Below are positions 1-42,199 of a DNA stretch of 42,199 nucleotides, piece after piece. The notes beneath the pieces are model-generated. The model saw only the letters and a list, made by a program, of their open reading frames with translations, made no database searches and was not told the origin of the DNA. Numbering within the stretch: the stretch's first letter is position 1; each line of letters starts with the position of its first letter. Made by a program: the position numbers and the translations under genes. This DNA is from a virus, in the IMG/VR virus record IMGVR_UViG_3300032738_000164, positions 1 to 42,199 of that record. One strand, given 5' to 3'.

Positions 1-72
1 ATTCATTCCGTGTTTTTCTGCAATCGCGTTCATGACGTGTACCTTTCGGAAAGTGGTGACAAGCCGTTTCAT
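1..72 (-). CDS. Hypothetical protein, 5' part only (runs off window)
   Basis: Only the first 24 codons are inside the window, starting MKRLVTTFRK and still open at base 1. The start is chosen because GAGGAGTATTGAAC stands directly upstream, the same coupling sequence as in front of the 75-224 gene. It is the last visible gene of a - strand operon. The visible residues are basic and give no family. Function unknown; that it is a real gene rests on the Shine-Dalgarno site and operon position. Confidence 0.5.
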   Translation of the reverse strand, partial: MKRLVTTFRKVHVMNAIAEKHGMN

Positions 73-74
73 GT

Positions 75-224
75 TCAATACTCCTCTGTGGAGTCGTCTA
101 AGTCGGCTATGCAAGTACCCCAGTGGGTGTGATCGCATGCGGGCATGCCGCATTCGATGCAATAGCCGTTTTCGTCCAGCATTACGGGCGTGGGGCGGTC
201 GTGGTCGTGGTCGGGTTCACTCAT
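75..224 (-). CDS. 49-residue Cys/His miniprotein (possible zinc ribbon)
   Basis: A 49-residue acidic, His-rich protein beginning MSEPDHDHDRP. The middle reads CIECGMPACDHTHWGTC, so four cysteines and two histidines lie within about 17 residues, which suggests a small metal-binding knuckle. The start has GAGGAG eight bases upstream, formed by the last codons of the preceding gene. The gene itself ends in codons GAG GAG TAT TGA (EEY stop), which serve as ribosome site for the next gene. No enzyme motif is visible. Such tiny Cys/His proteins are common in phage early operons and often unassigned; function unknown. Confidence 0.6.
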   Translation of the reverse strand: MSEPDHDHDRPTPVMLDENGYCIECGMPACDHTHWGTCIADLDDSTEEY

Positions 225-227
225 CGT

Positions 228-515
228 TCAATACTCCTCAGGCATTAGGATTATGGTGGATGCTCGGTCGGCCTCGGTGATAATCCAGAGCCGTTCGCCC
301 AATAGCGTGTGGTAGGCGGACATAATGCGGGTGCCGTCTATCAATGCTCGGGCATTTAGGACGTTGTCGCCGGCGGGCATGTCTCCGAAGTCTCCTTGGA
401 CGTGCCGATTGATGAAGAAAACCGGCTCTTGATGGGCCTCTTCAAGTGCTTTCAGAGCCCCCGGCGTTGCGGCGCATTGGCCGAGTGGGAATTTTGGTGT
501 GAAGGTGATGGTCAT
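228..515 (-). CDS. Conserved hypothetical small protein
   Basis: A 95-residue protein with mixed alpha/beta character and no membrane segment or signal peptide. The C-terminal half (YHTLLGERLWIITEADR, then IILMPEEY) reads like a compact domain whose last strand is hydrophobic. I recall similar small proteins from Planctomycetes and their mobile elements but know no function. Its Shine-Dalgarno AAAGGAGAG overlaps the last codons of the upstream gene, whose TAA stop is a few bases away, so the two are coupled. It ends EEY-stop, and that same DNA is the ribosome site of the next gene. Second gene of the - strand operon. Confidence 0.65.
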   Translation of the reverse strand: MTITFTPKFPLGQCAATPGALKALEEAHQEPVFFINRHVQGDFGDMPAGDNVLNARALIDGTRIMSAYHTLLGERLWIITEADRASTIILMPEEY

Positions 516-519
516 CGTT

Positions 520-720
520 TTACTCTCCTTTGGTAGTGGTGATCTGTCGCCGGGAGAATCCCTGGCGAAGGCCGCGAAGCGTGCGGCCGAGAACGTAGTC
601 GGTAATAGTCAGGTCTGCGTCCGCCGCGGCAGCGGTGATCGCAGCAAGCTCAGCAGCCGTAACGCGAAGGTATAGCTTGCAATCCCTGCGGCTCCCTGCC
701 GGTTTACGTGGTCTGGTCAT
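520..720 (-). CDS. Small helical protein, ribbon-helix-helix-like
   Basis: 66 residues with a very basic N terminus (MTRPRKPAGSRR), a beta-like stretch CKLYLRVTAAE, an Ala-rich helix, TITDYVLGRTLRG, then a basic tail. The pattern strand, helix, turn with 'sxxdyv', helix is that of ribbon-helix-helix proteins such as plasmid MobC or antitoxin-type DNA binders. It is the first gene of the - strand operon next to the control region, a fitting place for a DNA-binding regulator. The start has AAAGGAGT eight bases upstream (728-735). The fold is inferred from pattern only; DNA binding is not shown. Confidence 0.6.
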   Translation of the reverse strand: MTRPRKPAGSRRDCKLYLRVTAAELAAITAAAADADLTITDYVLGRTLRGLRQGFSRRQITTTKGE

Positions 721-1525
721 TTCGTGTACTCCTTTCTATAGAGTGTCTGCGGTTAGTTTATCGCCATACAAAGAGCCAGTCAATAGGACGGACGGTTATT
801 TCGTGTGGATTTCCCGAATTGGCCCGTTAGTGGGGGTGGAGGCGTGCAACATAAGGGAGGACGGAGGAGGGGAGACCCTATGTACTGCGATCCTGAGTGT
901 GATCGCATCTAACAACTAGAGTCTGGCGGGCGCGTATTAAAGTATATACTCTCTTAAGGTATCAGAGTGTGTAGGTGTGTGTCTTATATGAATATGTACT
1001 GTGACCTACTGGAATAAGTGAGGGTGCAGTTGAGAAGTGTAGAGTGCGTCGAGATGTTGGCTCGCTCAAGCTAGCACACCGGCAACTGGGGGGCTTGGCC
1101 GCGATTAGAAAGTGTTGGGTGTATCCACGCTAGTGTATAGTTGTTTCGTACGCCACCTATGGGGAGGTAAAGCGCTACCGGCGTGGAAGTCGGTATGGTG
1201 CGACTCGGATCATACCGGTTTGCGGCCCAGGAAAGCCTAGCCCGCTAGCTCCGATCTGAAACCCTCCCCGGGGATTTGGACCAACCCCCCCCCTCGTTGC
1301 GTCCGCGCTGTACGTAGTCATTCCCCTCCGCCCCCACATCACATTCCATGTTAAGATAGGTAAGATGGCGGTAAGTGACCCTAAGTCACTGCCATTTAGC
1401 GGCGGTTGTCCACTTTTTCGCCCACAAGCGCTCACCCGTTGAGGTCTCTGGGGTTGCGGGGCACTGGGTGTTTGTGGTACGGTCGCCAGAGTTAGGGGTA
1501 TTCCCAGTAGGGAGGGTTTTTTGAG
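721..1525. other. Divergent intergenic control region
   Basis: About 800 bases between the - strand early-type operon and the + strand late block, with no convincing gene on either strand. It contains an AT-rich patch around 931-1005 with a perfect 10-bp palindrome AGTATATACT at 941-950, a purine-rich run at 854-874, an inverted repeat CGGTATG/CATACCG with a 13-base loop at 1191-1217, and a dyad AGTGAC-CCTAA-GTCACT at 1374-1390. The last resembles the 10-bp tandem repeat at the right end of the window. No clear -35/-10 pair and no tRNA were seen. The layout suggests promoters, operators or an origin (inference). Confidence 0.5.
1374..1390. repeat. Dyad AGTGAC-N5-GTCACT, possible operator
   Basis: AGTGACCCTAAGTCACT has 6-bp arms around CCTAA. 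The core CCTAAGTCAC is the reverse complement of the GTGACTTAGG unit repeated at 42149-42198. A palindromic copy in front of the late block and tandem copies at the right end point to a shared binding protein or replication element, but nothing in the window identifies it. Confidence 0.4.
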
Positions 1526-1813
1526 ATGGGTAAAGCGAGTTTACTGATGGGGGTGCTGTTGTTTCTATGGTTGGGGGTTCCGGCGTTTGGGGCTCCGGCC
1601 AGTTGTCCGCCGCAAGCGGAGTCGTGTTTGAGCGTAGTAGCTCCGTGCGTATTGGGCTGCGAGTTGTCGCACGCCGGGGTGGTTGCTCACCGGCCGGTAC
1701 TGCGGGCGGCTGCGGCTCCGCTTCGGATAGTGGGGCGGGTGTTTCGGGGTATTCGTACAGTTCGACACAACGCGATTGAGCGGCGTCAGCACCGTCGGGC
1801 GCGGTGGCGATAG
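1526..1813 (+). CDS. Small secreted Arg/His-rich protein
   Basis: 95 residues. Residues 1-22 form a clear Sec signal peptide: short positive start, hydrophobic core LLMGVLLFLWLGVPAF, cleavage near AFG-APA. The mature part has four cysteines within about 22 residues, then a strongly basic tail rich in R, H and V (HRPVLRAAAAP, ending RRQHRRARWR). GGGAGGG stands about ten bases before the ATG. I recall short exported basic proteins of this style from planctomycete genomes, so it may be host-derived cargo rather than a virion part; that is an inference from style only. No known domain. Confidence 0.55.
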   Translation: MGKASLLMGVLLFLWLGVPAFGAPASCPPQAESCLSVVAPCVLGCELSHAGVVAHRPVLRAAAAPLRIVGRVFRGIRTVRHNAIERRQHRRARWR

Positions 1814-1819
1814 GTTCCT

Positions 1820-1879
1820 GACGGCCCGGTCTCCGGTAAGTCCAGAAGACGTTCTGGCGGTAAATGAGGCCGGGCCGTC
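1820..1879 (+). other. Nested inverted repeats, structured RNA candidate
   Basis: Perfect 10-bp arms GACGGCCCGG (1820-1829) and CCGGGCCGTC (1870-1879) enclose a second perfect hairpin, CCAGAA-GACG-TTCTGG, at 1842-1857. A third hairpin CACCG/CGGTG follows at 1886-1902. The stretch lies in the 263-base gap between the small secreted protein and the first beta-helix gene, so it could be an attenuator, an RNA stabiliser or a leader element. There is no T-run, so it is not a plain intrinsic terminator. Confidence 0.45.
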
Positions 1880-2015
1880 ATTCCACACCGGCGAGTACGG
1901 TGCGGCCTGCTGCGGCGGTGCCGGTAGGGGGTTTTCGATACACGGCCCGCTCGTAGAAGTCGAGAAGCGAGCCACTGCCCCCCCAGCAGGCTCGAAAGTG
2001 GTTATTCCACACCGG
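1880..2015 (+). repeat. Direct repeat ATTCCACACCGG (two copies)
   Basis: A 12-base direct repeat at 1880-1891 and 2004-2015 in the leader of the first beta-helix gene. Both copies adjoin CCGGGCC-type sequence belonging to or resembling the outer arm of the nested inverted repeat. The rest of this gap (1814-2076) holds no gene that I can support. Confidence 0.4.
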
Positions 2016-2076
2016 GCCGGATACTATTTGGGTGGTAAAGAACATCGGCAGATGTCCACAAGTATTGGAGCGTGCG

Positions 2077-3648
2077 ATGAAACGCAGGATCTTTGCGGTG
2101 GTGTTGGTGTTGATGCTGGTGACGGTTGCTGTTTGCGCGACCTTGACGGACTACAAGGGTCTCCAGGTATTGGATTCGGACCCTACTGGTGCGGCCGGTC
2201 TGGCGATCAACAACAACTTCAAGTACATCGCGGACCGTTTGAATTCGGCTCAAGGTGTTGTGGTGGTTGCGGCGTCTGATTCCGTGCGGCCGAAGAGGGC
2301 GGACTACATCTGCGACGGTACGGATGATGAAACCCAGATTAATCTGGCGATCGAGGCGGTAAAGACGAAGCTGGGTGTAGTTCTACTGCTGGCCGGCAGA
2401 TATGACATTGAAACCGCGACGATACTCCTGCGAGAAGGTGTAATCCTCCAGGGAGAGGGGTCTTCGGCCACAGTTATTCAGGCACCAGACGGTCATTCGC
2501 TATCGTCGGGGACCGGTTTGATTACGCTCGACACGGATTCGATCTGGACCGGTGGCGGGATCAAGGAACTGAGGCTGCTGGGGGACGGCGGGATTGATAC
2601 CGAGGGAATCGGGGAAGAAGATCCTACGAACCGTGCCGACCTCACTGCAACGGTAGACGGTTTGGACGAGACGGCGGTAACGACGCTCGGCAAGTTCCAG
2701 ATCACGGATTGCACGATTACGAAGTGCCGCCGGGGCGTTAACGGCGAGGGCGTCAACGAAAGGTTTATCCCTGTTCGCGGAAATGAGTTTCATTACAACA
2801 CAATCGGCTGGTATGTCGGCACGCATCCTAACTTCGGCATCAATGATTTTCGCTACAATGATGTGGGGGTAGACGGCACATCCTACGATTGCCAGTTTGT
2901 GGGCACGAAGTTCATTTACAATCGGATCGGAGCTACGCGCATCGACACGTTTGGAATATCCAACTCTGTTTTTCAGGGCTGCTTATTTGGGAACAATGAA
3001 GACGATGGGTTAAGACTCAATGGAAACAACCAGGTCTCTGGTTGTCTGTTCCTTTCAACCTCTGGCGAGTACACGCGGGCGTTGACACTGTACGGCGAGA
3101 AGAACGTCATTTCTGGTACGTCGTGGGTTTGTCAATCTGTTGAAGAGTGTGGCTGGGAAGAGGGCTGCGTCCACATTCTGCATACCACGACCTATCGTGG
3201 CCGGCAGACGACGTTCGCGGGCTGTACGTTCACGAATCGCTATACGACTGGCACGCCTCACATTTTCATGTGGGCCAATACGCAGCGGCGATGGGAGCAT
3301 GGAGCGATTACCGGCTGCACGTTTGGCTTGTATGGGCCGATAGTCCACACGACGAATGAGCAGAACCGGCTTGAGGGGCTTTCGTTCAACGGCAACGCAA
3401 TCCAACTGCTGGGCAATTTGGGGACGGATTGCATTTTCTATCTGCATTCGACCGGTGCGGGGCTGGGGATCACCGGGAACGTAATCAACGCAAACGGGAT
3501 GACGCACGGCGGCGTGATCGAGGGGAATTTCACGGATTCACTGATGGCGGCGAATACGTTCATCGGTTTTTCGCCCGTACTTCACGATGGGCTGACGACG
3601 GACGGCGAAACTGTCATCAAAAGCAATGTAGGGCTGGCGGACCCTTAA
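2077..3648 (+). CDS. Exported pectate-lyase-like beta-helix protein (tailspike-type)
   Basis: 523 residues. The start at 2077 is preferred over an in-frame ATG at 2032 because GGAG lies six bases upstream and a complete signal peptide follows (MKRRIFAVVLVLMLVTVAVCA, cleavage near residue 21). Residues about 40-60 (TGAAGLAINNNFKYIADRLN) resemble a linker common in phage fibres. From about residue 76, YICDGTDDETQINLAIEAV is the typical N-terminal motif of the pectate lyase 3 / GH28-like fold, followed by right-handed beta-helix strands with 'ITxCTITxC' and 'GNxF' turns. Expected role: binding or cleaving surface polysaccharide. Catalytic residues cannot be assigned by eye. A Sec signal on a tailspike-type protein is odd and could mean that it is secreted or surface displayed rather than assembled in the cytoplasm. 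Confidence 0.75.
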   Translation: MKRRIFAVVLVLMLVTVAVCATLTDYKGLQVLDSDPTGAAGLAINNNFKYIADRLNSAQGVVVVAASDSVRPKRADYICDGTDDETQINLAIEAVKTKLGVVLLLAGRYDIETATILLREGVILQGEGSSATVIQAPDGHSLSSGTGLITLDTDSIWTGGGIKELRLLGDGGIDTEGIGEEDPTNRADLTATVDGLDETAVTTLGKFQITDCTITKCRRGVNGEGVNERFIPVRGNEFHYNTIGWYVGTHPNFGINDFRYNDVGVDGTSYDCQFVGTKFIYNRIGATRIDTFGISNSVFQGCLFGNNEDDGLRLNGNNQVSGCLFLSTSGEYTRALTLYGEKNVISGTSWVCQSVEECGWEEGCVHILHTTTYRGRQTTFAGCTFTNRYTTGTPHIFMWANTQRRWEHGAITGCTFGLYGPIVHTTNEQNRLEGLSFNGNAIQLLGNLGTDCIFYLHSTGAGLGITGNVINANGMTHGGVIEGNFTDSLMAANTFIGFSPVLHDGLTTDGETVIKSNVGLADP

Positions 3649-3649
3649 A

Positions 3650-6088
3650 ATGACTAACCAAAAACGGCCGGAACATCGCTGCATCTTGTCAATTGGTGGC
3701 GACCTGCCGCACGTGCTCGACCAACCGGACACGACGTATGTGCTCGACGAGGACATAGTCGCCGATGATACGGCAATCAAAATCGCGGCGGGAGGGGTCA
3801 CGTTGGATTTCAACGGCCACGCGATCACTTACGATGATTGTCCTTCGGGGCTGCCGAATGCTGATTTTGAGATCGGCTATGGGTCCAACGAGGACGACCT
3901 ACCGGCTAGCTGGGATTTGACTGGGGCACCGGCGGCGAAGAGAACGTCAACCTACGACTGCCCTATGGTCAATAGGTGGTATCTCAAGCTGGAGAACCCG
4001 CAAAACGATCAAGAGATCGTCTCGCCCTGGATCGACCTGCCGCCGAACCGCAAAGCAACGGCGCGCTTTGTGCGGAAGGAGCGGGCCTGGGAATATCTCA
4101 TCTATTACAAGCTGGAAGTGGAGCATGATGGGGAAGGGGTAGTTGCGTCGTTTACCGATGCAGTGAGATACTCTCTCGGCTTCACGACTTTTGCGGTGCC
4201 GGGGAAGTACAGGCTGAAGCTAACCTATCTCTACAACGACTGGTCGCACGCGGCGACGTGGCAACGGGAGTCGGATTATAGTGTGGGTGATGTGGTGATT
4301 CCAACTATACCAAACGGTTGTCTCTACAAAGTGATTGCGGACGCGGGGGTGTCGGGCAGCGCTGAACCCGAGTGGAAGCGGTACGCATCGGCGAAGATAA
4401 CTGACGGCGACTTGACATGGCTAAGCTACAAGTATTCGCCGGCTGACTTGCACGTCGATCTAGTGGACCTCCGACTAACCGGCGATTATGGGATTGAGAT
4501 TCTGCCGAATTGGGATGGCGATAGTCCGGGAGTTGTCATCGAGAACGGTAAGATCGTCCAAGGACGCGGAGGTGGAGTCCACAGTCACGCGATCGATTGC
4601 CATCACAACCTGGTGACAGTTCGAGACATGCAGATAGAGAATTGGGGCGTCGAAGCGGCAGCAATGCGGTTTCAATACTCTGATGGCCTCGATATTCACG
4701 ATAATGTAATCAACAACAATAGCCCCTACACGTACAATCGTCATCAACTCAGCGCTCCGATAATGCTCGTAAAATGTTCTCATTCTCGAATTGCGGGCAA
4801 TACTGTCAACTCCGCCGCTGGCTGGGGTACTATTTATATCGGGGCAGGAAACAATAATATTGTTTCTGGTAACACGTTGAAGACGAAGAGCGTGATAACG
4901 AACCACCATGCTATCGTGTTCTACGACGTTGATGATTCATTGATCCACGGCAACGTCATTGAGGGTGATCCGGGTCAAGGTATTATGCTCAGTATGGGTT
5001 GTTCAGGGAACAATGTGTTCGAGAATACCATCACTATAAAGAGCGTTGCTCCGAACTGGGACATAGGCAGAGGCATAAGCCTGCACGCGATAAGGTCAAA
5101 CGATTATCACAACCCGGCTCGCCCAAACGAGAACAACCGAGTCCACGACAACGTGCTTCGAGTATTCGGTAAGCAAAGTGAATTTTACGAGCCGGCGGGA
5201 CACTTAGTAAACGGACTCTCAGTCATCAATATCGGCGAGGGGAACCTGTATGAGAACAATGACATTCAAGCAATAGCGGTAGATCCCGAGGTAGCTGTTT
5301 GCGGTATTATGCCAGGGTCAACGACGGAGCCGGTTGTTTATCGAGGCAACAGAGTAGAAAGCGACGTGTATAACGTGGGTTTCGGTGGGTATCCAATGCG
5401 TAGTTTCAATTCGCAGTTTGTCTCCAATACTTTTGTGAAGGGCTCCAATGCAACAGAGGACTATGCCACGCTCCATGCTCATCCGCGTAGTACAAGGTGG
5501 CTGGAAAATACATATTTTGTGGACAGCACACTAGAGAACGGTGCATCACTGGAGGAACTGGCAACTCCTTGGTACCTGCCATACTCGTACTTCGTCGAGT
5601 GGCATTTAACCGTAATGGTCGAGGACACGGCGGGCGACCCTGTGCCCGAGGCGGACGTCGAGATCCGGGACAAGAACGATGTGATCGTGTTCAGTGGATC
5701 GACGGATCAGGACGGCAAGATCGACGGCATTCAGTTGAGAGAGTACGAGCACTATGGCGAGGGAAGGCGGGACACCGCATCGCTCTATCGTTATTCTACG
5801 CCGCATACCGTTACCGCTTCGGCAGATGGTTTTGATCCGTTCACCATGCCTGTGACAATGGACGCCACCGCAGCGATGACGTTTACTCTCACGGGTGGCT
5901 TCGAGATCGCCCCGCATTACTCACCAGAAGAGGACAGCATCACGATTTTCTGGAAGGACGAACAGTCGTCCGGAACCGAGATCAACGAACGGCTGACGCT
6001 ATATAGATCGACGGCATCCAACAAGACAATCGGCTGCAAGATTAGCGGTATCCGAAAACTCCTGGAGGAGCAACCTCCACCGGGCTAA
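3650..6088 (+). CDS. Beta-helix protein with C-terminal Ig-like domain
   Basis: 812 residues, starting one base after the previous stop. Residues 1-65 contain YVLDEDIVADDTAIKIAAGGVTLDFNGH, the usual entry into a NosD/pectate-lyase-type parallel beta-helix. A beta-sandwich-like insertion follows (about 70-265). The helix proper lies at about 285-640, with many 'NxIxxN' and 'GNxI' coils giving an asparagine ladder. Residues about 652-760 (VEDTAGDPVPEADVEIRDKN, then STDQDGKI) form a carboxypeptidase-regulatory/Ig-like domain. The last ~60 residues (DSITIFWKDEQ, then LTLYRS) look like a small separate alpha/beta tail. No signal peptide, unlike its neighbour. Likely a receptor-binding or glycan-processing spike; enzyme activity unproven. 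Confidence 0.72.
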   Translation: MTNQKRPEHRCILSIGGDLPHVLDQPDTTYVLDEDIVADDTAIKIAAGGVTLDFNGHAITYDDCPSGLPNADFEIGYGSNEDDLPASWDLTGAPAAKRTSTYDCPMVNRWYLKLENPQNDQEIVSPWIDLPPNRKATARFVRKERAWEYLIYYKLEVEHDGEGVVASFTDAVRYSLGFTTFAVPGKYRLKLTYLYNDWSHAATWQRESDYSVGDVVIPTIPNGCLYKVIADAGVSGSAEPEWKRYASAKITDGDLTWLSYKYSPADLHVDLVDLRLTGDYGIEILPNWDGDSPGVVIENGKIVQGRGGGVHSHAIDCHHNLVTVRDMQIENWGVEAAAMRFQYSDGLDIHDNVINNNSPYTYNRHQLSAPIMLVKCSHSRIAGNTVNSAAGWGTIYIGAGNNNIVSGNTLKTKSVITNHHAIVFYDVDDSLIHGNVIEGDPGQGIMLSMGCSGNNVFENTITIKSVAPNWDIGRGISLHAIRSNDYHNPARPNENNRVHDNVLRVFGKQSEFYEPAGHLVNGLSVINIGEGNLYENNDIQAIAVDPEVAVCGIMPGSTTEPVVYRGNRVESDVYNVGFGGYPMRSFNSQFVSNTFVKGSNATEDYATLHAHPRSTRWLENTYFVDSTLENGASLEELATPWYLPYSYFVEWHLTVMVEDTAGDPVPEADVEIRDKNDVIVFSGSTDQDGKIDGIQLREYEHYGEGRRDTASLYRYSTPHTVTASADGFDPFTMPVTMDATAAMTFTLTGGFEIAPHYSPEEDSITIFWKDEQSSGTEINERLTLYRSTASNKTIGCKISGIRKLLEEQPPPG

Positions 6089-6118
6089 CTTTTCACTTTC
6101 ACTTACAAGGAGAAGATT

Positions 6119-6538
6119 ATGAAATCTCTTTTGGCTCTATGGCTTGCTGTAGCGATTACTGCCGGACTGTGCTACGGGGTACATACCCTCGCCGCCGACA
6201 AGCCGGCAGTTCAGACGACTACTGGCGCAGCCTGGGCTGCGGCAACGGCCGATACTCCGACGCCGGCCCCGACCGCCGGTAAGCGGCTGACGTGGAAGGA
6301 ACGCCGGGCGCTGGGTGTCACGATCCGTAATGTGCGCCGGGTGATGAAGGATCTGAAGACCGAGGGGGTTCTGAGCCCTGACAGCGACATCGCGGCGATT
6401 CAAGTGCTTGATCGGCTGACCGTTGAGAACCCGCAAGCGTTCAAGGCAGTGGGCGACATTGACTGGGACCGGCTGCTTGAGTTCTTGGAACGGCTGATTG
6501 AATTGCTGTTGAAGATTCTGCCAATCTTCCTGGGGTAA
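6119..6538 (+). CDS. Exported or membrane-anchored small helical protein
   Basis: 139 residues with AAGGAG eight bases before the ATG. The N terminus is a signal peptide or membrane anchor (MKSLLALWLAVAITAGLCYG, probable cleavage near THTLAA-type residues 25-27). A Thr/Pro/Ala linker to about residue 55 leads to a basic helix (KRLTWKERRALGVTIRNVRR). The C-terminal ~30 residues (DWDRLLEFLERLIELLLKILP) form a very hydrophobic amphipathic helix that could insert in membranes. Together with the peptidase and the membrane protein downstream, a role in envelope disruption is possible but speculative. No family recognised. Confidence 0.55.
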   Translation: MKSLLALWLAVAITAGLCYGVHTLAADKPAVQTTTGAAWAAATADTPTPAPTAGKRLTWKERRALGVTIRNVRRVMKDLKTEGVLSPDSDIAAIQVLDRLTVENPQAFKAVGDIDWDRLLEFLERLIELLLKILPIFLG

Positions 6539-6550
6539 GGGGGACCTGCC

Positions 6551-7246
6551 ATGCGAACCGCAATGATCTGGCTGGCGGTGCTCGCTGTTGCGATTGCAGT
6601 ACGAGCCGACGACCTGAAAATTATGGGGCCGACCACGCCGGTAGAACCGGGCGAGTTCGTCCAGTTGAACGTACTTGGTTTGACCGACGCCGAGTTGCCG
6701 ACGGCAATGGTCATCCACTACCCGCGTGAGCGAGTGGTTTGCGTTCCTGCCCGCACTTGGACAGGTGGGACGTTTGTGTGGTGGAGTGCCAGGCTGCCGG
6801 GTAAATATCTCGTTGCTGTTACGGTCCCGCGTGGTGATAGGCTCGTCTATACGGAATGCGAGATTACTGTCGGGAAGGTGCCTGACCCGGACCCGGACCC
6901 CGATCCTGATCCTGATCCAGACCCGGATAGCAAGTGGCAGATTATGTTTTTCCAGAAGTCTGATGACCTGGACAATTACACGCGAGAGCAGCGTAGTATG
7001 CTCAGCGGTCTAAAGTTTCGCGCCGGCCTCGGAGACCGGGGACATACGTTTCTGGGAGCGTTTGATCGAGACGCGACATCCGCGACGTTTGTGGACAACG
7101 CGAAACTGCAACCCTGGTGGGAAGCCGTTGAGGGCGATCCTCTCCCGCGTTTTGCGATAGCGCCACTTGCTGGCGGGACGATTCGGGACTTTGTGCTGCC
7201 GAAGACAACGGCGGAGTTTTACCGGTTACTGGAGGAAGGAAAATGA
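6551..7246 (+). CDS. Exported Ig-like protein with Pro-Asp linker and C-terminal domain
   Basis: 231 residues. The signal peptide is residues 1-19 (MRTAMIWLAVLAVAIAVRA). Residues 20-108 form a beta-sandwich-like domain (GEFVQLNVLGL, GKYLVAVTVPRGD, ECEITV). Residues 111-126 are eight Pro-Asp pairs, a rigid acidic spacer typical of exported two-domain proteins. Residues 129-231 start WQIMFFQKSDDLDNYTREQ and form an alpha/beta domain that ends DFVLPKTTAEFYRLLEEG; thioredoxin-like topology is conceivable but the CxxC motif is absent. The stop overlaps the next start (ATGA). Function unknown; likely periplasmic or surface-located. Confidence 0.6.
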   Translation: MRTAMIWLAVLAVAIAVRADDLKIMGPTTPVEPGEFVQLNVLGLTDAELPTAMVIHYPRERVVCVPARTWTGGTFVWWSARLPGKYLVAVTVPRGDRLVYTECEITVGKVPDPDPDPDPDPDPDPDSKWQIMFFQKSDDLDNYTREQRSMLSGLKFRAGLGDRGHTFLGAFDRDATSATFVDNAKLQPWWEAVEGDPLPRFAIAPLAGGTIRDFVLPKTTAEFYRLLEEGK

Positions 7247-7425
7247 GAGATGAAAAGGATTACCGATCGTGTCGAGTTTGCAATGTAGATACACACGAGG
7301 TTCCTGTCGTGAGGAGATATCTGTATAAATTAACGACCTGTGAGTACTGCGGCGGAACCGGCTGCGAGTGCTGCGGTTGGACTGGCGAAAAGCGTGAGTG
7401 CGACTTGAATGGGGAAGGAAGATGA
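7243..7425 (+). CDS. 60-residue zinc-knuckle miniprotein (DnaJ-type CxxCxGxG)
   Basis: The C-terminal half carries CEYCGGTGCECCGWTGEKREC, two CxxCxGxG-like motifs as in the DnaJ zinc-binding region, and an extra CRVC sits near residue 10. The start overlaps the previous stop (ATGA) and the stop overlaps the next start, so it is translationally coupled on both sides. It probably folds around one or two zinc ions. Whether it binds protein, RNA or DNA is unknown. Confidence 0.65.
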   Translation: MRDEKDYRSCRVCNVDTHEVPVVRRYLYKLTTCEYCGGTGCECCGWTGEKRECDLNGEGR

Positions 7426-8201
7426 TTCTACAATTTAATTGCGATACCCAGTGGCGAGAACTCGTAAACGCATCGCCGGCGATGGGCGCACTGCCCCGCC
7501 AGACCAAGTATGGCGAAGCACCTGGGCTTGTGCCGTTCGCCGAGGCGCATCCCGACCAGCTTGTCAAGAAAGCTGACAACAAAGAGGTCATCAAGTACTG
7601 CCAAGAACATGAGATATTCCCCGTCTATCACCAGCACGCGACGTGGGCTCCACCGGGCTTCCGGTGGGATCAGAACGGCCTGGGCTACTGCTGGGCATGG
7701 GGCGTCGGTTCAGCAATCATGGACTGCCGGGCACGTGAGGGTAAGCCGACGGTCGTGCTTTCACCCGTGTCGCTTGGTTGGCTCGTGGGGTGGCGGAATC
7801 GCGGCAACTACCTTGAGTCGGCAATGCAGGGGATGGTCGATCGTGGCATGTGCTCAATGGAGTACACGCCGGATCAGCATTCGCTAAGTTATCGCAACTA
7901 CAAGGACGGGTGGGAAGACGATGCGATGAACTATCGGATCGCCGAGGCATGGGACGCTAGCCCGCGCGATATGATTCAACACGCACTGTCGATCCTACGG
8001 ACGGGGACGGCACTGTACATCGCTTACGATTATTGGGGACATGCTTTAGAGTGCTGTGGAATTCGCTGGGACGAGTCGAAGCCCAATAACATTGTCTGGC
8101 AGATCCGCAACTCGCATAATGAAGATGACATTATCGAATTGACTGGTAGTCGCGGCATACCGGACGAGGCGTATGGCATCAGGGCATCACTAACTGTTTA
8201 G
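7422..8201 (+). CDS. Papain-like (clan CA, family C1-type) cysteine peptidase
   Basis: 259 residues; the start at 7422 overlaps the previous stop and has GGAAGGAAG upstream. The papain signature is present in order: Gln84 (oxyanion hole) six residues before Cys90 in the motif QNGLGYCWAW, His207 in YWGHALECCGI, and Asn230 in WQIRNSHNED, matching the C1 order Q-C-H-N and the 'W-x-V-x-NSW' context. There is no signal peptide and no obvious propeptide inhibitor domain. It precedes a small membrane protein, an endolysin/holin-like arrangement. Inference: a lysis or virion-associated peptidase acting on a protein-rich wall, S-layer or peptide crosslinks. Alternatively it could process virion proteins, though head proteases usually sit beside scaffold and capsid. 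Confidence 0.75.
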   Translation: MILQFNCDTQWRELVNASPAMGALPRQTKYGEAPGLVPFAEAHPDQLVKKADNKEVIKYCQEHEIFPVYHQHATWAPPGFRWDQNGLGYCWAWGVGSAIMDCRAREGKPTVVLSPVSLGWLVGWRNRGNYLESAMQGMVDRGMCSMEYTPDQHSLSYRNYKDGWEDDAMNYRIAEAWDASPRDMIQHALSILRTGTALYIAYDYWGHALECCGIRWDESKPNNIVWQIRNSHNEDDIIELTGSRGIPDEAYGIRASLTV

Positions 8202-8212
8202 GAGAAAGTCAA

Positions 8213-8605
8213 ATGGTCCGTTTTGTGCCGCCGATTATGATCGTGAGCTTGTTGGCAACGGGCGAACTAGCGTTTGACTCACAGCCGTTCCTGAAGCTGG
8301 TTTTTGAGTTTGGAGCGCTCGGCGTCTTGGCGTGGTGGTGCTGGCACAGTACTAAGATTGCAATGCCAAAACTAACGAAGGACTATCGTGAGGAGGCGCA
8401 GGCAAGCCGAAAGGGTCACAGAGAAGATATTGTAGTGCTAACGGAGCATCATGACAAAGTGGTTGATAGGATGTTTAGCCAGTGGAGCGACACACAAAAA
8501 GAAAACCACGAAGACAGCATGAGGGCAGTGGGGGCGATTCAAGAATTGGCTGCACGATGTAGCGATGTCGTAAACGAAGTGAGAAAAGAAAATGGGAAAA
8601 GCTAA
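8213..8605 (+). CDS. Small membrane protein with coiled-coil tail, holin candidate
   Basis: 130 residues. Residues about 5-20 (VPPIMIVSLLATGELAF) and 27-45 (LKLVFEFGALGVLAWWCWH) are hydrophobic, giving one or two membrane helices. The rest is a charged helix (DYREEAQASRKGHREDIVVL, EVRKENGKS) suited to a cytoplasmic coiled coil. GGAGAAAG precedes the ATG. Size, topology and place right after the peptidase fit a class II holin or a BhlA-like protein, but the sequence alone does not prove a holin. The end overlaps the next gene by 14 bases. Confidence 0.6.
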   Translation: MVRFVPPIMIVSLLATGELAFDSQPFLKLVFEFGALGVLAWWCWHSTKIAMPKLTKDYREEAQASRKGHREDIVVLTEHHDKVVDRMFSQWSDTQKENHEDSMRAVGAIQELAARCSDVVNEVRKENGKS

Positions 8606-9569
8606 GCCTGATACCAATCAAGACTACCTGCGGGTCCTCGATTTCGGTGCCGTTGGCGACGGCGAGCACGACGATACCGACGGCATCCAGGCTGCAATTG
8701 ATAGCCTGGTGCGGCCGATGAATCAGTTCGGCTCCTCCGCGTCCGGTGGACCGATCTGTTTCTCTGCTGGAAAGAAATACAAGACTACTCGACCGATCAT
8801 GGTTCGCTGTCGCAATCTTACTCTGTTCGGGCGCAACGGATTGGACCAATCAGCACGCAACACCTGGATTTATTCGGCACACGACGGTCCGGCCTTTGTG
8901 TTCCCTTCAAGCGTAAACGACTGTAGCAAGCCGTCCGGTTTCCGCATGGAAGGATTACTGATAACTGGCAATGATTGGAACAATAATAACGGCTCGTGCG
9001 CATTCGAGATTCGCCGGGGCTCAGAGTTTTTGGAGAAGTTGAGTTTCGAGCGGGTTGTGGTTGCCTACATGACGCAAGGCTGGCGGATCGTCAAGGCTGA
9101 TACGTGTACCGGCAACCGGCAAATCGGCGAGTTCTCGATTGTCGATTGTGCTGTGAATTGGTGCGGGCAGTCTATCGTTTTCCAGAACGACACTTCCGCT
9201 AACCTATTTTGCATGAGAGGTACGGATGTCTCGCACACAAACTCAATAACGACCAATCCCGATCATCCGGTTTATCCGGAAGCTGCCAAAATTCGGGCGT
9301 TTCAGTGTTCGATTGGTCCGGGGAACAATTTTGAAGGCGTGTATAACGCACTGCGAATCCACAAGAGCGATACCGTTTGGTGCAAACAAAACTTCTTCGA
9401 GCGGAACAAAGGGAAGTATTGCATCCGCCTGGAAGACTCGACGAACCTCGAGATAGGATACAATCGCTATTTCGAGCCTAAAACAAAGGATCGTGTTTCG
9501 ATCCAGCGATGCACGGGCGGCTATTGTCTGGATGAATGCTTCAGGGAACAGTCGCCGGGGGTGACGTGA
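8592..9569 (+). CDS. Pectate-lyase-3-like tailspike protein
   Basis: 325 residues, no signal peptide. Residues about 13-36 (RVLDFGAVGDGEHDDTDGI) are the classic N-terminal motif of phage tailspikes of the pectate lyase 3 / GH28 type, with the D-D-T acidic turn. Beta-helix coils follow to about residue 300 (GNDWNNNNGS, IGPGNNFEGVYNALRI, LEIGYNRYFEP). It is the third beta-helix protein in 7.5 kb. The C terminus, EQSPGVT, is encoded by a 21-bp sequence repeated 170 bases further on in the next gene. Expected role: recognising or cutting surface glycans. Confidence 0.75.
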   Translation: MGKAKPDTNQDYLRVLDFGAVGDGEHDDTDGIQAAIDSLVRPMNQFGSSASGGPICFSAGKKYKTTRPIMVRCRNLTLFGRNGLDQSARNTWIYSAHDGPAFVFPSSVNDCSKPSGFRMEGLLITGNDWNNNNGSCAFEIRRGSEFLEKLSFERVVVAYMTQGWRIVKADTCTGNRQIGEFSIVDCAVNWCGQSIVFQNDTSANLFCMRGTDVSHTNSITTNPDHPVYPEAAKIRAFQCSIGPGNNFEGVYNALRIHKSDTVWCKQNFFERNKGKYCIRLEDSTNLEIGYNRYFEPKTKDRVSIQRCTGGYCLDECFREQSPGVT

Positions 9570-9735
9570 TGGCTATGAGTCCGACGCTGGATGTACTGGC
9601 AAAATCGCAGAACGTCAAGCCGATGGTCGACGTACAGGTATTGTTTGGCACATGGCCTGATGAGGACGACGATGGTTTCGAGGAACTGATTGACGAACTA
9701 CGGCATCCCGCCACGGAACAGTCGCCGGGGGTGAC
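9545..9735 (+). repeat. 21-bp direct repeat pair (9545-9565, 9715-9735)
   Basis: GGAACAGTCGCCGGGGGTGAC occurs twice, 170 bases apart, in a coding context in both cases (EQSPGVT). The copies bracket most of the 65-residue gene, suggesting a slippage duplication or an insertion between short direct repeats. Confidence 0.75.
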
Positions 9736-9766
9736 AGACTTAACAACCAAAAGGAGACCTGACTGA
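9569..9766 (+). CDS. Small hypothetical protein between direct repeats
   Basis: 65 residues starting MAMSPTLDVLAKSQ; the start overlaps the previous stop (TGATG) and the stop overlaps the next start in the same way. The middle is acidic (WPDEDDDGFEELIDELR). Near the C terminus it carries TEQSPGVT, encoded by the same 21 bases that encode the end of the preceding gene. No known domain. The coupling and Shine-Dalgarno sites suggest that it is translated. Confidence 0.5.
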   Translation: MAMSPTLDVLAKSQNVKPMVDVQVLFGTWPDEDDDGFEELIDELRHPATEQSPGVTDLTTKRRPD

Positions 9767-10068
9767 TGGCGACATACGCCGAACTGTACAGTCTGCGGAA
9801 TGACTCCGCATTGCGAAACCGGGTTCGTGTTGCTGTGATCGTTGCAGCCGATACGATCCGTACTGAAGACGGTGGTACAGCGAATCATACCAACCGGGTT
9901 ATCTGGGCGGCGGCTGTGTTTGCTGCTCCGACTACTGAGGCCGATCGGATGTTTATGGCGATTCTTGCGGCTAACAAGGACGCGACTGTGGCGCAAATTC
10001 AATCGGCCACGGACGCGGCAATCCAAACCAAGGTTGATGCGGCCGTTGACCTGTTTGCAACCGGGTAG
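9766..10068 (+). CDS. Conserved small phage protein
   Basis: 100 residues, mostly helical: MATYAELYSLRNDSALRNRVRVAVIVAAD, a central WAAAVFAAP, then a helix ending VDAAVDLFATG. I recognise this pattern ('...LRnrvrVAvvvAAe...NRviWA...') as a family that recurs in many metagenomic tailed phages near structural genes, but I know no assigned function. Good Shine-Dalgarno AAAGGAG; start coupled to the previous stop. Soluble, no motif for catalysis. Confidence 0.65.
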   Translation: MATYAELYSLRNDSALRNRVRVAVIVAADTIRTEDGGTANHTNRVIWAAAVFAAPTTEADRMFMAILAANKDATVAQIQSATDAAIQTKVDAAVDLFATG

Positions 10069-10078
10069 GAGGTAACTC

Positions 10079-10618
10079 ATGGCCAACGAGATTCTTGTCA
10101 AGACTGGTACGCCCGTGTGTTGGGCCGACACAACGGACTACAGCAGCACAGGCAGTGGGATTAGTCGCACACATCAGCTTGACCTTACCAGCATCGCCGA
10201 TACCGAGGCCCGTGAAGGGGCCAAGGCCGATTTGGGTGCGACCCGGGCGGCCCGGTATGCGGTTCTGGTCGGCATCGAAATGGATGTAGCTCCAGTTGCC
10301 GGCGAGGTGGTTGAGTTCTACTGGTCGAGTTCTTACCATGCGACGGCTGGGACAGGGAACGACGGTGGGGCGACGGGTGCCGATGCAGATTACAAAAATG
10401 GCGACGAAGCGGAGTGGGTTAAGCAACTGACGTTCCTCGGTGCTCTTGTGCTGACTGCCGATGCCGATACCGTCATACAGCGGGCTTGCATCGGTACATT
10501 CTGTCCGCCGGACCGCTATGGGATGCCGATTGTTAAGAACGAGGGAGGGCAGGCATTTGAGGGTGACGCGGTCGAAGCTTATGTTGCCTTGATTCCTATC
10601 ACAGACGAGTTACAATGA
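10079..10618 (+). CDS. Conserved phage structural-type protein, unknown function
   Basis: 179 residues, preceded by TAGGAGGTAACTC. It looks beta-rich: ILVKTGTPVCWAD, YAVLVGIEMDVAPVAGEVVEFYWSSSYHA and a C-terminal AYVALIPITDELQ. The 'GEVVEFYW' section followed by an acidic G/D-rich loop suggests a beta-sandwich appendage. It sits between a small conserved phage protein and a lectin-like protein, so a virion or fibre accessory role is plausible. The stop overlaps the next start. Confidence 0.55.
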   Translation: MANEILVKTGTPVCWADTTDYSSTGSGISRTHQLDLTSIADTEAREGAKADLGATRAARYAVLVGIEMDVAPVAGEVVEFYWSSSYHATAGTGNDGGATGADADYKNGDEAEWVKQLTFLGALVLTADADTVIQRACIGTFCPPDRYGMPIVKNEGGQAFEGDAVEAYVALIPITDELQ

Positions 10619-11463
10619 GCAGTAGCCTTTCCATCCCGAGCTACCAACAGGGTTTCGCCCGCAGTGCAAGCGAGAGTGAGTACCCCGAGCTTTGGCGTGG
10701 ATTGGTCGGTGCTTGGTGTCCGTTTCTTGGGCCTACCGGTTGGACGTTGCAAGACGTGTCCGGCTGGGGGAACCACGGCACGCTAACGAACATGGACCCG
10801 GCGACGGATTGGATTGTAACAGATAAGGGCTGGGCATTGGATTTCGACGGTGTTAGTGATGCTGTCATTCTTCATGCGAGCAAGGCTATAGTTTCTACTG
10901 AACCGTATACAATCGTGGCACTTATACAACCGGAGGAAATTGGTAATACTAGGCCAATTCTGTCTTTGAATAATAGCGGCTGGGGAAGATTCACGGGTGT
11001 ATGTACTCGTCGTGCCTGGGTTGTAGATCATAATGAGTATCGTTTTACGCTGACAAAAGACTTTGTAGATTTATACGCAACATCCTGGGATTTTACTCTT
11101 GGTGACTGGTATCATTTGGCGGGAGTGTTTGCTACCACCACATCGCGGACGTTATATGTAGACGGTCTATTGGATGGTACGGATACAACATCAGACAGCA
11201 CGACACCTACAGCATCGACGTGGTTAGGGTCAGACAAAAATGCGTATCGAGAATATAGCGGTACGTTGCCTCTTGCCATGTTGTATAATCGTGTTCTTGC
11301 TTCTCCAGAAATCCAACAACTTGCTGCTGACCCTTACGCTTTGTTTCAACTGCGTCGGCGGGTGTTTGCCGTGTCGGCGGCACCACCTGTTGGTGCAATA
11401 ATGAATCAAATCCAAACTGTGAATCTCGGCTCGGATTTATTTGATGGGAGTCTGTCAGTATGA
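10615..11463 (+). CDS. LamG/concanavalin-like jellyroll protein
   Basis: 282 residues. LQDVSGWGNHGTLTNMDP, ALDFDGVSDAVIL, YTIVALIQPEE, WYHLAGVFATTTSRTLYVDG and PLAMLYNRVLASPEIQQLA are, in order, the hallmark segments of LamG-like (laminin G / concanavalin-type) jellyrolls. These domains usually bind glycans or form adhesive modules. No catalytic residues apparent. Bases 10850-11330 are visibly more AT-rich than the flanks, which could mean a separately acquired domain. Likely a receptor-binding or decoration protein. It overlaps both neighbours by four bases. Confidence 0.75.
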   Translation: MSSSLSIPSYQQGFARSASESEYPELWRGLVGAWCPFLGPTGWTLQDVSGWGNHGTLTNMDPATDWIVTDKGWALDFDGVSDAVILHASKAIVSTEPYTIVALIQPEEIGNTRPILSLNNSGWGRFTGVCTRRAWVVDHNEYRFTLTKDFVDLYATSWDFTLGDWYHLAGVFATTTSRTLYVDGLLDGTDTTSDSTTPTASTWLGSDKNAYREYSGTLPLAMLYNRVLASPEIQQLAADPYALFQLRRRVFAVSAAPPVGAIMNQIQTVNLGSDLFDGSLSV

Positions 11464-12707
11464 GTCTCCACCAACACGCAACACTTGCCGACACGGTGTA
11501 TTTCTGGTTCGCCTCGAATGATACCTCGGGCTCTGGTGACGATGGTGCATCACCACTGGCTGATGTGCGTCTGGCTGGGGCTGCTTCTGATGCGGCCCCT
11601 GTATTGTCGCCGACACCGACCTTACTTAGCCACGTAAACTATCCAGCAGGATGCCATGAGGTCGCTGTAGCGGCTACCGAGGGTAATGGGTTTGCCGCAG
11701 GAAATACGTATGCGGTGTTCTGTACGTTGACGGTAGACTCGCAAAATCCAACAGGATTCGTTGGGTCGTTCACGCTGGCACCTATCTCAGCGGATGTAAT
11801 CAAAATTAGTGGCGATTCGACGGCGGCCGATAACCTGGAACTAGACTATGTTGCCACGGGTTATGCAAAGACCAACAGCACAATCGGCACGGCAACCGAC
11901 GTAACCAACCGGGTTACGGCCGACATGACTTACATTCACGGCACGGCTTTGACCGAGACGGACGGACGGCTTGCCGGGAGGTTTACGGACTTCTTTGACC
12001 AGGCTTCGGCTACGTTTAGCGTTGCAACGGCCTTATCGAGTTTCATGGCGACCTGCCTGGATGCCGCTGGGATTAGAACGGCGGTCGGCATGGCTTCTGC
12101 TAACCTCGATACGCAATTGGGGACCTTCTCAACACATGACGCTGCTGCCGTCGTTACGGCACTCGGCACTGGCTCAACCCTAACCGATTGTCTGACGGCC
12201 ACTGGGTTCGCTACGGCCGCCGCCTTGACAACTCACGACGGAAAGCTGGATGATGTTGACACTGTTGTAGACACAATCCTCCTGGACACAGCGGAGTTGC
12301 AAACTGACGACGTGCCCGGTCTGATTGGCGCGCTTAACAACGTGTCTGCGGCCGACGTAAATGCTCAATGCGATGCGGCAATTGAAACGTATCACTTGGA
12401 TCATTTGCTGGCGGTCGAGTATGACCCGGCGAGTAAGCCGGGGGTAGCAACTGCGCTACTGAATGAGATTATTGAAAACGATGGTGGAGTTTCCCGCCTT
12501 ACAGAGAACGCGCTGGAACAAGCGCCCTCTGGTAGCGGCGCGTCAGCAGCCGCGATTGCCGATGCGGTGTGGGATGAGGCGTCCGCTGGTCATACTGATG
12601 CAGGCAAGGCCGGTCAGCAGTTGTGGACCGATATTGATGCACTCGTCGGCGGCGGAACGGAGGTAGAGATAACGACCGAAGGAACGAACATAATCACGGA
12701 CTGGTGA
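11460..12707 (+). CDS. Fibre-like phage protein
   Basis: 415 residues. Residues 1-105 form a beta domain with a loop-rich start (HATLADTVYFWFASNDTSG, AVFCTLTVDSQ). Residues about 120-380 are Ala/Thr/Asp-rich with short repeated helices (TALTETDGRLAG, LTTHDGKLDDVDTVVDTIL). Near the C terminus is IADAVWDEASAGHTDAGKAG, a motif I recognise as widespread in phage structural proteins ('aDAVWDe...gH...Gs.G'). Trimeric fibre or neck-appendage architecture is likely. Start coupled to the previous stop by ATGA. Confidence 0.6.
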   Translation: MSLHQHATLADTVYFWFASNDTSGSGDDGASPLADVRLAGAASDAAPVLSPTPTLLSHVNYPAGCHEVAVAATEGNGFAAGNTYAVFCTLTVDSQNPTGFVGSFTLAPISADVIKISGDSTAADNLELDYVATGYAKTNSTIGTATDVTNRVTADMTYIHGTALTETDGRLAGRFTDFFDQASATFSVATALSSFMATCLDAAGIRTAVGMASANLDTQLGTFSTHDAAAVVTALGTGSTLTDCLTATGFATAAALTTHDGKLDDVDTVVDTILLDTAELQTDDVPGLIGALNNVSAADVNAQCDAAIETYHLDHLLAVEYDPASKPGVATALLNEIIENDGGVSRLTENALEQAPSGSGASAAAIADAVWDEASAGHTDAGKAGQQLWTDIDALVGGGTEVEITTEGTNIITDW

Positions 12708-12955
12708 TGGTGCTTAAAGACGATCAGGAGCGGGCGACGATTGCGGACCTGGAGGCGTATGGGCTCTCACTCCGTTGGAGACTTGCGGCCAGTGTCGCCC
12801 AGGAAATCCGTTTAGCGCTGGTGGAGTTGAGCGATTGCGGCAGGCTTTGCGGAATTTTCTCGCACATCGTCCGGTCAAGTCGGTCAAGCAATGTACGTTT
12901 TCGTGAAAGCAGCGTGAAATGGCAGAAGGGCCAAAGCTGGACAAGATCAAGTTGA
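12704..12955 (+). CDS. Doubtful small ORF in front of terminase genes
   Basis: 83 codons from GTG 12704 or ATG 12707, overlapping the previous stop and the next start. The first ~55 residues (DDQERATIADLEAYGLSLRW, then LALVELSDCGRL) could be helical; the last ~25 are Ser/Arg/Lys-rich and look like an out-of-frame read of the next gene's start. The region also has a long-range inverted repeat GGGCGAC (12732-12738)/GTCGCCC (12794-12800) and a tandem CGGTCAAG pair (12872-12888). It may be a gene, a remnant or an untranslated leader; I cannot decide. Confidence 0.3.
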   Translation: MMVLKDDQERATIADLEAYGLSLRWRLAASVAQEIRLALVELSDCGRLCGIFSHIVRSSRSSNVRFRESSVKWQKGQSWTRSS

Positions 12956-13476
12956 CGGACATGTGGCGACGGGACGGCCGCCACGACGAAGTGGTGGCGT
13001 ATCGCACCCGCGTCCGGCACCGGCTCAAGAAGGAGGGCAAGCTGCGGGCAGAGGCTTTGGAGCGATCGTGGGAGGCGGCTCGCGATGCCTTCCCGCCAAT
13101 CCGTCCTCCTCCGGAGGACGCAAAGACCAAGGGCAAGGGTGCTGCCGCTTCACAACTTCCGAAATCCTGGAGCAAACTTCCGGCGTCTGCGCCGTTCGGG
13201 GTCGAAGTGGAATGGGTGCATCAGAACCGTGTTCTCGTAGTCGAGGAGCGGTCTGCCGGCAAGTCGGTTTTACACTGGGATCGTGCCCAGAAGTCTGCGC
13301 CCAGCTATGGGGCGGTGAACCTGATGGAATACGCGGCGACGAACCGGAAAGGTTTCATGGACATCCTTCAGCGAGTGAATCCCGGGGACGCAGGGGAGGA
13401 GCAAAACGTCCGGCGAGAAAAGCGCTCGATTAACGATATTGAGGCGCTACTCGACCAAATGGCCGAGCTTAGTTGA
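12919..13476 (+). CDS. Terminase small subunit candidate
   Basis: 185 residues directly upstream of the large terminase, the usual place for TerS. The N terminus is basic and helical (LDKIKLTDMWRRDGRHDEVV, RHRLKKEGKLRAEALERSW), as expected for a DNA-binding domain. A Pro/Lys linker (about 58-75) follows, and the C-terminal part (GVEVEWVHQNRVLVVEE, LMEYAATNRKGFMDIL) is mixed alpha/beta and would oligomerise or touch TerL. I do not recognise a specific TerS family, so the call rests mainly on position, size and charge. The ribosome site before the ATG is weak. Confidence 0.5.
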   Translation: MAEGPKLDKIKLTDMWRRDGRHDEVVAYRTRVRHRLKKEGKLRAEALERSWEAARDAFPPIRPPPEDAKTKGKGAAASQLPKSWSKLPASAPFGVEVEWVHQNRVLVVEERSAGKSVLHWDRAQKSAPSYGAVNLMEYAATNRKGFMDILQRVNPGDAGEEQNVRREKRSINDIEALLDQMAELS

Positions 13477-13483
13477 GGCCCCA

Positions 13484-16432
13484 GTGACCGACGCAACACG
13501 TTTCATCAAGCACGTCCCGAAAGACCCTGCCGAGAATCTTCGGTGGCGGGTCCGGATGCGCCGGGCGGCGATAGGCAGCATCGCCGTTCGGGAAACGCTC
13601 TACGACGCGGCGATGTCCGACGTACTGTTCTTCTTCAATGCCTTTCTCTGGGTCTACGAGCCGCGCGATGCCGTGAAACTCAAGCCCTTCGTGACGTGGC
13701 CGCATCAGGGACCGGTGATTGTAGCGATGGATCAGGCGATCAACGAGGCGCAGGAAACACGAGAGCCCTTGGCGTTTACGTTGAAAAAGAGCCGGGCTCA
13801 GGGCGGCACTTATGCCTACCTGGGTGTGGACATTCGCCGGGCGATTCGGGAGCCGGGGTTCTCCGTCGGACTCGTTACGCGGAACGAAAGGCTGGTGGAC
13901 TCGGCGACTGACTCGGACACGATCATGTATAAGCTGGCATGGATGCTCGACCGCTTGCCGTTCTGGATGCTCCCCGGGGGATACCAGAGGAGCCTTAGTA
14001 CACACACGATCGCACTTCCCAACGGTTCGCTCTTTACGGGATATGCGGCAACCGGCGATGTCGGGCGAGGAGGCCGAAAAGCGCAGCCGTTGGACGCGAA
14101 GATATTGACGCCGGATGGTTGGCGAGTGATGGGCGACTTGAAGGTGGGACACTTCGTAATTGGTCAAAATGGACTTTCGGTCAAAGTGCGCGGAGTGTTT
14201 CCTTTGGGCGAAAAGCAGGTGTTCAGGGTGACATTCAGCGATGGATCATTCACGGAATGCTGCGACGATCATTTGTGGAAAGTGGCGACGAAATCCTCCT
14301 GGGAGGTAAAAAACCTTTACGACATACGAAAGAATTACTTGATCTCCGACAAGCGCGGGTTCAAGAAGAAGCGGTATCGCATCCCCTTGGTCGCCCCCGT
14401 CGAGTTCCCCGAGAGAAAGCTGCTTCTTGATCCGTACCTGGTAGGCTGTTTGTTGGGTGACGGTGGTTTAAGTGGAACGGGGACCCCTAATTACACAACG
14501 GCTGACGTTGAGATTATTGAATTGTTGTCGGCGAGACTTCCAAGCGGTTGTTTTTTTACCAAGGGGAAGGCGGATGAATACGGTTATCGCATCGTGACCA
14601 AGAATGGTAGCGGCGGTGCCAGCGCCAATCCCGTAAGGGCCGCATTGGATACCTTGGGAATGTCCGGAAAGGTGGCCCATCAAAAGTCGATCCCCGACGA
14701 TTATAAGTTTGGAAGCATCGAGGACCGTTTGGAATGTCTGCGAGGTCTAATGGACTCGGACGGTTGGGTTCATAAACGAGGGATCGGGTGTAAGGCGGCA
14801 TTTTGTAGCACGTCTCGTCAACTGGTGGAAGATGCGGCTTTTATTGTGCGTTCATTGGGCGGATTGACGGGCAATATCCTCGTGAAACACCCCGAAAACG
14901 GCCGGACGGCTTACGAGATTGTCTTGGCGATGCCCAAGGGAACCAATCCATTTCGTTTGAAACGAAAGGCGACCAACTACACGGGCAGGACGAAGTATCC
15001 CCCCGTTCGCTATGTTGCGTCGATTGAGCCAGTAGGCGTCAAGCCGGTTCAGTGCATCTGGGTGGATGGCGCGATGTACGTTACGGACGACTGCATTGTC
15101 ACGCATAACACAAAGTTTGATTTCGATGAGCCTGGCTCGGAGGAATTCATCTCCGGCGGCAAGGACTACAAGGTGATGTCGTCGGTGTCGTCGGTGTCGA
15201 ACTGCACTTTCCTCGTTTCGACGTTTGGAGCGGACACGGGAGTATTCTACGAAGCCGCGACCGATTCCGACAACCGGCGACTGTACACATTGGACTGGAA
15301 GGATAATCCGACCCAAAATCGCGGCGCGTACATCAGGCGAGAGAGCATCACGGCGGCCGTCCGGCCCGAAGAACAGGGGATTGTCAATGAGTACGTGAAG
15401 AAACAGGCGGCAAGACTGGACAAACTGGAGCGTCGTGGGCACGTCCTTGAAGGCAAGTTCCGGTCGCCCTGGTATGACGCCTATTGTATGCTTCCCGGGG
15501 CAACGCCGCGATTCGTGGCGAGGGAGCTTGACATGGACCCCCGCGGGGCGGTCGGGAAGGTATTCGACCCGGACGTGCTCGACCGGATGGCCAGCGACTA
15601 CTGCCGGCCGCCCGTGTTCCAAGGCAACCTTGTATTTGATCCCCAGACGTTGGAGTTCAAGGGCCTGGTCCAGCAGCAAAACGGGCCGCTGAAGCTGTGG
15701 TTTCGTCCCGGCGTGGACAGTGCTGTGCCAATGGGGTTTTACGTGATCGGGTGTGACATCGCCGTGGGGGCCAAGGGGGACTACTCCAGCAACTCGGCCG
15801 CTTGTGGCATCAACCGCACGACCGGTGAGCAAGTGGCCGAATACGCCATCATGGGGATGCCGAGCGTGAAGTTTGCCAGGGTCGCCGTTGTGTTGGCCCG
15901 GTGGCTCCGCAACGCATACCTGGGCTGGGAGGACTCGGGTATGGCTTCGCCCTTTGCAAGTGAAATCATCAACACAATCGGCTACGGGGACATTTACTAC
16001 CGCGAAGTCACGGAGTTCGGGAGCCACGCCAAGACCCGGAATCCCGGCTGGTGGAACAAGGGCGACGAAGCGAAGGCCAACCTGTTTGAGAATATGTGCC
16101 TCGAAATGGAGGAAGAGCAGTTCCTTCCCCGGTCGGATGAGCTAATTGGGGAATGTAGGGAGTATGAGTGGCATAAGGGGAAGATCATTCACAGGCCCAC
16201 CCAACAGGTGGGTGTGGCGGGGAAAGCACACGGTGACAGGTGCATTGCGGCGGGGGTTGCCCGGTTGTTGTGCAGGGACCGCCCGCAAAAGCAGCTTGAC
16301 AGCCAGACGGCTGCGGAGCAGAATGCACCGTATGGCACGCTGGCGTGGCGAATGAGGGAAGACAGGGAGCGTAAGGCCAAGCTCCTCGATGAGCAGGGGG
16401 AAGTCACGCTTGCGAATGTGCTCAACAGTTGA
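13484..16432 (+). CDS. terL: Terminase large subunit interrupted by an intein
   Basis: 982 residues as translated; 639 after removal of the 343-residue intein. GTG 13484 is preferred because GAGG sits five bases upstream and seven bases after the previous stop; TTG 13439 is an alternative. The motor shows a terminase-type Walker A variant (KKSRAQGGT, bases about 13784-13810), the GRGGR element (up to 14080), and after the intein the Walker B strand KFDFDEPG (from 15113). The C-terminal RNase-H-like nuclease has acidic residues in GCDIAVGAKGDYS (from about 15749), WEDSGMAS and HGDRCIAAG. It packages DNA into the prohead through the portal. The intein sits between GRGGR-K and T-Walker B, so splicing should be required for ATPase function. 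Confidence 0.93.
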   Translation: MTDATRFIKHVPKDPAENLRWRVRMRRAAIGSIAVRETLYDAAMSDVLFFFNAFLWVYEPRDAVKLKPFVTWPHQGPVIVAMDQAINEAQETREPLAFTLKKSRAQGGTYAYLGVDIRRAIREPGFSVGLVTRNERLVDSATDSDTIMYKLAWMLDRLPFWMLPGGYQRSLSTHTIALPNGSLFTGYAATGDVGRGGRKAQPLDAKILTPDGWRVMGDLKVGHFVIGQNGLSVKVRGVFPLGEKQVFRVTFSDGSFTECCDDHLWKVATKSSWEVKNLYDIRKNYLISDKRGFKKKRYRIPLVAPVEFPERKLLLDPYLVGCLLGDGGLSGTGTPNYTTADVEIIELLSARLPSGCFFTKGKADEYGYRIVTKNGSGGASANPVRAALDTLGMSGKVAHQKSIPDDYKFGSIEDRLECLRGLMDSDGWVHKRGIGCKAAFCSTSRQLVEDAAFIVRSLGGLTGNILVKHPENGRTAYEIVLAMPKGTNPFRLKRKATNYTGRTKYPPVRYVASIEPVGVKPVQCIWVDGAMYVTDDCIVTHNTKFDFDEPGSEEFISGGKDYKVMSSVSSVSNCTFLVSTFGADTGVFYEAATDSDNRRLYTLDWKDNPTQNRGAYIRRESITAAVRPEEQGIVNEYVKKQAARLDKLERRGHVLEGKFRSPWYDAYCMLPGATPRFVARELDMDPRGAVGKVFDPDVLDRMASDYCRPPVFQGNLVFDPQTLEFKGLVQQQNGPLKLWFRPGVDSAVPMGFYVIGCDIAVGAKGDYSSNSAACGINRTTGEQVAEYAIMGMPSVKFARVAVVLARWLRNAYLGWEDSGMASPFASEIINTIGYGDIYYREVTEFGSHAKTRNPGWWNKGDEAKANLFENMCLEMEEEQFLPRSDELIGECREYEWHKGKIIHRPTQQVGVAGKAHGDRCIAAGVARLLCRDRPQKQLDSQTAAEQNAPYGTLAWRMREDRERKAKLLDEQGEVTLANVLNS
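14081..15109 (+). other. Class 3-type intein with LAGLIDADG endonuclease, inside terL
   Basis: 343 residues in frame. Block A is AQPLDAKILTPDGWRVMGDL with Ala or Gln instead of Cys/Ser at position 1; placing Ala as residue 1 restores the normal GRGGR-to-DE spacing of terminases. Block B has DDHLWKV with His64 and Trp66. Block F has Cys325 in VQCIWVD. The end is VTHN, followed by Thr as +1 extein residue. Trp(B:12), Cys(F:4) and Thr(+1) are the WCT signature of class 3 inteins, which splice through a block F cysteine. Between blocks B and F lie two LAGLIDADG-type helices, YLVGCLLGDGGL (about 14434-14469) and CLRGLMDSDGW, so a DOD homing endonuclease is present and looks intact. Confidence 0.88.
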
Positions 16433-16436
16433 GCAA

Positions 16437-16452
16437 CGAATGAAACGCGAAA
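16437..16452 (+). repeat. CGAATGAAACGCGAAA, also at 42103-42118
   Basis: A 16-base sequence straddling the short gap after terL. It recurs exactly at 42103-42118, where a further partial copy stands 11 bases earlier (from 42092). Both sites are intergenic. It could be a phage-specific promoter or regulatory element, or a chance match; two sites are too few to tell. Confidence 0.4.
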
Positions 16453-16468
16453 TTCCGAGGAGGAGAAC

Positions 16469-16756
16469 ATGGGCGGAAACGAGAGGCCACCCAATATGGG
16501 CAGAGCCGGAGTGCCGCTGCTTGGACAGCAGCAGATGGCACAACAGGCGGCTGCGCAACAGATAGCCTTGTCGATCTACGTGCCCCTGGTCCCCCAGTTG
16601 GCACTTTACCGTCTACGGGAAGGCTACCCGTCGGACGGGGGCTTCGACAAGGAAGACGCCACGCCCGAGCGGATCGCCAAGGAGGCGAAGGAAATCACCG
16701 ACGCAGCGATGATGACGATTAGCATGGCTCCAGAGAAGCAAGGGGATGAGCCGTAA
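16469..16756 (+). CDS. Small hypothetical protein between terL and portal
   Basis: 95 residues with a very strong ribosome site (GAGGAGGAG, five bases before the ATG). The N terminus is Gly/Pro-rich, followed by a Gln/Ala helix (LGQQQMAQQAAAQQIALSIY) and a C-terminal helix (ERIAKEAKEITDAAMMTISM). No membrane segment or known domain. The position between terminase and portal is often occupied by small unassigned phage proteins; a packaging accessory role is possible. Confidence 0.6.
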   Translation: MGGNERPPNMGRAGVPLLGQQQMAQQAAAQQIALSIYVPLVPQLALYRLREGYPSDGGFDKEDATPERIAKEAKEITDAAMMTISMAPEKQGDEP

Positions 16757-16791
16757 ACGGTAACACTACTTGACAATTTAGCGCCGGGGAT

Positions 16792-16808
16792 CTGACTGTC
16801 TCAGTCAG
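16792..16808 (+). promoter_or_regulatory. Hairpin CTGACTG-TCT-CAGTCAG before the portal gene
   Basis: A perfect 7-bp stem with a 3-base loop lies just upstream of the portal coding region, after a gap (16757-16808) with no other gene. There is no T-run behind it, so it is not a standard terminator. If translation starts at GTG 16809, the hairpin would directly mask the ribosome site, suggesting translational control or an mRNA processing site. TTGACA at 16770-16775 has no matching -10 box. Confidence 0.4.
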
Positions 16809-16889
16809 GTGGCCGAAAAACAAGAAGGCATGACGGTGCCGTCACATCGTTATGTCTTTTTTGTTTCTTGGTGCCCCGGCCAAAACATT

Positions 16890-18671
16890 ATGAGTTTCGA
16901 CGTAGGCAACAAACAGGATCTCGCTCGCTTGCACAAGGCAATCGAGACCTCGCGCAATGCGATGCTGCCGTTTCGCAAGACACGGACAGAGATGTTGCGT
17001 GAGTACGTCGGCTCTTGGTACGCCGCGGGTGGTGCCCGATTCCAAACCTACGTCAACAAGCTCAACCAGACGGCAGTTATCTACACGATGGCGCTGGCGT
17101 TCAATAACCCCGTCTGCAAAATCACCACGTTCAATCCGCGGCTGTGGCCATTCGCACGCAAGTACGAAGTGAACGTGAACAAGGTGGTCGCCAATATCGA
17201 CCTGAAGACCACCCTGCAACTCTCGGTGTTGGACGCCTTTATTCTCATCGGTATCGGCAAGGTGCGGATGGCGGACGCCGGTTATGTCGAGACGGAGGAC
17301 AACGTCTGGGTTGATCCTGGAAAGCCGTGGGTGGACCGCATTTCGTTCGATGATGCGATTCTGGATATGTCGGCCAAAGACATCCGGGCAATGCGATTCA
17401 TGGGCGACCGTTACCGCGTATCGTACCCCAGGCTTCAAGAGCGGGACGACTTCGACCCCAAGGTCGTGGCGCGCTTGTCGCCGACCTCCAAACATAGCTA
17501 TGACACCGGGGCTGAGGTCGCTTCGGAAATTCAATCCGGCTATACGGTCGACGACGACGAACTGGAGCCGATGATCTGGCTGGAGGATGTTTACTTGCCG
17601 GGAAGCCGCCAGCTTGTCACTTTTGCGGCTGACAATGACACGTTGCCTCCATTGAAGGTTGGCGACGAGACGGATTGGACAGGTCGCCCTCAAGGGCCGT
17701 ACAAGTTCCTTCAATTCGGGTTTGTGCCGGACAACATCATGCCGAGCACTCCGGCGCAGAACCTCAAGTGTCTCCACGATCTTCACAACCGGCTGTATCG
17801 AAAGCTGTCCGGGCAGGCGTCACGGCAAAAGACACTTGGCACCTACGCCCCCGGAGGCGAGGACGACGCGGAGCGAATCAGGGGAGCGAAAGACGGCGAG
17901 TTCATCAAGGTTCGCGATCCAAAATCGACTGCTATGGTGAATTTCCTTGGAGTAGATGCAAACACACACGCGTTTTACCTGGCCTCCCAGGAGGTCTACA
18001 ACACGCAATCGGGCAACGAACGAGCCATAGGGGGCTTGGGAGCCGAAGCGGAAACGCTGGGCCAAGAGCAGATCATTCAAGGACGCGCGGGGGCTCGTGT
18101 CGGCTACATGAAAGGGCAGGTCAACAAGTTCGCCGGTGAGATTTGCCGGGAGATTGGCGGGCTGATGTTTGACGACGAAGCCCTCACGGTGGAATCGTCA
18201 ATGGAAATCGAAAACACGGGATACCATGTGGACTCCTCGTGGCATCCGGAGGACCGCGAAGGGATCAAGGACAACTATGACTTTGCGGTTGAGCCCGACA
18301 GTATGGCGTATGTCCCGCCGGAGGCGAAACTGCAAAAGATTCTGAGTTACGTCCAAACCGTGGGAACCGTGTGGCCGCTGGTGCAGGCGGGTCTTTTGGA
18401 CATTAAGGAGTTGACCGCGCTTGTCGCGAAGTACCAGAACACGCCTGAGCTTCAACGGGTTTTCAAGTCCATGTTTATGCCGCCGGATATGCAGGCTGGC
18501 GGCGGCAATACTCATCAGGCAACCAAGGCCCCGGTCACGAGCCGTGAAGTGGTGCGTACCAACCAGTCGCGCGGCCCCTCGGGGGAAGGTATGGCGGCGG
18601 TCTTGGGGCAAATGATGCAAGGCATGGGCTCGAAGCCGGCAGGCGTACAGCCGGGAGGGTCAAGTGAGTAG
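16890..18671 (+). CDS. Portal protein (head-tail connector)
   Basis: 593 residues from ATG 16890; the frame is open from GTG 16809 (620 residues) with another ATG at 16830 after AAGAAGG, so the start is uncertain. I prefer 16890 because the DLARLHKAIETSR...MLREYVGSWY helix is the typical portal N terminus. Further portal features: a long clip/stem region (PYKFLQFGFVPDNIMPSTPAQNLKCLHDLHNRLYRKLSGQASRQKT), a Gly-rich turn GNERAIGGLG, and a C-terminal Gln/Met/Gly-rich tail. Placement between terminase and scaffold/capsid agrees. It forms the dodecameric ring through which DNA is packaged. The last codons overlap the next gene. Confidence 0.8.
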   Translation: MSFDVGNKQDLARLHKAIETSRNAMLPFRKTRTEMLREYVGSWYAAGGARFQTYVNKLNQTAVIYTMALAFNNPVCKITTFNPRLWPFARKYEVNVNKVVANIDLKTTLQLSVLDAFILIGIGKVRMADAGYVETEDNVWVDPGKPWVDRISFDDAILDMSAKDIRAMRFMGDRYRVSYPRLQERDDFDPKVVARLSPTSKHSYDTGAEVASEIQSGYTVDDDELEPMIWLEDVYLPGSRQLVTFAADNDTLPPLKVGDETDWTGRPQGPYKFLQFGFVPDNIMPSTPAQNLKCLHDLHNRLYRKLSGQASRQKTLGTYAPGGEDDAERIRGAKDGEFIKVRDPKSTAMVNFLGVDANTHAFYLASQEVYNTQSGNERAIGGLGAEAETLGQEQIIQGRAGARVGYMKGQVNKFAGEICREIGGLMFDDEALTVESSMEIENTGYHVDSSWHPEDREGIKDNYDFAVEPDSMAYVPPEAKLQKILSYVQTVGTVWPLVQAGLLDIKELTALVAKYQNTPELQRVFKSMFMPPDMQAGGGNTHQATKAPVTSREVVRTNQSRGPSGEGMAAVLGQMMQGMGSKPAGVQPGGSSE

Positions 18672-19008
18672 CAGCGTAGCAAGGCGATTTCGGTGCGTTG
18701 ATGGGCAGGTGAGAGAAGTCACTGAAGGGGATCGCGCGGATGTTGAAAGCGTGAATATCACCGGGCGAAAGCTGTTGCCCATGTCGCATAACGACATCGA
18801 GGGATATTCGATTGGCAAGTCATTGTCATCCCCGACTCCCGAGACGATCGCCGAGGAAAACGAGTTTTGCCGTAAGCGCAACATTAAGGGCGTTCGGTTT
18901 GATCCGAGCCACAAACATAACTGTCGTATTACCAGCAATCGCGGGTTCGCAGAGTACCTAAAAGCAAAGAACCTGTACAACGAAGATGCTGGATTTAACG
19001 GGTTTTGA
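18664..19008 (+). CDS. Conserved small phage protein between portal and scaffold
   Basis: 114 residues starting at GTG 18664, which overlaps the portal stop; GGGAGG lies five bases upstream. Sequence: MSSSVARRFRCVDGQVREVT, then a middle with SHNDIEGYSIGKSLSS, and a C-terminal helix-turn segment with HKHNCRITSNRGFAEYLKAKNLY. The last part (RFDPSHxHxxxITSNRgFaEYLKAkNLynEDAGF) looks like a compact conserved motif that I recall from other phages at this position. No known function; possibly a head assembly accessory. Confidence 0.65.
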   Translation: MSSSVARRFRCVDGQVREVTEGDRADVESVNITGRKLLPMSHNDIEGYSIGKSLSSPTPETIAEENEFCRKRNIKGVRFDPSHKHNCRITSNRGFAEYLKAKNLYNEDAGFNGF

Positions 19009-19023
19009 AAAAGGGAGGCTACC

Positions 19024-20181
19024 ATGCCTACTGACGAAAAAACAGCGGAACAGGTTGACATGTACATCGGCGGTACGGGAGACGATACCGATTGGGGCAA
19101 ATTGAGTCCCGACCAGCAGAAATCATCGGTCGATGAGGCTTACGCGGAAGTGCAGGCAAAACGCAATCCCGAAGTAGCTGCCGACGTGAAAGCCGCAGAC
19201 ACGAAGGTCGAGGGGGACGAGCAGGATGCCGAAACCACAACCGAAACACCCGCCGACGGCGACGACGATTCCGTCGTTGGCGATGCCGCTCCTCCGAAGG
19301 AGACTGACGAGGGCGAAGAGGGTGAAGGCGATAAGGGCGAGCCTGGTTCAGCCGACTGGCTAGACGATGACGCTCGCGAGATTGCAACCGCGATGGGCCT
19401 AAACGAGGAGGATTTGTCTGAGTTTGGCTCGCGCGAAGAGTTGGACCGTGTGCTGCGACTCATGAATCGCAATGCGTTCGATGCCGGAAAGGCCGGCGAC
19501 GAGTCTGATCGACAGGCCGCCGCTGAGGCCAAACGGAAAGAACAAGCGGCGTATCAGCAGCAACAAGACCAACGCAAGCAGCAAGATCGGCAAGCCCAAG
19601 ACCAACCGGATGATCCTTTTGCGGATCTGGCCAAGTTCAAACTCGGCGACGAGTTTGACCAGGAAGCCGCAAAGCCGCTGAATGACTTCGTCGAAGCGGC
19701 GGGCGCGGAGATTCGCGGCTTGCGATCCGAAGTGGCCCAACTGAAGGAGGAGCGGGCGCATGAGGCCGCCGCACACATCCGGACACAAGCCTTGGAATCC
19801 CTGCATTCTCTCGGTCATACGGAGCTATTTGGAAAGCCCGGCGATAGGCCCACTAAGGAACAGGCCGCAAACATCGCCAAGGCAATCGACGCGCATCTCA
19901 TTCAAGCTGAGATATTGATAGCGACCGACCGGGAGGTTGCCCCGACCCCAGCGTTTTTGAAGTTCGCCGTAGGAATGGAGTTCGAGGACGAACTAAAGAA
20001 GTACCAACAAAAGCAGCTTACGCAAAAGCTCCGCAAGCAATCATCGCGACGGACTGGTGGTTCTGCGGCACGTTCTTTGTCTCCAGTTCCTTCAGCCGAC
20101 GAGACCCCTCGCCAGCGAGCCGAAAGGTATCTTGCCGATGGTCTCGGAGAGCGATTCAAAGAGCTTACGGAGCAGTCGTAA
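19024..20181 (+). CDS. Scaffolding protein candidate
   Basis: 385 residues, highly charged. Residues about 40-115 are very acidic and repetitive (AETTTETPADGDDDS, ETDEGEEGEGDKGEPG). A helical domain with EIATAMGLNEEDLSEFGSRE follows, then a long Gln/Lys/Arg coiled coil (YQQQQDQRKQQDRQAQDQ) and another helical stretch (AAGAEIRGLRSEVAQLKEER). The C terminus is basic (QKLRKQSSRRTGGSAARS), as in scaffolds that bind the coat protein. Composition, size and position directly before the capsid gene fit a phage scaffold. No protease triad seen. AGGGAGG upstream of the ATG. Confidence 0.75.
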   Translation: MPTDEKTAEQVDMYIGGTGDDTDWGKLSPDQQKSSVDEAYAEVQAKRNPEVAADVKAADTKVEGDEQDAETTTETPADGDDDSVVGDAAPPKETDEGEEGEGDKGEPGSADWLDDDAREIATAMGLNEEDLSEFGSREELDRVLRLMNRNAFDAGKAGDESDRQAAAEAKRKEQAAYQQQQDQRKQQDRQAQDQPDDPFADLAKFKLGDEFDQEAAKPLNDFVEAAGAEIRGLRSEVAQLKEERAHEAAAHIRTQALESLHSLGHTELFGKPGDRPTKEQAANIAKAIDAHLIQAEILIATDREVAPTPAFLKFAVGMEFEDELKKYQQKQLTQKLRKQSSRRTGGSAARSLSPVPSADETPRQRAERYLADGLGERFKELTEQS

Positions 20182-20210
20182 GCCTGCCTAACACATAGGA
20201 GTGTTTTACT

Positions 20211-21353
20211 ATGCCATATCTTGGCTTGAACCAAATCGACGACTTCGTGGAGAGCGTACTGCACAAGTATGAAAAGATGCGTTGGCAGGACATCTCCATG
20301 AATTTGCAGGAGTATTACTTCGCCTCGCGCCTGTTCGACAAGGCAGGCCCGGCGGAGGAAGAGGGCGACTTGCTGGAATGGAAACTGCAAGTGGACAACA
20401 ACGACAATTTCCATTTCACCGGATTGTACGCGGATGCCGTGACGAGTCGCAAGACCTTGCTGACTCACGGTCGAATTGGGTGGAGCATCAACACCACCAA
20501 CTTCACCTACGACATCCTCGAAAAGATTTTCCGGACCAGCCCGGTGAAAATCATCGAGTACATGGACGTTCTGGAACACTCGATGAACAACGATTACTTC
20601 AAGGGGATGGAACTCGCCATGATGGGCGATGGACCAACCTCGCCGACGCAGAGCGAGCCCCCGCCGTGCTCTTTGTTGTGGTGGATCCAGGTCTACAACA
20701 CGGCCAGCGGATACGGCAACAACCCGGCGGCATACCAGTTGGCCGCTGGTACAACGAATGCGTTCCTCGGCATGAATCCCTACGGATTCGATGACGTTGG
20801 GACCGGGCTGATCGACCGGAAGACGTATGCCGGTTGGCGCAATCGCATCGGGCAGTATGACCAGGCCACGGAAGACGATCTTGTGGACACGCTGGTCGAG
20901 TGCTTGGACAAATGCCATTTCAAGCCGGCCCACCAGTACGCCGAAATCTCGCCCAGCGGTCGTCCCAAACACGAGATGTTGACCACGTACAGCCGCGTAA
21001 AGGCTTTGCGCCACATCTTGTCAACGGGCAACGACAATATCAAGGGCGACGTGGCCATGTGGAAAGTGAGCGTCCCGATGGTTCGCGGCGTTCCGGTCCA
21101 TTGGATTCCGGCCTGGAGCAACGCAGACTTTGGTTTGCAGCGAACCGACGGCCTGATACTGGGAGTGGACTGGAGTTCCTTCAAGTACGCCCACGCCTCC
21201 GGTTTGCGGATGGTGAAACGCCCGCCGCGGCGCGACGCCAACAAGCCGAATGTCCGCTGGCGTGAAATGGATGATTCGGGGCAGTTGTACTGCCTCGACA
21301 GCCGGCGGAACTTCGCCGTTACCTGCACGGAAACCGTGACGGAGCAAAACTGA
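20211..21353 (+). CDS. Major capsid protein
   Basis: 380 residues with AGGAG before the ATG. Called from position right after the scaffold candidate, size, and a well-behaved soluble alpha/beta composition: an N-terminal helix (DDFVESVLHKYEKMRWQDIS), a beta hairpin region (EEGDLLEWKLQVDNNDNFHFTG), a long spine-type helix (FTYDILEKIFRTSPVKIIEY) and a C-terminal basic strand section (ASGLRMVKRPPRR, ending FAVTCTETVTEQN). An HK97-type fold is expected for any tailed phage capsid but is not demonstrable by eye. The terminator directly behind it fits the highest-expressed late gene. Confidence 0.78.
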   Translation: MPYLGLNQIDDFVESVLHKYEKMRWQDISMNLQEYYFASRLFDKAGPAEEEGDLLEWKLQVDNNDNFHFTGLYADAVTSRKTLLTHGRIGWSINTTNFTYDILEKIFRTSPVKIIEYMDVLEHSMNNDYFKGMELAMMGDGPTSPTQSEPPPCSLLWWIQVYNTASGYGNNPAAYQLAAGTTNAFLGMNPYGFDDVGTGLIDRKTYAGWRNRIGQYDQATEDDLVDTLVECLDKCHFKPAHQYAEISPSGRPKHEMLTTYSRVKALRHILSTGNDNIKGDVAMWKVSVPMVRGVPVHWIPAWSNADFGLQRTDGLILGVDWSSFKYAHASGLRMVKRPPRRDANKPNVRWREMDDSGQLYCLDSRRNFAVTCTETVTEQN

Positions 21354-21359
21354 GGGCCA

Positions 21360-21410
21360 CCCGGCCGCAGATCGCCCTCGTCGGGTGTATGCGGCCGGGA
21401 TTGTTTTCTA
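21360..21410 (+). terminator. Intrinsic terminator after the capsid gene
   Basis: A perfect 10-bp stem, CCCGGCCGCA (21360-21369) with TGCGGCCGGG (21390-21399), is followed by ATTGTTTTCT. The 20-base loop contains CGGGTG (21382-21387), which could pair instead with CACCCG (21358-21363), giving a mutually exclusive smaller hairpin. A partial terminator after the capsid gene is a familiar way for phages to set a high head-protein dose (as T7 does behind gene 10). Confidence 0.75.
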
Positions 21411-21441
21411 TCAATATTCCAAGAGCGAAAAGGAATCAGAT

Positions 21442-22293
21442 ATGTCTTTGCGACCAATGCTGCCAGGCAGCGACACGTATGGGCCGAGCATCGGACTCTG
21501 GGGCAAGATGCCGCTGGAGTACATTTTCGGCTACACAGATCGGAACTACGGGACCGGGCTGATCGACGACTTGGTCGGTTTCGGCCCCACGGTAGCCGTA
21601 GCGACGAACGTAGGCCACTATACGTCCAATGGCGTAGCCTACAAGAGCTTCGAGCAGAACTCGACCAGCATCGCGGGCGGTGCCGTGGCCGGTGGAGCAG
21701 TTGCCTTGACGGCGACCGCCACCGACAACGACGATGTGAACCTTCAGGCCGGCGGTGGGGCCACGTGTCCGTTCGGGGTAGTTCCCGGCACGCACAACAC
21801 ACTGCTGTTTGAGGCACGCTTCAAGATCAGCAGCGTCACGGCTTCCATCGCCAACTTTTTCGTGGGCCTTGCTGGTGCCGGGGCGTGCGTTACCGACGGG
21901 ATCATTTCCGACAGCAACGCCTTCGTCACCGACAAGTCGTTTCTCGGCTTTGGCCGGCTCGACGCTTCCACAACCGCCCTGGGGCTGTTCTATGAGCGCA
22001 ACGCCGGAACGGTGGGCACTGTAGCGGCCGTTGGTACGCTGGTGGCCGACACCTACATCAAAGCCGGTTTCTGCTGGTCCGGAAGGTCGCCCTGTATCCT
22101 TGTGCCGTACATCGACGGCGTGGCAATGGACGGCGTCGTCGGCACGAATAAGCTGGTCAGCGCGGCCTCAACGGCCGCCACGCCGTGGCCGGATGCCCTG
22201 ATGACGTTGTTTGCGGGGATCAAGCAGATCGACGGGAGTGTCGCTGGTGTGCTGACTCTCGACTGGTGGGCCGTCGGACAGATGGCTGCGTGA
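21442..22293 (+). CDS. Beta-sandwich virion protein, decoration candidate
   Basis: 283 residues from ATG 21442 (AAGGA nine bases upstream; the frame is open from 21385 without a better site). Residues 1-40 are a Gly/Tyr-rich arm. The remainder is beta-rich: a Gly/Ala stretch (AGGAVAGGAVALTATATDNDD), LLFEARFKISSVTASIANFFVGLAG, FLGFGRLDASTTALGLFYERN and IKAGFCWSG, which read like a concanavalin-type jellyroll seen in capsid-associated phage proteins. Coming just after the capsid gene and its terminator, a head decoration or capsid-stabilising role is likely. No signal peptide, no membrane segment. Confidence 0.6.
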   Translation: MSLRPMLPGSDTYGPSIGLWGKMPLEYIFGYTDRNYGTGLIDDLVGFGPTVAVATNVGHYTSNGVAYKSFEQNSTSIAGGAVAGGAVALTATATDNDDVNLQAGGGATCPFGVVPGTHNTLLFEARFKISSVTASIANFFVGLAGAGACVTDGIISDSNAFVTDKSFLGFGRLDASTTALGLFYERNAGTVGTVAAVGTLVADTYIKAGFCWSGRSPCILVPYIDGVAMDGVVGTNKLVSAASTAATPWPDALMTLFAGIKQIDGSVAGVLTLDWWAVGQMAA

Positions 22294-22306
22294 GGAGTTT
22301 TGCCCT

Positions 22307-22344
22307 CCCGCTGTGCCGCCGATGGACTCCGGTGGTGCAGCGGG
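22307..22344 (+). terminator. Long hairpin between head and neck genes
   Basis: CCCGCTGTGCCGCC (22307-22320) pairs with GGTGGTGCAGCGGG (22331-22344): 14 pairs, three of them G-U wobbles, around a 10-base loop. Only ACTTTAT follows, so it would be a weak terminator, an RNase processing site or a stabilising 3' end for the head-gene transcript. Confidence 0.55.
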
Positions 22345-22368
22345 ACTTTATGCGAGAGCACTTAATCC

Positions 22369-23661
22369 ATGAGCAGAACTATTCGACGAACATGGACGGT
22401 CGATAGTGTGTTGACGAATGTAACGTCGGCCGAGCTCTCGGACCCTACCGGCACCTACGGCGTCAAGCGAAACGATAACGACGCGGTCGTTGTTGCCGAC
22501 GGCACGGCGATGACGCTCGTGTCCACGGGCGTTTATGAGCACACTTTCGACGAGCCGGAGCCCCTAGTGGCGTATACCGGCTACGTCGAGATCGTCTATG
22601 ACGGCCAGACGTACAGGTTCGAGCACGACATCCCCGCCGGCACCGCCGTGGGTCCGGTGGCGATGACCTGCTCCTACGGAAGCCTGGTCAACGAGGTCGG
22701 ATTTCACCTATACGGCTTGCGGCCGAGTTCAAGCGACCTAATCACCGACGGTGTGGCCAATACGAATCAGACAACCGACATTCTGCGTGCTATTGCCAAG
22801 GGGCTCCAGTATGTGTATTCCGCCCATCGCTGGAGCTTTTTGCGGCCACTTGTATCGATTTCGACATATCCGGTCTGTAACACGGGCACGATCACCGTGG
22901 ACGTTTCGGGCAATGTCACCGGGACGGACACGAGTTTTCCTGTTTACTCTCTTACCGCCGGCGGCTGGTTGACGATCCCCAGTGTCGGCAGCTTTGCGGT
23001 GGAGACGTACACCAGCGGCACCGAGTTGTCCCTGGCCGGTTACACCGGCGATGCGATCACGAGCGACACGGCGTTCAGGCTGGTGTTCAATACGTATTCT
23101 CTGCCTTCCGAGGTAGACAGCCTTGAAGGTCGATTGACGTACCCCCAGGGCATCAACAGCCCCCCCGAGTCCTTGGAGCGAGTAGCGGAAATCGAGATCC
23201 GCCGGCTGTTGGCCTACAACAATGTGCCGAGTCGGCCGCAGAGGTATGCGGAAGCGACCGGCAGTTTTGATCCGACGGTAGGGTCGAGGCGGTACGTGAC
23301 GTTCTGGCCGATCCCGGATGCAGAGTACACGCTGACGGCTACCGGGACTTTGCGGGCGGAAATGATCGATAGCGACAGTCCGTATCCGCTTGGGACCGAA
23401 CTTCTTGCCCCCTCGATCGTCGAATCGTGTTTGGCCGCGGCTGAGCGGGACATTCAGGGAATGGACGCCAATCATCCCGATGCGGTTCACAACCGGGCTC
23501 TAGTTCCGCTTTTAGCGGTGGCGATCCAACGTGATGGTGAGTACGGCAGCCCGGACACACTAGGGGTGGATTACGGAGGGGAAGGTGAAGAACCACGACA
23601 TTGCCACCGGACGGATCAAATCTATTGGAACGCCGGCGGCGATTACACGGGTTATCTTTAG
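22369..23661 (+). CDS. Head-tail adaptor-like protein with N-terminal Ig/BppU-like domain
   Basis: 430 residues. Residues 1-100 form a beta domain of the kind seen in BppU/fibre N termini (WTVDSVLTNVTSAELSDPTGTYGV, GTAMTLVSTGVYEHTFDEPE). From about residue 103 (CSYGSLVNEVGFHLYGLRP, then QTTDILRAIAKGLQYVYSAHRWSFLRP) it matches the pattern of podovirus neck adaptors (tail tubular A / P22 gp4 type): helices plus an inserted beta-barrel, residues about 180-250. The end is FWPIPDAEYTLTATGTLRAE and a Ser/Ala helix. Position after head genes and before the propeller protein supports a neck role. An Ig/BppU fusion on an adaptor is unusual. Confidence 0.6.
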   Translation: MSRTIRRTWTVDSVLTNVTSAELSDPTGTYGVKRNDNDAVVVADGTAMTLVSTGVYEHTFDEPEPLVAYTGYVEIVYDGQTYRFEHDIPAGTAVGPVAMTCSYGSLVNEVGFHLYGLRPSSSDLITDGVANTNQTTDILRAIAKGLQYVYSAHRWSFLRPLVSISTYPVCNTGTITVDVSGNVTGTDTSFPVYSLTAGGWLTIPSVGSFAVETYTSGTELSLAGYTGDAITSDTAFRLVFNTYSLPSEVDSLEGRLTYPQGINSPPESLERVAEIEIRRLLAYNNVPSRPQRYAEATGSFDPTVGSRRYVTFWPIPDAEYTLTATGTLRAEMIDSDSPYPLGTELLAPSIVESCLAAAERDIQGMDANHPDAVHNRALVPLLAVAIQRDGEYGSPDTLGVDYGGEGEEPRHCHRTDQIYWNAGGDYTGYL

Positions 23662-23683
23662 GCCAAAGCAGGAGTTTTATGCC

Positions 23684-24007
23684 ATGCACACGAATTCTTT
23701 TTCTCGCACGATTGACGTTACTACGTCAGCCGCGACAACGGAGGCGTTTTCACTTACGGACTTGCGTTGGGGGCGGATTCTGTTGCCCTCGGCGGCCAAT
23801 ACGACCCTGACCTTTTACGAGTGCGATACCTTCGGCGGGACCTACCATCTGTGTGACGACGTAGGGACCAACGGGGTTTTGACCGTGCCCTCGGCAGCGG
23901 CTGCGCCGCAGTCGGTTGCGATTCCCACGGTGTTGCAGGGCTCGCGGTTTATCAAGATCGTGGGCAATGTGGCTGCCGTGACGGCCACTATCGTCAGTAA
24001 GGGGTGA
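23684..24007 (+). CDS. Small beta-rich phage protein
   Basis: 107 residues from ATG 23684 (AGGAG ten bases upstream; the frame is open further back, but overlapping the previous gene without a site). Almost all beta: TIDVTTSAATTEAFSLTDL, LTFYECDTFGGTYHLCDD, then SRFIKIVGNVAAVTATIVSKG. It is the type of small beta-sandwich found as a neck or head-completion accessory. I do not recognise a named family. Confidence 0.6.
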   Translation: MHTNSFSRTIDVTTSAATTEAFSLTDLRWGRILLPSAANTTLTFYECDTFGGTYHLCDDVGTNGVLTVPSAAAAPQSVAIPTVLQGSRFIKIVGNVAAVTATIVSKG

Positions 24008-24009
24008 CG

Positions 24010-24034
24010 ACACTGAACCCCATTCAATCAGTGT
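24010..24034 (+). promoter_or_regulatory. Hairpin ACACTGA-N11-TCAGTGT
   Basis: A perfect 7-bp stem with an 11-base loop in the 51-base gap between two neck-region genes, 24 bases before the next start. No T-run, so more likely an mRNA structure than a terminator. Confidence 0.35.
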
Positions 24035-24058
24035 GACAATCTCGAAAGGACTGTTCCC

Positions 24059-24967
24059 ATGACTCCGGGTAATGCACTATTTCAGTTGCTCCGATCGAAC
24101 TACAATATCCCCGATCCGGGCGACACAAACACAATTCGCGCCAACAAGCAGCTTGGCGTTGCGGAAATCACAACGGCTGCCGCTGAAACGCGCACGCTGG
24201 CCCAGCCGACCAAAGAAGGGATGTTGTGCGCGGTGGTCTTAGACACGGATGGTGGCGACCTGACCCTGACCGTGACCGGCGGCTACAACGCCGATGGGGA
24301 CACCGCCATCGTGTACGACGACGCCGGCGATTTTGTGATGTTCCTGTCGATCAAGGTTGGATCGTCCTACTACTGGGGCGTAGTCGCCCAGAGAGGAACT
24401 GACGCCGCCGCTGAAGACTACACTGTCGATCAGCTTATAGCGACCACCTTAACGGTGGGCGGCGGCGCTGCCGTCACTCTGCACGACCTGGCAACGGCTG
24501 CCGGCGTCGGGATCACTGGTACTGCCGATAACTTTGCCAGTAAGGTGGAGAAAATCGGTACGCTCTTCAAGACAACCATCGTGATCGATGTTGACGGCCT
24601 CAACTGCGGGGGTACGGCCGGCGACGTTATCGGTGCCGACGGTGCCGGCGTGGCTCATCTCGGCCAGATCACGGCGGCCCGTAGCGGAACGATCTTTGCG
24701 GGGACACTGACCTGCATCGAAGCACCCACGGGTGGCGATCCGGACATCGACCTATGGTCCGCAGTGGAGGCTACCGGCGTTGAGGACACCGCAATTAGCG
24801 CGCTGGACGAAACCCAGCTTTGCAATTCCGGGGATCTTGCCGCAGGGAGTGTCATTCCGTTGACGGCTTACCCGGCGGCGGACGAGTACCTGTACTTGGC
24901 ATGTGGCACTGCCACGGACGCGACCTATACAGCCGGGATAGTTGTGATCGAGCTTTGGGGCAAATAG
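24059..24967 (+). CDS. Beta-rich structural protein of the neck/tail region
   Basis: 302 residues, preceded by AAAGGACTG. Residues 1-90 (AGVAEITTAAAETRTLAQPT-like section, AVVLDTDGGDLTLTVTGGYNADG, IVYDDAGDFVMFLSIKVG) form a beta-sandwich typical of phage decoration and fibre proteins. The middle is Ala/Gly-rich (LATTLTVGGGAAVTLHDL), and the C-terminal half (IVIDVDGLNCGGTAGDVIG, YLYLACGTATDATYTAGIVVIELWGK) is a second beta domain of a kind I recall from other phage structural proteins. Role not assignable beyond virion component. Confidence 0.55.
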   Translation: MTPGNALFQLLRSNYNIPDPGDTNTIRANKQLGVAEITTAAAETRTLAQPTKEGMLCAVVLDTDGGDLTLTVTGGYNADGDTAIVYDDAGDFVMFLSIKVGSSYYWGVVAQRGTDAAAEDYTVDQLIATTLTVGGGAAVTLHDLATAAGVGITGTADNFASKVEKIGTLFKTTIVIDVDGLNCGGTAGDVIGADGAGVAHLGQITAARSGTIFAGTLTCIEAPTGGDPDIDLWSAVEATGVEDTAISALDETQLCNSGDLAAGSVIPLTAYPAADEYLYLACGTATDATYTAGIVVIELWGK

Positions 24968-24983
24968 GACTGGAAGACTTGTT

Positions 24984-26636
24984 GTGCCAAGCAGAACGCT
25001 GGAATTGCGATTCCCGGCCGCCGGGGTTGTTCGGCGGTCGGGCTTTCGGGACTCAGTCCACGTCAGAGCGCCCTATCCGTCGCCGTGGGCGGTAAATGTC
25101 CGACTGGAAGACCCGTTCGCTCGTCGCTTGCGCGGAGGCAGCAGGTCCGGTCTGACCAAGTTCCGGGAGGAAGCGGTCGGGACCACCATCGCGGGAATGG
25201 TTGGGATTCAGACCTCCAGCACGTCGGGCACGGAAGAAATGCTCGTCGTGCTGGTTGACGGCACGATTGCCGTGATGAGCGGCAGTAGGCTGACTTTATC
25301 ACAGCTTACCGAATCACAGCTATACACGTTGAGCGAGGACGAGTTGTGGCTCCTGCTGGCTGGCGACATTTTTTATCCTCTTGTCTACCTCCTGGACGAA
25401 AGTGGGAGCTATATCGTCACCGAAGCGGGCGACAAAATTGTCATGAGCACGGCGGATGCGCCGTCTTCGGGATTTCTGGTCGGCGGCAAGCAGCATGTCT
25501 ATGTGATCGGCTCAACCGGCGTCGTGCAAATGGACCCCAGGACGGGTCTTGTGGTCGATCTGACGCCGACGGCCGGCACGGTCCCCTTGGGCTGTACGCT
25601 TGGATGCGTTTACCGTGATTGCCTGTTCTTGGCAGGCGGGGACAACGCGGCTTACAAGTCGCAACAAGCCGATTTCACGAATTGGGATTTTTCTACAGAC
25701 GTATCGAACACCAGCCGGGCGATGGCGTTTCAATTGTCCGGTGCCAGTGCGGTGGGCGCGATCCCAACGGCCCTCGTGCCGCACGAGGACGAGTTTCTAT
25801 TGCTCGCCACGGCGAGAACCCTCTGGGTGATTCGCGGCAACCCGGCCGGAGACGGGAGCCTTCGGCAAGTATCCGAGACCACGGGCATTGTTTCGTCTCA
25901 TGCCTGGTGCAAGGTTGGCGATGTGATCGTTTTCCTTGCGGAGGACGGAATCTATCAGGTGGGTCCGGACGGTTCGGGGCTCAAAAGTCTTTCAGAAGAC
26001 AAGCTGCCGGAGGACTTGCGGAACATCGACACGGCGACCACCAGCGTGCTGATGGGCTACGACCATGCTCAACGGGCCGTTCACATCTATCTAGTGACCG
26101 AGTCGGGCGGGGACACCCACTGGCTGTTCGAGTTGGTGCCGTTGGCTTTCTGGCCAATGCGCGTCCAAGACGGCCACGCACCGGTGGCGATCTGCCGTTA
26201 TGGGGAACATCTGCTGCTGGGGGGGTCTGACGGCTATGTCCGCTACCCGGGCGGCGACGACGACGACGGCGAGGACATCGAGAGCCACGTTTTGATTGGC
26301 CCTTTGCGGCTGGGTGGGCCGGAGGATTATGGCCTGCTCCACGTACTGCACGAAGTCATCGCTGCCGGCAGCGGAACGGTGACACTGCGCGTTGTGGCGG
26401 CCGATACGGCCGAGGAGGCCGTGGCTCACGCCAAGGTGGCGATCGAGTTGTACCAAAGCGACGATGACGACTATCTGGACTACGTTTCCTATAGCACGTC
26501 ATTGGCGGCGGGCCGAGCCCATCGCGACTATCCCCGAGTTCGGGCGATGTGGGCCTGCCTGTGGCTTCAGTCCACGGCGAAATGGGCCTACGAGAGTGTA
26601 ATCATGGACATTATGCCATTCGGGAAATGGCGATAA
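24984..26636 (+). CDS. Beta-propeller tail hub protein candidate (P22 gp10-like role)
   Basis: 550 residues from GTG 24984 (GGAAGAC upstream). The N terminus is basic, including FRDSVHVRAPYPSPWAVNVR and an arginine-rich LRGGSRSGLTK. From about residue 60 come repeated four-stranded blades: IAGMVGIQTSSTSGTEEMLVVLVDG, YVIGSTGVVQMDPRTG, CVYRDCLFLAGGDNAAYKSQ, DEFLLLATARTLWVIRGNP, VGDVIVFLAEDGIYQVGPDG, RAVHIYLVTE, YGEHLLLGGSDGYVRY. This is the pattern of a beta-propeller, as in the hub proteins that close short tails. The C-terminal part (HVLIGPLRLGGPEDYGLLHVLHEV) is a sandwich typical of such hubs. Order adaptor-then-hub agrees with P22-like tails. Confidence 0.62.
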   Translation: MPSRTLELRFPAAGVVRRSGFRDSVHVRAPYPSPWAVNVRLEDPFARRLRGGSRSGLTKFREEAVGTTIAGMVGIQTSSTSGTEEMLVVLVDGTIAVMSGSRLTLSQLTESQLYTLSEDELWLLLAGDIFYPLVYLLDESGSYIVTEAGDKIVMSTADAPSSGFLVGGKQHVYVIGSTGVVQMDPRTGLVVDLTPTAGTVPLGCTLGCVYRDCLFLAGGDNAAYKSQQADFTNWDFSTDVSNTSRAMAFQLSGASAVGAIPTALVPHEDEFLLLATARTLWVIRGNPAGDGSLRQVSETTGIVSSHAWCKVGDVIVFLAEDGIYQVGPDGSGLKSLSEDKLPEDLRNIDTATTSVLMGYDHAQRAVHIYLVTESGGDTHWLFELVPLAFWPMRVQDGHAPVAICRYGEHLLLGGSDGYVRYPGGDDDDGEDIESHVLIGPLRLGGPEDYGLLHVLHEVIAAGSGTVTLRVVAADTAEEAVAHAKVAIELYQSDDDDYLDYVSYSTSLAAGRAHRDYPRVRAMWACLWLQSTAKWAYESVIMDIMPFGKWR

Positions 26637-26654
26637 ACGCAGGAGGAACAGGTA

Positions 26655-29600
26655 ATGCCCGACGTAAAAATGAGCGAAATGGACGCCGACGATGCGGTTG
26701 GCGGTTCCGAAAAACTGTTGGCTCTCGATGTTACTGACAGCAAGACCATCACGACCGACCAAATGGCGGCCTACGCGGTTGATACGCTGCTCTCAGCAGC
26801 GGCGGCCGATCCGACGACCGGGGACAACCTGGTCGCCGAGAGGAGCGGTACCGAGAAGCTGCTCGACCTGGACGCCCTGGCGGTGTACTGCGTGGCGTCG
26901 GGTTGGAGTGAAGCCTCCGAAGCCGACCCTGTGGTTGCGGGCGATATGATCCTCGTTGATCGGTCCGGTACGATCTACGAGATTGATGTAGATACGCTCG
27001 CCACCTACGTCCAAGACCCTACGTCAACGCTCAATGGCGTGGCTTCACTTGACGAAGCGACCCTTGCCGCCGCAGACGAATACCTCGTTGTCCAGAGTGG
27101 TGTCGCCAAGAAGACGGACATTGAGGACATTCAAGCCCAAATGTGGACGGCATACGGGCTCTACGTGGCCGCCCTGGACGATATCGCAACGCTTGCCGAT
27201 GCCGACGTCCTGTATGTACTTGAGGACGGATCGACAGCGAAATATGCCACGATGACGGAGTTAGCGACGTACATGCTGGCCGAGATTGGCGAGTCGGTCG
27301 CCGCATTGGTGTGGGACGATGCCGCTGCGGTTACTTCCGTGGCCGATGCCGATGTGTTTGTAAAAGAAGAGTCGGGCGTGCGAAAGAAGGTTAACGCTTC
27401 GTACATCGGGGCGTATGCGATTTCGGAACTGTTTGGTTCTACAGCCCTGACGCCCCCGGTTGTCGATAGCGACGATATGGTCCTGTACCGTTCCGGGGCC
27501 GCATACGTTGCGGATGCTGACGACTTCGCGTCCTACGTGCTCAACGAAGCGTGGGGACTCGATGCCGCCGGGGCCCTGGCTGATGCCAATACCTTGATGG
27601 TCGGCCAGTCCGACGTGGCCAAGGAAGTCGCCTTGTCCGTTGTGAAGACCTATGTGCTTGACGGGATGCAAGATACGGCATTGGATGTATCCGGACTGTC
27701 AGGGGCCGCTCCACTTGCGGCAGGCGACAAGTATTTAGCCTGGCAAGCCGATGTGGCAGTCTACACCACACTCGGCACGATCGAGACGAAGTTGTGGACA
27801 GATTTCGCCACTTACGTGAATGCGACGTTGGTGGATATTTCGAGTCTTGCGGCTGCCGATCGATTCTACGTGCTGGATGCCGGCACTGACCCCAAGTATT
27901 GCACGGCTGCGGAAATCGCCGCCTATGTCGCCGGTCCGCTATTTGACCTGGCTGACGCTGGTGCGATTGTGGGTACCGACAAACTCCTAATGGAAACGGC
28001 AGGGACGCCCAAGACACTGCTGGGAAGTGATTTGTTGACTTATATCGAGGGGGGCATCGACGCGGCAAATCTCGACTTTGATATTTCCGGGTTTGATTCG
28101 GCTGTCTTGGACAATGCCCATCTCCTTTTCGTCAGTGATGGTGCCACCGAGGAGAAAGCGACCGTCGCCGAACTTGAAGCCGTTTTGTGGGCCGATTTCA
28201 GGACGTATACCGTGGGGCTGGGCGCGGTGGTAACGGTGGCCGACACAGACAAGTTCTGGGTCGATCAAGGCGGAACGGCCAAGTACGTCACGCCGGTTGA
28301 ATTGGCCACCTATGTCGAATCGGCGATTGAGGCGACTGTAATTGCCACCGCGTTCGACGCGGCGGACGCCACTAATTTCCTGGCGGCCGACTTGATCTTG
28401 ACGGAGCGATCGGGCACACCGCACACGGCAACGGCGTCCGATGTGGCGACCTACGTGGTCGGCGTCTTAGGCGGGAGCGGGGCTGGCACGCCGACCACCG
28501 GCGACGACTTCCTGTTTTTCCACAGTGGCGACCCTAACCTCGGCGACATTGACGAGTTGGCAGACTATGTCATCGGAAAGGCTTTTGACAACGCCGATCC
28601 TGACCCGATCGCGTCAGGCGACCTTCTGGCCGTCGAGCGGAGCGGCACTGCCTACACAGCCGACATCGACATCATCCAGACGTATATCCTGAGCGGGCTC
28701 CAAGACACGGCCCTTGACATTGCCACAATCGACGCCGCCGGAGGGTTATCGACCGCCGACAAGTATCTCGTCTGGCAGTCGGACGTTGAGAAGTACACGA
28801 CGCTTTCGGCAATTGAGACGAAGCTCTGGACGGATTACGCCACGTATGTCCACGCCCTATCGGACATTGTGACATTGGCCGATGCAGATGAGTTTTATGT
28901 GCTCGATGCAGGGACGACCGCCAAAAACGGAACGGTCCTGGAAGTCTACACTTACGTCTTAGGGAAGTTCTGGGCCGCCGCCGCGTCCGATCCCATCGTC
29001 ACGGCCGATACGCTACTCATCGACCATAGCGGGACGATGAAAGAGGCGACGGTCGATCAACTCCAGACGTTCGTTCTCGATGGTATCCAGGCCGATGTGC
29101 TCGACATTTCAGGGCTCGATTCTGCTACTGTAGACGGTGCCGATCTGGTCGTGGTGTGTGAAGGATCAACTGGTAAGAAGGCGACTGTCACGGAACTTGC
29201 GGCGGGCATCTTCGGAACTTTTGATACCTATGTGGCCGGTCTTGATCCCGTCGATCCCGTGGAGGACGCCGATAAAATCTACATCGTGGAGGGTGGTGTC
29301 GGAAAATACGTGACGCCTGTGGTGCTGATGGAATACGCCTGGGCGGCCGTCACGGCAAAGATTCAAGGTCTCGCTGCGAAGACGACGCCCACCGAGAACG
29401 ACATTCTCCTGATTCAGGACGAGGCGAACGGCGATGCGTTGAAAGAATTGACGATCGGCAACTTGTGGGACAATTTGCTTGCCGATAGTGCGTTGAATGT
29501 GCCTTGGGCGACGATAGCGACCTCAAAGTACACGGCATTACCGGCAAGTACCTCGACGATTACCATGTCCGACACGAGCGATATGGCTGTCGGCCGCGCT

Positions 29601-30122
29601 CTGAGGTACACCTACGACAGCGTAACCTACTACGGAATCATTACGGCCGTCACGGAAGATACGAGCATCACAATTGCCGGTGCGGCGTTGAATGTCGCAA
29701 TTCAGCTTTCAGCCCTGGCGATTGGCCTGCCCTCGCTGATCGAGCAGGTCGAGTTCTTTGTAGAAGCGGCCTGGGGCGATGCCGTCGAGGATATTCTAGC
29801 GGAGATAGGAAAGAAGAATTTCAAGTGGGGCAAGAGCATTGCGCATTTGGTCGCGTTTTCAGCAGCAAACCACACCGTCGATACTGGAGCAGAACCCAAA
29901 CTGAACGTCAAGGTCGCCGGGAGTGCAGTATCTACGAACGACTCGAACAACGGCGTTCAGCTTGGGGCGGCGGATACCTGGGTAGACAATCCGGCTATCG
30001 CAATCTCGGCGGCGAATTACACTATCGAACGCGGCGATGCCCTGGAACTCGCTTGTACAGTCGTCGGCGGAACCGGCGATGCGACAGGCTTAACCGTATC
30101 TTGTGTTTTCGTTTACGAATAG
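26655..30122 (+). CDS. Giant tandem-repeat phage protein (about 22 x 43 residues)
   Basis: 1155 residues, AGGAGG upstream. Residues about 10-935 are tandem units of roughly 43 residues with the consensus 'aDkflVxrSGTxKxatvxeLatYV', i.e. strand, SG(T) turn, strand, helix. Every fifth then third unit (bases near 27144, 27795, 28188, 28827, 29211) has the variant start (K/A)xW(T/A)D(F/Y)xTYV preceded by a longer linker like LDISGLDSA; spacing alternates 217, 131, 213, 128 residues. The C-terminal ~220 residues hold separate beta domains (VGRALRYTYDSVTYYGIITAV; LELACTVVGGTGDATGL). No signal peptide. Likely a long fibre or an ejected internal protein; the family is unknown to me. Starts 18 bases after the hub gene. 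Confidence 0.75.
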   Translation: MPDVKMSEMDADDAVGGSEKLLALDVTDSKTITTDQMAAYAVDTLLSAAAADPTTGDNLVAERSGTEKLLDLDALAVYCVASGWSEASEADPVVAGDMILVDRSGTIYEIDVDTLATYVQDPTSTLNGVASLDEATLAAADEYLVVQSGVAKKTDIEDIQAQMWTAYGLYVAALDDIATLADADVLYVLEDGSTAKYATMTELATYMLAEIGESVAALVWDDAAAVTSVADADVFVKEESGVRKKVNASYIGAYAISELFGSTALTPPVVDSDDMVLYRSGAAYVADADDFASYVLNEAWGLDAAGALADANTLMVGQSDVAKEVALSVVKTYVLDGMQDTALDVSGLSGAAPLAAGDKYLAWQADVAVYTTLGTIETKLWTDFATYVNATLVDISSLAAADRFYVLDAGTDPKYCTAAEIAAYVAGPLFDLADAGAIVGTDKLLMETAGTPKTLLGSDLLTYIEGGIDAANLDFDISGFDSAVLDNAHLLFVSDGATEEKATVAELEAVLWADFRTYTVGLGAVVTVADTDKFWVDQGGTAKYVTPVELATYVESAIEATVIATAFDAADATNFLAADLILTERSGTPHTATASDVATYVVGVLGGSGAGTPTTGDDFLFFHSGDPNLGDIDELADYVIGKAFDNADPDPIASGDLLAVERSGTAYTADIDIIQTYILSGLQDTALDIATIDAAGGLSTADKYLVWQSDVEKYTTLSAIETKLWTDYATYVHALSDIVTLADADEFYVLDAGTTAKNGTVLEVYTYVLGKFWAAAASDPIVTADTLLIDHSGTMKEATVDQLQTFVLDGIQADVLDISGLDSATVDGADLVVVCEGSTGKKATVTELAAGIFGTFDTYVAGLDPVDPVEDADKIYIVEGGVGKYVTPVVLMEYAWAAVTAKIQGLAAKTTPTENDILLIQDEANGDALKELTIGNLWDNLLADSALNVPWATIATSKYTALPASTSTITMSDTSDMAVGRALRYTYDSVTYYGIITAVTEDTSITIAGAALNVAIQLSALAIGLPSLIEQVEFFVEAAWGDAVEDILAEIGKKNFKWGKSIAHLVAFSAANHTVDTGAEPKLNVKVAGSAVSTNDSNNGVQLGAADTWVDNPAIAISAANYTIERGDALELACTVVGGTGDATGLTVSCVFVYE

Positions 30123-30132
30123 AGGATGAATC

Positions 30133-33100
30133 ATGGCCGTTACCGACCTCGCAACCGTCAATCCGAATACGCCCAATCTGGACCCGATCTATCGGGGCAG
30201 CCCGTATGCCGGATTCTGGTGGACGCAGAACTACGTGTCCGGGATTCCCGAGACGGCCCTTTCGTGGATGCTTGCGCAGGGCTGGAAAATCATTTCCACG
30301 CAGCCGGATACCTCGACAACGCCGCCGACGATCTATTACACCATGCAACGGGAGGTAATGAACAACTGGTTGATTCTGCAAACGCTGATGAACCAGTTGA
30401 CCAGCGCCTACAATGAAGCGAACCTGAAGAACAGCACTCGTTACAACGCCGTTGTCAGCGATTGGTGTGAGATGCTGGACTCGTCGATGGACGACATGGA
30501 GGACTCCGTCAGCGAAACCAATACCAACCTCTCGTTGTACCTGAACAACCTCGCTACCTACATGGATGAGGTCGATACGGAGATTGACGAACTCAAAAGC
30601 GATGCGACCGACGCGGCGGACGTGGTTACGACCCAATTGGCAACCTGCTTGTCGAAAATCGACGAGATAGAAAGCGATTACGCAGCACATCTGGAAACGA
30701 TCGAGGCTATAGTCACCCAGCAGTCAACCGCGCTGGCCACCTTCTTGACCGACTATGGTGCATCGCTCACGACACTCCAAAACAACTACGCCGCCCATCT
30801 CACCGAGATAGCTTCACTCTTGACGGATCAGTCTGACTTGGCGGCGGGTTATCAGTCGAGCCACGCGAACAAACTCACCGAGTTGAACACCGAGACGGAA
30901 TCGCACCGAACGACGATCGAGGCGAATGTCGCCGACGAAGCCAGTACGCTGGCATCCCACTTGACGAACTACGCCGCCCACTTGACCTCCTTGGGGACCG
31001 GGTACAGCGAGCACGCGGGTACAATGGGGACGATCCTTACCAACATCGCTTCAGCCCTGGCGGCCTACCGGACAGACTACCAAGGGTCCTTGGATGACCT
31101 GGCGGGCGAGGAGGTTGACCACCGGGCCGAAGTGACGGCGATTTTGACAACCGAAGCGACGAACCTAGCAAATCACCTGACCGGCCATATTGCCGAATTG
31201 AGCACCCTCGGCTCGGATCATTCTGCCCATCGAGTCGAAATTGAGAGTTTACTGACGGCCCAGACTAACGCCTTGGCGACGTACCTGACCGACTACGATG
31301 CGATACTCCAAGAGTTGGGAACAGAGTATGATTCCCACTTGGTGACGGTACGGGGATACGAGACGACGGCCACCAGCGACCTTGCTGCGCACATCACGAC
31401 TCAGCTTACAAGTCTCGCTACCTTGTTGACGGACTACACGAGCCACGAATCGATGTTAGACGGGCTGACGGCGACGGCGGACTCGACCCTCACGCTCCAT
31501 GTCTCGGACTTGAATACGCGGCTTGCAACGATCCTGGCCGATTACAGCACACTCGACGATTCGATTTCGGACCTAATTGGGGATGCCGAGACCGCCTACA
31601 GCGGTCACGCGACGGATTACGATGCGCTTCTCGCTCTTCTGCTGTCTGATTTCACCACACATGAAACCACGGCCGAAGCCCTATTGGTCGATCTGGGGTC
31701 GACGGAACTCGCCCGGATCAACGAGACGTTCGACGCCCGGCTGGCAGAGGCCACCCAAAGCCTGATCGACCGCGGCTTCTACTCCTCGGACCTCGCCGAG
31801 GGGATGGAAAGCCGAATCGAGCGGGAGCGCAGTGAGGCTATCTCGGGGCTGAACGACCGGCTGGCACGGGAAAAGCTCGAAAACGAGCACCAGCTTTACG
31901 GGCAACAGGTCAACGTCCGGACCCAAACGCTCGCCGGGACCGATCGGCTCCATTCCTTGCAGCAAGAGATTATCCGATACCATGCGGAGGCGATCACGCG
32001 GCTATACGGCCAGCTACAAGACACCCGAAACCGTACCCTGACGACGAAACAATCAATTTACGGGGTTCAGCAACAACTCATCACCTGGAAGACGGATCTG
32101 GAATCGGGGCTGTATGCCAAGCTGAGTGCGGTCCGTACCGGGACCCTCGAACAGGTGGGTCGTATCCACCAACTGCGAGACGCCCTTTCGCAATGGAAGA
32201 CGGCAAACGAAACCAGGGTCCATTCTGAGCTTCTGGGCGTCCGTGGGCAGGAGATTGAGGCCGCCGGCCGCGAACACCAGGCTACCCAAGAGGTACGACG
32301 AGCGGCGGCCTCAGAGCGCCACGGGATGTTCCAAGAGCTTATGGCCGAGGTCCGGACCCAACTGGACGGCCTTGACAAGCAATATGCCGCACGTGTGGAC
32401 GTTACGCGAAACAGCACGGCTGAGCAACACAGGCTATTTGCGGGGATTATGGGCGTTTTGACCAAGACGCTCGACGGCATCGATCGCAAGCATGGGGTCA
32501 CTCAAGAGGTCTACGGGAGCACGGCAGCGCAGAGGGACAAGCTGTTTGCCCAGTTGTCCGCGGAGATCGGGCAGTTGCTTGAAGGGCTAGACAGAGAGCA
32601 CGCGGCCAGCATGGACGTGAGCCGCAACGAGGCATCCCAGTATGACCGGCTGCTCGGGAGGATCAACGAATGCCTCAAGGCGATGCTCGACGGGATTGAT
32701 CGTCGTCATTCGGTTGACCAGGAGGTCTCCCGGTTTGAGACCGGGCAGCGGGACAAGCTGCTGGCTCAGGTCCAGGACGTTAGGGCACGAGTGCTCGGCG
32801 GAATCGAACGAGAACAGGGGACGAAGCACGATGTTTACGGAGCCAAGGCCGGCCAGTACGACAGCCTATTCAACCAGCTTCAGCAGTCTACCGGGATGAT
32901 CCTCGACGGCAAGCAGAAGTACAACGCCCAATTGATGGCCAACTCGCAGTTCCTTACCGAGATACGGCACAAGCTCTGCTCGAAGAAAATGGAGGCCAAC
33001 CTCCAGCGGCTTCAGGGACGCCTGATAGTTGACGGCAAGCAACAAGAACTCATCAAGTACATGATCGACACCAGAAACAACATCCTGATCGGGCTGTTCG

Positions 33101-33204
33101 GGTTCGAGGAGCGGAGGGAGGATCAAGGACCAGATTTGTCGCAGATAGCACAGTTGGCGATCAGCCTGGGAGACAGTGGTTCGACTTCTTGGGTCAGCCC
33201 GTAG
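30133..33204 (+). CDS. Giant helical protein with exact 36-residue repeats
   Basis: 1023 residues. Residues 1-75 form a small alpha/beta start (YRGSPYAGFWWTQNYVSGIP). Residues 182-505 (30676-31647) are nine units of exactly 36 residues, 'xYxxHxxxIxxLLTxxxxxLAxxLTDYxaxLxxLgt'. A 78-residue linker with LIDRGFYSSDLAEGMESRIE follows. Residues 584-943 (31882-32961) are ten more 36-residue units of another type, 'xrxxLfxqlxxvrxxxLdgidrxHxxxxeV', the last diverged. 36 residues is ten turns of an alpha-helix. No signal or membrane segment. Candidate ejection-tube, tape-measure-like or fibre-shaft protein; the RGFYSS section recurs in large phage coiled-coil proteins as I recall them. Confidence 0.8.
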   Translation: MAVTDLATVNPNTPNLDPIYRGSPYAGFWWTQNYVSGIPETALSWMLAQGWKIISTQPDTSTTPPTIYYTMQREVMNNWLILQTLMNQLTSAYNEANLKNSTRYNAVVSDWCEMLDSSMDDMEDSVSETNTNLSLYLNNLATYMDEVDTEIDELKSDATDAADVVTTQLATCLSKIDEIESDYAAHLETIEAIVTQQSTALATFLTDYGASLTTLQNNYAAHLTEIASLLTDQSDLAAGYQSSHANKLTELNTETESHRTTIEANVADEASTLASHLTNYAAHLTSLGTGYSEHAGTMGTILTNIASALAAYRTDYQGSLDDLAGEEVDHRAEVTAILTTEATNLANHLTGHIAELSTLGSDHSAHRVEIESLLTAQTNALATYLTDYDAILQELGTEYDSHLVTVRGYETTATSDLAAHITTQLTSLATLLTDYTSHESMLDGLTATADSTLTLHVSDLNTRLATILADYSTLDDSISDLIGDAETAYSGHATDYDALLALLLSDFTTHETTAEALLVDLGSTELARINETFDARLAEATQSLIDRGFYSSDLAEGMESRIERERSEAISGLNDRLAREKLENEHQLYGQQVNVRTQTLAGTDRLHSLQQEIIRYHAEAITRLYGQLQDTRNRTLTTKQSIYGVQQQLITWKTDLESGLYAKLSAVRTGTLEQVGRIHQLRDALSQWKTANETRVHSELLGVRGQEIEAAGREHQATQEVRRAAASERHGMFQELMAEVRTQLDGLDKQYAARVDVTRNSTAEQHRLFAGIMGVLTKTLDGIDRKHGVTQEVYGSTAAQRDKLFAQLSAEIGQLLEGLDREHAASMDVSRNEASQYDRLLGRINECLKAMLDGIDRRHSVDQEVSRFETGQRDKLLAQVQDVRARVLGGIEREQGTKHDVYGAKAGQYDSLFNQLQQSTGMILDGKQKYNAQLMANSQFLTEIRHKLCSKKMEANLQRLQGRLIVDGKQQELIKYMIDTRNNILIGLFGFEERREDQGPDLSQIAQLAISLGDSGSTSWVSP
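30676..31647 (+). repeat. Nine 108-bp coding repeats (36 residues each), array A
   Basis: Nine consecutive in-frame units without a single length change; a tenth starts at 31648 and fades out. Conserved spots: aromatic or acidic at position 2, His at 5, Leu at 20, Leu at 31. DNA identity between units is low, so the array is old and kept by protein-level selection. Confidence 0.85.
31882..32961 (+). repeat. Ten 108-bp coding repeats (36 residues each), array B
   Basis: Nine clear units plus one diverged unit of exactly 36 residues. Units 5-9 share (Q/E)(R/Y)(D/H)xL(F/L) at the start, LDG(I/L) at 17-20 and 'xxVxR/Y' near 29-32. Same period as array A but a different consensus, 234 bases (78 residues) downstream. 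Confidence 0.85.
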
Positions 33205-33217
33205 GAGCCGGATTGTT

Positions 33218-34288
33218 ATGACCATTCGCAAGCGACGATCACCGGCCCCCGCCTTCCGGGTTCCCGCTCCGTTTAACCCAACGCAGGGGGTTCATGCACC
33301 GTTGGGTCGAAACATTGACCTGACCCGCGTTGCCATGATGCAAGTTTTAGAGGATCGCGGCGATTATCTCTTGTGTCGGGGGTACGACCCGGAGGCCGAG
33401 GTCTTCCTGAATCAGGTGTCGGTGGCCAAGCCGCTTGTGCTCCAAACGACACCTTGGGACGCCAAGACCTACACGATAGACGGGAAGGAAGCAGAGTTCA
33501 CCTACAACGAGCCGGAAGACGACGGGCTGACCATTTCGAGGACAATTGAGTATTCGTGGAACGATGGAGAAGCACATAGTCATACAGTCGAACAGACCAT
33601 GTCTTATCCCTACTTTGTGGGCGACATCCTCGCTGCGGTGAAGCCCAAAACCAAACTCGGCGAAACGCCCGGCGTCTTCGATTTGGACCTCTACGAAGAG
33701 GACATGGAGCTAACGGACTTAGAAGTAGAGATCATGTGTGACGAGGACGAGAAGCCAATTGCTTGGATGGACCTGAATGTTGCGGGCCGGGGATGGTCGC
33801 GACCAACGGATGCGATTCGTCGATTTGAACTGACAGCAAACCTCTCAATTGGCGACACTACAACGGCCAGGAAACTGGAATGGGACGGGGATTCCTTTGA
33901 AGTGGTGGGCGACGAGTTTGATGTTTACGATCCGTTTTCGATGTTCCTGCAAGCGTGCAAGCCGAAGGACGAGGATGGTGCGCGTGGTTACGCGCGGCAG
34001 TACCCGGAAGACGCGGAGCGGTGGGAAATCATCGAGTTGCAGCATCAGGCCCGGTGGATTGAGTTTGTGGTCAATGACGGGAGTGGATTTGCTGCGTCGG
34101 ATGCGAGCGTGACCGTTGACGGCGTGAGTTATCACGACGGCTACGAACCAGATACGGCAATTACTACCGTCTATAACAAGACGGCCAGCAGTGACTACAT
34201 TTTCGAGGGCGATGACGATGACAAGGGCATGGCAAAGTATTCGCCGGGGACCAACAAGTACATCATCGATCAGATGGAGTGCCCTTAG
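33218..34288 (+). CDS. Hypothetical phage structural protein
   Basis: 356 residues from ATG 33218 (AGGAG ten bases upstream, just after the previous stop; an earlier GTG 33176 would overlap the giant gene). N terminus basic and Pro-rich (MTIRKRRSPAPAFRVPAPFNP). The rest is acidic and beta-rich: LLCRGYDPEAEVFLNQVSVAKP, two long D/E loops (DLDLYEEDMELTDLEVEIM), a middle RFELTANLSIGDTTTARKLEW, and a C-terminal section YEPDTAITTVYNKTASSDY. No known catalytic motif. Its place among Cys-rich small proteins and internal-virion genes suggests a tail or fibre-associated part. Confidence 0.55.
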   Translation: MTIRKRRSPAPAFRVPAPFNPTQGVHAPLGRNIDLTRVAMMQVLEDRGDYLLCRGYDPEAEVFLNQVSVAKPLVLQTTPWDAKTYTIDGKEAEFTYNEPEDDGLTISRTIEYSWNDGEAHSHTVEQTMSYPYFVGDILAAVKPKTKLGETPGVFDLDLYEEDMELTDLEVEIMCDEDEKPIAWMDLNVAGRGWSRPTDAIRRFELTANLSIGDTTTARKLEWDGDSFEVVGDEFDVYDPFSMFLQACKPKDEDGARGYARQYPEDAERWEIIELQHQARWIEFVVNDGSGFAASDASVTVDGVSYHDGYEPDTAITTVYNKTASSDYIFEGDDDDKGMAKYSPGTNKYIIDQMECP

Positions 34289-34815
34289 TGACCATTCCAC
34301 GCCGCACATTCTTTCGGCATTTGCAATGCAAGACGGGCTTGTGGGTTCCGGCTCCGTTGCGGTTTGCCTGGTATCCGTGTTGCTCTGGCGCTGCGGGCGA
34401 AGATTGCCCGCAATGTGAAAATAATCATGCTCCGCTTCAATTTATGATAGATGTGCCTGCGTGGACTGATGATACATGTAATAATTGCGAGCAATACGAG
34501 GGAGCATACTATTTGGATCAAGGCGTAAATCCATGCTATTACTATTATCAGTTTGCTTCTATATGCAATACTGATAACGACTACGAGCGATGGTCTATAC
34601 GACTGCACTATGAGGGCACGCCAACTATAAATATATTGGACCTCAGTTTGCAATTTCAGCTAGGAGGCGGTGGTTGGAACTCAGTTTGCCACTGGGAAAA
34701 GGCGTATCCAGAGGACGACAAAATTCCTTGCATGGAACTGGAGGAGGAAATAGTTACGTGGGTCTATGATTTTCGTTGCAATACAAGCAATACGGTTTTG
34801 ATTTCTACTGTATGA
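34288..34815 (+). CDS. Cys-rich phage protein
   Basis: 175 residues from GTG 34288, which overlaps the previous stop (TAGTG); GTG 34279 is an alternative. A dozen cysteines, clustered as YPCCSGAAGEDCPQCENN and DDTCNNCEQYEG, then single ones in VNPCYYYYQFASIC and near the end. CC-x(6)-CxxC followed by a C-xx-C 'NCEQYEGAYYLD' section is a pattern I associate with exported Cys-rich proteins of Planctomycetes and their phages. No signal peptide, so disulfides would form only after release; alternatively it binds metal. Bases 34430-34690 are much more AT-rich than the flanks, hinting at recent acquisition. Confidence 0.55.
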   Translation: MTIPRRTFFRHLQCKTGLWVPAPLRFAWYPCCSGAAGEDCPQCENNHAPLQFMIDVPAWTDDTCNNCEQYEGAYYLDQGVNPCYYYYQFASICNTDNDYERWSIRLHYEGTPTINILDLSLQFQLGGGGWNSVCHWEKAYPEDDKIPCMELEEEIVTWVYDFRCNTSNTVLISTV

Positions 34816-34823
34816 GATCGTAG

Positions 34824-35069
34824 GTGTGCAATTGTCTGTTCCAAACTGTTGTTGATGGTTGGTGGTACTGTCCGCGATGTCACTGGCTTCATTACGGACC
34901 GAAAGCACCGCACCGCAACTGTCCCAACGCAAAGCCAAGCGGTTTCGGTGACACGATAGCCAACCTCACCAAGCGAATCGGGATCAAGCCCTGCGGCGGC
35001 TGCGAGAAACGACGGGGTTGGCTGAATAGACGATTTCCTTATGCTCAGAAAGCAAAAAGCGAGGACTGA
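34824..35069 (+). CDS. Zinc-ribbon miniprotein
   Basis: 81 residues from GTG 34824 (GAGATCGTAG upstream). Cysteines occur as MCNC, YCPRCH, NCP and PCGGCEKRR, with a basic C terminus. The last ~45 residues (GDTIANLTKRIGIKPCGGCEKRRGWLNRRFPY) are a pattern I recognise as a common phage miniprotein: helix, then 'GIKPCxGCxxRxxxLN'. A double zinc knuckle is likely. Nucleic-acid or protein binding is conceivable; function unknown. Confidence 0.65.
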   Translation: MCNCLFQTVVDGWWYCPRCHWLHYGPKAPHRNCPNAKPSGFGDTIANLTKRIGIKPCGGCEKRRGWLNRRFPYAQKAKSED

Positions 35070-35072
35070 ATA

Positions 35073-36245
35073 ATGGGCATCAAACTGAAATACGGTGCAT
35101 CCCCCGCGATGGTGATGGTCGCCGGTTACGCTGCCGGCCGGGGTAAGCGTGCAGAACGCGACCGAAATCGCGCGGACCGGATGATGGTATTACAGCGGCG
35201 GGCGATGCAACGGCAGCAACGCCTCCAATACGAGCACGCCTGGCGGCTACAGGGGAGGGAAGATCGGTTCAACCTGGAGGAAAGGAGGATTGAGGCCCAG
35301 GACGAACGTGCTGCGCTTCATGCGGAAGCACTGATCGTGCGTGAGTCAACCCGGGCCGGCACTCAGGCAGCACGCGACGAGCGCATGACTGACGAACTCT
35401 GGAAGCGCCAGAAGAGGGGGGCCGCTTATCAAGAGGAGTTCCGGCAGCGGGGAGCGGAAGATCGCCGTCAGTTACAAGAGGACGAGGACAGAGAACAAGG
35501 GCTGCGAGACGGCTCGCTGTACTACGCGCCAAAACAAAAGGAGCGCTTGGATAAGCTGGCCAACGACGAGGCCACAATCTCGATGTCCAACCAGGGAACG
35601 CCGGAAGAGCGAGCCGATCGCATCCAGGAGATCCGGGAAGAACGACGAGCGATCAAGCCGTTCCAAACTCCTGCCGATGAAAAGCCGCCAACTCCGACCG
35701 AGATGTGGGACGATATGATGATCGGCATTAACCCCAAGACGGGGCGAGTCGCCAAGGAAGGCGAAGAGAGCGTGCCGGGATACATCAACCCCAAAACCGG
35801 CCTGCCTGAATTGCTCGAACTACCTTCTTCTGCCAAGGCGGACAAAGAGGCAGAGGCCGCCAAGGACAAGGCGAGGACGGCACAAAACAAAGAGGCAATG
35901 GGGGCTAGAGACAGGGTTCAGGGCACGCGCAAGGAGGGCGATACGAAACGAGTCACGGCGACGGAAACCATCAACGAGATGAAATACCATCGCAAATTCC
36001 TGGACGACGTAAACAGAGGATTGAACCCTGATGAGGCCGCAGCAGCCCCCGGCGACGACATTGGGGACAAGATCACCGGCGCGGATGCGTCCGGACAAGG
36101 CGCTGCCGCCGCCCCGCAACCTGAACCTGCACTCACCGGCCTAAACGCTCCTCCAAGCGTACAAACGCAGGACGACCTCGATCGCGTACCGATTGGCAGG
36201 GTGTTTCGTGGCCCTGACGGCAAACTGTATAGGAAAACCAAATGA
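35073..36245 (+). CDS. Internal virion-type helical protein
   Basis: 390 residues. The start MGIKLKYGASPAMVMVAGYAAGRGKRAERDR has the small Gly/Ala-rich, 'AAGRGKRAER' entry I associate with internal virion proteins of T7-like and related phages. Residues 30-160 are a highly charged long helix (Arg/Gln/Glu-rich: VLQRRAMQRQQRLQYEHAWR, EDRRQLQEDEDREQG). The rest is a low-complexity linker with PKTGRVAKEGEESVPGYINPKTGLPELLELP, and the C terminus is VFRGPDGKLYRKTK. It ends in the next gene's start (ATGA). A role as ejection or internal head protein is an inference from style and position. Confidence 0.6.
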   Translation: MGIKLKYGASPAMVMVAGYAAGRGKRAERDRNRADRMMVLQRRAMQRQQRLQYEHAWRLQGREDRFNLEERRIEAQDERAALHAEALIVRESTRAGTQAARDERMTDELWKRQKRGAAYQEEFRQRGAEDRRQLQEDEDREQGLRDGSLYYAPKQKERLDKLANDEATISMSNQGTPEERADRIQEIREERRAIKPFQTPADEKPPTPTEMWDDMMIGINPKTGRVAKEGEESVPGYINPKTGLPELLELPSSAKADKEAEAAKDKARTAQNKEAMGARDRVQGTRKEGDTKRVTATETINEMKYHRKFLDDVNRGLNPDEAAAAPGDDIGDKITGADASGQGAAAAPQPEPALTGLNAPPSVQTQDDLDRVPIGRVFRGPDGKLYRKTK

Positions 36246-39200
36246 ATTGGTGGGAAAGCCGCAGCGAGCCGGTCATGCCTCAGACGGCGCTCCCTTTGGA
36301 GCCTGTTGAGGATCGATGGTGGGAAGCCCGGAGTGAGCCGGTTGTCACCCCAGCCGGGAAACCCGCCGGTGTCGTGCCGCGTGTCGAGGACTTCGACCAA
36401 TGGCGAGGCGTAGCGCGCGGCGGATTGTACGAGGGAGCGGACGGTCAGCCGTACCTTAAGCGGTTCCGGAAGGTCAAGGAGTACGAATCGGGTAAACCCG
36501 TCTGGGAGGCTGGCGGCGGGCAACCGGTGACGCCGGCTCATGCGGAGGCCCGGAAACGATGGCTCAAGGAGGACGCCGAGCGGAAGGAGCCGATGGCACC
36601 TTTCGACTGGGTGAAACGCCAAGCAAGATATGCCGGCACCGGGGTCGAAACCCGTGGCCGTTCACCACAAGGCGGCTACGACTGGACACACGCCACGGAC
36701 CGCGTCCAGTTCGACGAGCAACGAATCAAGGCGGATTTCCAACGCAATTTTCCTGATCTGAAATGGACGAAGCAGTTCAGCGAGTTCTATCGCCTTGCCG
36801 CGCAAACTTACCGGCTGGCGGAAATGGCTTACTTTGCCCGGCAAACCGGGCGGGGATTTCCAAGCAAACTGAGATTGCACATCGACAGGGTGATCGAGTC
36901 GAAAGCCTTATCGTCCCCCAAAGACCGGGGCCTGGTGATCGCGGCCACGCAAGAACTCGCCAGGGAGTACGGTACCCTCGCTGAGGACTCCGTTGTCAAC
37001 CGTGCTGTTACAGTTGCCGGTCGCGGTCTGGAAAGAGGCGATGCGGCGACCGTGGAAATGGCGCGGGGTTTGGCCGGGCTCGGCCAATCCGACGAGGATC
37101 GGCTATACAAACAGGCACTTATCGCGGCCAGAGAAGGAGGCGATCCGGTATTGCGCGAGGATGATCCCTGGTACATACGCGGGGGTCTCGGAGCGGCGGA
37201 AATGACCCCCTCGGCCGCCAAGGCGGCGGCGGGTGGTGTGATTGGGAGGGGATTGATGACCGGCAAGTTTGTCGGCCGCAAGGTGCTCTCAAAGGTGGCT
37301 CCCTACATTGGCGGTGCTGCGGGCACCACGACGGCCATGTATCCGGAGATGTATAAGAACACGTACCTCGAGCTGATCGGGGAAGGCGTTGATCCGGGTG
37401 TCGCAACGAAGGCGGCGGCCCTGTCCGGGCTTCTTCAGGGGGCTCTTGAGTCGATAGAAATCAATCCGTTCACCGGGAAGTTGCTTGGTCCAGCAAAGCG
37501 CCACATTCGCAAGACCGTTCTAAAAGCCGCCGCGGCAGGACTAAAGCGATACGGAAAAGAATGGTCCGAGGAATACGCTCAAGGCGTGACGGACGAGGTC
37601 ATCAAGGAGGTCGCCCGGTACACGCAAAACAAGACAGGGCGGAAGGGGTTTGGCGAAGCACTTCGGAAAGGCGTAGCAGAGGGCTGGGCGGCGGGTGGCC
37701 CGTTGTTGTTTATGGTTGGTCCGGGTATAGTAGCGGAAACCACAATGGCGGCTACTGGTCGGCTTGACAAGATTGACCAGCAGGGCGGGACACCGAGTCG
37801 CACGGACGCTGTGGAATTAGGTATCCCGAAAGACCAGGCCAAAGGAGTGCCGGGTCGCCGGGAGTGGTACGAATACAATCGTGACCGTTTACGAAAGGAG
37901 ATCGAAGATGCCCGCAAAGTACGAGAAGATGAGGGACGAGTTCAAGAGACAGGGATTGTCGGACAAGGCCGCGAAGAGGAAGGCGGCGCGGGTTTACAAC
38001 GCCAAGAGGAAACCGGGGCAGAAGCCCGTGACGAGGGGGTCCCATTCGTCCAAGTAGACACCGGGCTAGAGCCAGGACCACCGCCTCCACTGCCTCTACC
38101 GCCTGCTGAACCAAGGCCGCCGCTTGCACCAGGTGAGCGTCCCGCCTCGATCAAGAACCGAATCGTCGATGAAGAGCGGGCGGCGCGTGGTGCCCCGGCT
38201 CTGACCAGTGAAGGGGGCGGTAGTCTCCCGCTCTGGGATCGTCAGGCGGTCGAACGTGCGAAGGCCGACTCCAGTTGGCTTCCCCGCCTTGTCGTAGAAC
38301 TGCACAGCAATCTCCGCGCCCCTGACCCTGTTGAATCCGCCGGGTTGGTTCACCACCTGCAATCAGCTTGGCAGGACTATGAGAAGGCCGCGGCGCGGCA
38401 AGTGGCACTGAACGACAGCGGCGACGCAAAAGGTGCCGAGGCAATGAGGTCGGAACTCGCAGACCTCGACAAGGCACGCGATGAGATCGAGCGGCTTGTG
38501 CGACGGACCGGGACCGCCTCGTCTTACAGTCTTATGGCGCGCAAATTGGAGTTGAGGGAAGATGGGTCCGTTGCCGGCCTCACCCGTCGGAGGCGGACCA
38601 AGAAAGATGGCGCTTCGCTGACGGTCGAGGAACGCGCGGAAATCGAAAAGCAGGCGAAGGAGAACAAGGCGCTAGAAGAGAGGATCGAGGAACAAGAAGA
38701 GGAAATTGCCTACTATCGTGAGAACGAAGCCCAAGTAGAGATTGATCGCAAGATTGCGGAGACTACCGGGAAGCGACGGGCAACCATTGAAAGCCGCTTT
38801 AGAGAGCAATACGACACGGCGCACGAGTATGGGATTGATCCGAAGAACCTCCGTGAAGCTGCCAAGGAGCGAGCGGAAGTTGTGGCTGAGGTCGCGCGCG
38901 AATACAACGAGGCTTACCGGGCGGTGGTGAAAGCCACCGGGCTCACACCCGCGGTGATCCGCGACATTGAAGAGGGCCGGTTTTTTGTGGGTGGAAAGCG
39001 AGTTGAGATTTCCGAATACGGAGGGCTCGACGAGAAGGCGGCTATGCTCGCCCGGGAGTACCCCGAGCTTGGCTTAGTGCCGGAGGAAGGCGACGTAGAG
39101 CAGACGGGGGACTATTCGCAGGACCTCGTAGAACTCATCAAACGGGGGCCGCGTCACGTCCCGGAGTGGCACGAGAAACTTGCGGAAGTCGCGGGTGAAA

Positions 39201-41965
39201 TGGCGGCCGAAAAGGGCGAGGAGCTACCAAAGGAACTGACGGATTTCTTTGAGTCCAGGCAGCCAGGGGAAGACGACTTTGATTTAGAGCCCGAGCCAGC
39301 GCCGGAAAAAGCCGGCAAGCCGGTCGTGCCCCGCAAGAAGGAGTTGGAAACCAAACCGCCAAAGAAACAGACTCGCAAGGCACGGGCAGAAGCGGCCAGA
39401 CAAAAGGTCACGGTTGCGTGGTCGGACTTGCGAAAAGCCATGTCTGAGACCGCCAAGGGGACGATTCCCACCGCTGGCGGAATTCCTGTCGAGGTCATCA
39501 ACAAGCTCGTGAATTTGGGCCGGGCCTACGTTGAGCTTGGTGTGACGACGTTCTCCGAGTGGTTGGCCAAGGCAAAGGCGGACGGCGGTGGCCGGGAAGT
39601 AGAAGCCGACCGGGAGGGGTTCCGTGAAGCGTGGCGAAGGCTGTCGGAGGCCGGCGAGGTTCCTTCGCCTGTGCATGGTCCCGCCGATATGGCCGGCGTC
39701 GGCCGGCTGGCGGAAAAGCTCCTCACTTGGGTTGTGGATTCGGGCATCGAAAACCGCGATGACGCGATCGATCAGGTTCATGTGGAACTGAAGGCGATCC
39801 TCCCCGACATCACGCGGCGGCAGACAATGGAAGCGATATGCAGGTACGGTGAGTTCAAGGAACTAAAAAAGGACGCGCTGAGCGTGCAGGTTCGGGCTAT
39901 CAAGGGGGAAACACGGCAAGTCCTAAAGCTCGAAGATATGGCCGAGCGGCGGGCTCCGTTGGCGAGCGGATGGGAGCGACCACAGCCAGGCGATGAAGAG
40001 CGCCGGTTGATCCAGAGGGTTAATGAGGCAAAAAAGAGAGGCGGGTTTGTCGTCACTGATCCGGACCGGCAATTGAAGTCGGCTATCGGCGCGGCCAAAA
40101 CGGCGGTCCGCAACCGGATTGCCGACATGGAAGAGGAAATCAGGACCGGCGAAAAGATCATCAAAGAACGGACGCCATTGAAGGCCGATCCGGAGCTTGA
40201 AGCACTTCGCCGTCGGCGTGATGAATTGAAAGTCACCTGGGCCAAGGCATTCCCGGCCAAGAAGCCGATTCGCAAACTGACGGACGCGCAACGGCTCAAG
40301 ATACTCGGCAGCGCCCTGGACCGTGAATTTGCCGCTATCGAGAAGGACTTGGCCGCGGGGCGATTAGGCCCCAAGCCGAAAGGCGTGCCGCTGACTTCGC
40401 CCGAGATTGAGGCCAAGCGGGCGGCGATCGCCAAAGTGAAGGCCCAGCGGGAGGAACTACGAGCGGCAAGCCCGGAGTATCAAGCCGAGCTTGAGGCGAG
40501 GGAGACTGCCAGGTACAGACGATCACTGGAGCGGCGGTTGGTGGATGCAGAAACACGGCTTGCCAAGGCCAAGCAAGGATGGTTGCCGGAAAAGAAAGTC
40601 CCGAAACCGAGATCAGAGGAAGACCTCCAAGAAACGAAGTTTCGGCTTGACCAATTGTGGCGGGAAATCCGGGCCGCTGAAGAGAAGACGCGGCGGGCAC
40701 ACCGCACACTGCCGGCGAAGATTCTCGGCGGCGTGGGCGACCTTGGCGACCTGTCGATGGCGCTGATGACCGCGTTCGAGCATTCTTCCGTGTTGCGGCA
40801 GGGGATTCCTTATACGGTTGGTTTCCCCACAAAAGCCGTCCCGGCGGCCATAAACGCCGCCAAGGCAGCATTTAGTCGGCGCGTCGATTTCTCTATTCAC
40901 GAAGACCTCGCTCAACGGCCAAATGCACAGGTCGGCGATTACCAACGTGGCAAACTGGACATTACTACGGCGGCCGGGCCACTAGAGAGCAGAGAGGAGA
41001 TGCTACGTTCCCGGATTATCGACTGGCTCAGCGAACAAAAGGGCCTGAAGGCGCTGCCGGGTCGAGTGATAGCTGAGGGCGTTCTTGGTTCCGAGCGGGC
41101 GTTTAGATCGTTCCGCAATACGATGGCCGCCGACATATTCGATTACACAAAAGCCAGCATCGAGTCGTCGCGCCCGTGGACCGCTGACGATGCGAGGGTC
41201 GTCGGGCGGGCCTCAAATATCTTCAGTGGTCGCGGGGAGCTTCGCCACGGCGTTGGTTGGTCGCGGGTGTTCTTTGCGCCGCGATGGGTTTGGTCGAGGG
41301 CGCAGCTTGCGGTCGGACAGCCCTTGTGGAAGGGGGATGCGGCGACACGAAAAGCGATCGGAATGGTTTATGTCCGCTGGGCGTTGGGCATGACGACGTA
41401 CATCATGTTGCGACATGCGATCTACGCACTACTGGCGGACGACGAGGATCAATACCCGCGCTATAACTTGAACCCACTATCGACTGATTTTGGAAAACAG
41501 GTAGTCGGGAAAACGCGGATTGGTGTTGGAACGGGCGTGACTCAGTTAGTGACGCTGGGGGCCAGGCTGGCCACGGGGAAGAAGATGACCGGGAAAGGCG
41601 AGATTGTTCCGATAAGTGGCGAGGATGTGCCCTACGGTGGGGAAAACGCCTGGAATATCATCACTAACTACGGACGGATGAAGCTCGCGCCTCTTCCGAG
41701 CGGGGTGATTGACTATCTGGTCGGCAAAAATGTCGTGCATCAACCTGCCACCCCCACGTCAATCATCAGGGAGCGATTCGCGCCGATCACCTGGGTAGAC
41801 ATATTTGCGGCCGAGAAGGAGCTAGGCGTCAAGCAGGGAACCGTGGCAGCGTTCGAGGCCTTCTTCGGCTCCGGGCTCAACACCTACAGCGACGACTGGC
41901 AGAGGTCCAAACGCAAGCGCGCCTCTCGCCGGCCGTTCGGGCCGGGCCGTAGCCCCTCTAAGTAG
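36242..41965 (+). CDS. 1907-residue giant phage protein with LPD38-like C terminus
   Basis: Largest gene in the window. Residues 3-10 and 26-33 repeat WWESRSEP/WWEARSEP. An N-terminal helical region (to about 480) contains Gly/Ala-rich hydrophobic stretches (AAAGGVIGRGLMTGKFVG; WAAGGPLLFMVGPGIVAETT), then a Pro-rich linker (GPPPPLPLPPAEPRPP) and long charged coiled coils (EEQEEEIAYYREN; KVKAQREELRA). From about 1490, the segment with KILGGVGDLGDLSMALMTAFEHSSVLRQG, the later membrane-like WALGMTTYIMLRHAIYALL and the end ITWVDIFAAEKELGVKQGTV...FGSGLNTY match the layout of large polyvalent protein domain 38 found at the end of giant ejected phage proteins. Likely injected with the DNA; no catalytic domain recognised, and parts may be membrane inserting. 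Confidence 0.7.
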   Translation: MNWWESRSEPVMPQTALPLEPVEDRWWEARSEPVVTPAGKPAGVVPRVEDFDQWRGVARGGLYEGADGQPYLKRFRKVKEYESGKPVWEAGGGQPVTPAHAEARKRWLKEDAERKEPMAPFDWVKRQARYAGTGVETRGRSPQGGYDWTHATDRVQFDEQRIKADFQRNFPDLKWTKQFSEFYRLAAQTYRLAEMAYFARQTGRGFPSKLRLHIDRVIESKALSSPKDRGLVIAATQELAREYGTLAEDSVVNRAVTVAGRGLERGDAATVEMARGLAGLGQSDEDRLYKQALIAAREGGDPVLREDDPWYIRGGLGAAEMTPSAAKAAAGGVIGRGLMTGKFVGRKVLSKVAPYIGGAAGTTTAMYPEMYKNTYLELIGEGVDPGVATKAAALSGLLQGALESIEINPFTGKLLGPAKRHIRKTVLKAAAAGLKRYGKEWSEEYAQGVTDEVIKEVARYTQNKTGRKGFGEALRKGVAEGWAAGGPLLFMVGPGIVAETTMAATGRLDKIDQQGGTPSRTDAVELGIPKDQAKGVPGRREWYEYNRDRLRKEIEDARKVREDEGRVQETGIVGQGREEEGGAGLQRQEETGAEARDEGVPFVQVDTGLEPGPPPPLPLPPAEPRPPLAPGERPASIKNRIVDEERAARGAPALTSEGGGSLPLWDRQAVERAKADSSWLPRLVVELHSNLRAPDPVESAGLVHHLQSAWQDYEKAAARQVALNDSGDAKGAEAMRSELADLDKARDEIERLVRRTGTASSYSLMARKLELREDGSVAGLTRRRRTKKDGASLTVEERAEIEKQAKENKALEERIEEQEEEIAYYRENEAQVEIDRKIAETTGKRRATIESRFREQYDTAHEYGIDPKNLREAAKERAEVVAEVAREYNEAYRAVVKATGLTPAVIRDIEEGRFFVGGKRVEISEYGGLDEKAAMLAREYPELGLVPEEGDVEQTGDYSQDLVELIKRGPRHVPEWHEKLAEVAGEMAAEKGEELPKELTDFFESRQPGEDDFDLEPEPAPEKAGKPVVPRKKELETKPPKKQTRKARAEAARQKVTVAWSDLRKAMSETAKGTIPTAGGIPVEVINKLVNLGRAYVELGVTTFSEWLAKAKADGGGREVEADREGFREAWRRLSEAGEVPSPVHGPADMAGVGRLAEKLLTWVVDSGIENRDDAIDQVHVELKAILPDITRRQTMEAICRYGEFKELKKDALSVQVRAIKGETRQVLKLEDMAERRAPLASGWERPQPGDEERRLIQRVNEAKKRGGFVVTDPDRQLKSAIGAAKTAVRNRIADMEEEIRTGEKIIKERTPLKADPELEALRRRRDELKVTWAKAFPAKKPIRKLTDAQRLKILGSALDREFAAIEKDLAAGRLGPKPKGVPLTSPEIEAKRAAIAKVKAQREELRAASPEYQAELEARETARYRRSLERRLVDAETRLAKAKQGWLPEKKVPKPRSEEDLQETKFRLDQLWREIRAAEEKTRRAHRTLPAKILGGVGDLGDLSMALMTAFEHSSVLRQGIPYTVGFPTKAVPAAINAAKAAFSRRVDFSIHEDLAQRPNAQVGDYQRGKLDITTAAGPLESREEMLRSRIIDWLSEQKGLKALPGRVIAEGVLGSERAFRSFRNTMAADIFDYTKASIESSRPWTADDARVVGRASNIFSGRGELRHGVGWSRVFFAPRWVWSRAQLAVGQPLWKGDAATRKAIGMVYVRWALGMTTYIMLRHAIYALLADDEDQYPRYNLNPLSTDFGKQVVGKTRIGVGTGVTQLVTLGARLATGKKMTGKGEIVPISGEDVPYGGENAWNIITNYGRMKLAPLPSGVIDYLVGKNVVHQPATPTSIIRERFAPITWVDIFAAEKELGVKQGTVAAFEAFFGSGLNTYSDDWQRSKRKRASRRPFGPGRSPSK

Positions 41966-42199
41966 TGGTATTAACTGTCGGTACATATCAACAAGTGCCG
42001 AGGTTTTGGGACAGCCGGGCAAAACGCGGGCAAGTCACCCTAAGTCACTTTCCTGCGGTTTCCTACGGTTCCGGGGGCTTGCAAGACCGGCCGAATGAAA
42101 CGCGAATGAAACGCGAAAATCCGCGACAATTGCCCGTTATGCTGCAAGGTGACTTAGGGTGACTTAGGTTGACTTAGGGTGACTTAGGGTGACTTAGGG
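41966..42199. other. Non-coding right end
   Basis: No supportable gene. Contains AAGTCACCCTAAGTCACTT (42032-42050), an 11-bp tandem GAATGAAACGC pair (42093-42114), and the 10-bp tandem array at the very end. The window ends inside the array, so the sequence may have been cut by an assembly break there. Confidence 0.6.
42149..42198 (+). repeat. Five 10-bp tandem repeats GGTGACTTAG
   Basis: Five head-to-tail units, the third with GT for GG (GTTGACTTAG), running to the last base. An inverted relative (AAGTCACCCTAAGTCACTT) sits about 100 bases earlier and a palindromic relative at 1374-1390. Ten-base period means that all units face the same side of the helix, as in iterons or operator arrays. 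Confidence 0.8.

Follow-up and report, generated by a model that had tools for sequence, protein, structure and literature searches.

The two arrays of 36-residue repeats in this viral protein are very probably the two facing antiparallel arms of one hairpin, and across related viruses these arms grow and shrink jointly in mirror-image steps of 36 residues. The period, the lockstep of the arms, the mirror-image insertions and deletions (indels), and the co-scaling of a neighboring gene were all computed from the proteins. The overall picture is that of a rod whose length can be adjusted. Our best explanation as a whole, to which we assign a probability of roughly 75%, is a hairpin rod of lockstep arms that acts as a tail component. 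The window, meaning the whole stretch of DNA analyzed, is an entire IMG/VR record of 42,199 bases. The gene and its parts are as follows.

30133..33204, + strand: gene of the putative hairpin-rod protein, whole (1023 aa; repeat-lag analysis; family of 55 distinct homologues)
30190..30447, + strand (residues 20-105): conserved N-terminal anchor (profile anchor N), a predicted small beta domain at the base with the start of the first helix (AF2 model of L166)
30448..30624, + strand: helical stretch joining the N domain to the paired arm, constant in length at about 56 aa, from the constant arm 1 minus arm 2 difference of 56
30625..31683, + strand (residues 165-517): arm 1 of the putative hairpin, containing array 1 (anchors, lag and unit analysis)
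31684..31926, + strand (residues 518-598): conserved segment of the putative hairpin tip (profile anchor T in 55 members)
31771..31788, + strand (residues 547-552): predicted turn RGFYSS (AF2 turn at the equivalent L166 residues 205-210; mirror center of the indels)
31927..32985, + strand (residues 599-951): arm 2 of the putative hairpin, containing most of array 2 (anchors, lag and unit analysis)
32986..33201, + strand: conserved C-terminal anchor, ..RNNILxGLxGFxERRxD..LGDxG..W.xP (profile anchor C)

In an ungapped lag analysis scored with BLOSUM62, a lag of 36 residues ranked first in the whole protein (z, 21.9) as well as in array 1 (z, 15.8) and array 2 (z, 17.6); any lag in 200 shuffles stayed at or below 4.8. 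Secondary lags appeared at 72, 54, 18, 25, and 11 residues, and those at 18, 54, 25, and 11 show that the 36-residue unit is 18+18, built from mixtures of 7 and 11. Array 1 comprises nine units (residues 182-505; 30676-31647) and array 2 ten units (residues 584-943; 31882-32961). When each unit was scored against the other units at shifts of up to ±9, shift 0 was best for 9/9 units of array 1 and 10/10 of array 2; the register is thus unbroken, with no indel in either array. A weaker in-register unit follows each array (residues 506-541, to 31755, after array 1; from residue 944 after array 2). The consensus sequences differ, that of array 1 being acidic and rich in Thr, Asp, Tyr, and His, and that of array 2 being rich in Arg and Gln. 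The preliminary description, which had reported two arrays of units exactly 36 residues long with no indels and differing consensus, was therefore borne out on each of these points. It had rightly placed both arrays in one protein, although calling a protein of 1023 aa "giant" was generous, and it had missed that the two arrays are probably opposite arms of one hairpin.

Relatives were reached through the synteny of the portal and capsid genes followed by a scan of open reading frames (ORFs) for the 36-residue period, which revealed homologues in the same genomic place as the window gene. Together these proteins make up an unclassified family in uncultivated podovirus-like contigs, with at least 55 distinct members (304-1166 aa); the 55 counted are distinct proteins from family-alignment searches in which both ends and the middle are present. 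As a query, the window protein gave no match in cultured phages, and a single-sequence search of IMG/VR was also empty. The family profile found no cultured-phage relative, and searches of Pfam (34 members) and PHROGs returned stray weak matches that assigned no family. A scan of genome contigs yielded no family member, so no host is indicated. The earlier remark that no described family has this architecture accordingly stands as far as Pfam, PHROGs, PDB sequences, and cultured phages are concerned. The Pfam matches of the window protein itself (Baculo_PEP_C, DUF6507, IL11) fell below the cut-offs and look like generic helix matches, and PDB profile matches (spike HR regions, keratin, designed bundles) were set aside as generic coiled coil.

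To measure the arms, three anchor profiles (N domain, middle/tip, and C terminus) were placed independently in each protein, arm 1 running from the N to the middle anchor and arm 2 from the middle to the C anchor. Arm 1 spans 47-481 residues among the 55 proteins, and arm 1 minus arm 2 equals 56 in 50 of them (54, 57, 57, 63, and 63 in the others). Arm 1 plotted against arm 2 gave a slope of 1.003 (r, 0.9999; 55 proteins, after a first set of 35). Since a misplaced middle anchor would shift the arms in opposite directions, this agreement is not an anchor artefact. The arm 1 length classes of 85, 157, 229, 265, 301, 337, 409, and 481 residues are all 13 modulo 36, and a class of 247 represents one half-step of 18. 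Short members with an arm 1 of 47, 64, 67, 93, or 135 residues lie outside the 36-residue grid, with arms matched within 7 residues. One family member (L158 3800-4594) ends early, with the N domain and a little of arm 1 in place before other genes begin, and is either a broken gene or an assembly junction; it had been considered for a missing length class and was dropped, its gene being cut short.

Pairwise alignments revealed where the length changes fall. Between L119 and L157, two losses of 108 residues lie 56 (54-58) residues before the tip and 57 (57-59) after it. L144 and L159 are separated by indels of 72 and 36 residues in each arm, and the tip distances match. In L143, 18 residues are missing from each arm about 57 residues away from the tip, and L134 differs from L144 by 108 residues and, in the opposite direction, by 36, both on either side of the tip. 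Older pairs are blurred by the repeats, their position ranges overlapping or lying near each other. Such mirror-placed indels indicate that facing segments of an antiparallel hairpin were gained and lost together. One could instead regard the arrays as independent repeat regions with lengths equal by shared ancestry only, given that many members of one length class are closely related. This reading is largely refuted by the mirror-placed indel pairs between proteins that are 85-90% identical (L119 and L157), by the predicted hairpin fold, and by the tree built from the anchors alone (a quick tree with some open forks), on which at least 21 length changes are required with the arms matched throughout.

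Structural modeling pointed to the same hairpin. An AF2 model of L166, a member with minimal arms (338 aa), built with 34 family sequences reached a pLDDT of 84.4 and contained strands at 30-39, 52-59, and 66-76, a helix at 40-48, a long helix at 78-204, a turn at 205-210, a second long helix at 211-309, and a short final helix; its pTM was low (0.45), leaving the relative placing of the helices and base uncertain. The window protein modeled without an alignment was poor (pLDDT, 41), yet mostly helix. The predicted fold is thus two uninterrupted antiparallel helices turning at a conserved tip, at which the relatives carry RGLYSS or RGLYTS and the window protein RGFYSS. The hydrophobic period was 3.60 in both arms, with power at 3.50 and 3.67 equal to background, which argues for straight helices. 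Prolines were scarce, with 49 in 19,467 arm residues family-wide and 0 in the 706 residues of the window arms. Arm 1 was acidic in 47/47 longer members, and arm 2 was about neutral to slightly basic. By extrapolation from the L166 model, the helices would be about 66-70 nm long in the window protein and 77-81 nm in L132. Of the rod or tube proposed in the preliminary description, perhaps for DNA ejection, the straight helical rod agrees with the hydrophobic period, the absence of proline, and the long modeled helices; nothing in particular supported a tube or DNA ejection.

In the mechanism that we propose, the chain would run outward as a straight alpha-helix (array 1), turn at RGFYSS, and return as a second straight helix (array 2), the arrays packing antiparallel as one hairpin rod with both chain ends in the base domain. 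Thirty-six residues would correspond to ten turns of undistorted helix at 3.60 residues per turn, so that the contact face could stay aligned without supercoiling. A whole-unit gain or loss in one arm would be kept only with an equal change in the facing arm, giving a length-adjustable strut.

Lockstep hairpins are already known from chemoreceptors and SMC arms. The cytoplasmic hairpins of chemoreceptors fall into length classes by heptad number, with symmetric insertions and deletions in both arms (PMC5907407, PMC6628036). The phage family likewise combines an antiparallel helical hairpin, a conserved tip, and symmetric indels about the tip; it differs in that chemoreceptors use seven-residue heptads (3.5) in a supercoiled four-helix coiled coil, whereas the phage family uses steps of 36 (18) residues in a straight helix (3.60), and its gene sits in a tail region. 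The MCP signal domain had no Pfam match in 34 family members. SMC arms also have preferred lengths, which are multimodal in steps of about 100 aa (PMC5344682), and they resemble our family in that a single chain doubles back at a hinge to give an antiparallel arm, whereas the phage family changes in exact 36-aa quanta. Neither the ABC ATPase head nor the hinge domain of SMC/Rad50 had a Pfam match in 34 members. The best Foldseek match in the PDB was a fragment of the B. subtilis Smc arm (5nnv; E, 9.6e-4), and the chemoreceptor hairpins 2ch7 and 3zx6 were among the Foldseek and VIA-align neighbors. Kinship is not claimed from the VIA-align Z scores of 9-10.6, values that are also quoted for common helical arrangements. 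A literature search on another structural neighbor, Bbp12 of phage BPP-1, gave no paper. Periplasmic adaptors (HlyD/AcrA) carry the hairpin tip motif RLxxxxLxxxxxxS. This pattern occurred in only 2/55 tip segments, the conserved family tip being RGLY(S/T)S. The novelty lies in the protein family itself, in a length quantum of 36 residues of straight helix, in the location of the gene within a phage tail region, and in the co-scaling neighbor.

From 13 kb onward, the window reads as a podovirus-like structural block comprising an intein-bearing terminase, a portal, scaffold-like and capsid-like genes, the gene at 22369, a nozzle/hub-like gene, the partner gene, the hairpin gene, and the large genes at 35073 and 36242. 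The portal gene has a weak Pfam SU10_portal match, and the scaffold-like and capsid-like genes were assigned by synteny. The window portal and capsid proteins had no match in cultured phages, and the terminase ORF matches many cultured phages over its intein only. The genes flanking the hairpin gene are as follows.

24984..26636, + strand: nozzle/hub-like tail protein (weak PHROG family matches; synteny)
26655..30122, + strand: partner gene (1155 aa), beta-beta-alpha-like repeats of about 42 aa and a C-terminal domain, 11 bases upstream of the hairpin gene
29505..30119, + strand: C-terminal domain of the partner, whose L281 homologue has matches in a 735-kb phage and in a virus of Methanosarcinales
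35073..36245, + strand: charged helical protein, candidate ejection protein (syntenic homologue in G002; function inferred)
36242..41965, + strand: 1907-aa protein, candidate large ejection protein (syntenic G002 homologue, 24% identity over 441 aa; function inferred)

The hairpin gene of most relatives sits beside either the nozzle-like gene or the partner gene, and in those without a partner it occupies the slot after the nozzle-like gene. Weak PHROG matches of the nozzle-like family were to head closure Hc3 (5.7e-9), tail protein, and tail appendage; a PDB profile search of the family found nothing. In SU10, the needle gp18 follows the nozzle gp17 in number; it is built from three chains and has both coiled-coil and C-terminal domains (PMC9509320). 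Like the tail needles P22 gp26 and SU10 gp18, our family is a long, thin helical protein of the tail region; it differs in its within-chain hairpin and has no sequence match to needles. In many relatives, the hairpin gene lies directly after the nozzle/hub-like gene, whose putative identity comes from the weak PHROG matches.

The partner contains 22 repeats as counted by eye and 21 by profile, and repeat number scales with the length of the rod. By profile count, relatives with an arm 1 of 85, 157, 229, and 409 residues have 5 (6 by eye), 10, 12-14 (28 loci), and 21-22 partner repeats, respectively. This amounts to about one repeat per 20 arm residues (30 Å) over four length classes, two of which are single loci, with many relatives having no adjacent partner. 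One locus, L167, deviates from the scaling, with an arm of 93 residues and a partner-like gene of 1025 aa that is not adjacent. L281 has a minimal pair: its partner of 304 aa contains one or two repeats, and the 342-aa protein that follows has the tip motif only (hhalign probability, 82%). The co-scaling points to a partner placed along the length of the rod, presumably in contact with it. In lineages with this upstream fiber-like gene, the partner repeats would be arranged along the rod at about one per 20 hairpin residues. A PDB profile search of the partner family found nothing. The partner repeats also show a higher-order pattern, types recurring in blocks of three or five, with the top lag at 129 residues (three repeats). 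The C-terminal domain of the partner (L281 homologue, 6701-7615) reappears with low sequence identity in an uncultured phage of 735 kb and in a virus assigned to Methanosarcinales (LR756501.1:411191-411835 and BK063673.1:15951-16547, respectively) and looks like a portable tail domain.

In the virion, the hairpin protein would be a tail component next to the nozzle, forming the core of a fiber or needle. The main rival, which we consider unlikely, is that of an ejection (internal virion) protein that is stored in the head and, once released, builds or lines a channel across the envelope, with a protein length suited to the envelope of the host. The position of the gene just before the candidate ejection genes, the helix-rich protein, and BFVD neighbors named internal virion protein (A0A8S5MHT8, A0A6J5LSS8; low TM-scores) would fit such a role. 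The hairpin family gave no PHROG match, and its structural neighbors of this kind were loose. Scaling with an adjacent fiber-like gene, however, is not expected of an ejection protein. Given the sizes of small podovirus heads, a straight rod of 66-81 nm would be hard to store inside; the helices estimated for both the window protein and L132 exceed the inside of such a head. A rod too long for a small head, together with a co-scaling fiber-like partner, favors an external fiber core or needle over an ejection protein, and we lean modestly toward this tail role.

A helical repeat protein could also act as a ruler whose length sets that of the tail tube. Tape measure proteins have periodic helical repeats of 11 or 11-11-18 residues and change length by whole units (PMC3271669), features that resemble those of our family. 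The published W/F tape patterns occurred in 0/55 members, although such patterns are confined to about 5% of the proteins annotated as tape measures (PMC3271669). Arms that keep lockstep imply a chain folded back on itself as a hairpin instead of a single extended one; the group also resembles podoviruses, and among the genes searched none was recognized as a tail-tube gene. All of this makes a ruler very improbable. Returning to the tail component, a further and more tentative possibility, which we hold to be rather less probable than the tail role itself, is a previously undescribed two-component tail rod, in which the straight helical hairpin would serve as backbone and length standard and a repeat fiber protein of matching length would lie alongside, the two evolving in step in fixed quanta and thereby making the reach of the appendage tunable.

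The paired mirror-image 36-residue indels amount to an experiment done by nature on how register is maintained along a long rod. They also raise a genetic question, namely the joint origin of two distant, matched deletions. If both the tail role and the matching fiber are true, phages adjust how far an appendage reaches, one fixed step at a time. Protein designers would gain from the family a modular, straight helical rod, about 20 to 80 nm long.

Several further features were observed in the window and in related genomes. The terminase large subunit (13439-16432) carries an in-frame intein of about 343 aa (residues about 215-557) with a LAGLIDADG domain at 431-493; the relatives L002 and L003 lack this intein. 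Upstream genes of the window (2032-11463) with beta-helix, pectate-lyase-like, and laminin-G-like domains are likely further spikes or fiber parts. In distant viruses of the capsid group (L029, L031, L032, L037, L048), proteins of 1000-1600 aa downstream of the capsid gene have 11-residue-based periods and weak similarity to the family profile, and L102 encodes, downstream of its portal, a 787-aa ORF (17290-19650) with a 15-residue period (z, 22.5). The G002 contig (51,340 bases) has a 127-base direct terminal repeat, which suggests that this record may be complete, near ORFs of Cys-rich six-residue repeats, located as follows.

L003 153-743, - strand: ORF of CSDCYG-type repeats near the G002 terminal repeat
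L005 11-511, + strand: ORF of CSDCYG-type repeats near the G002 terminal repeat
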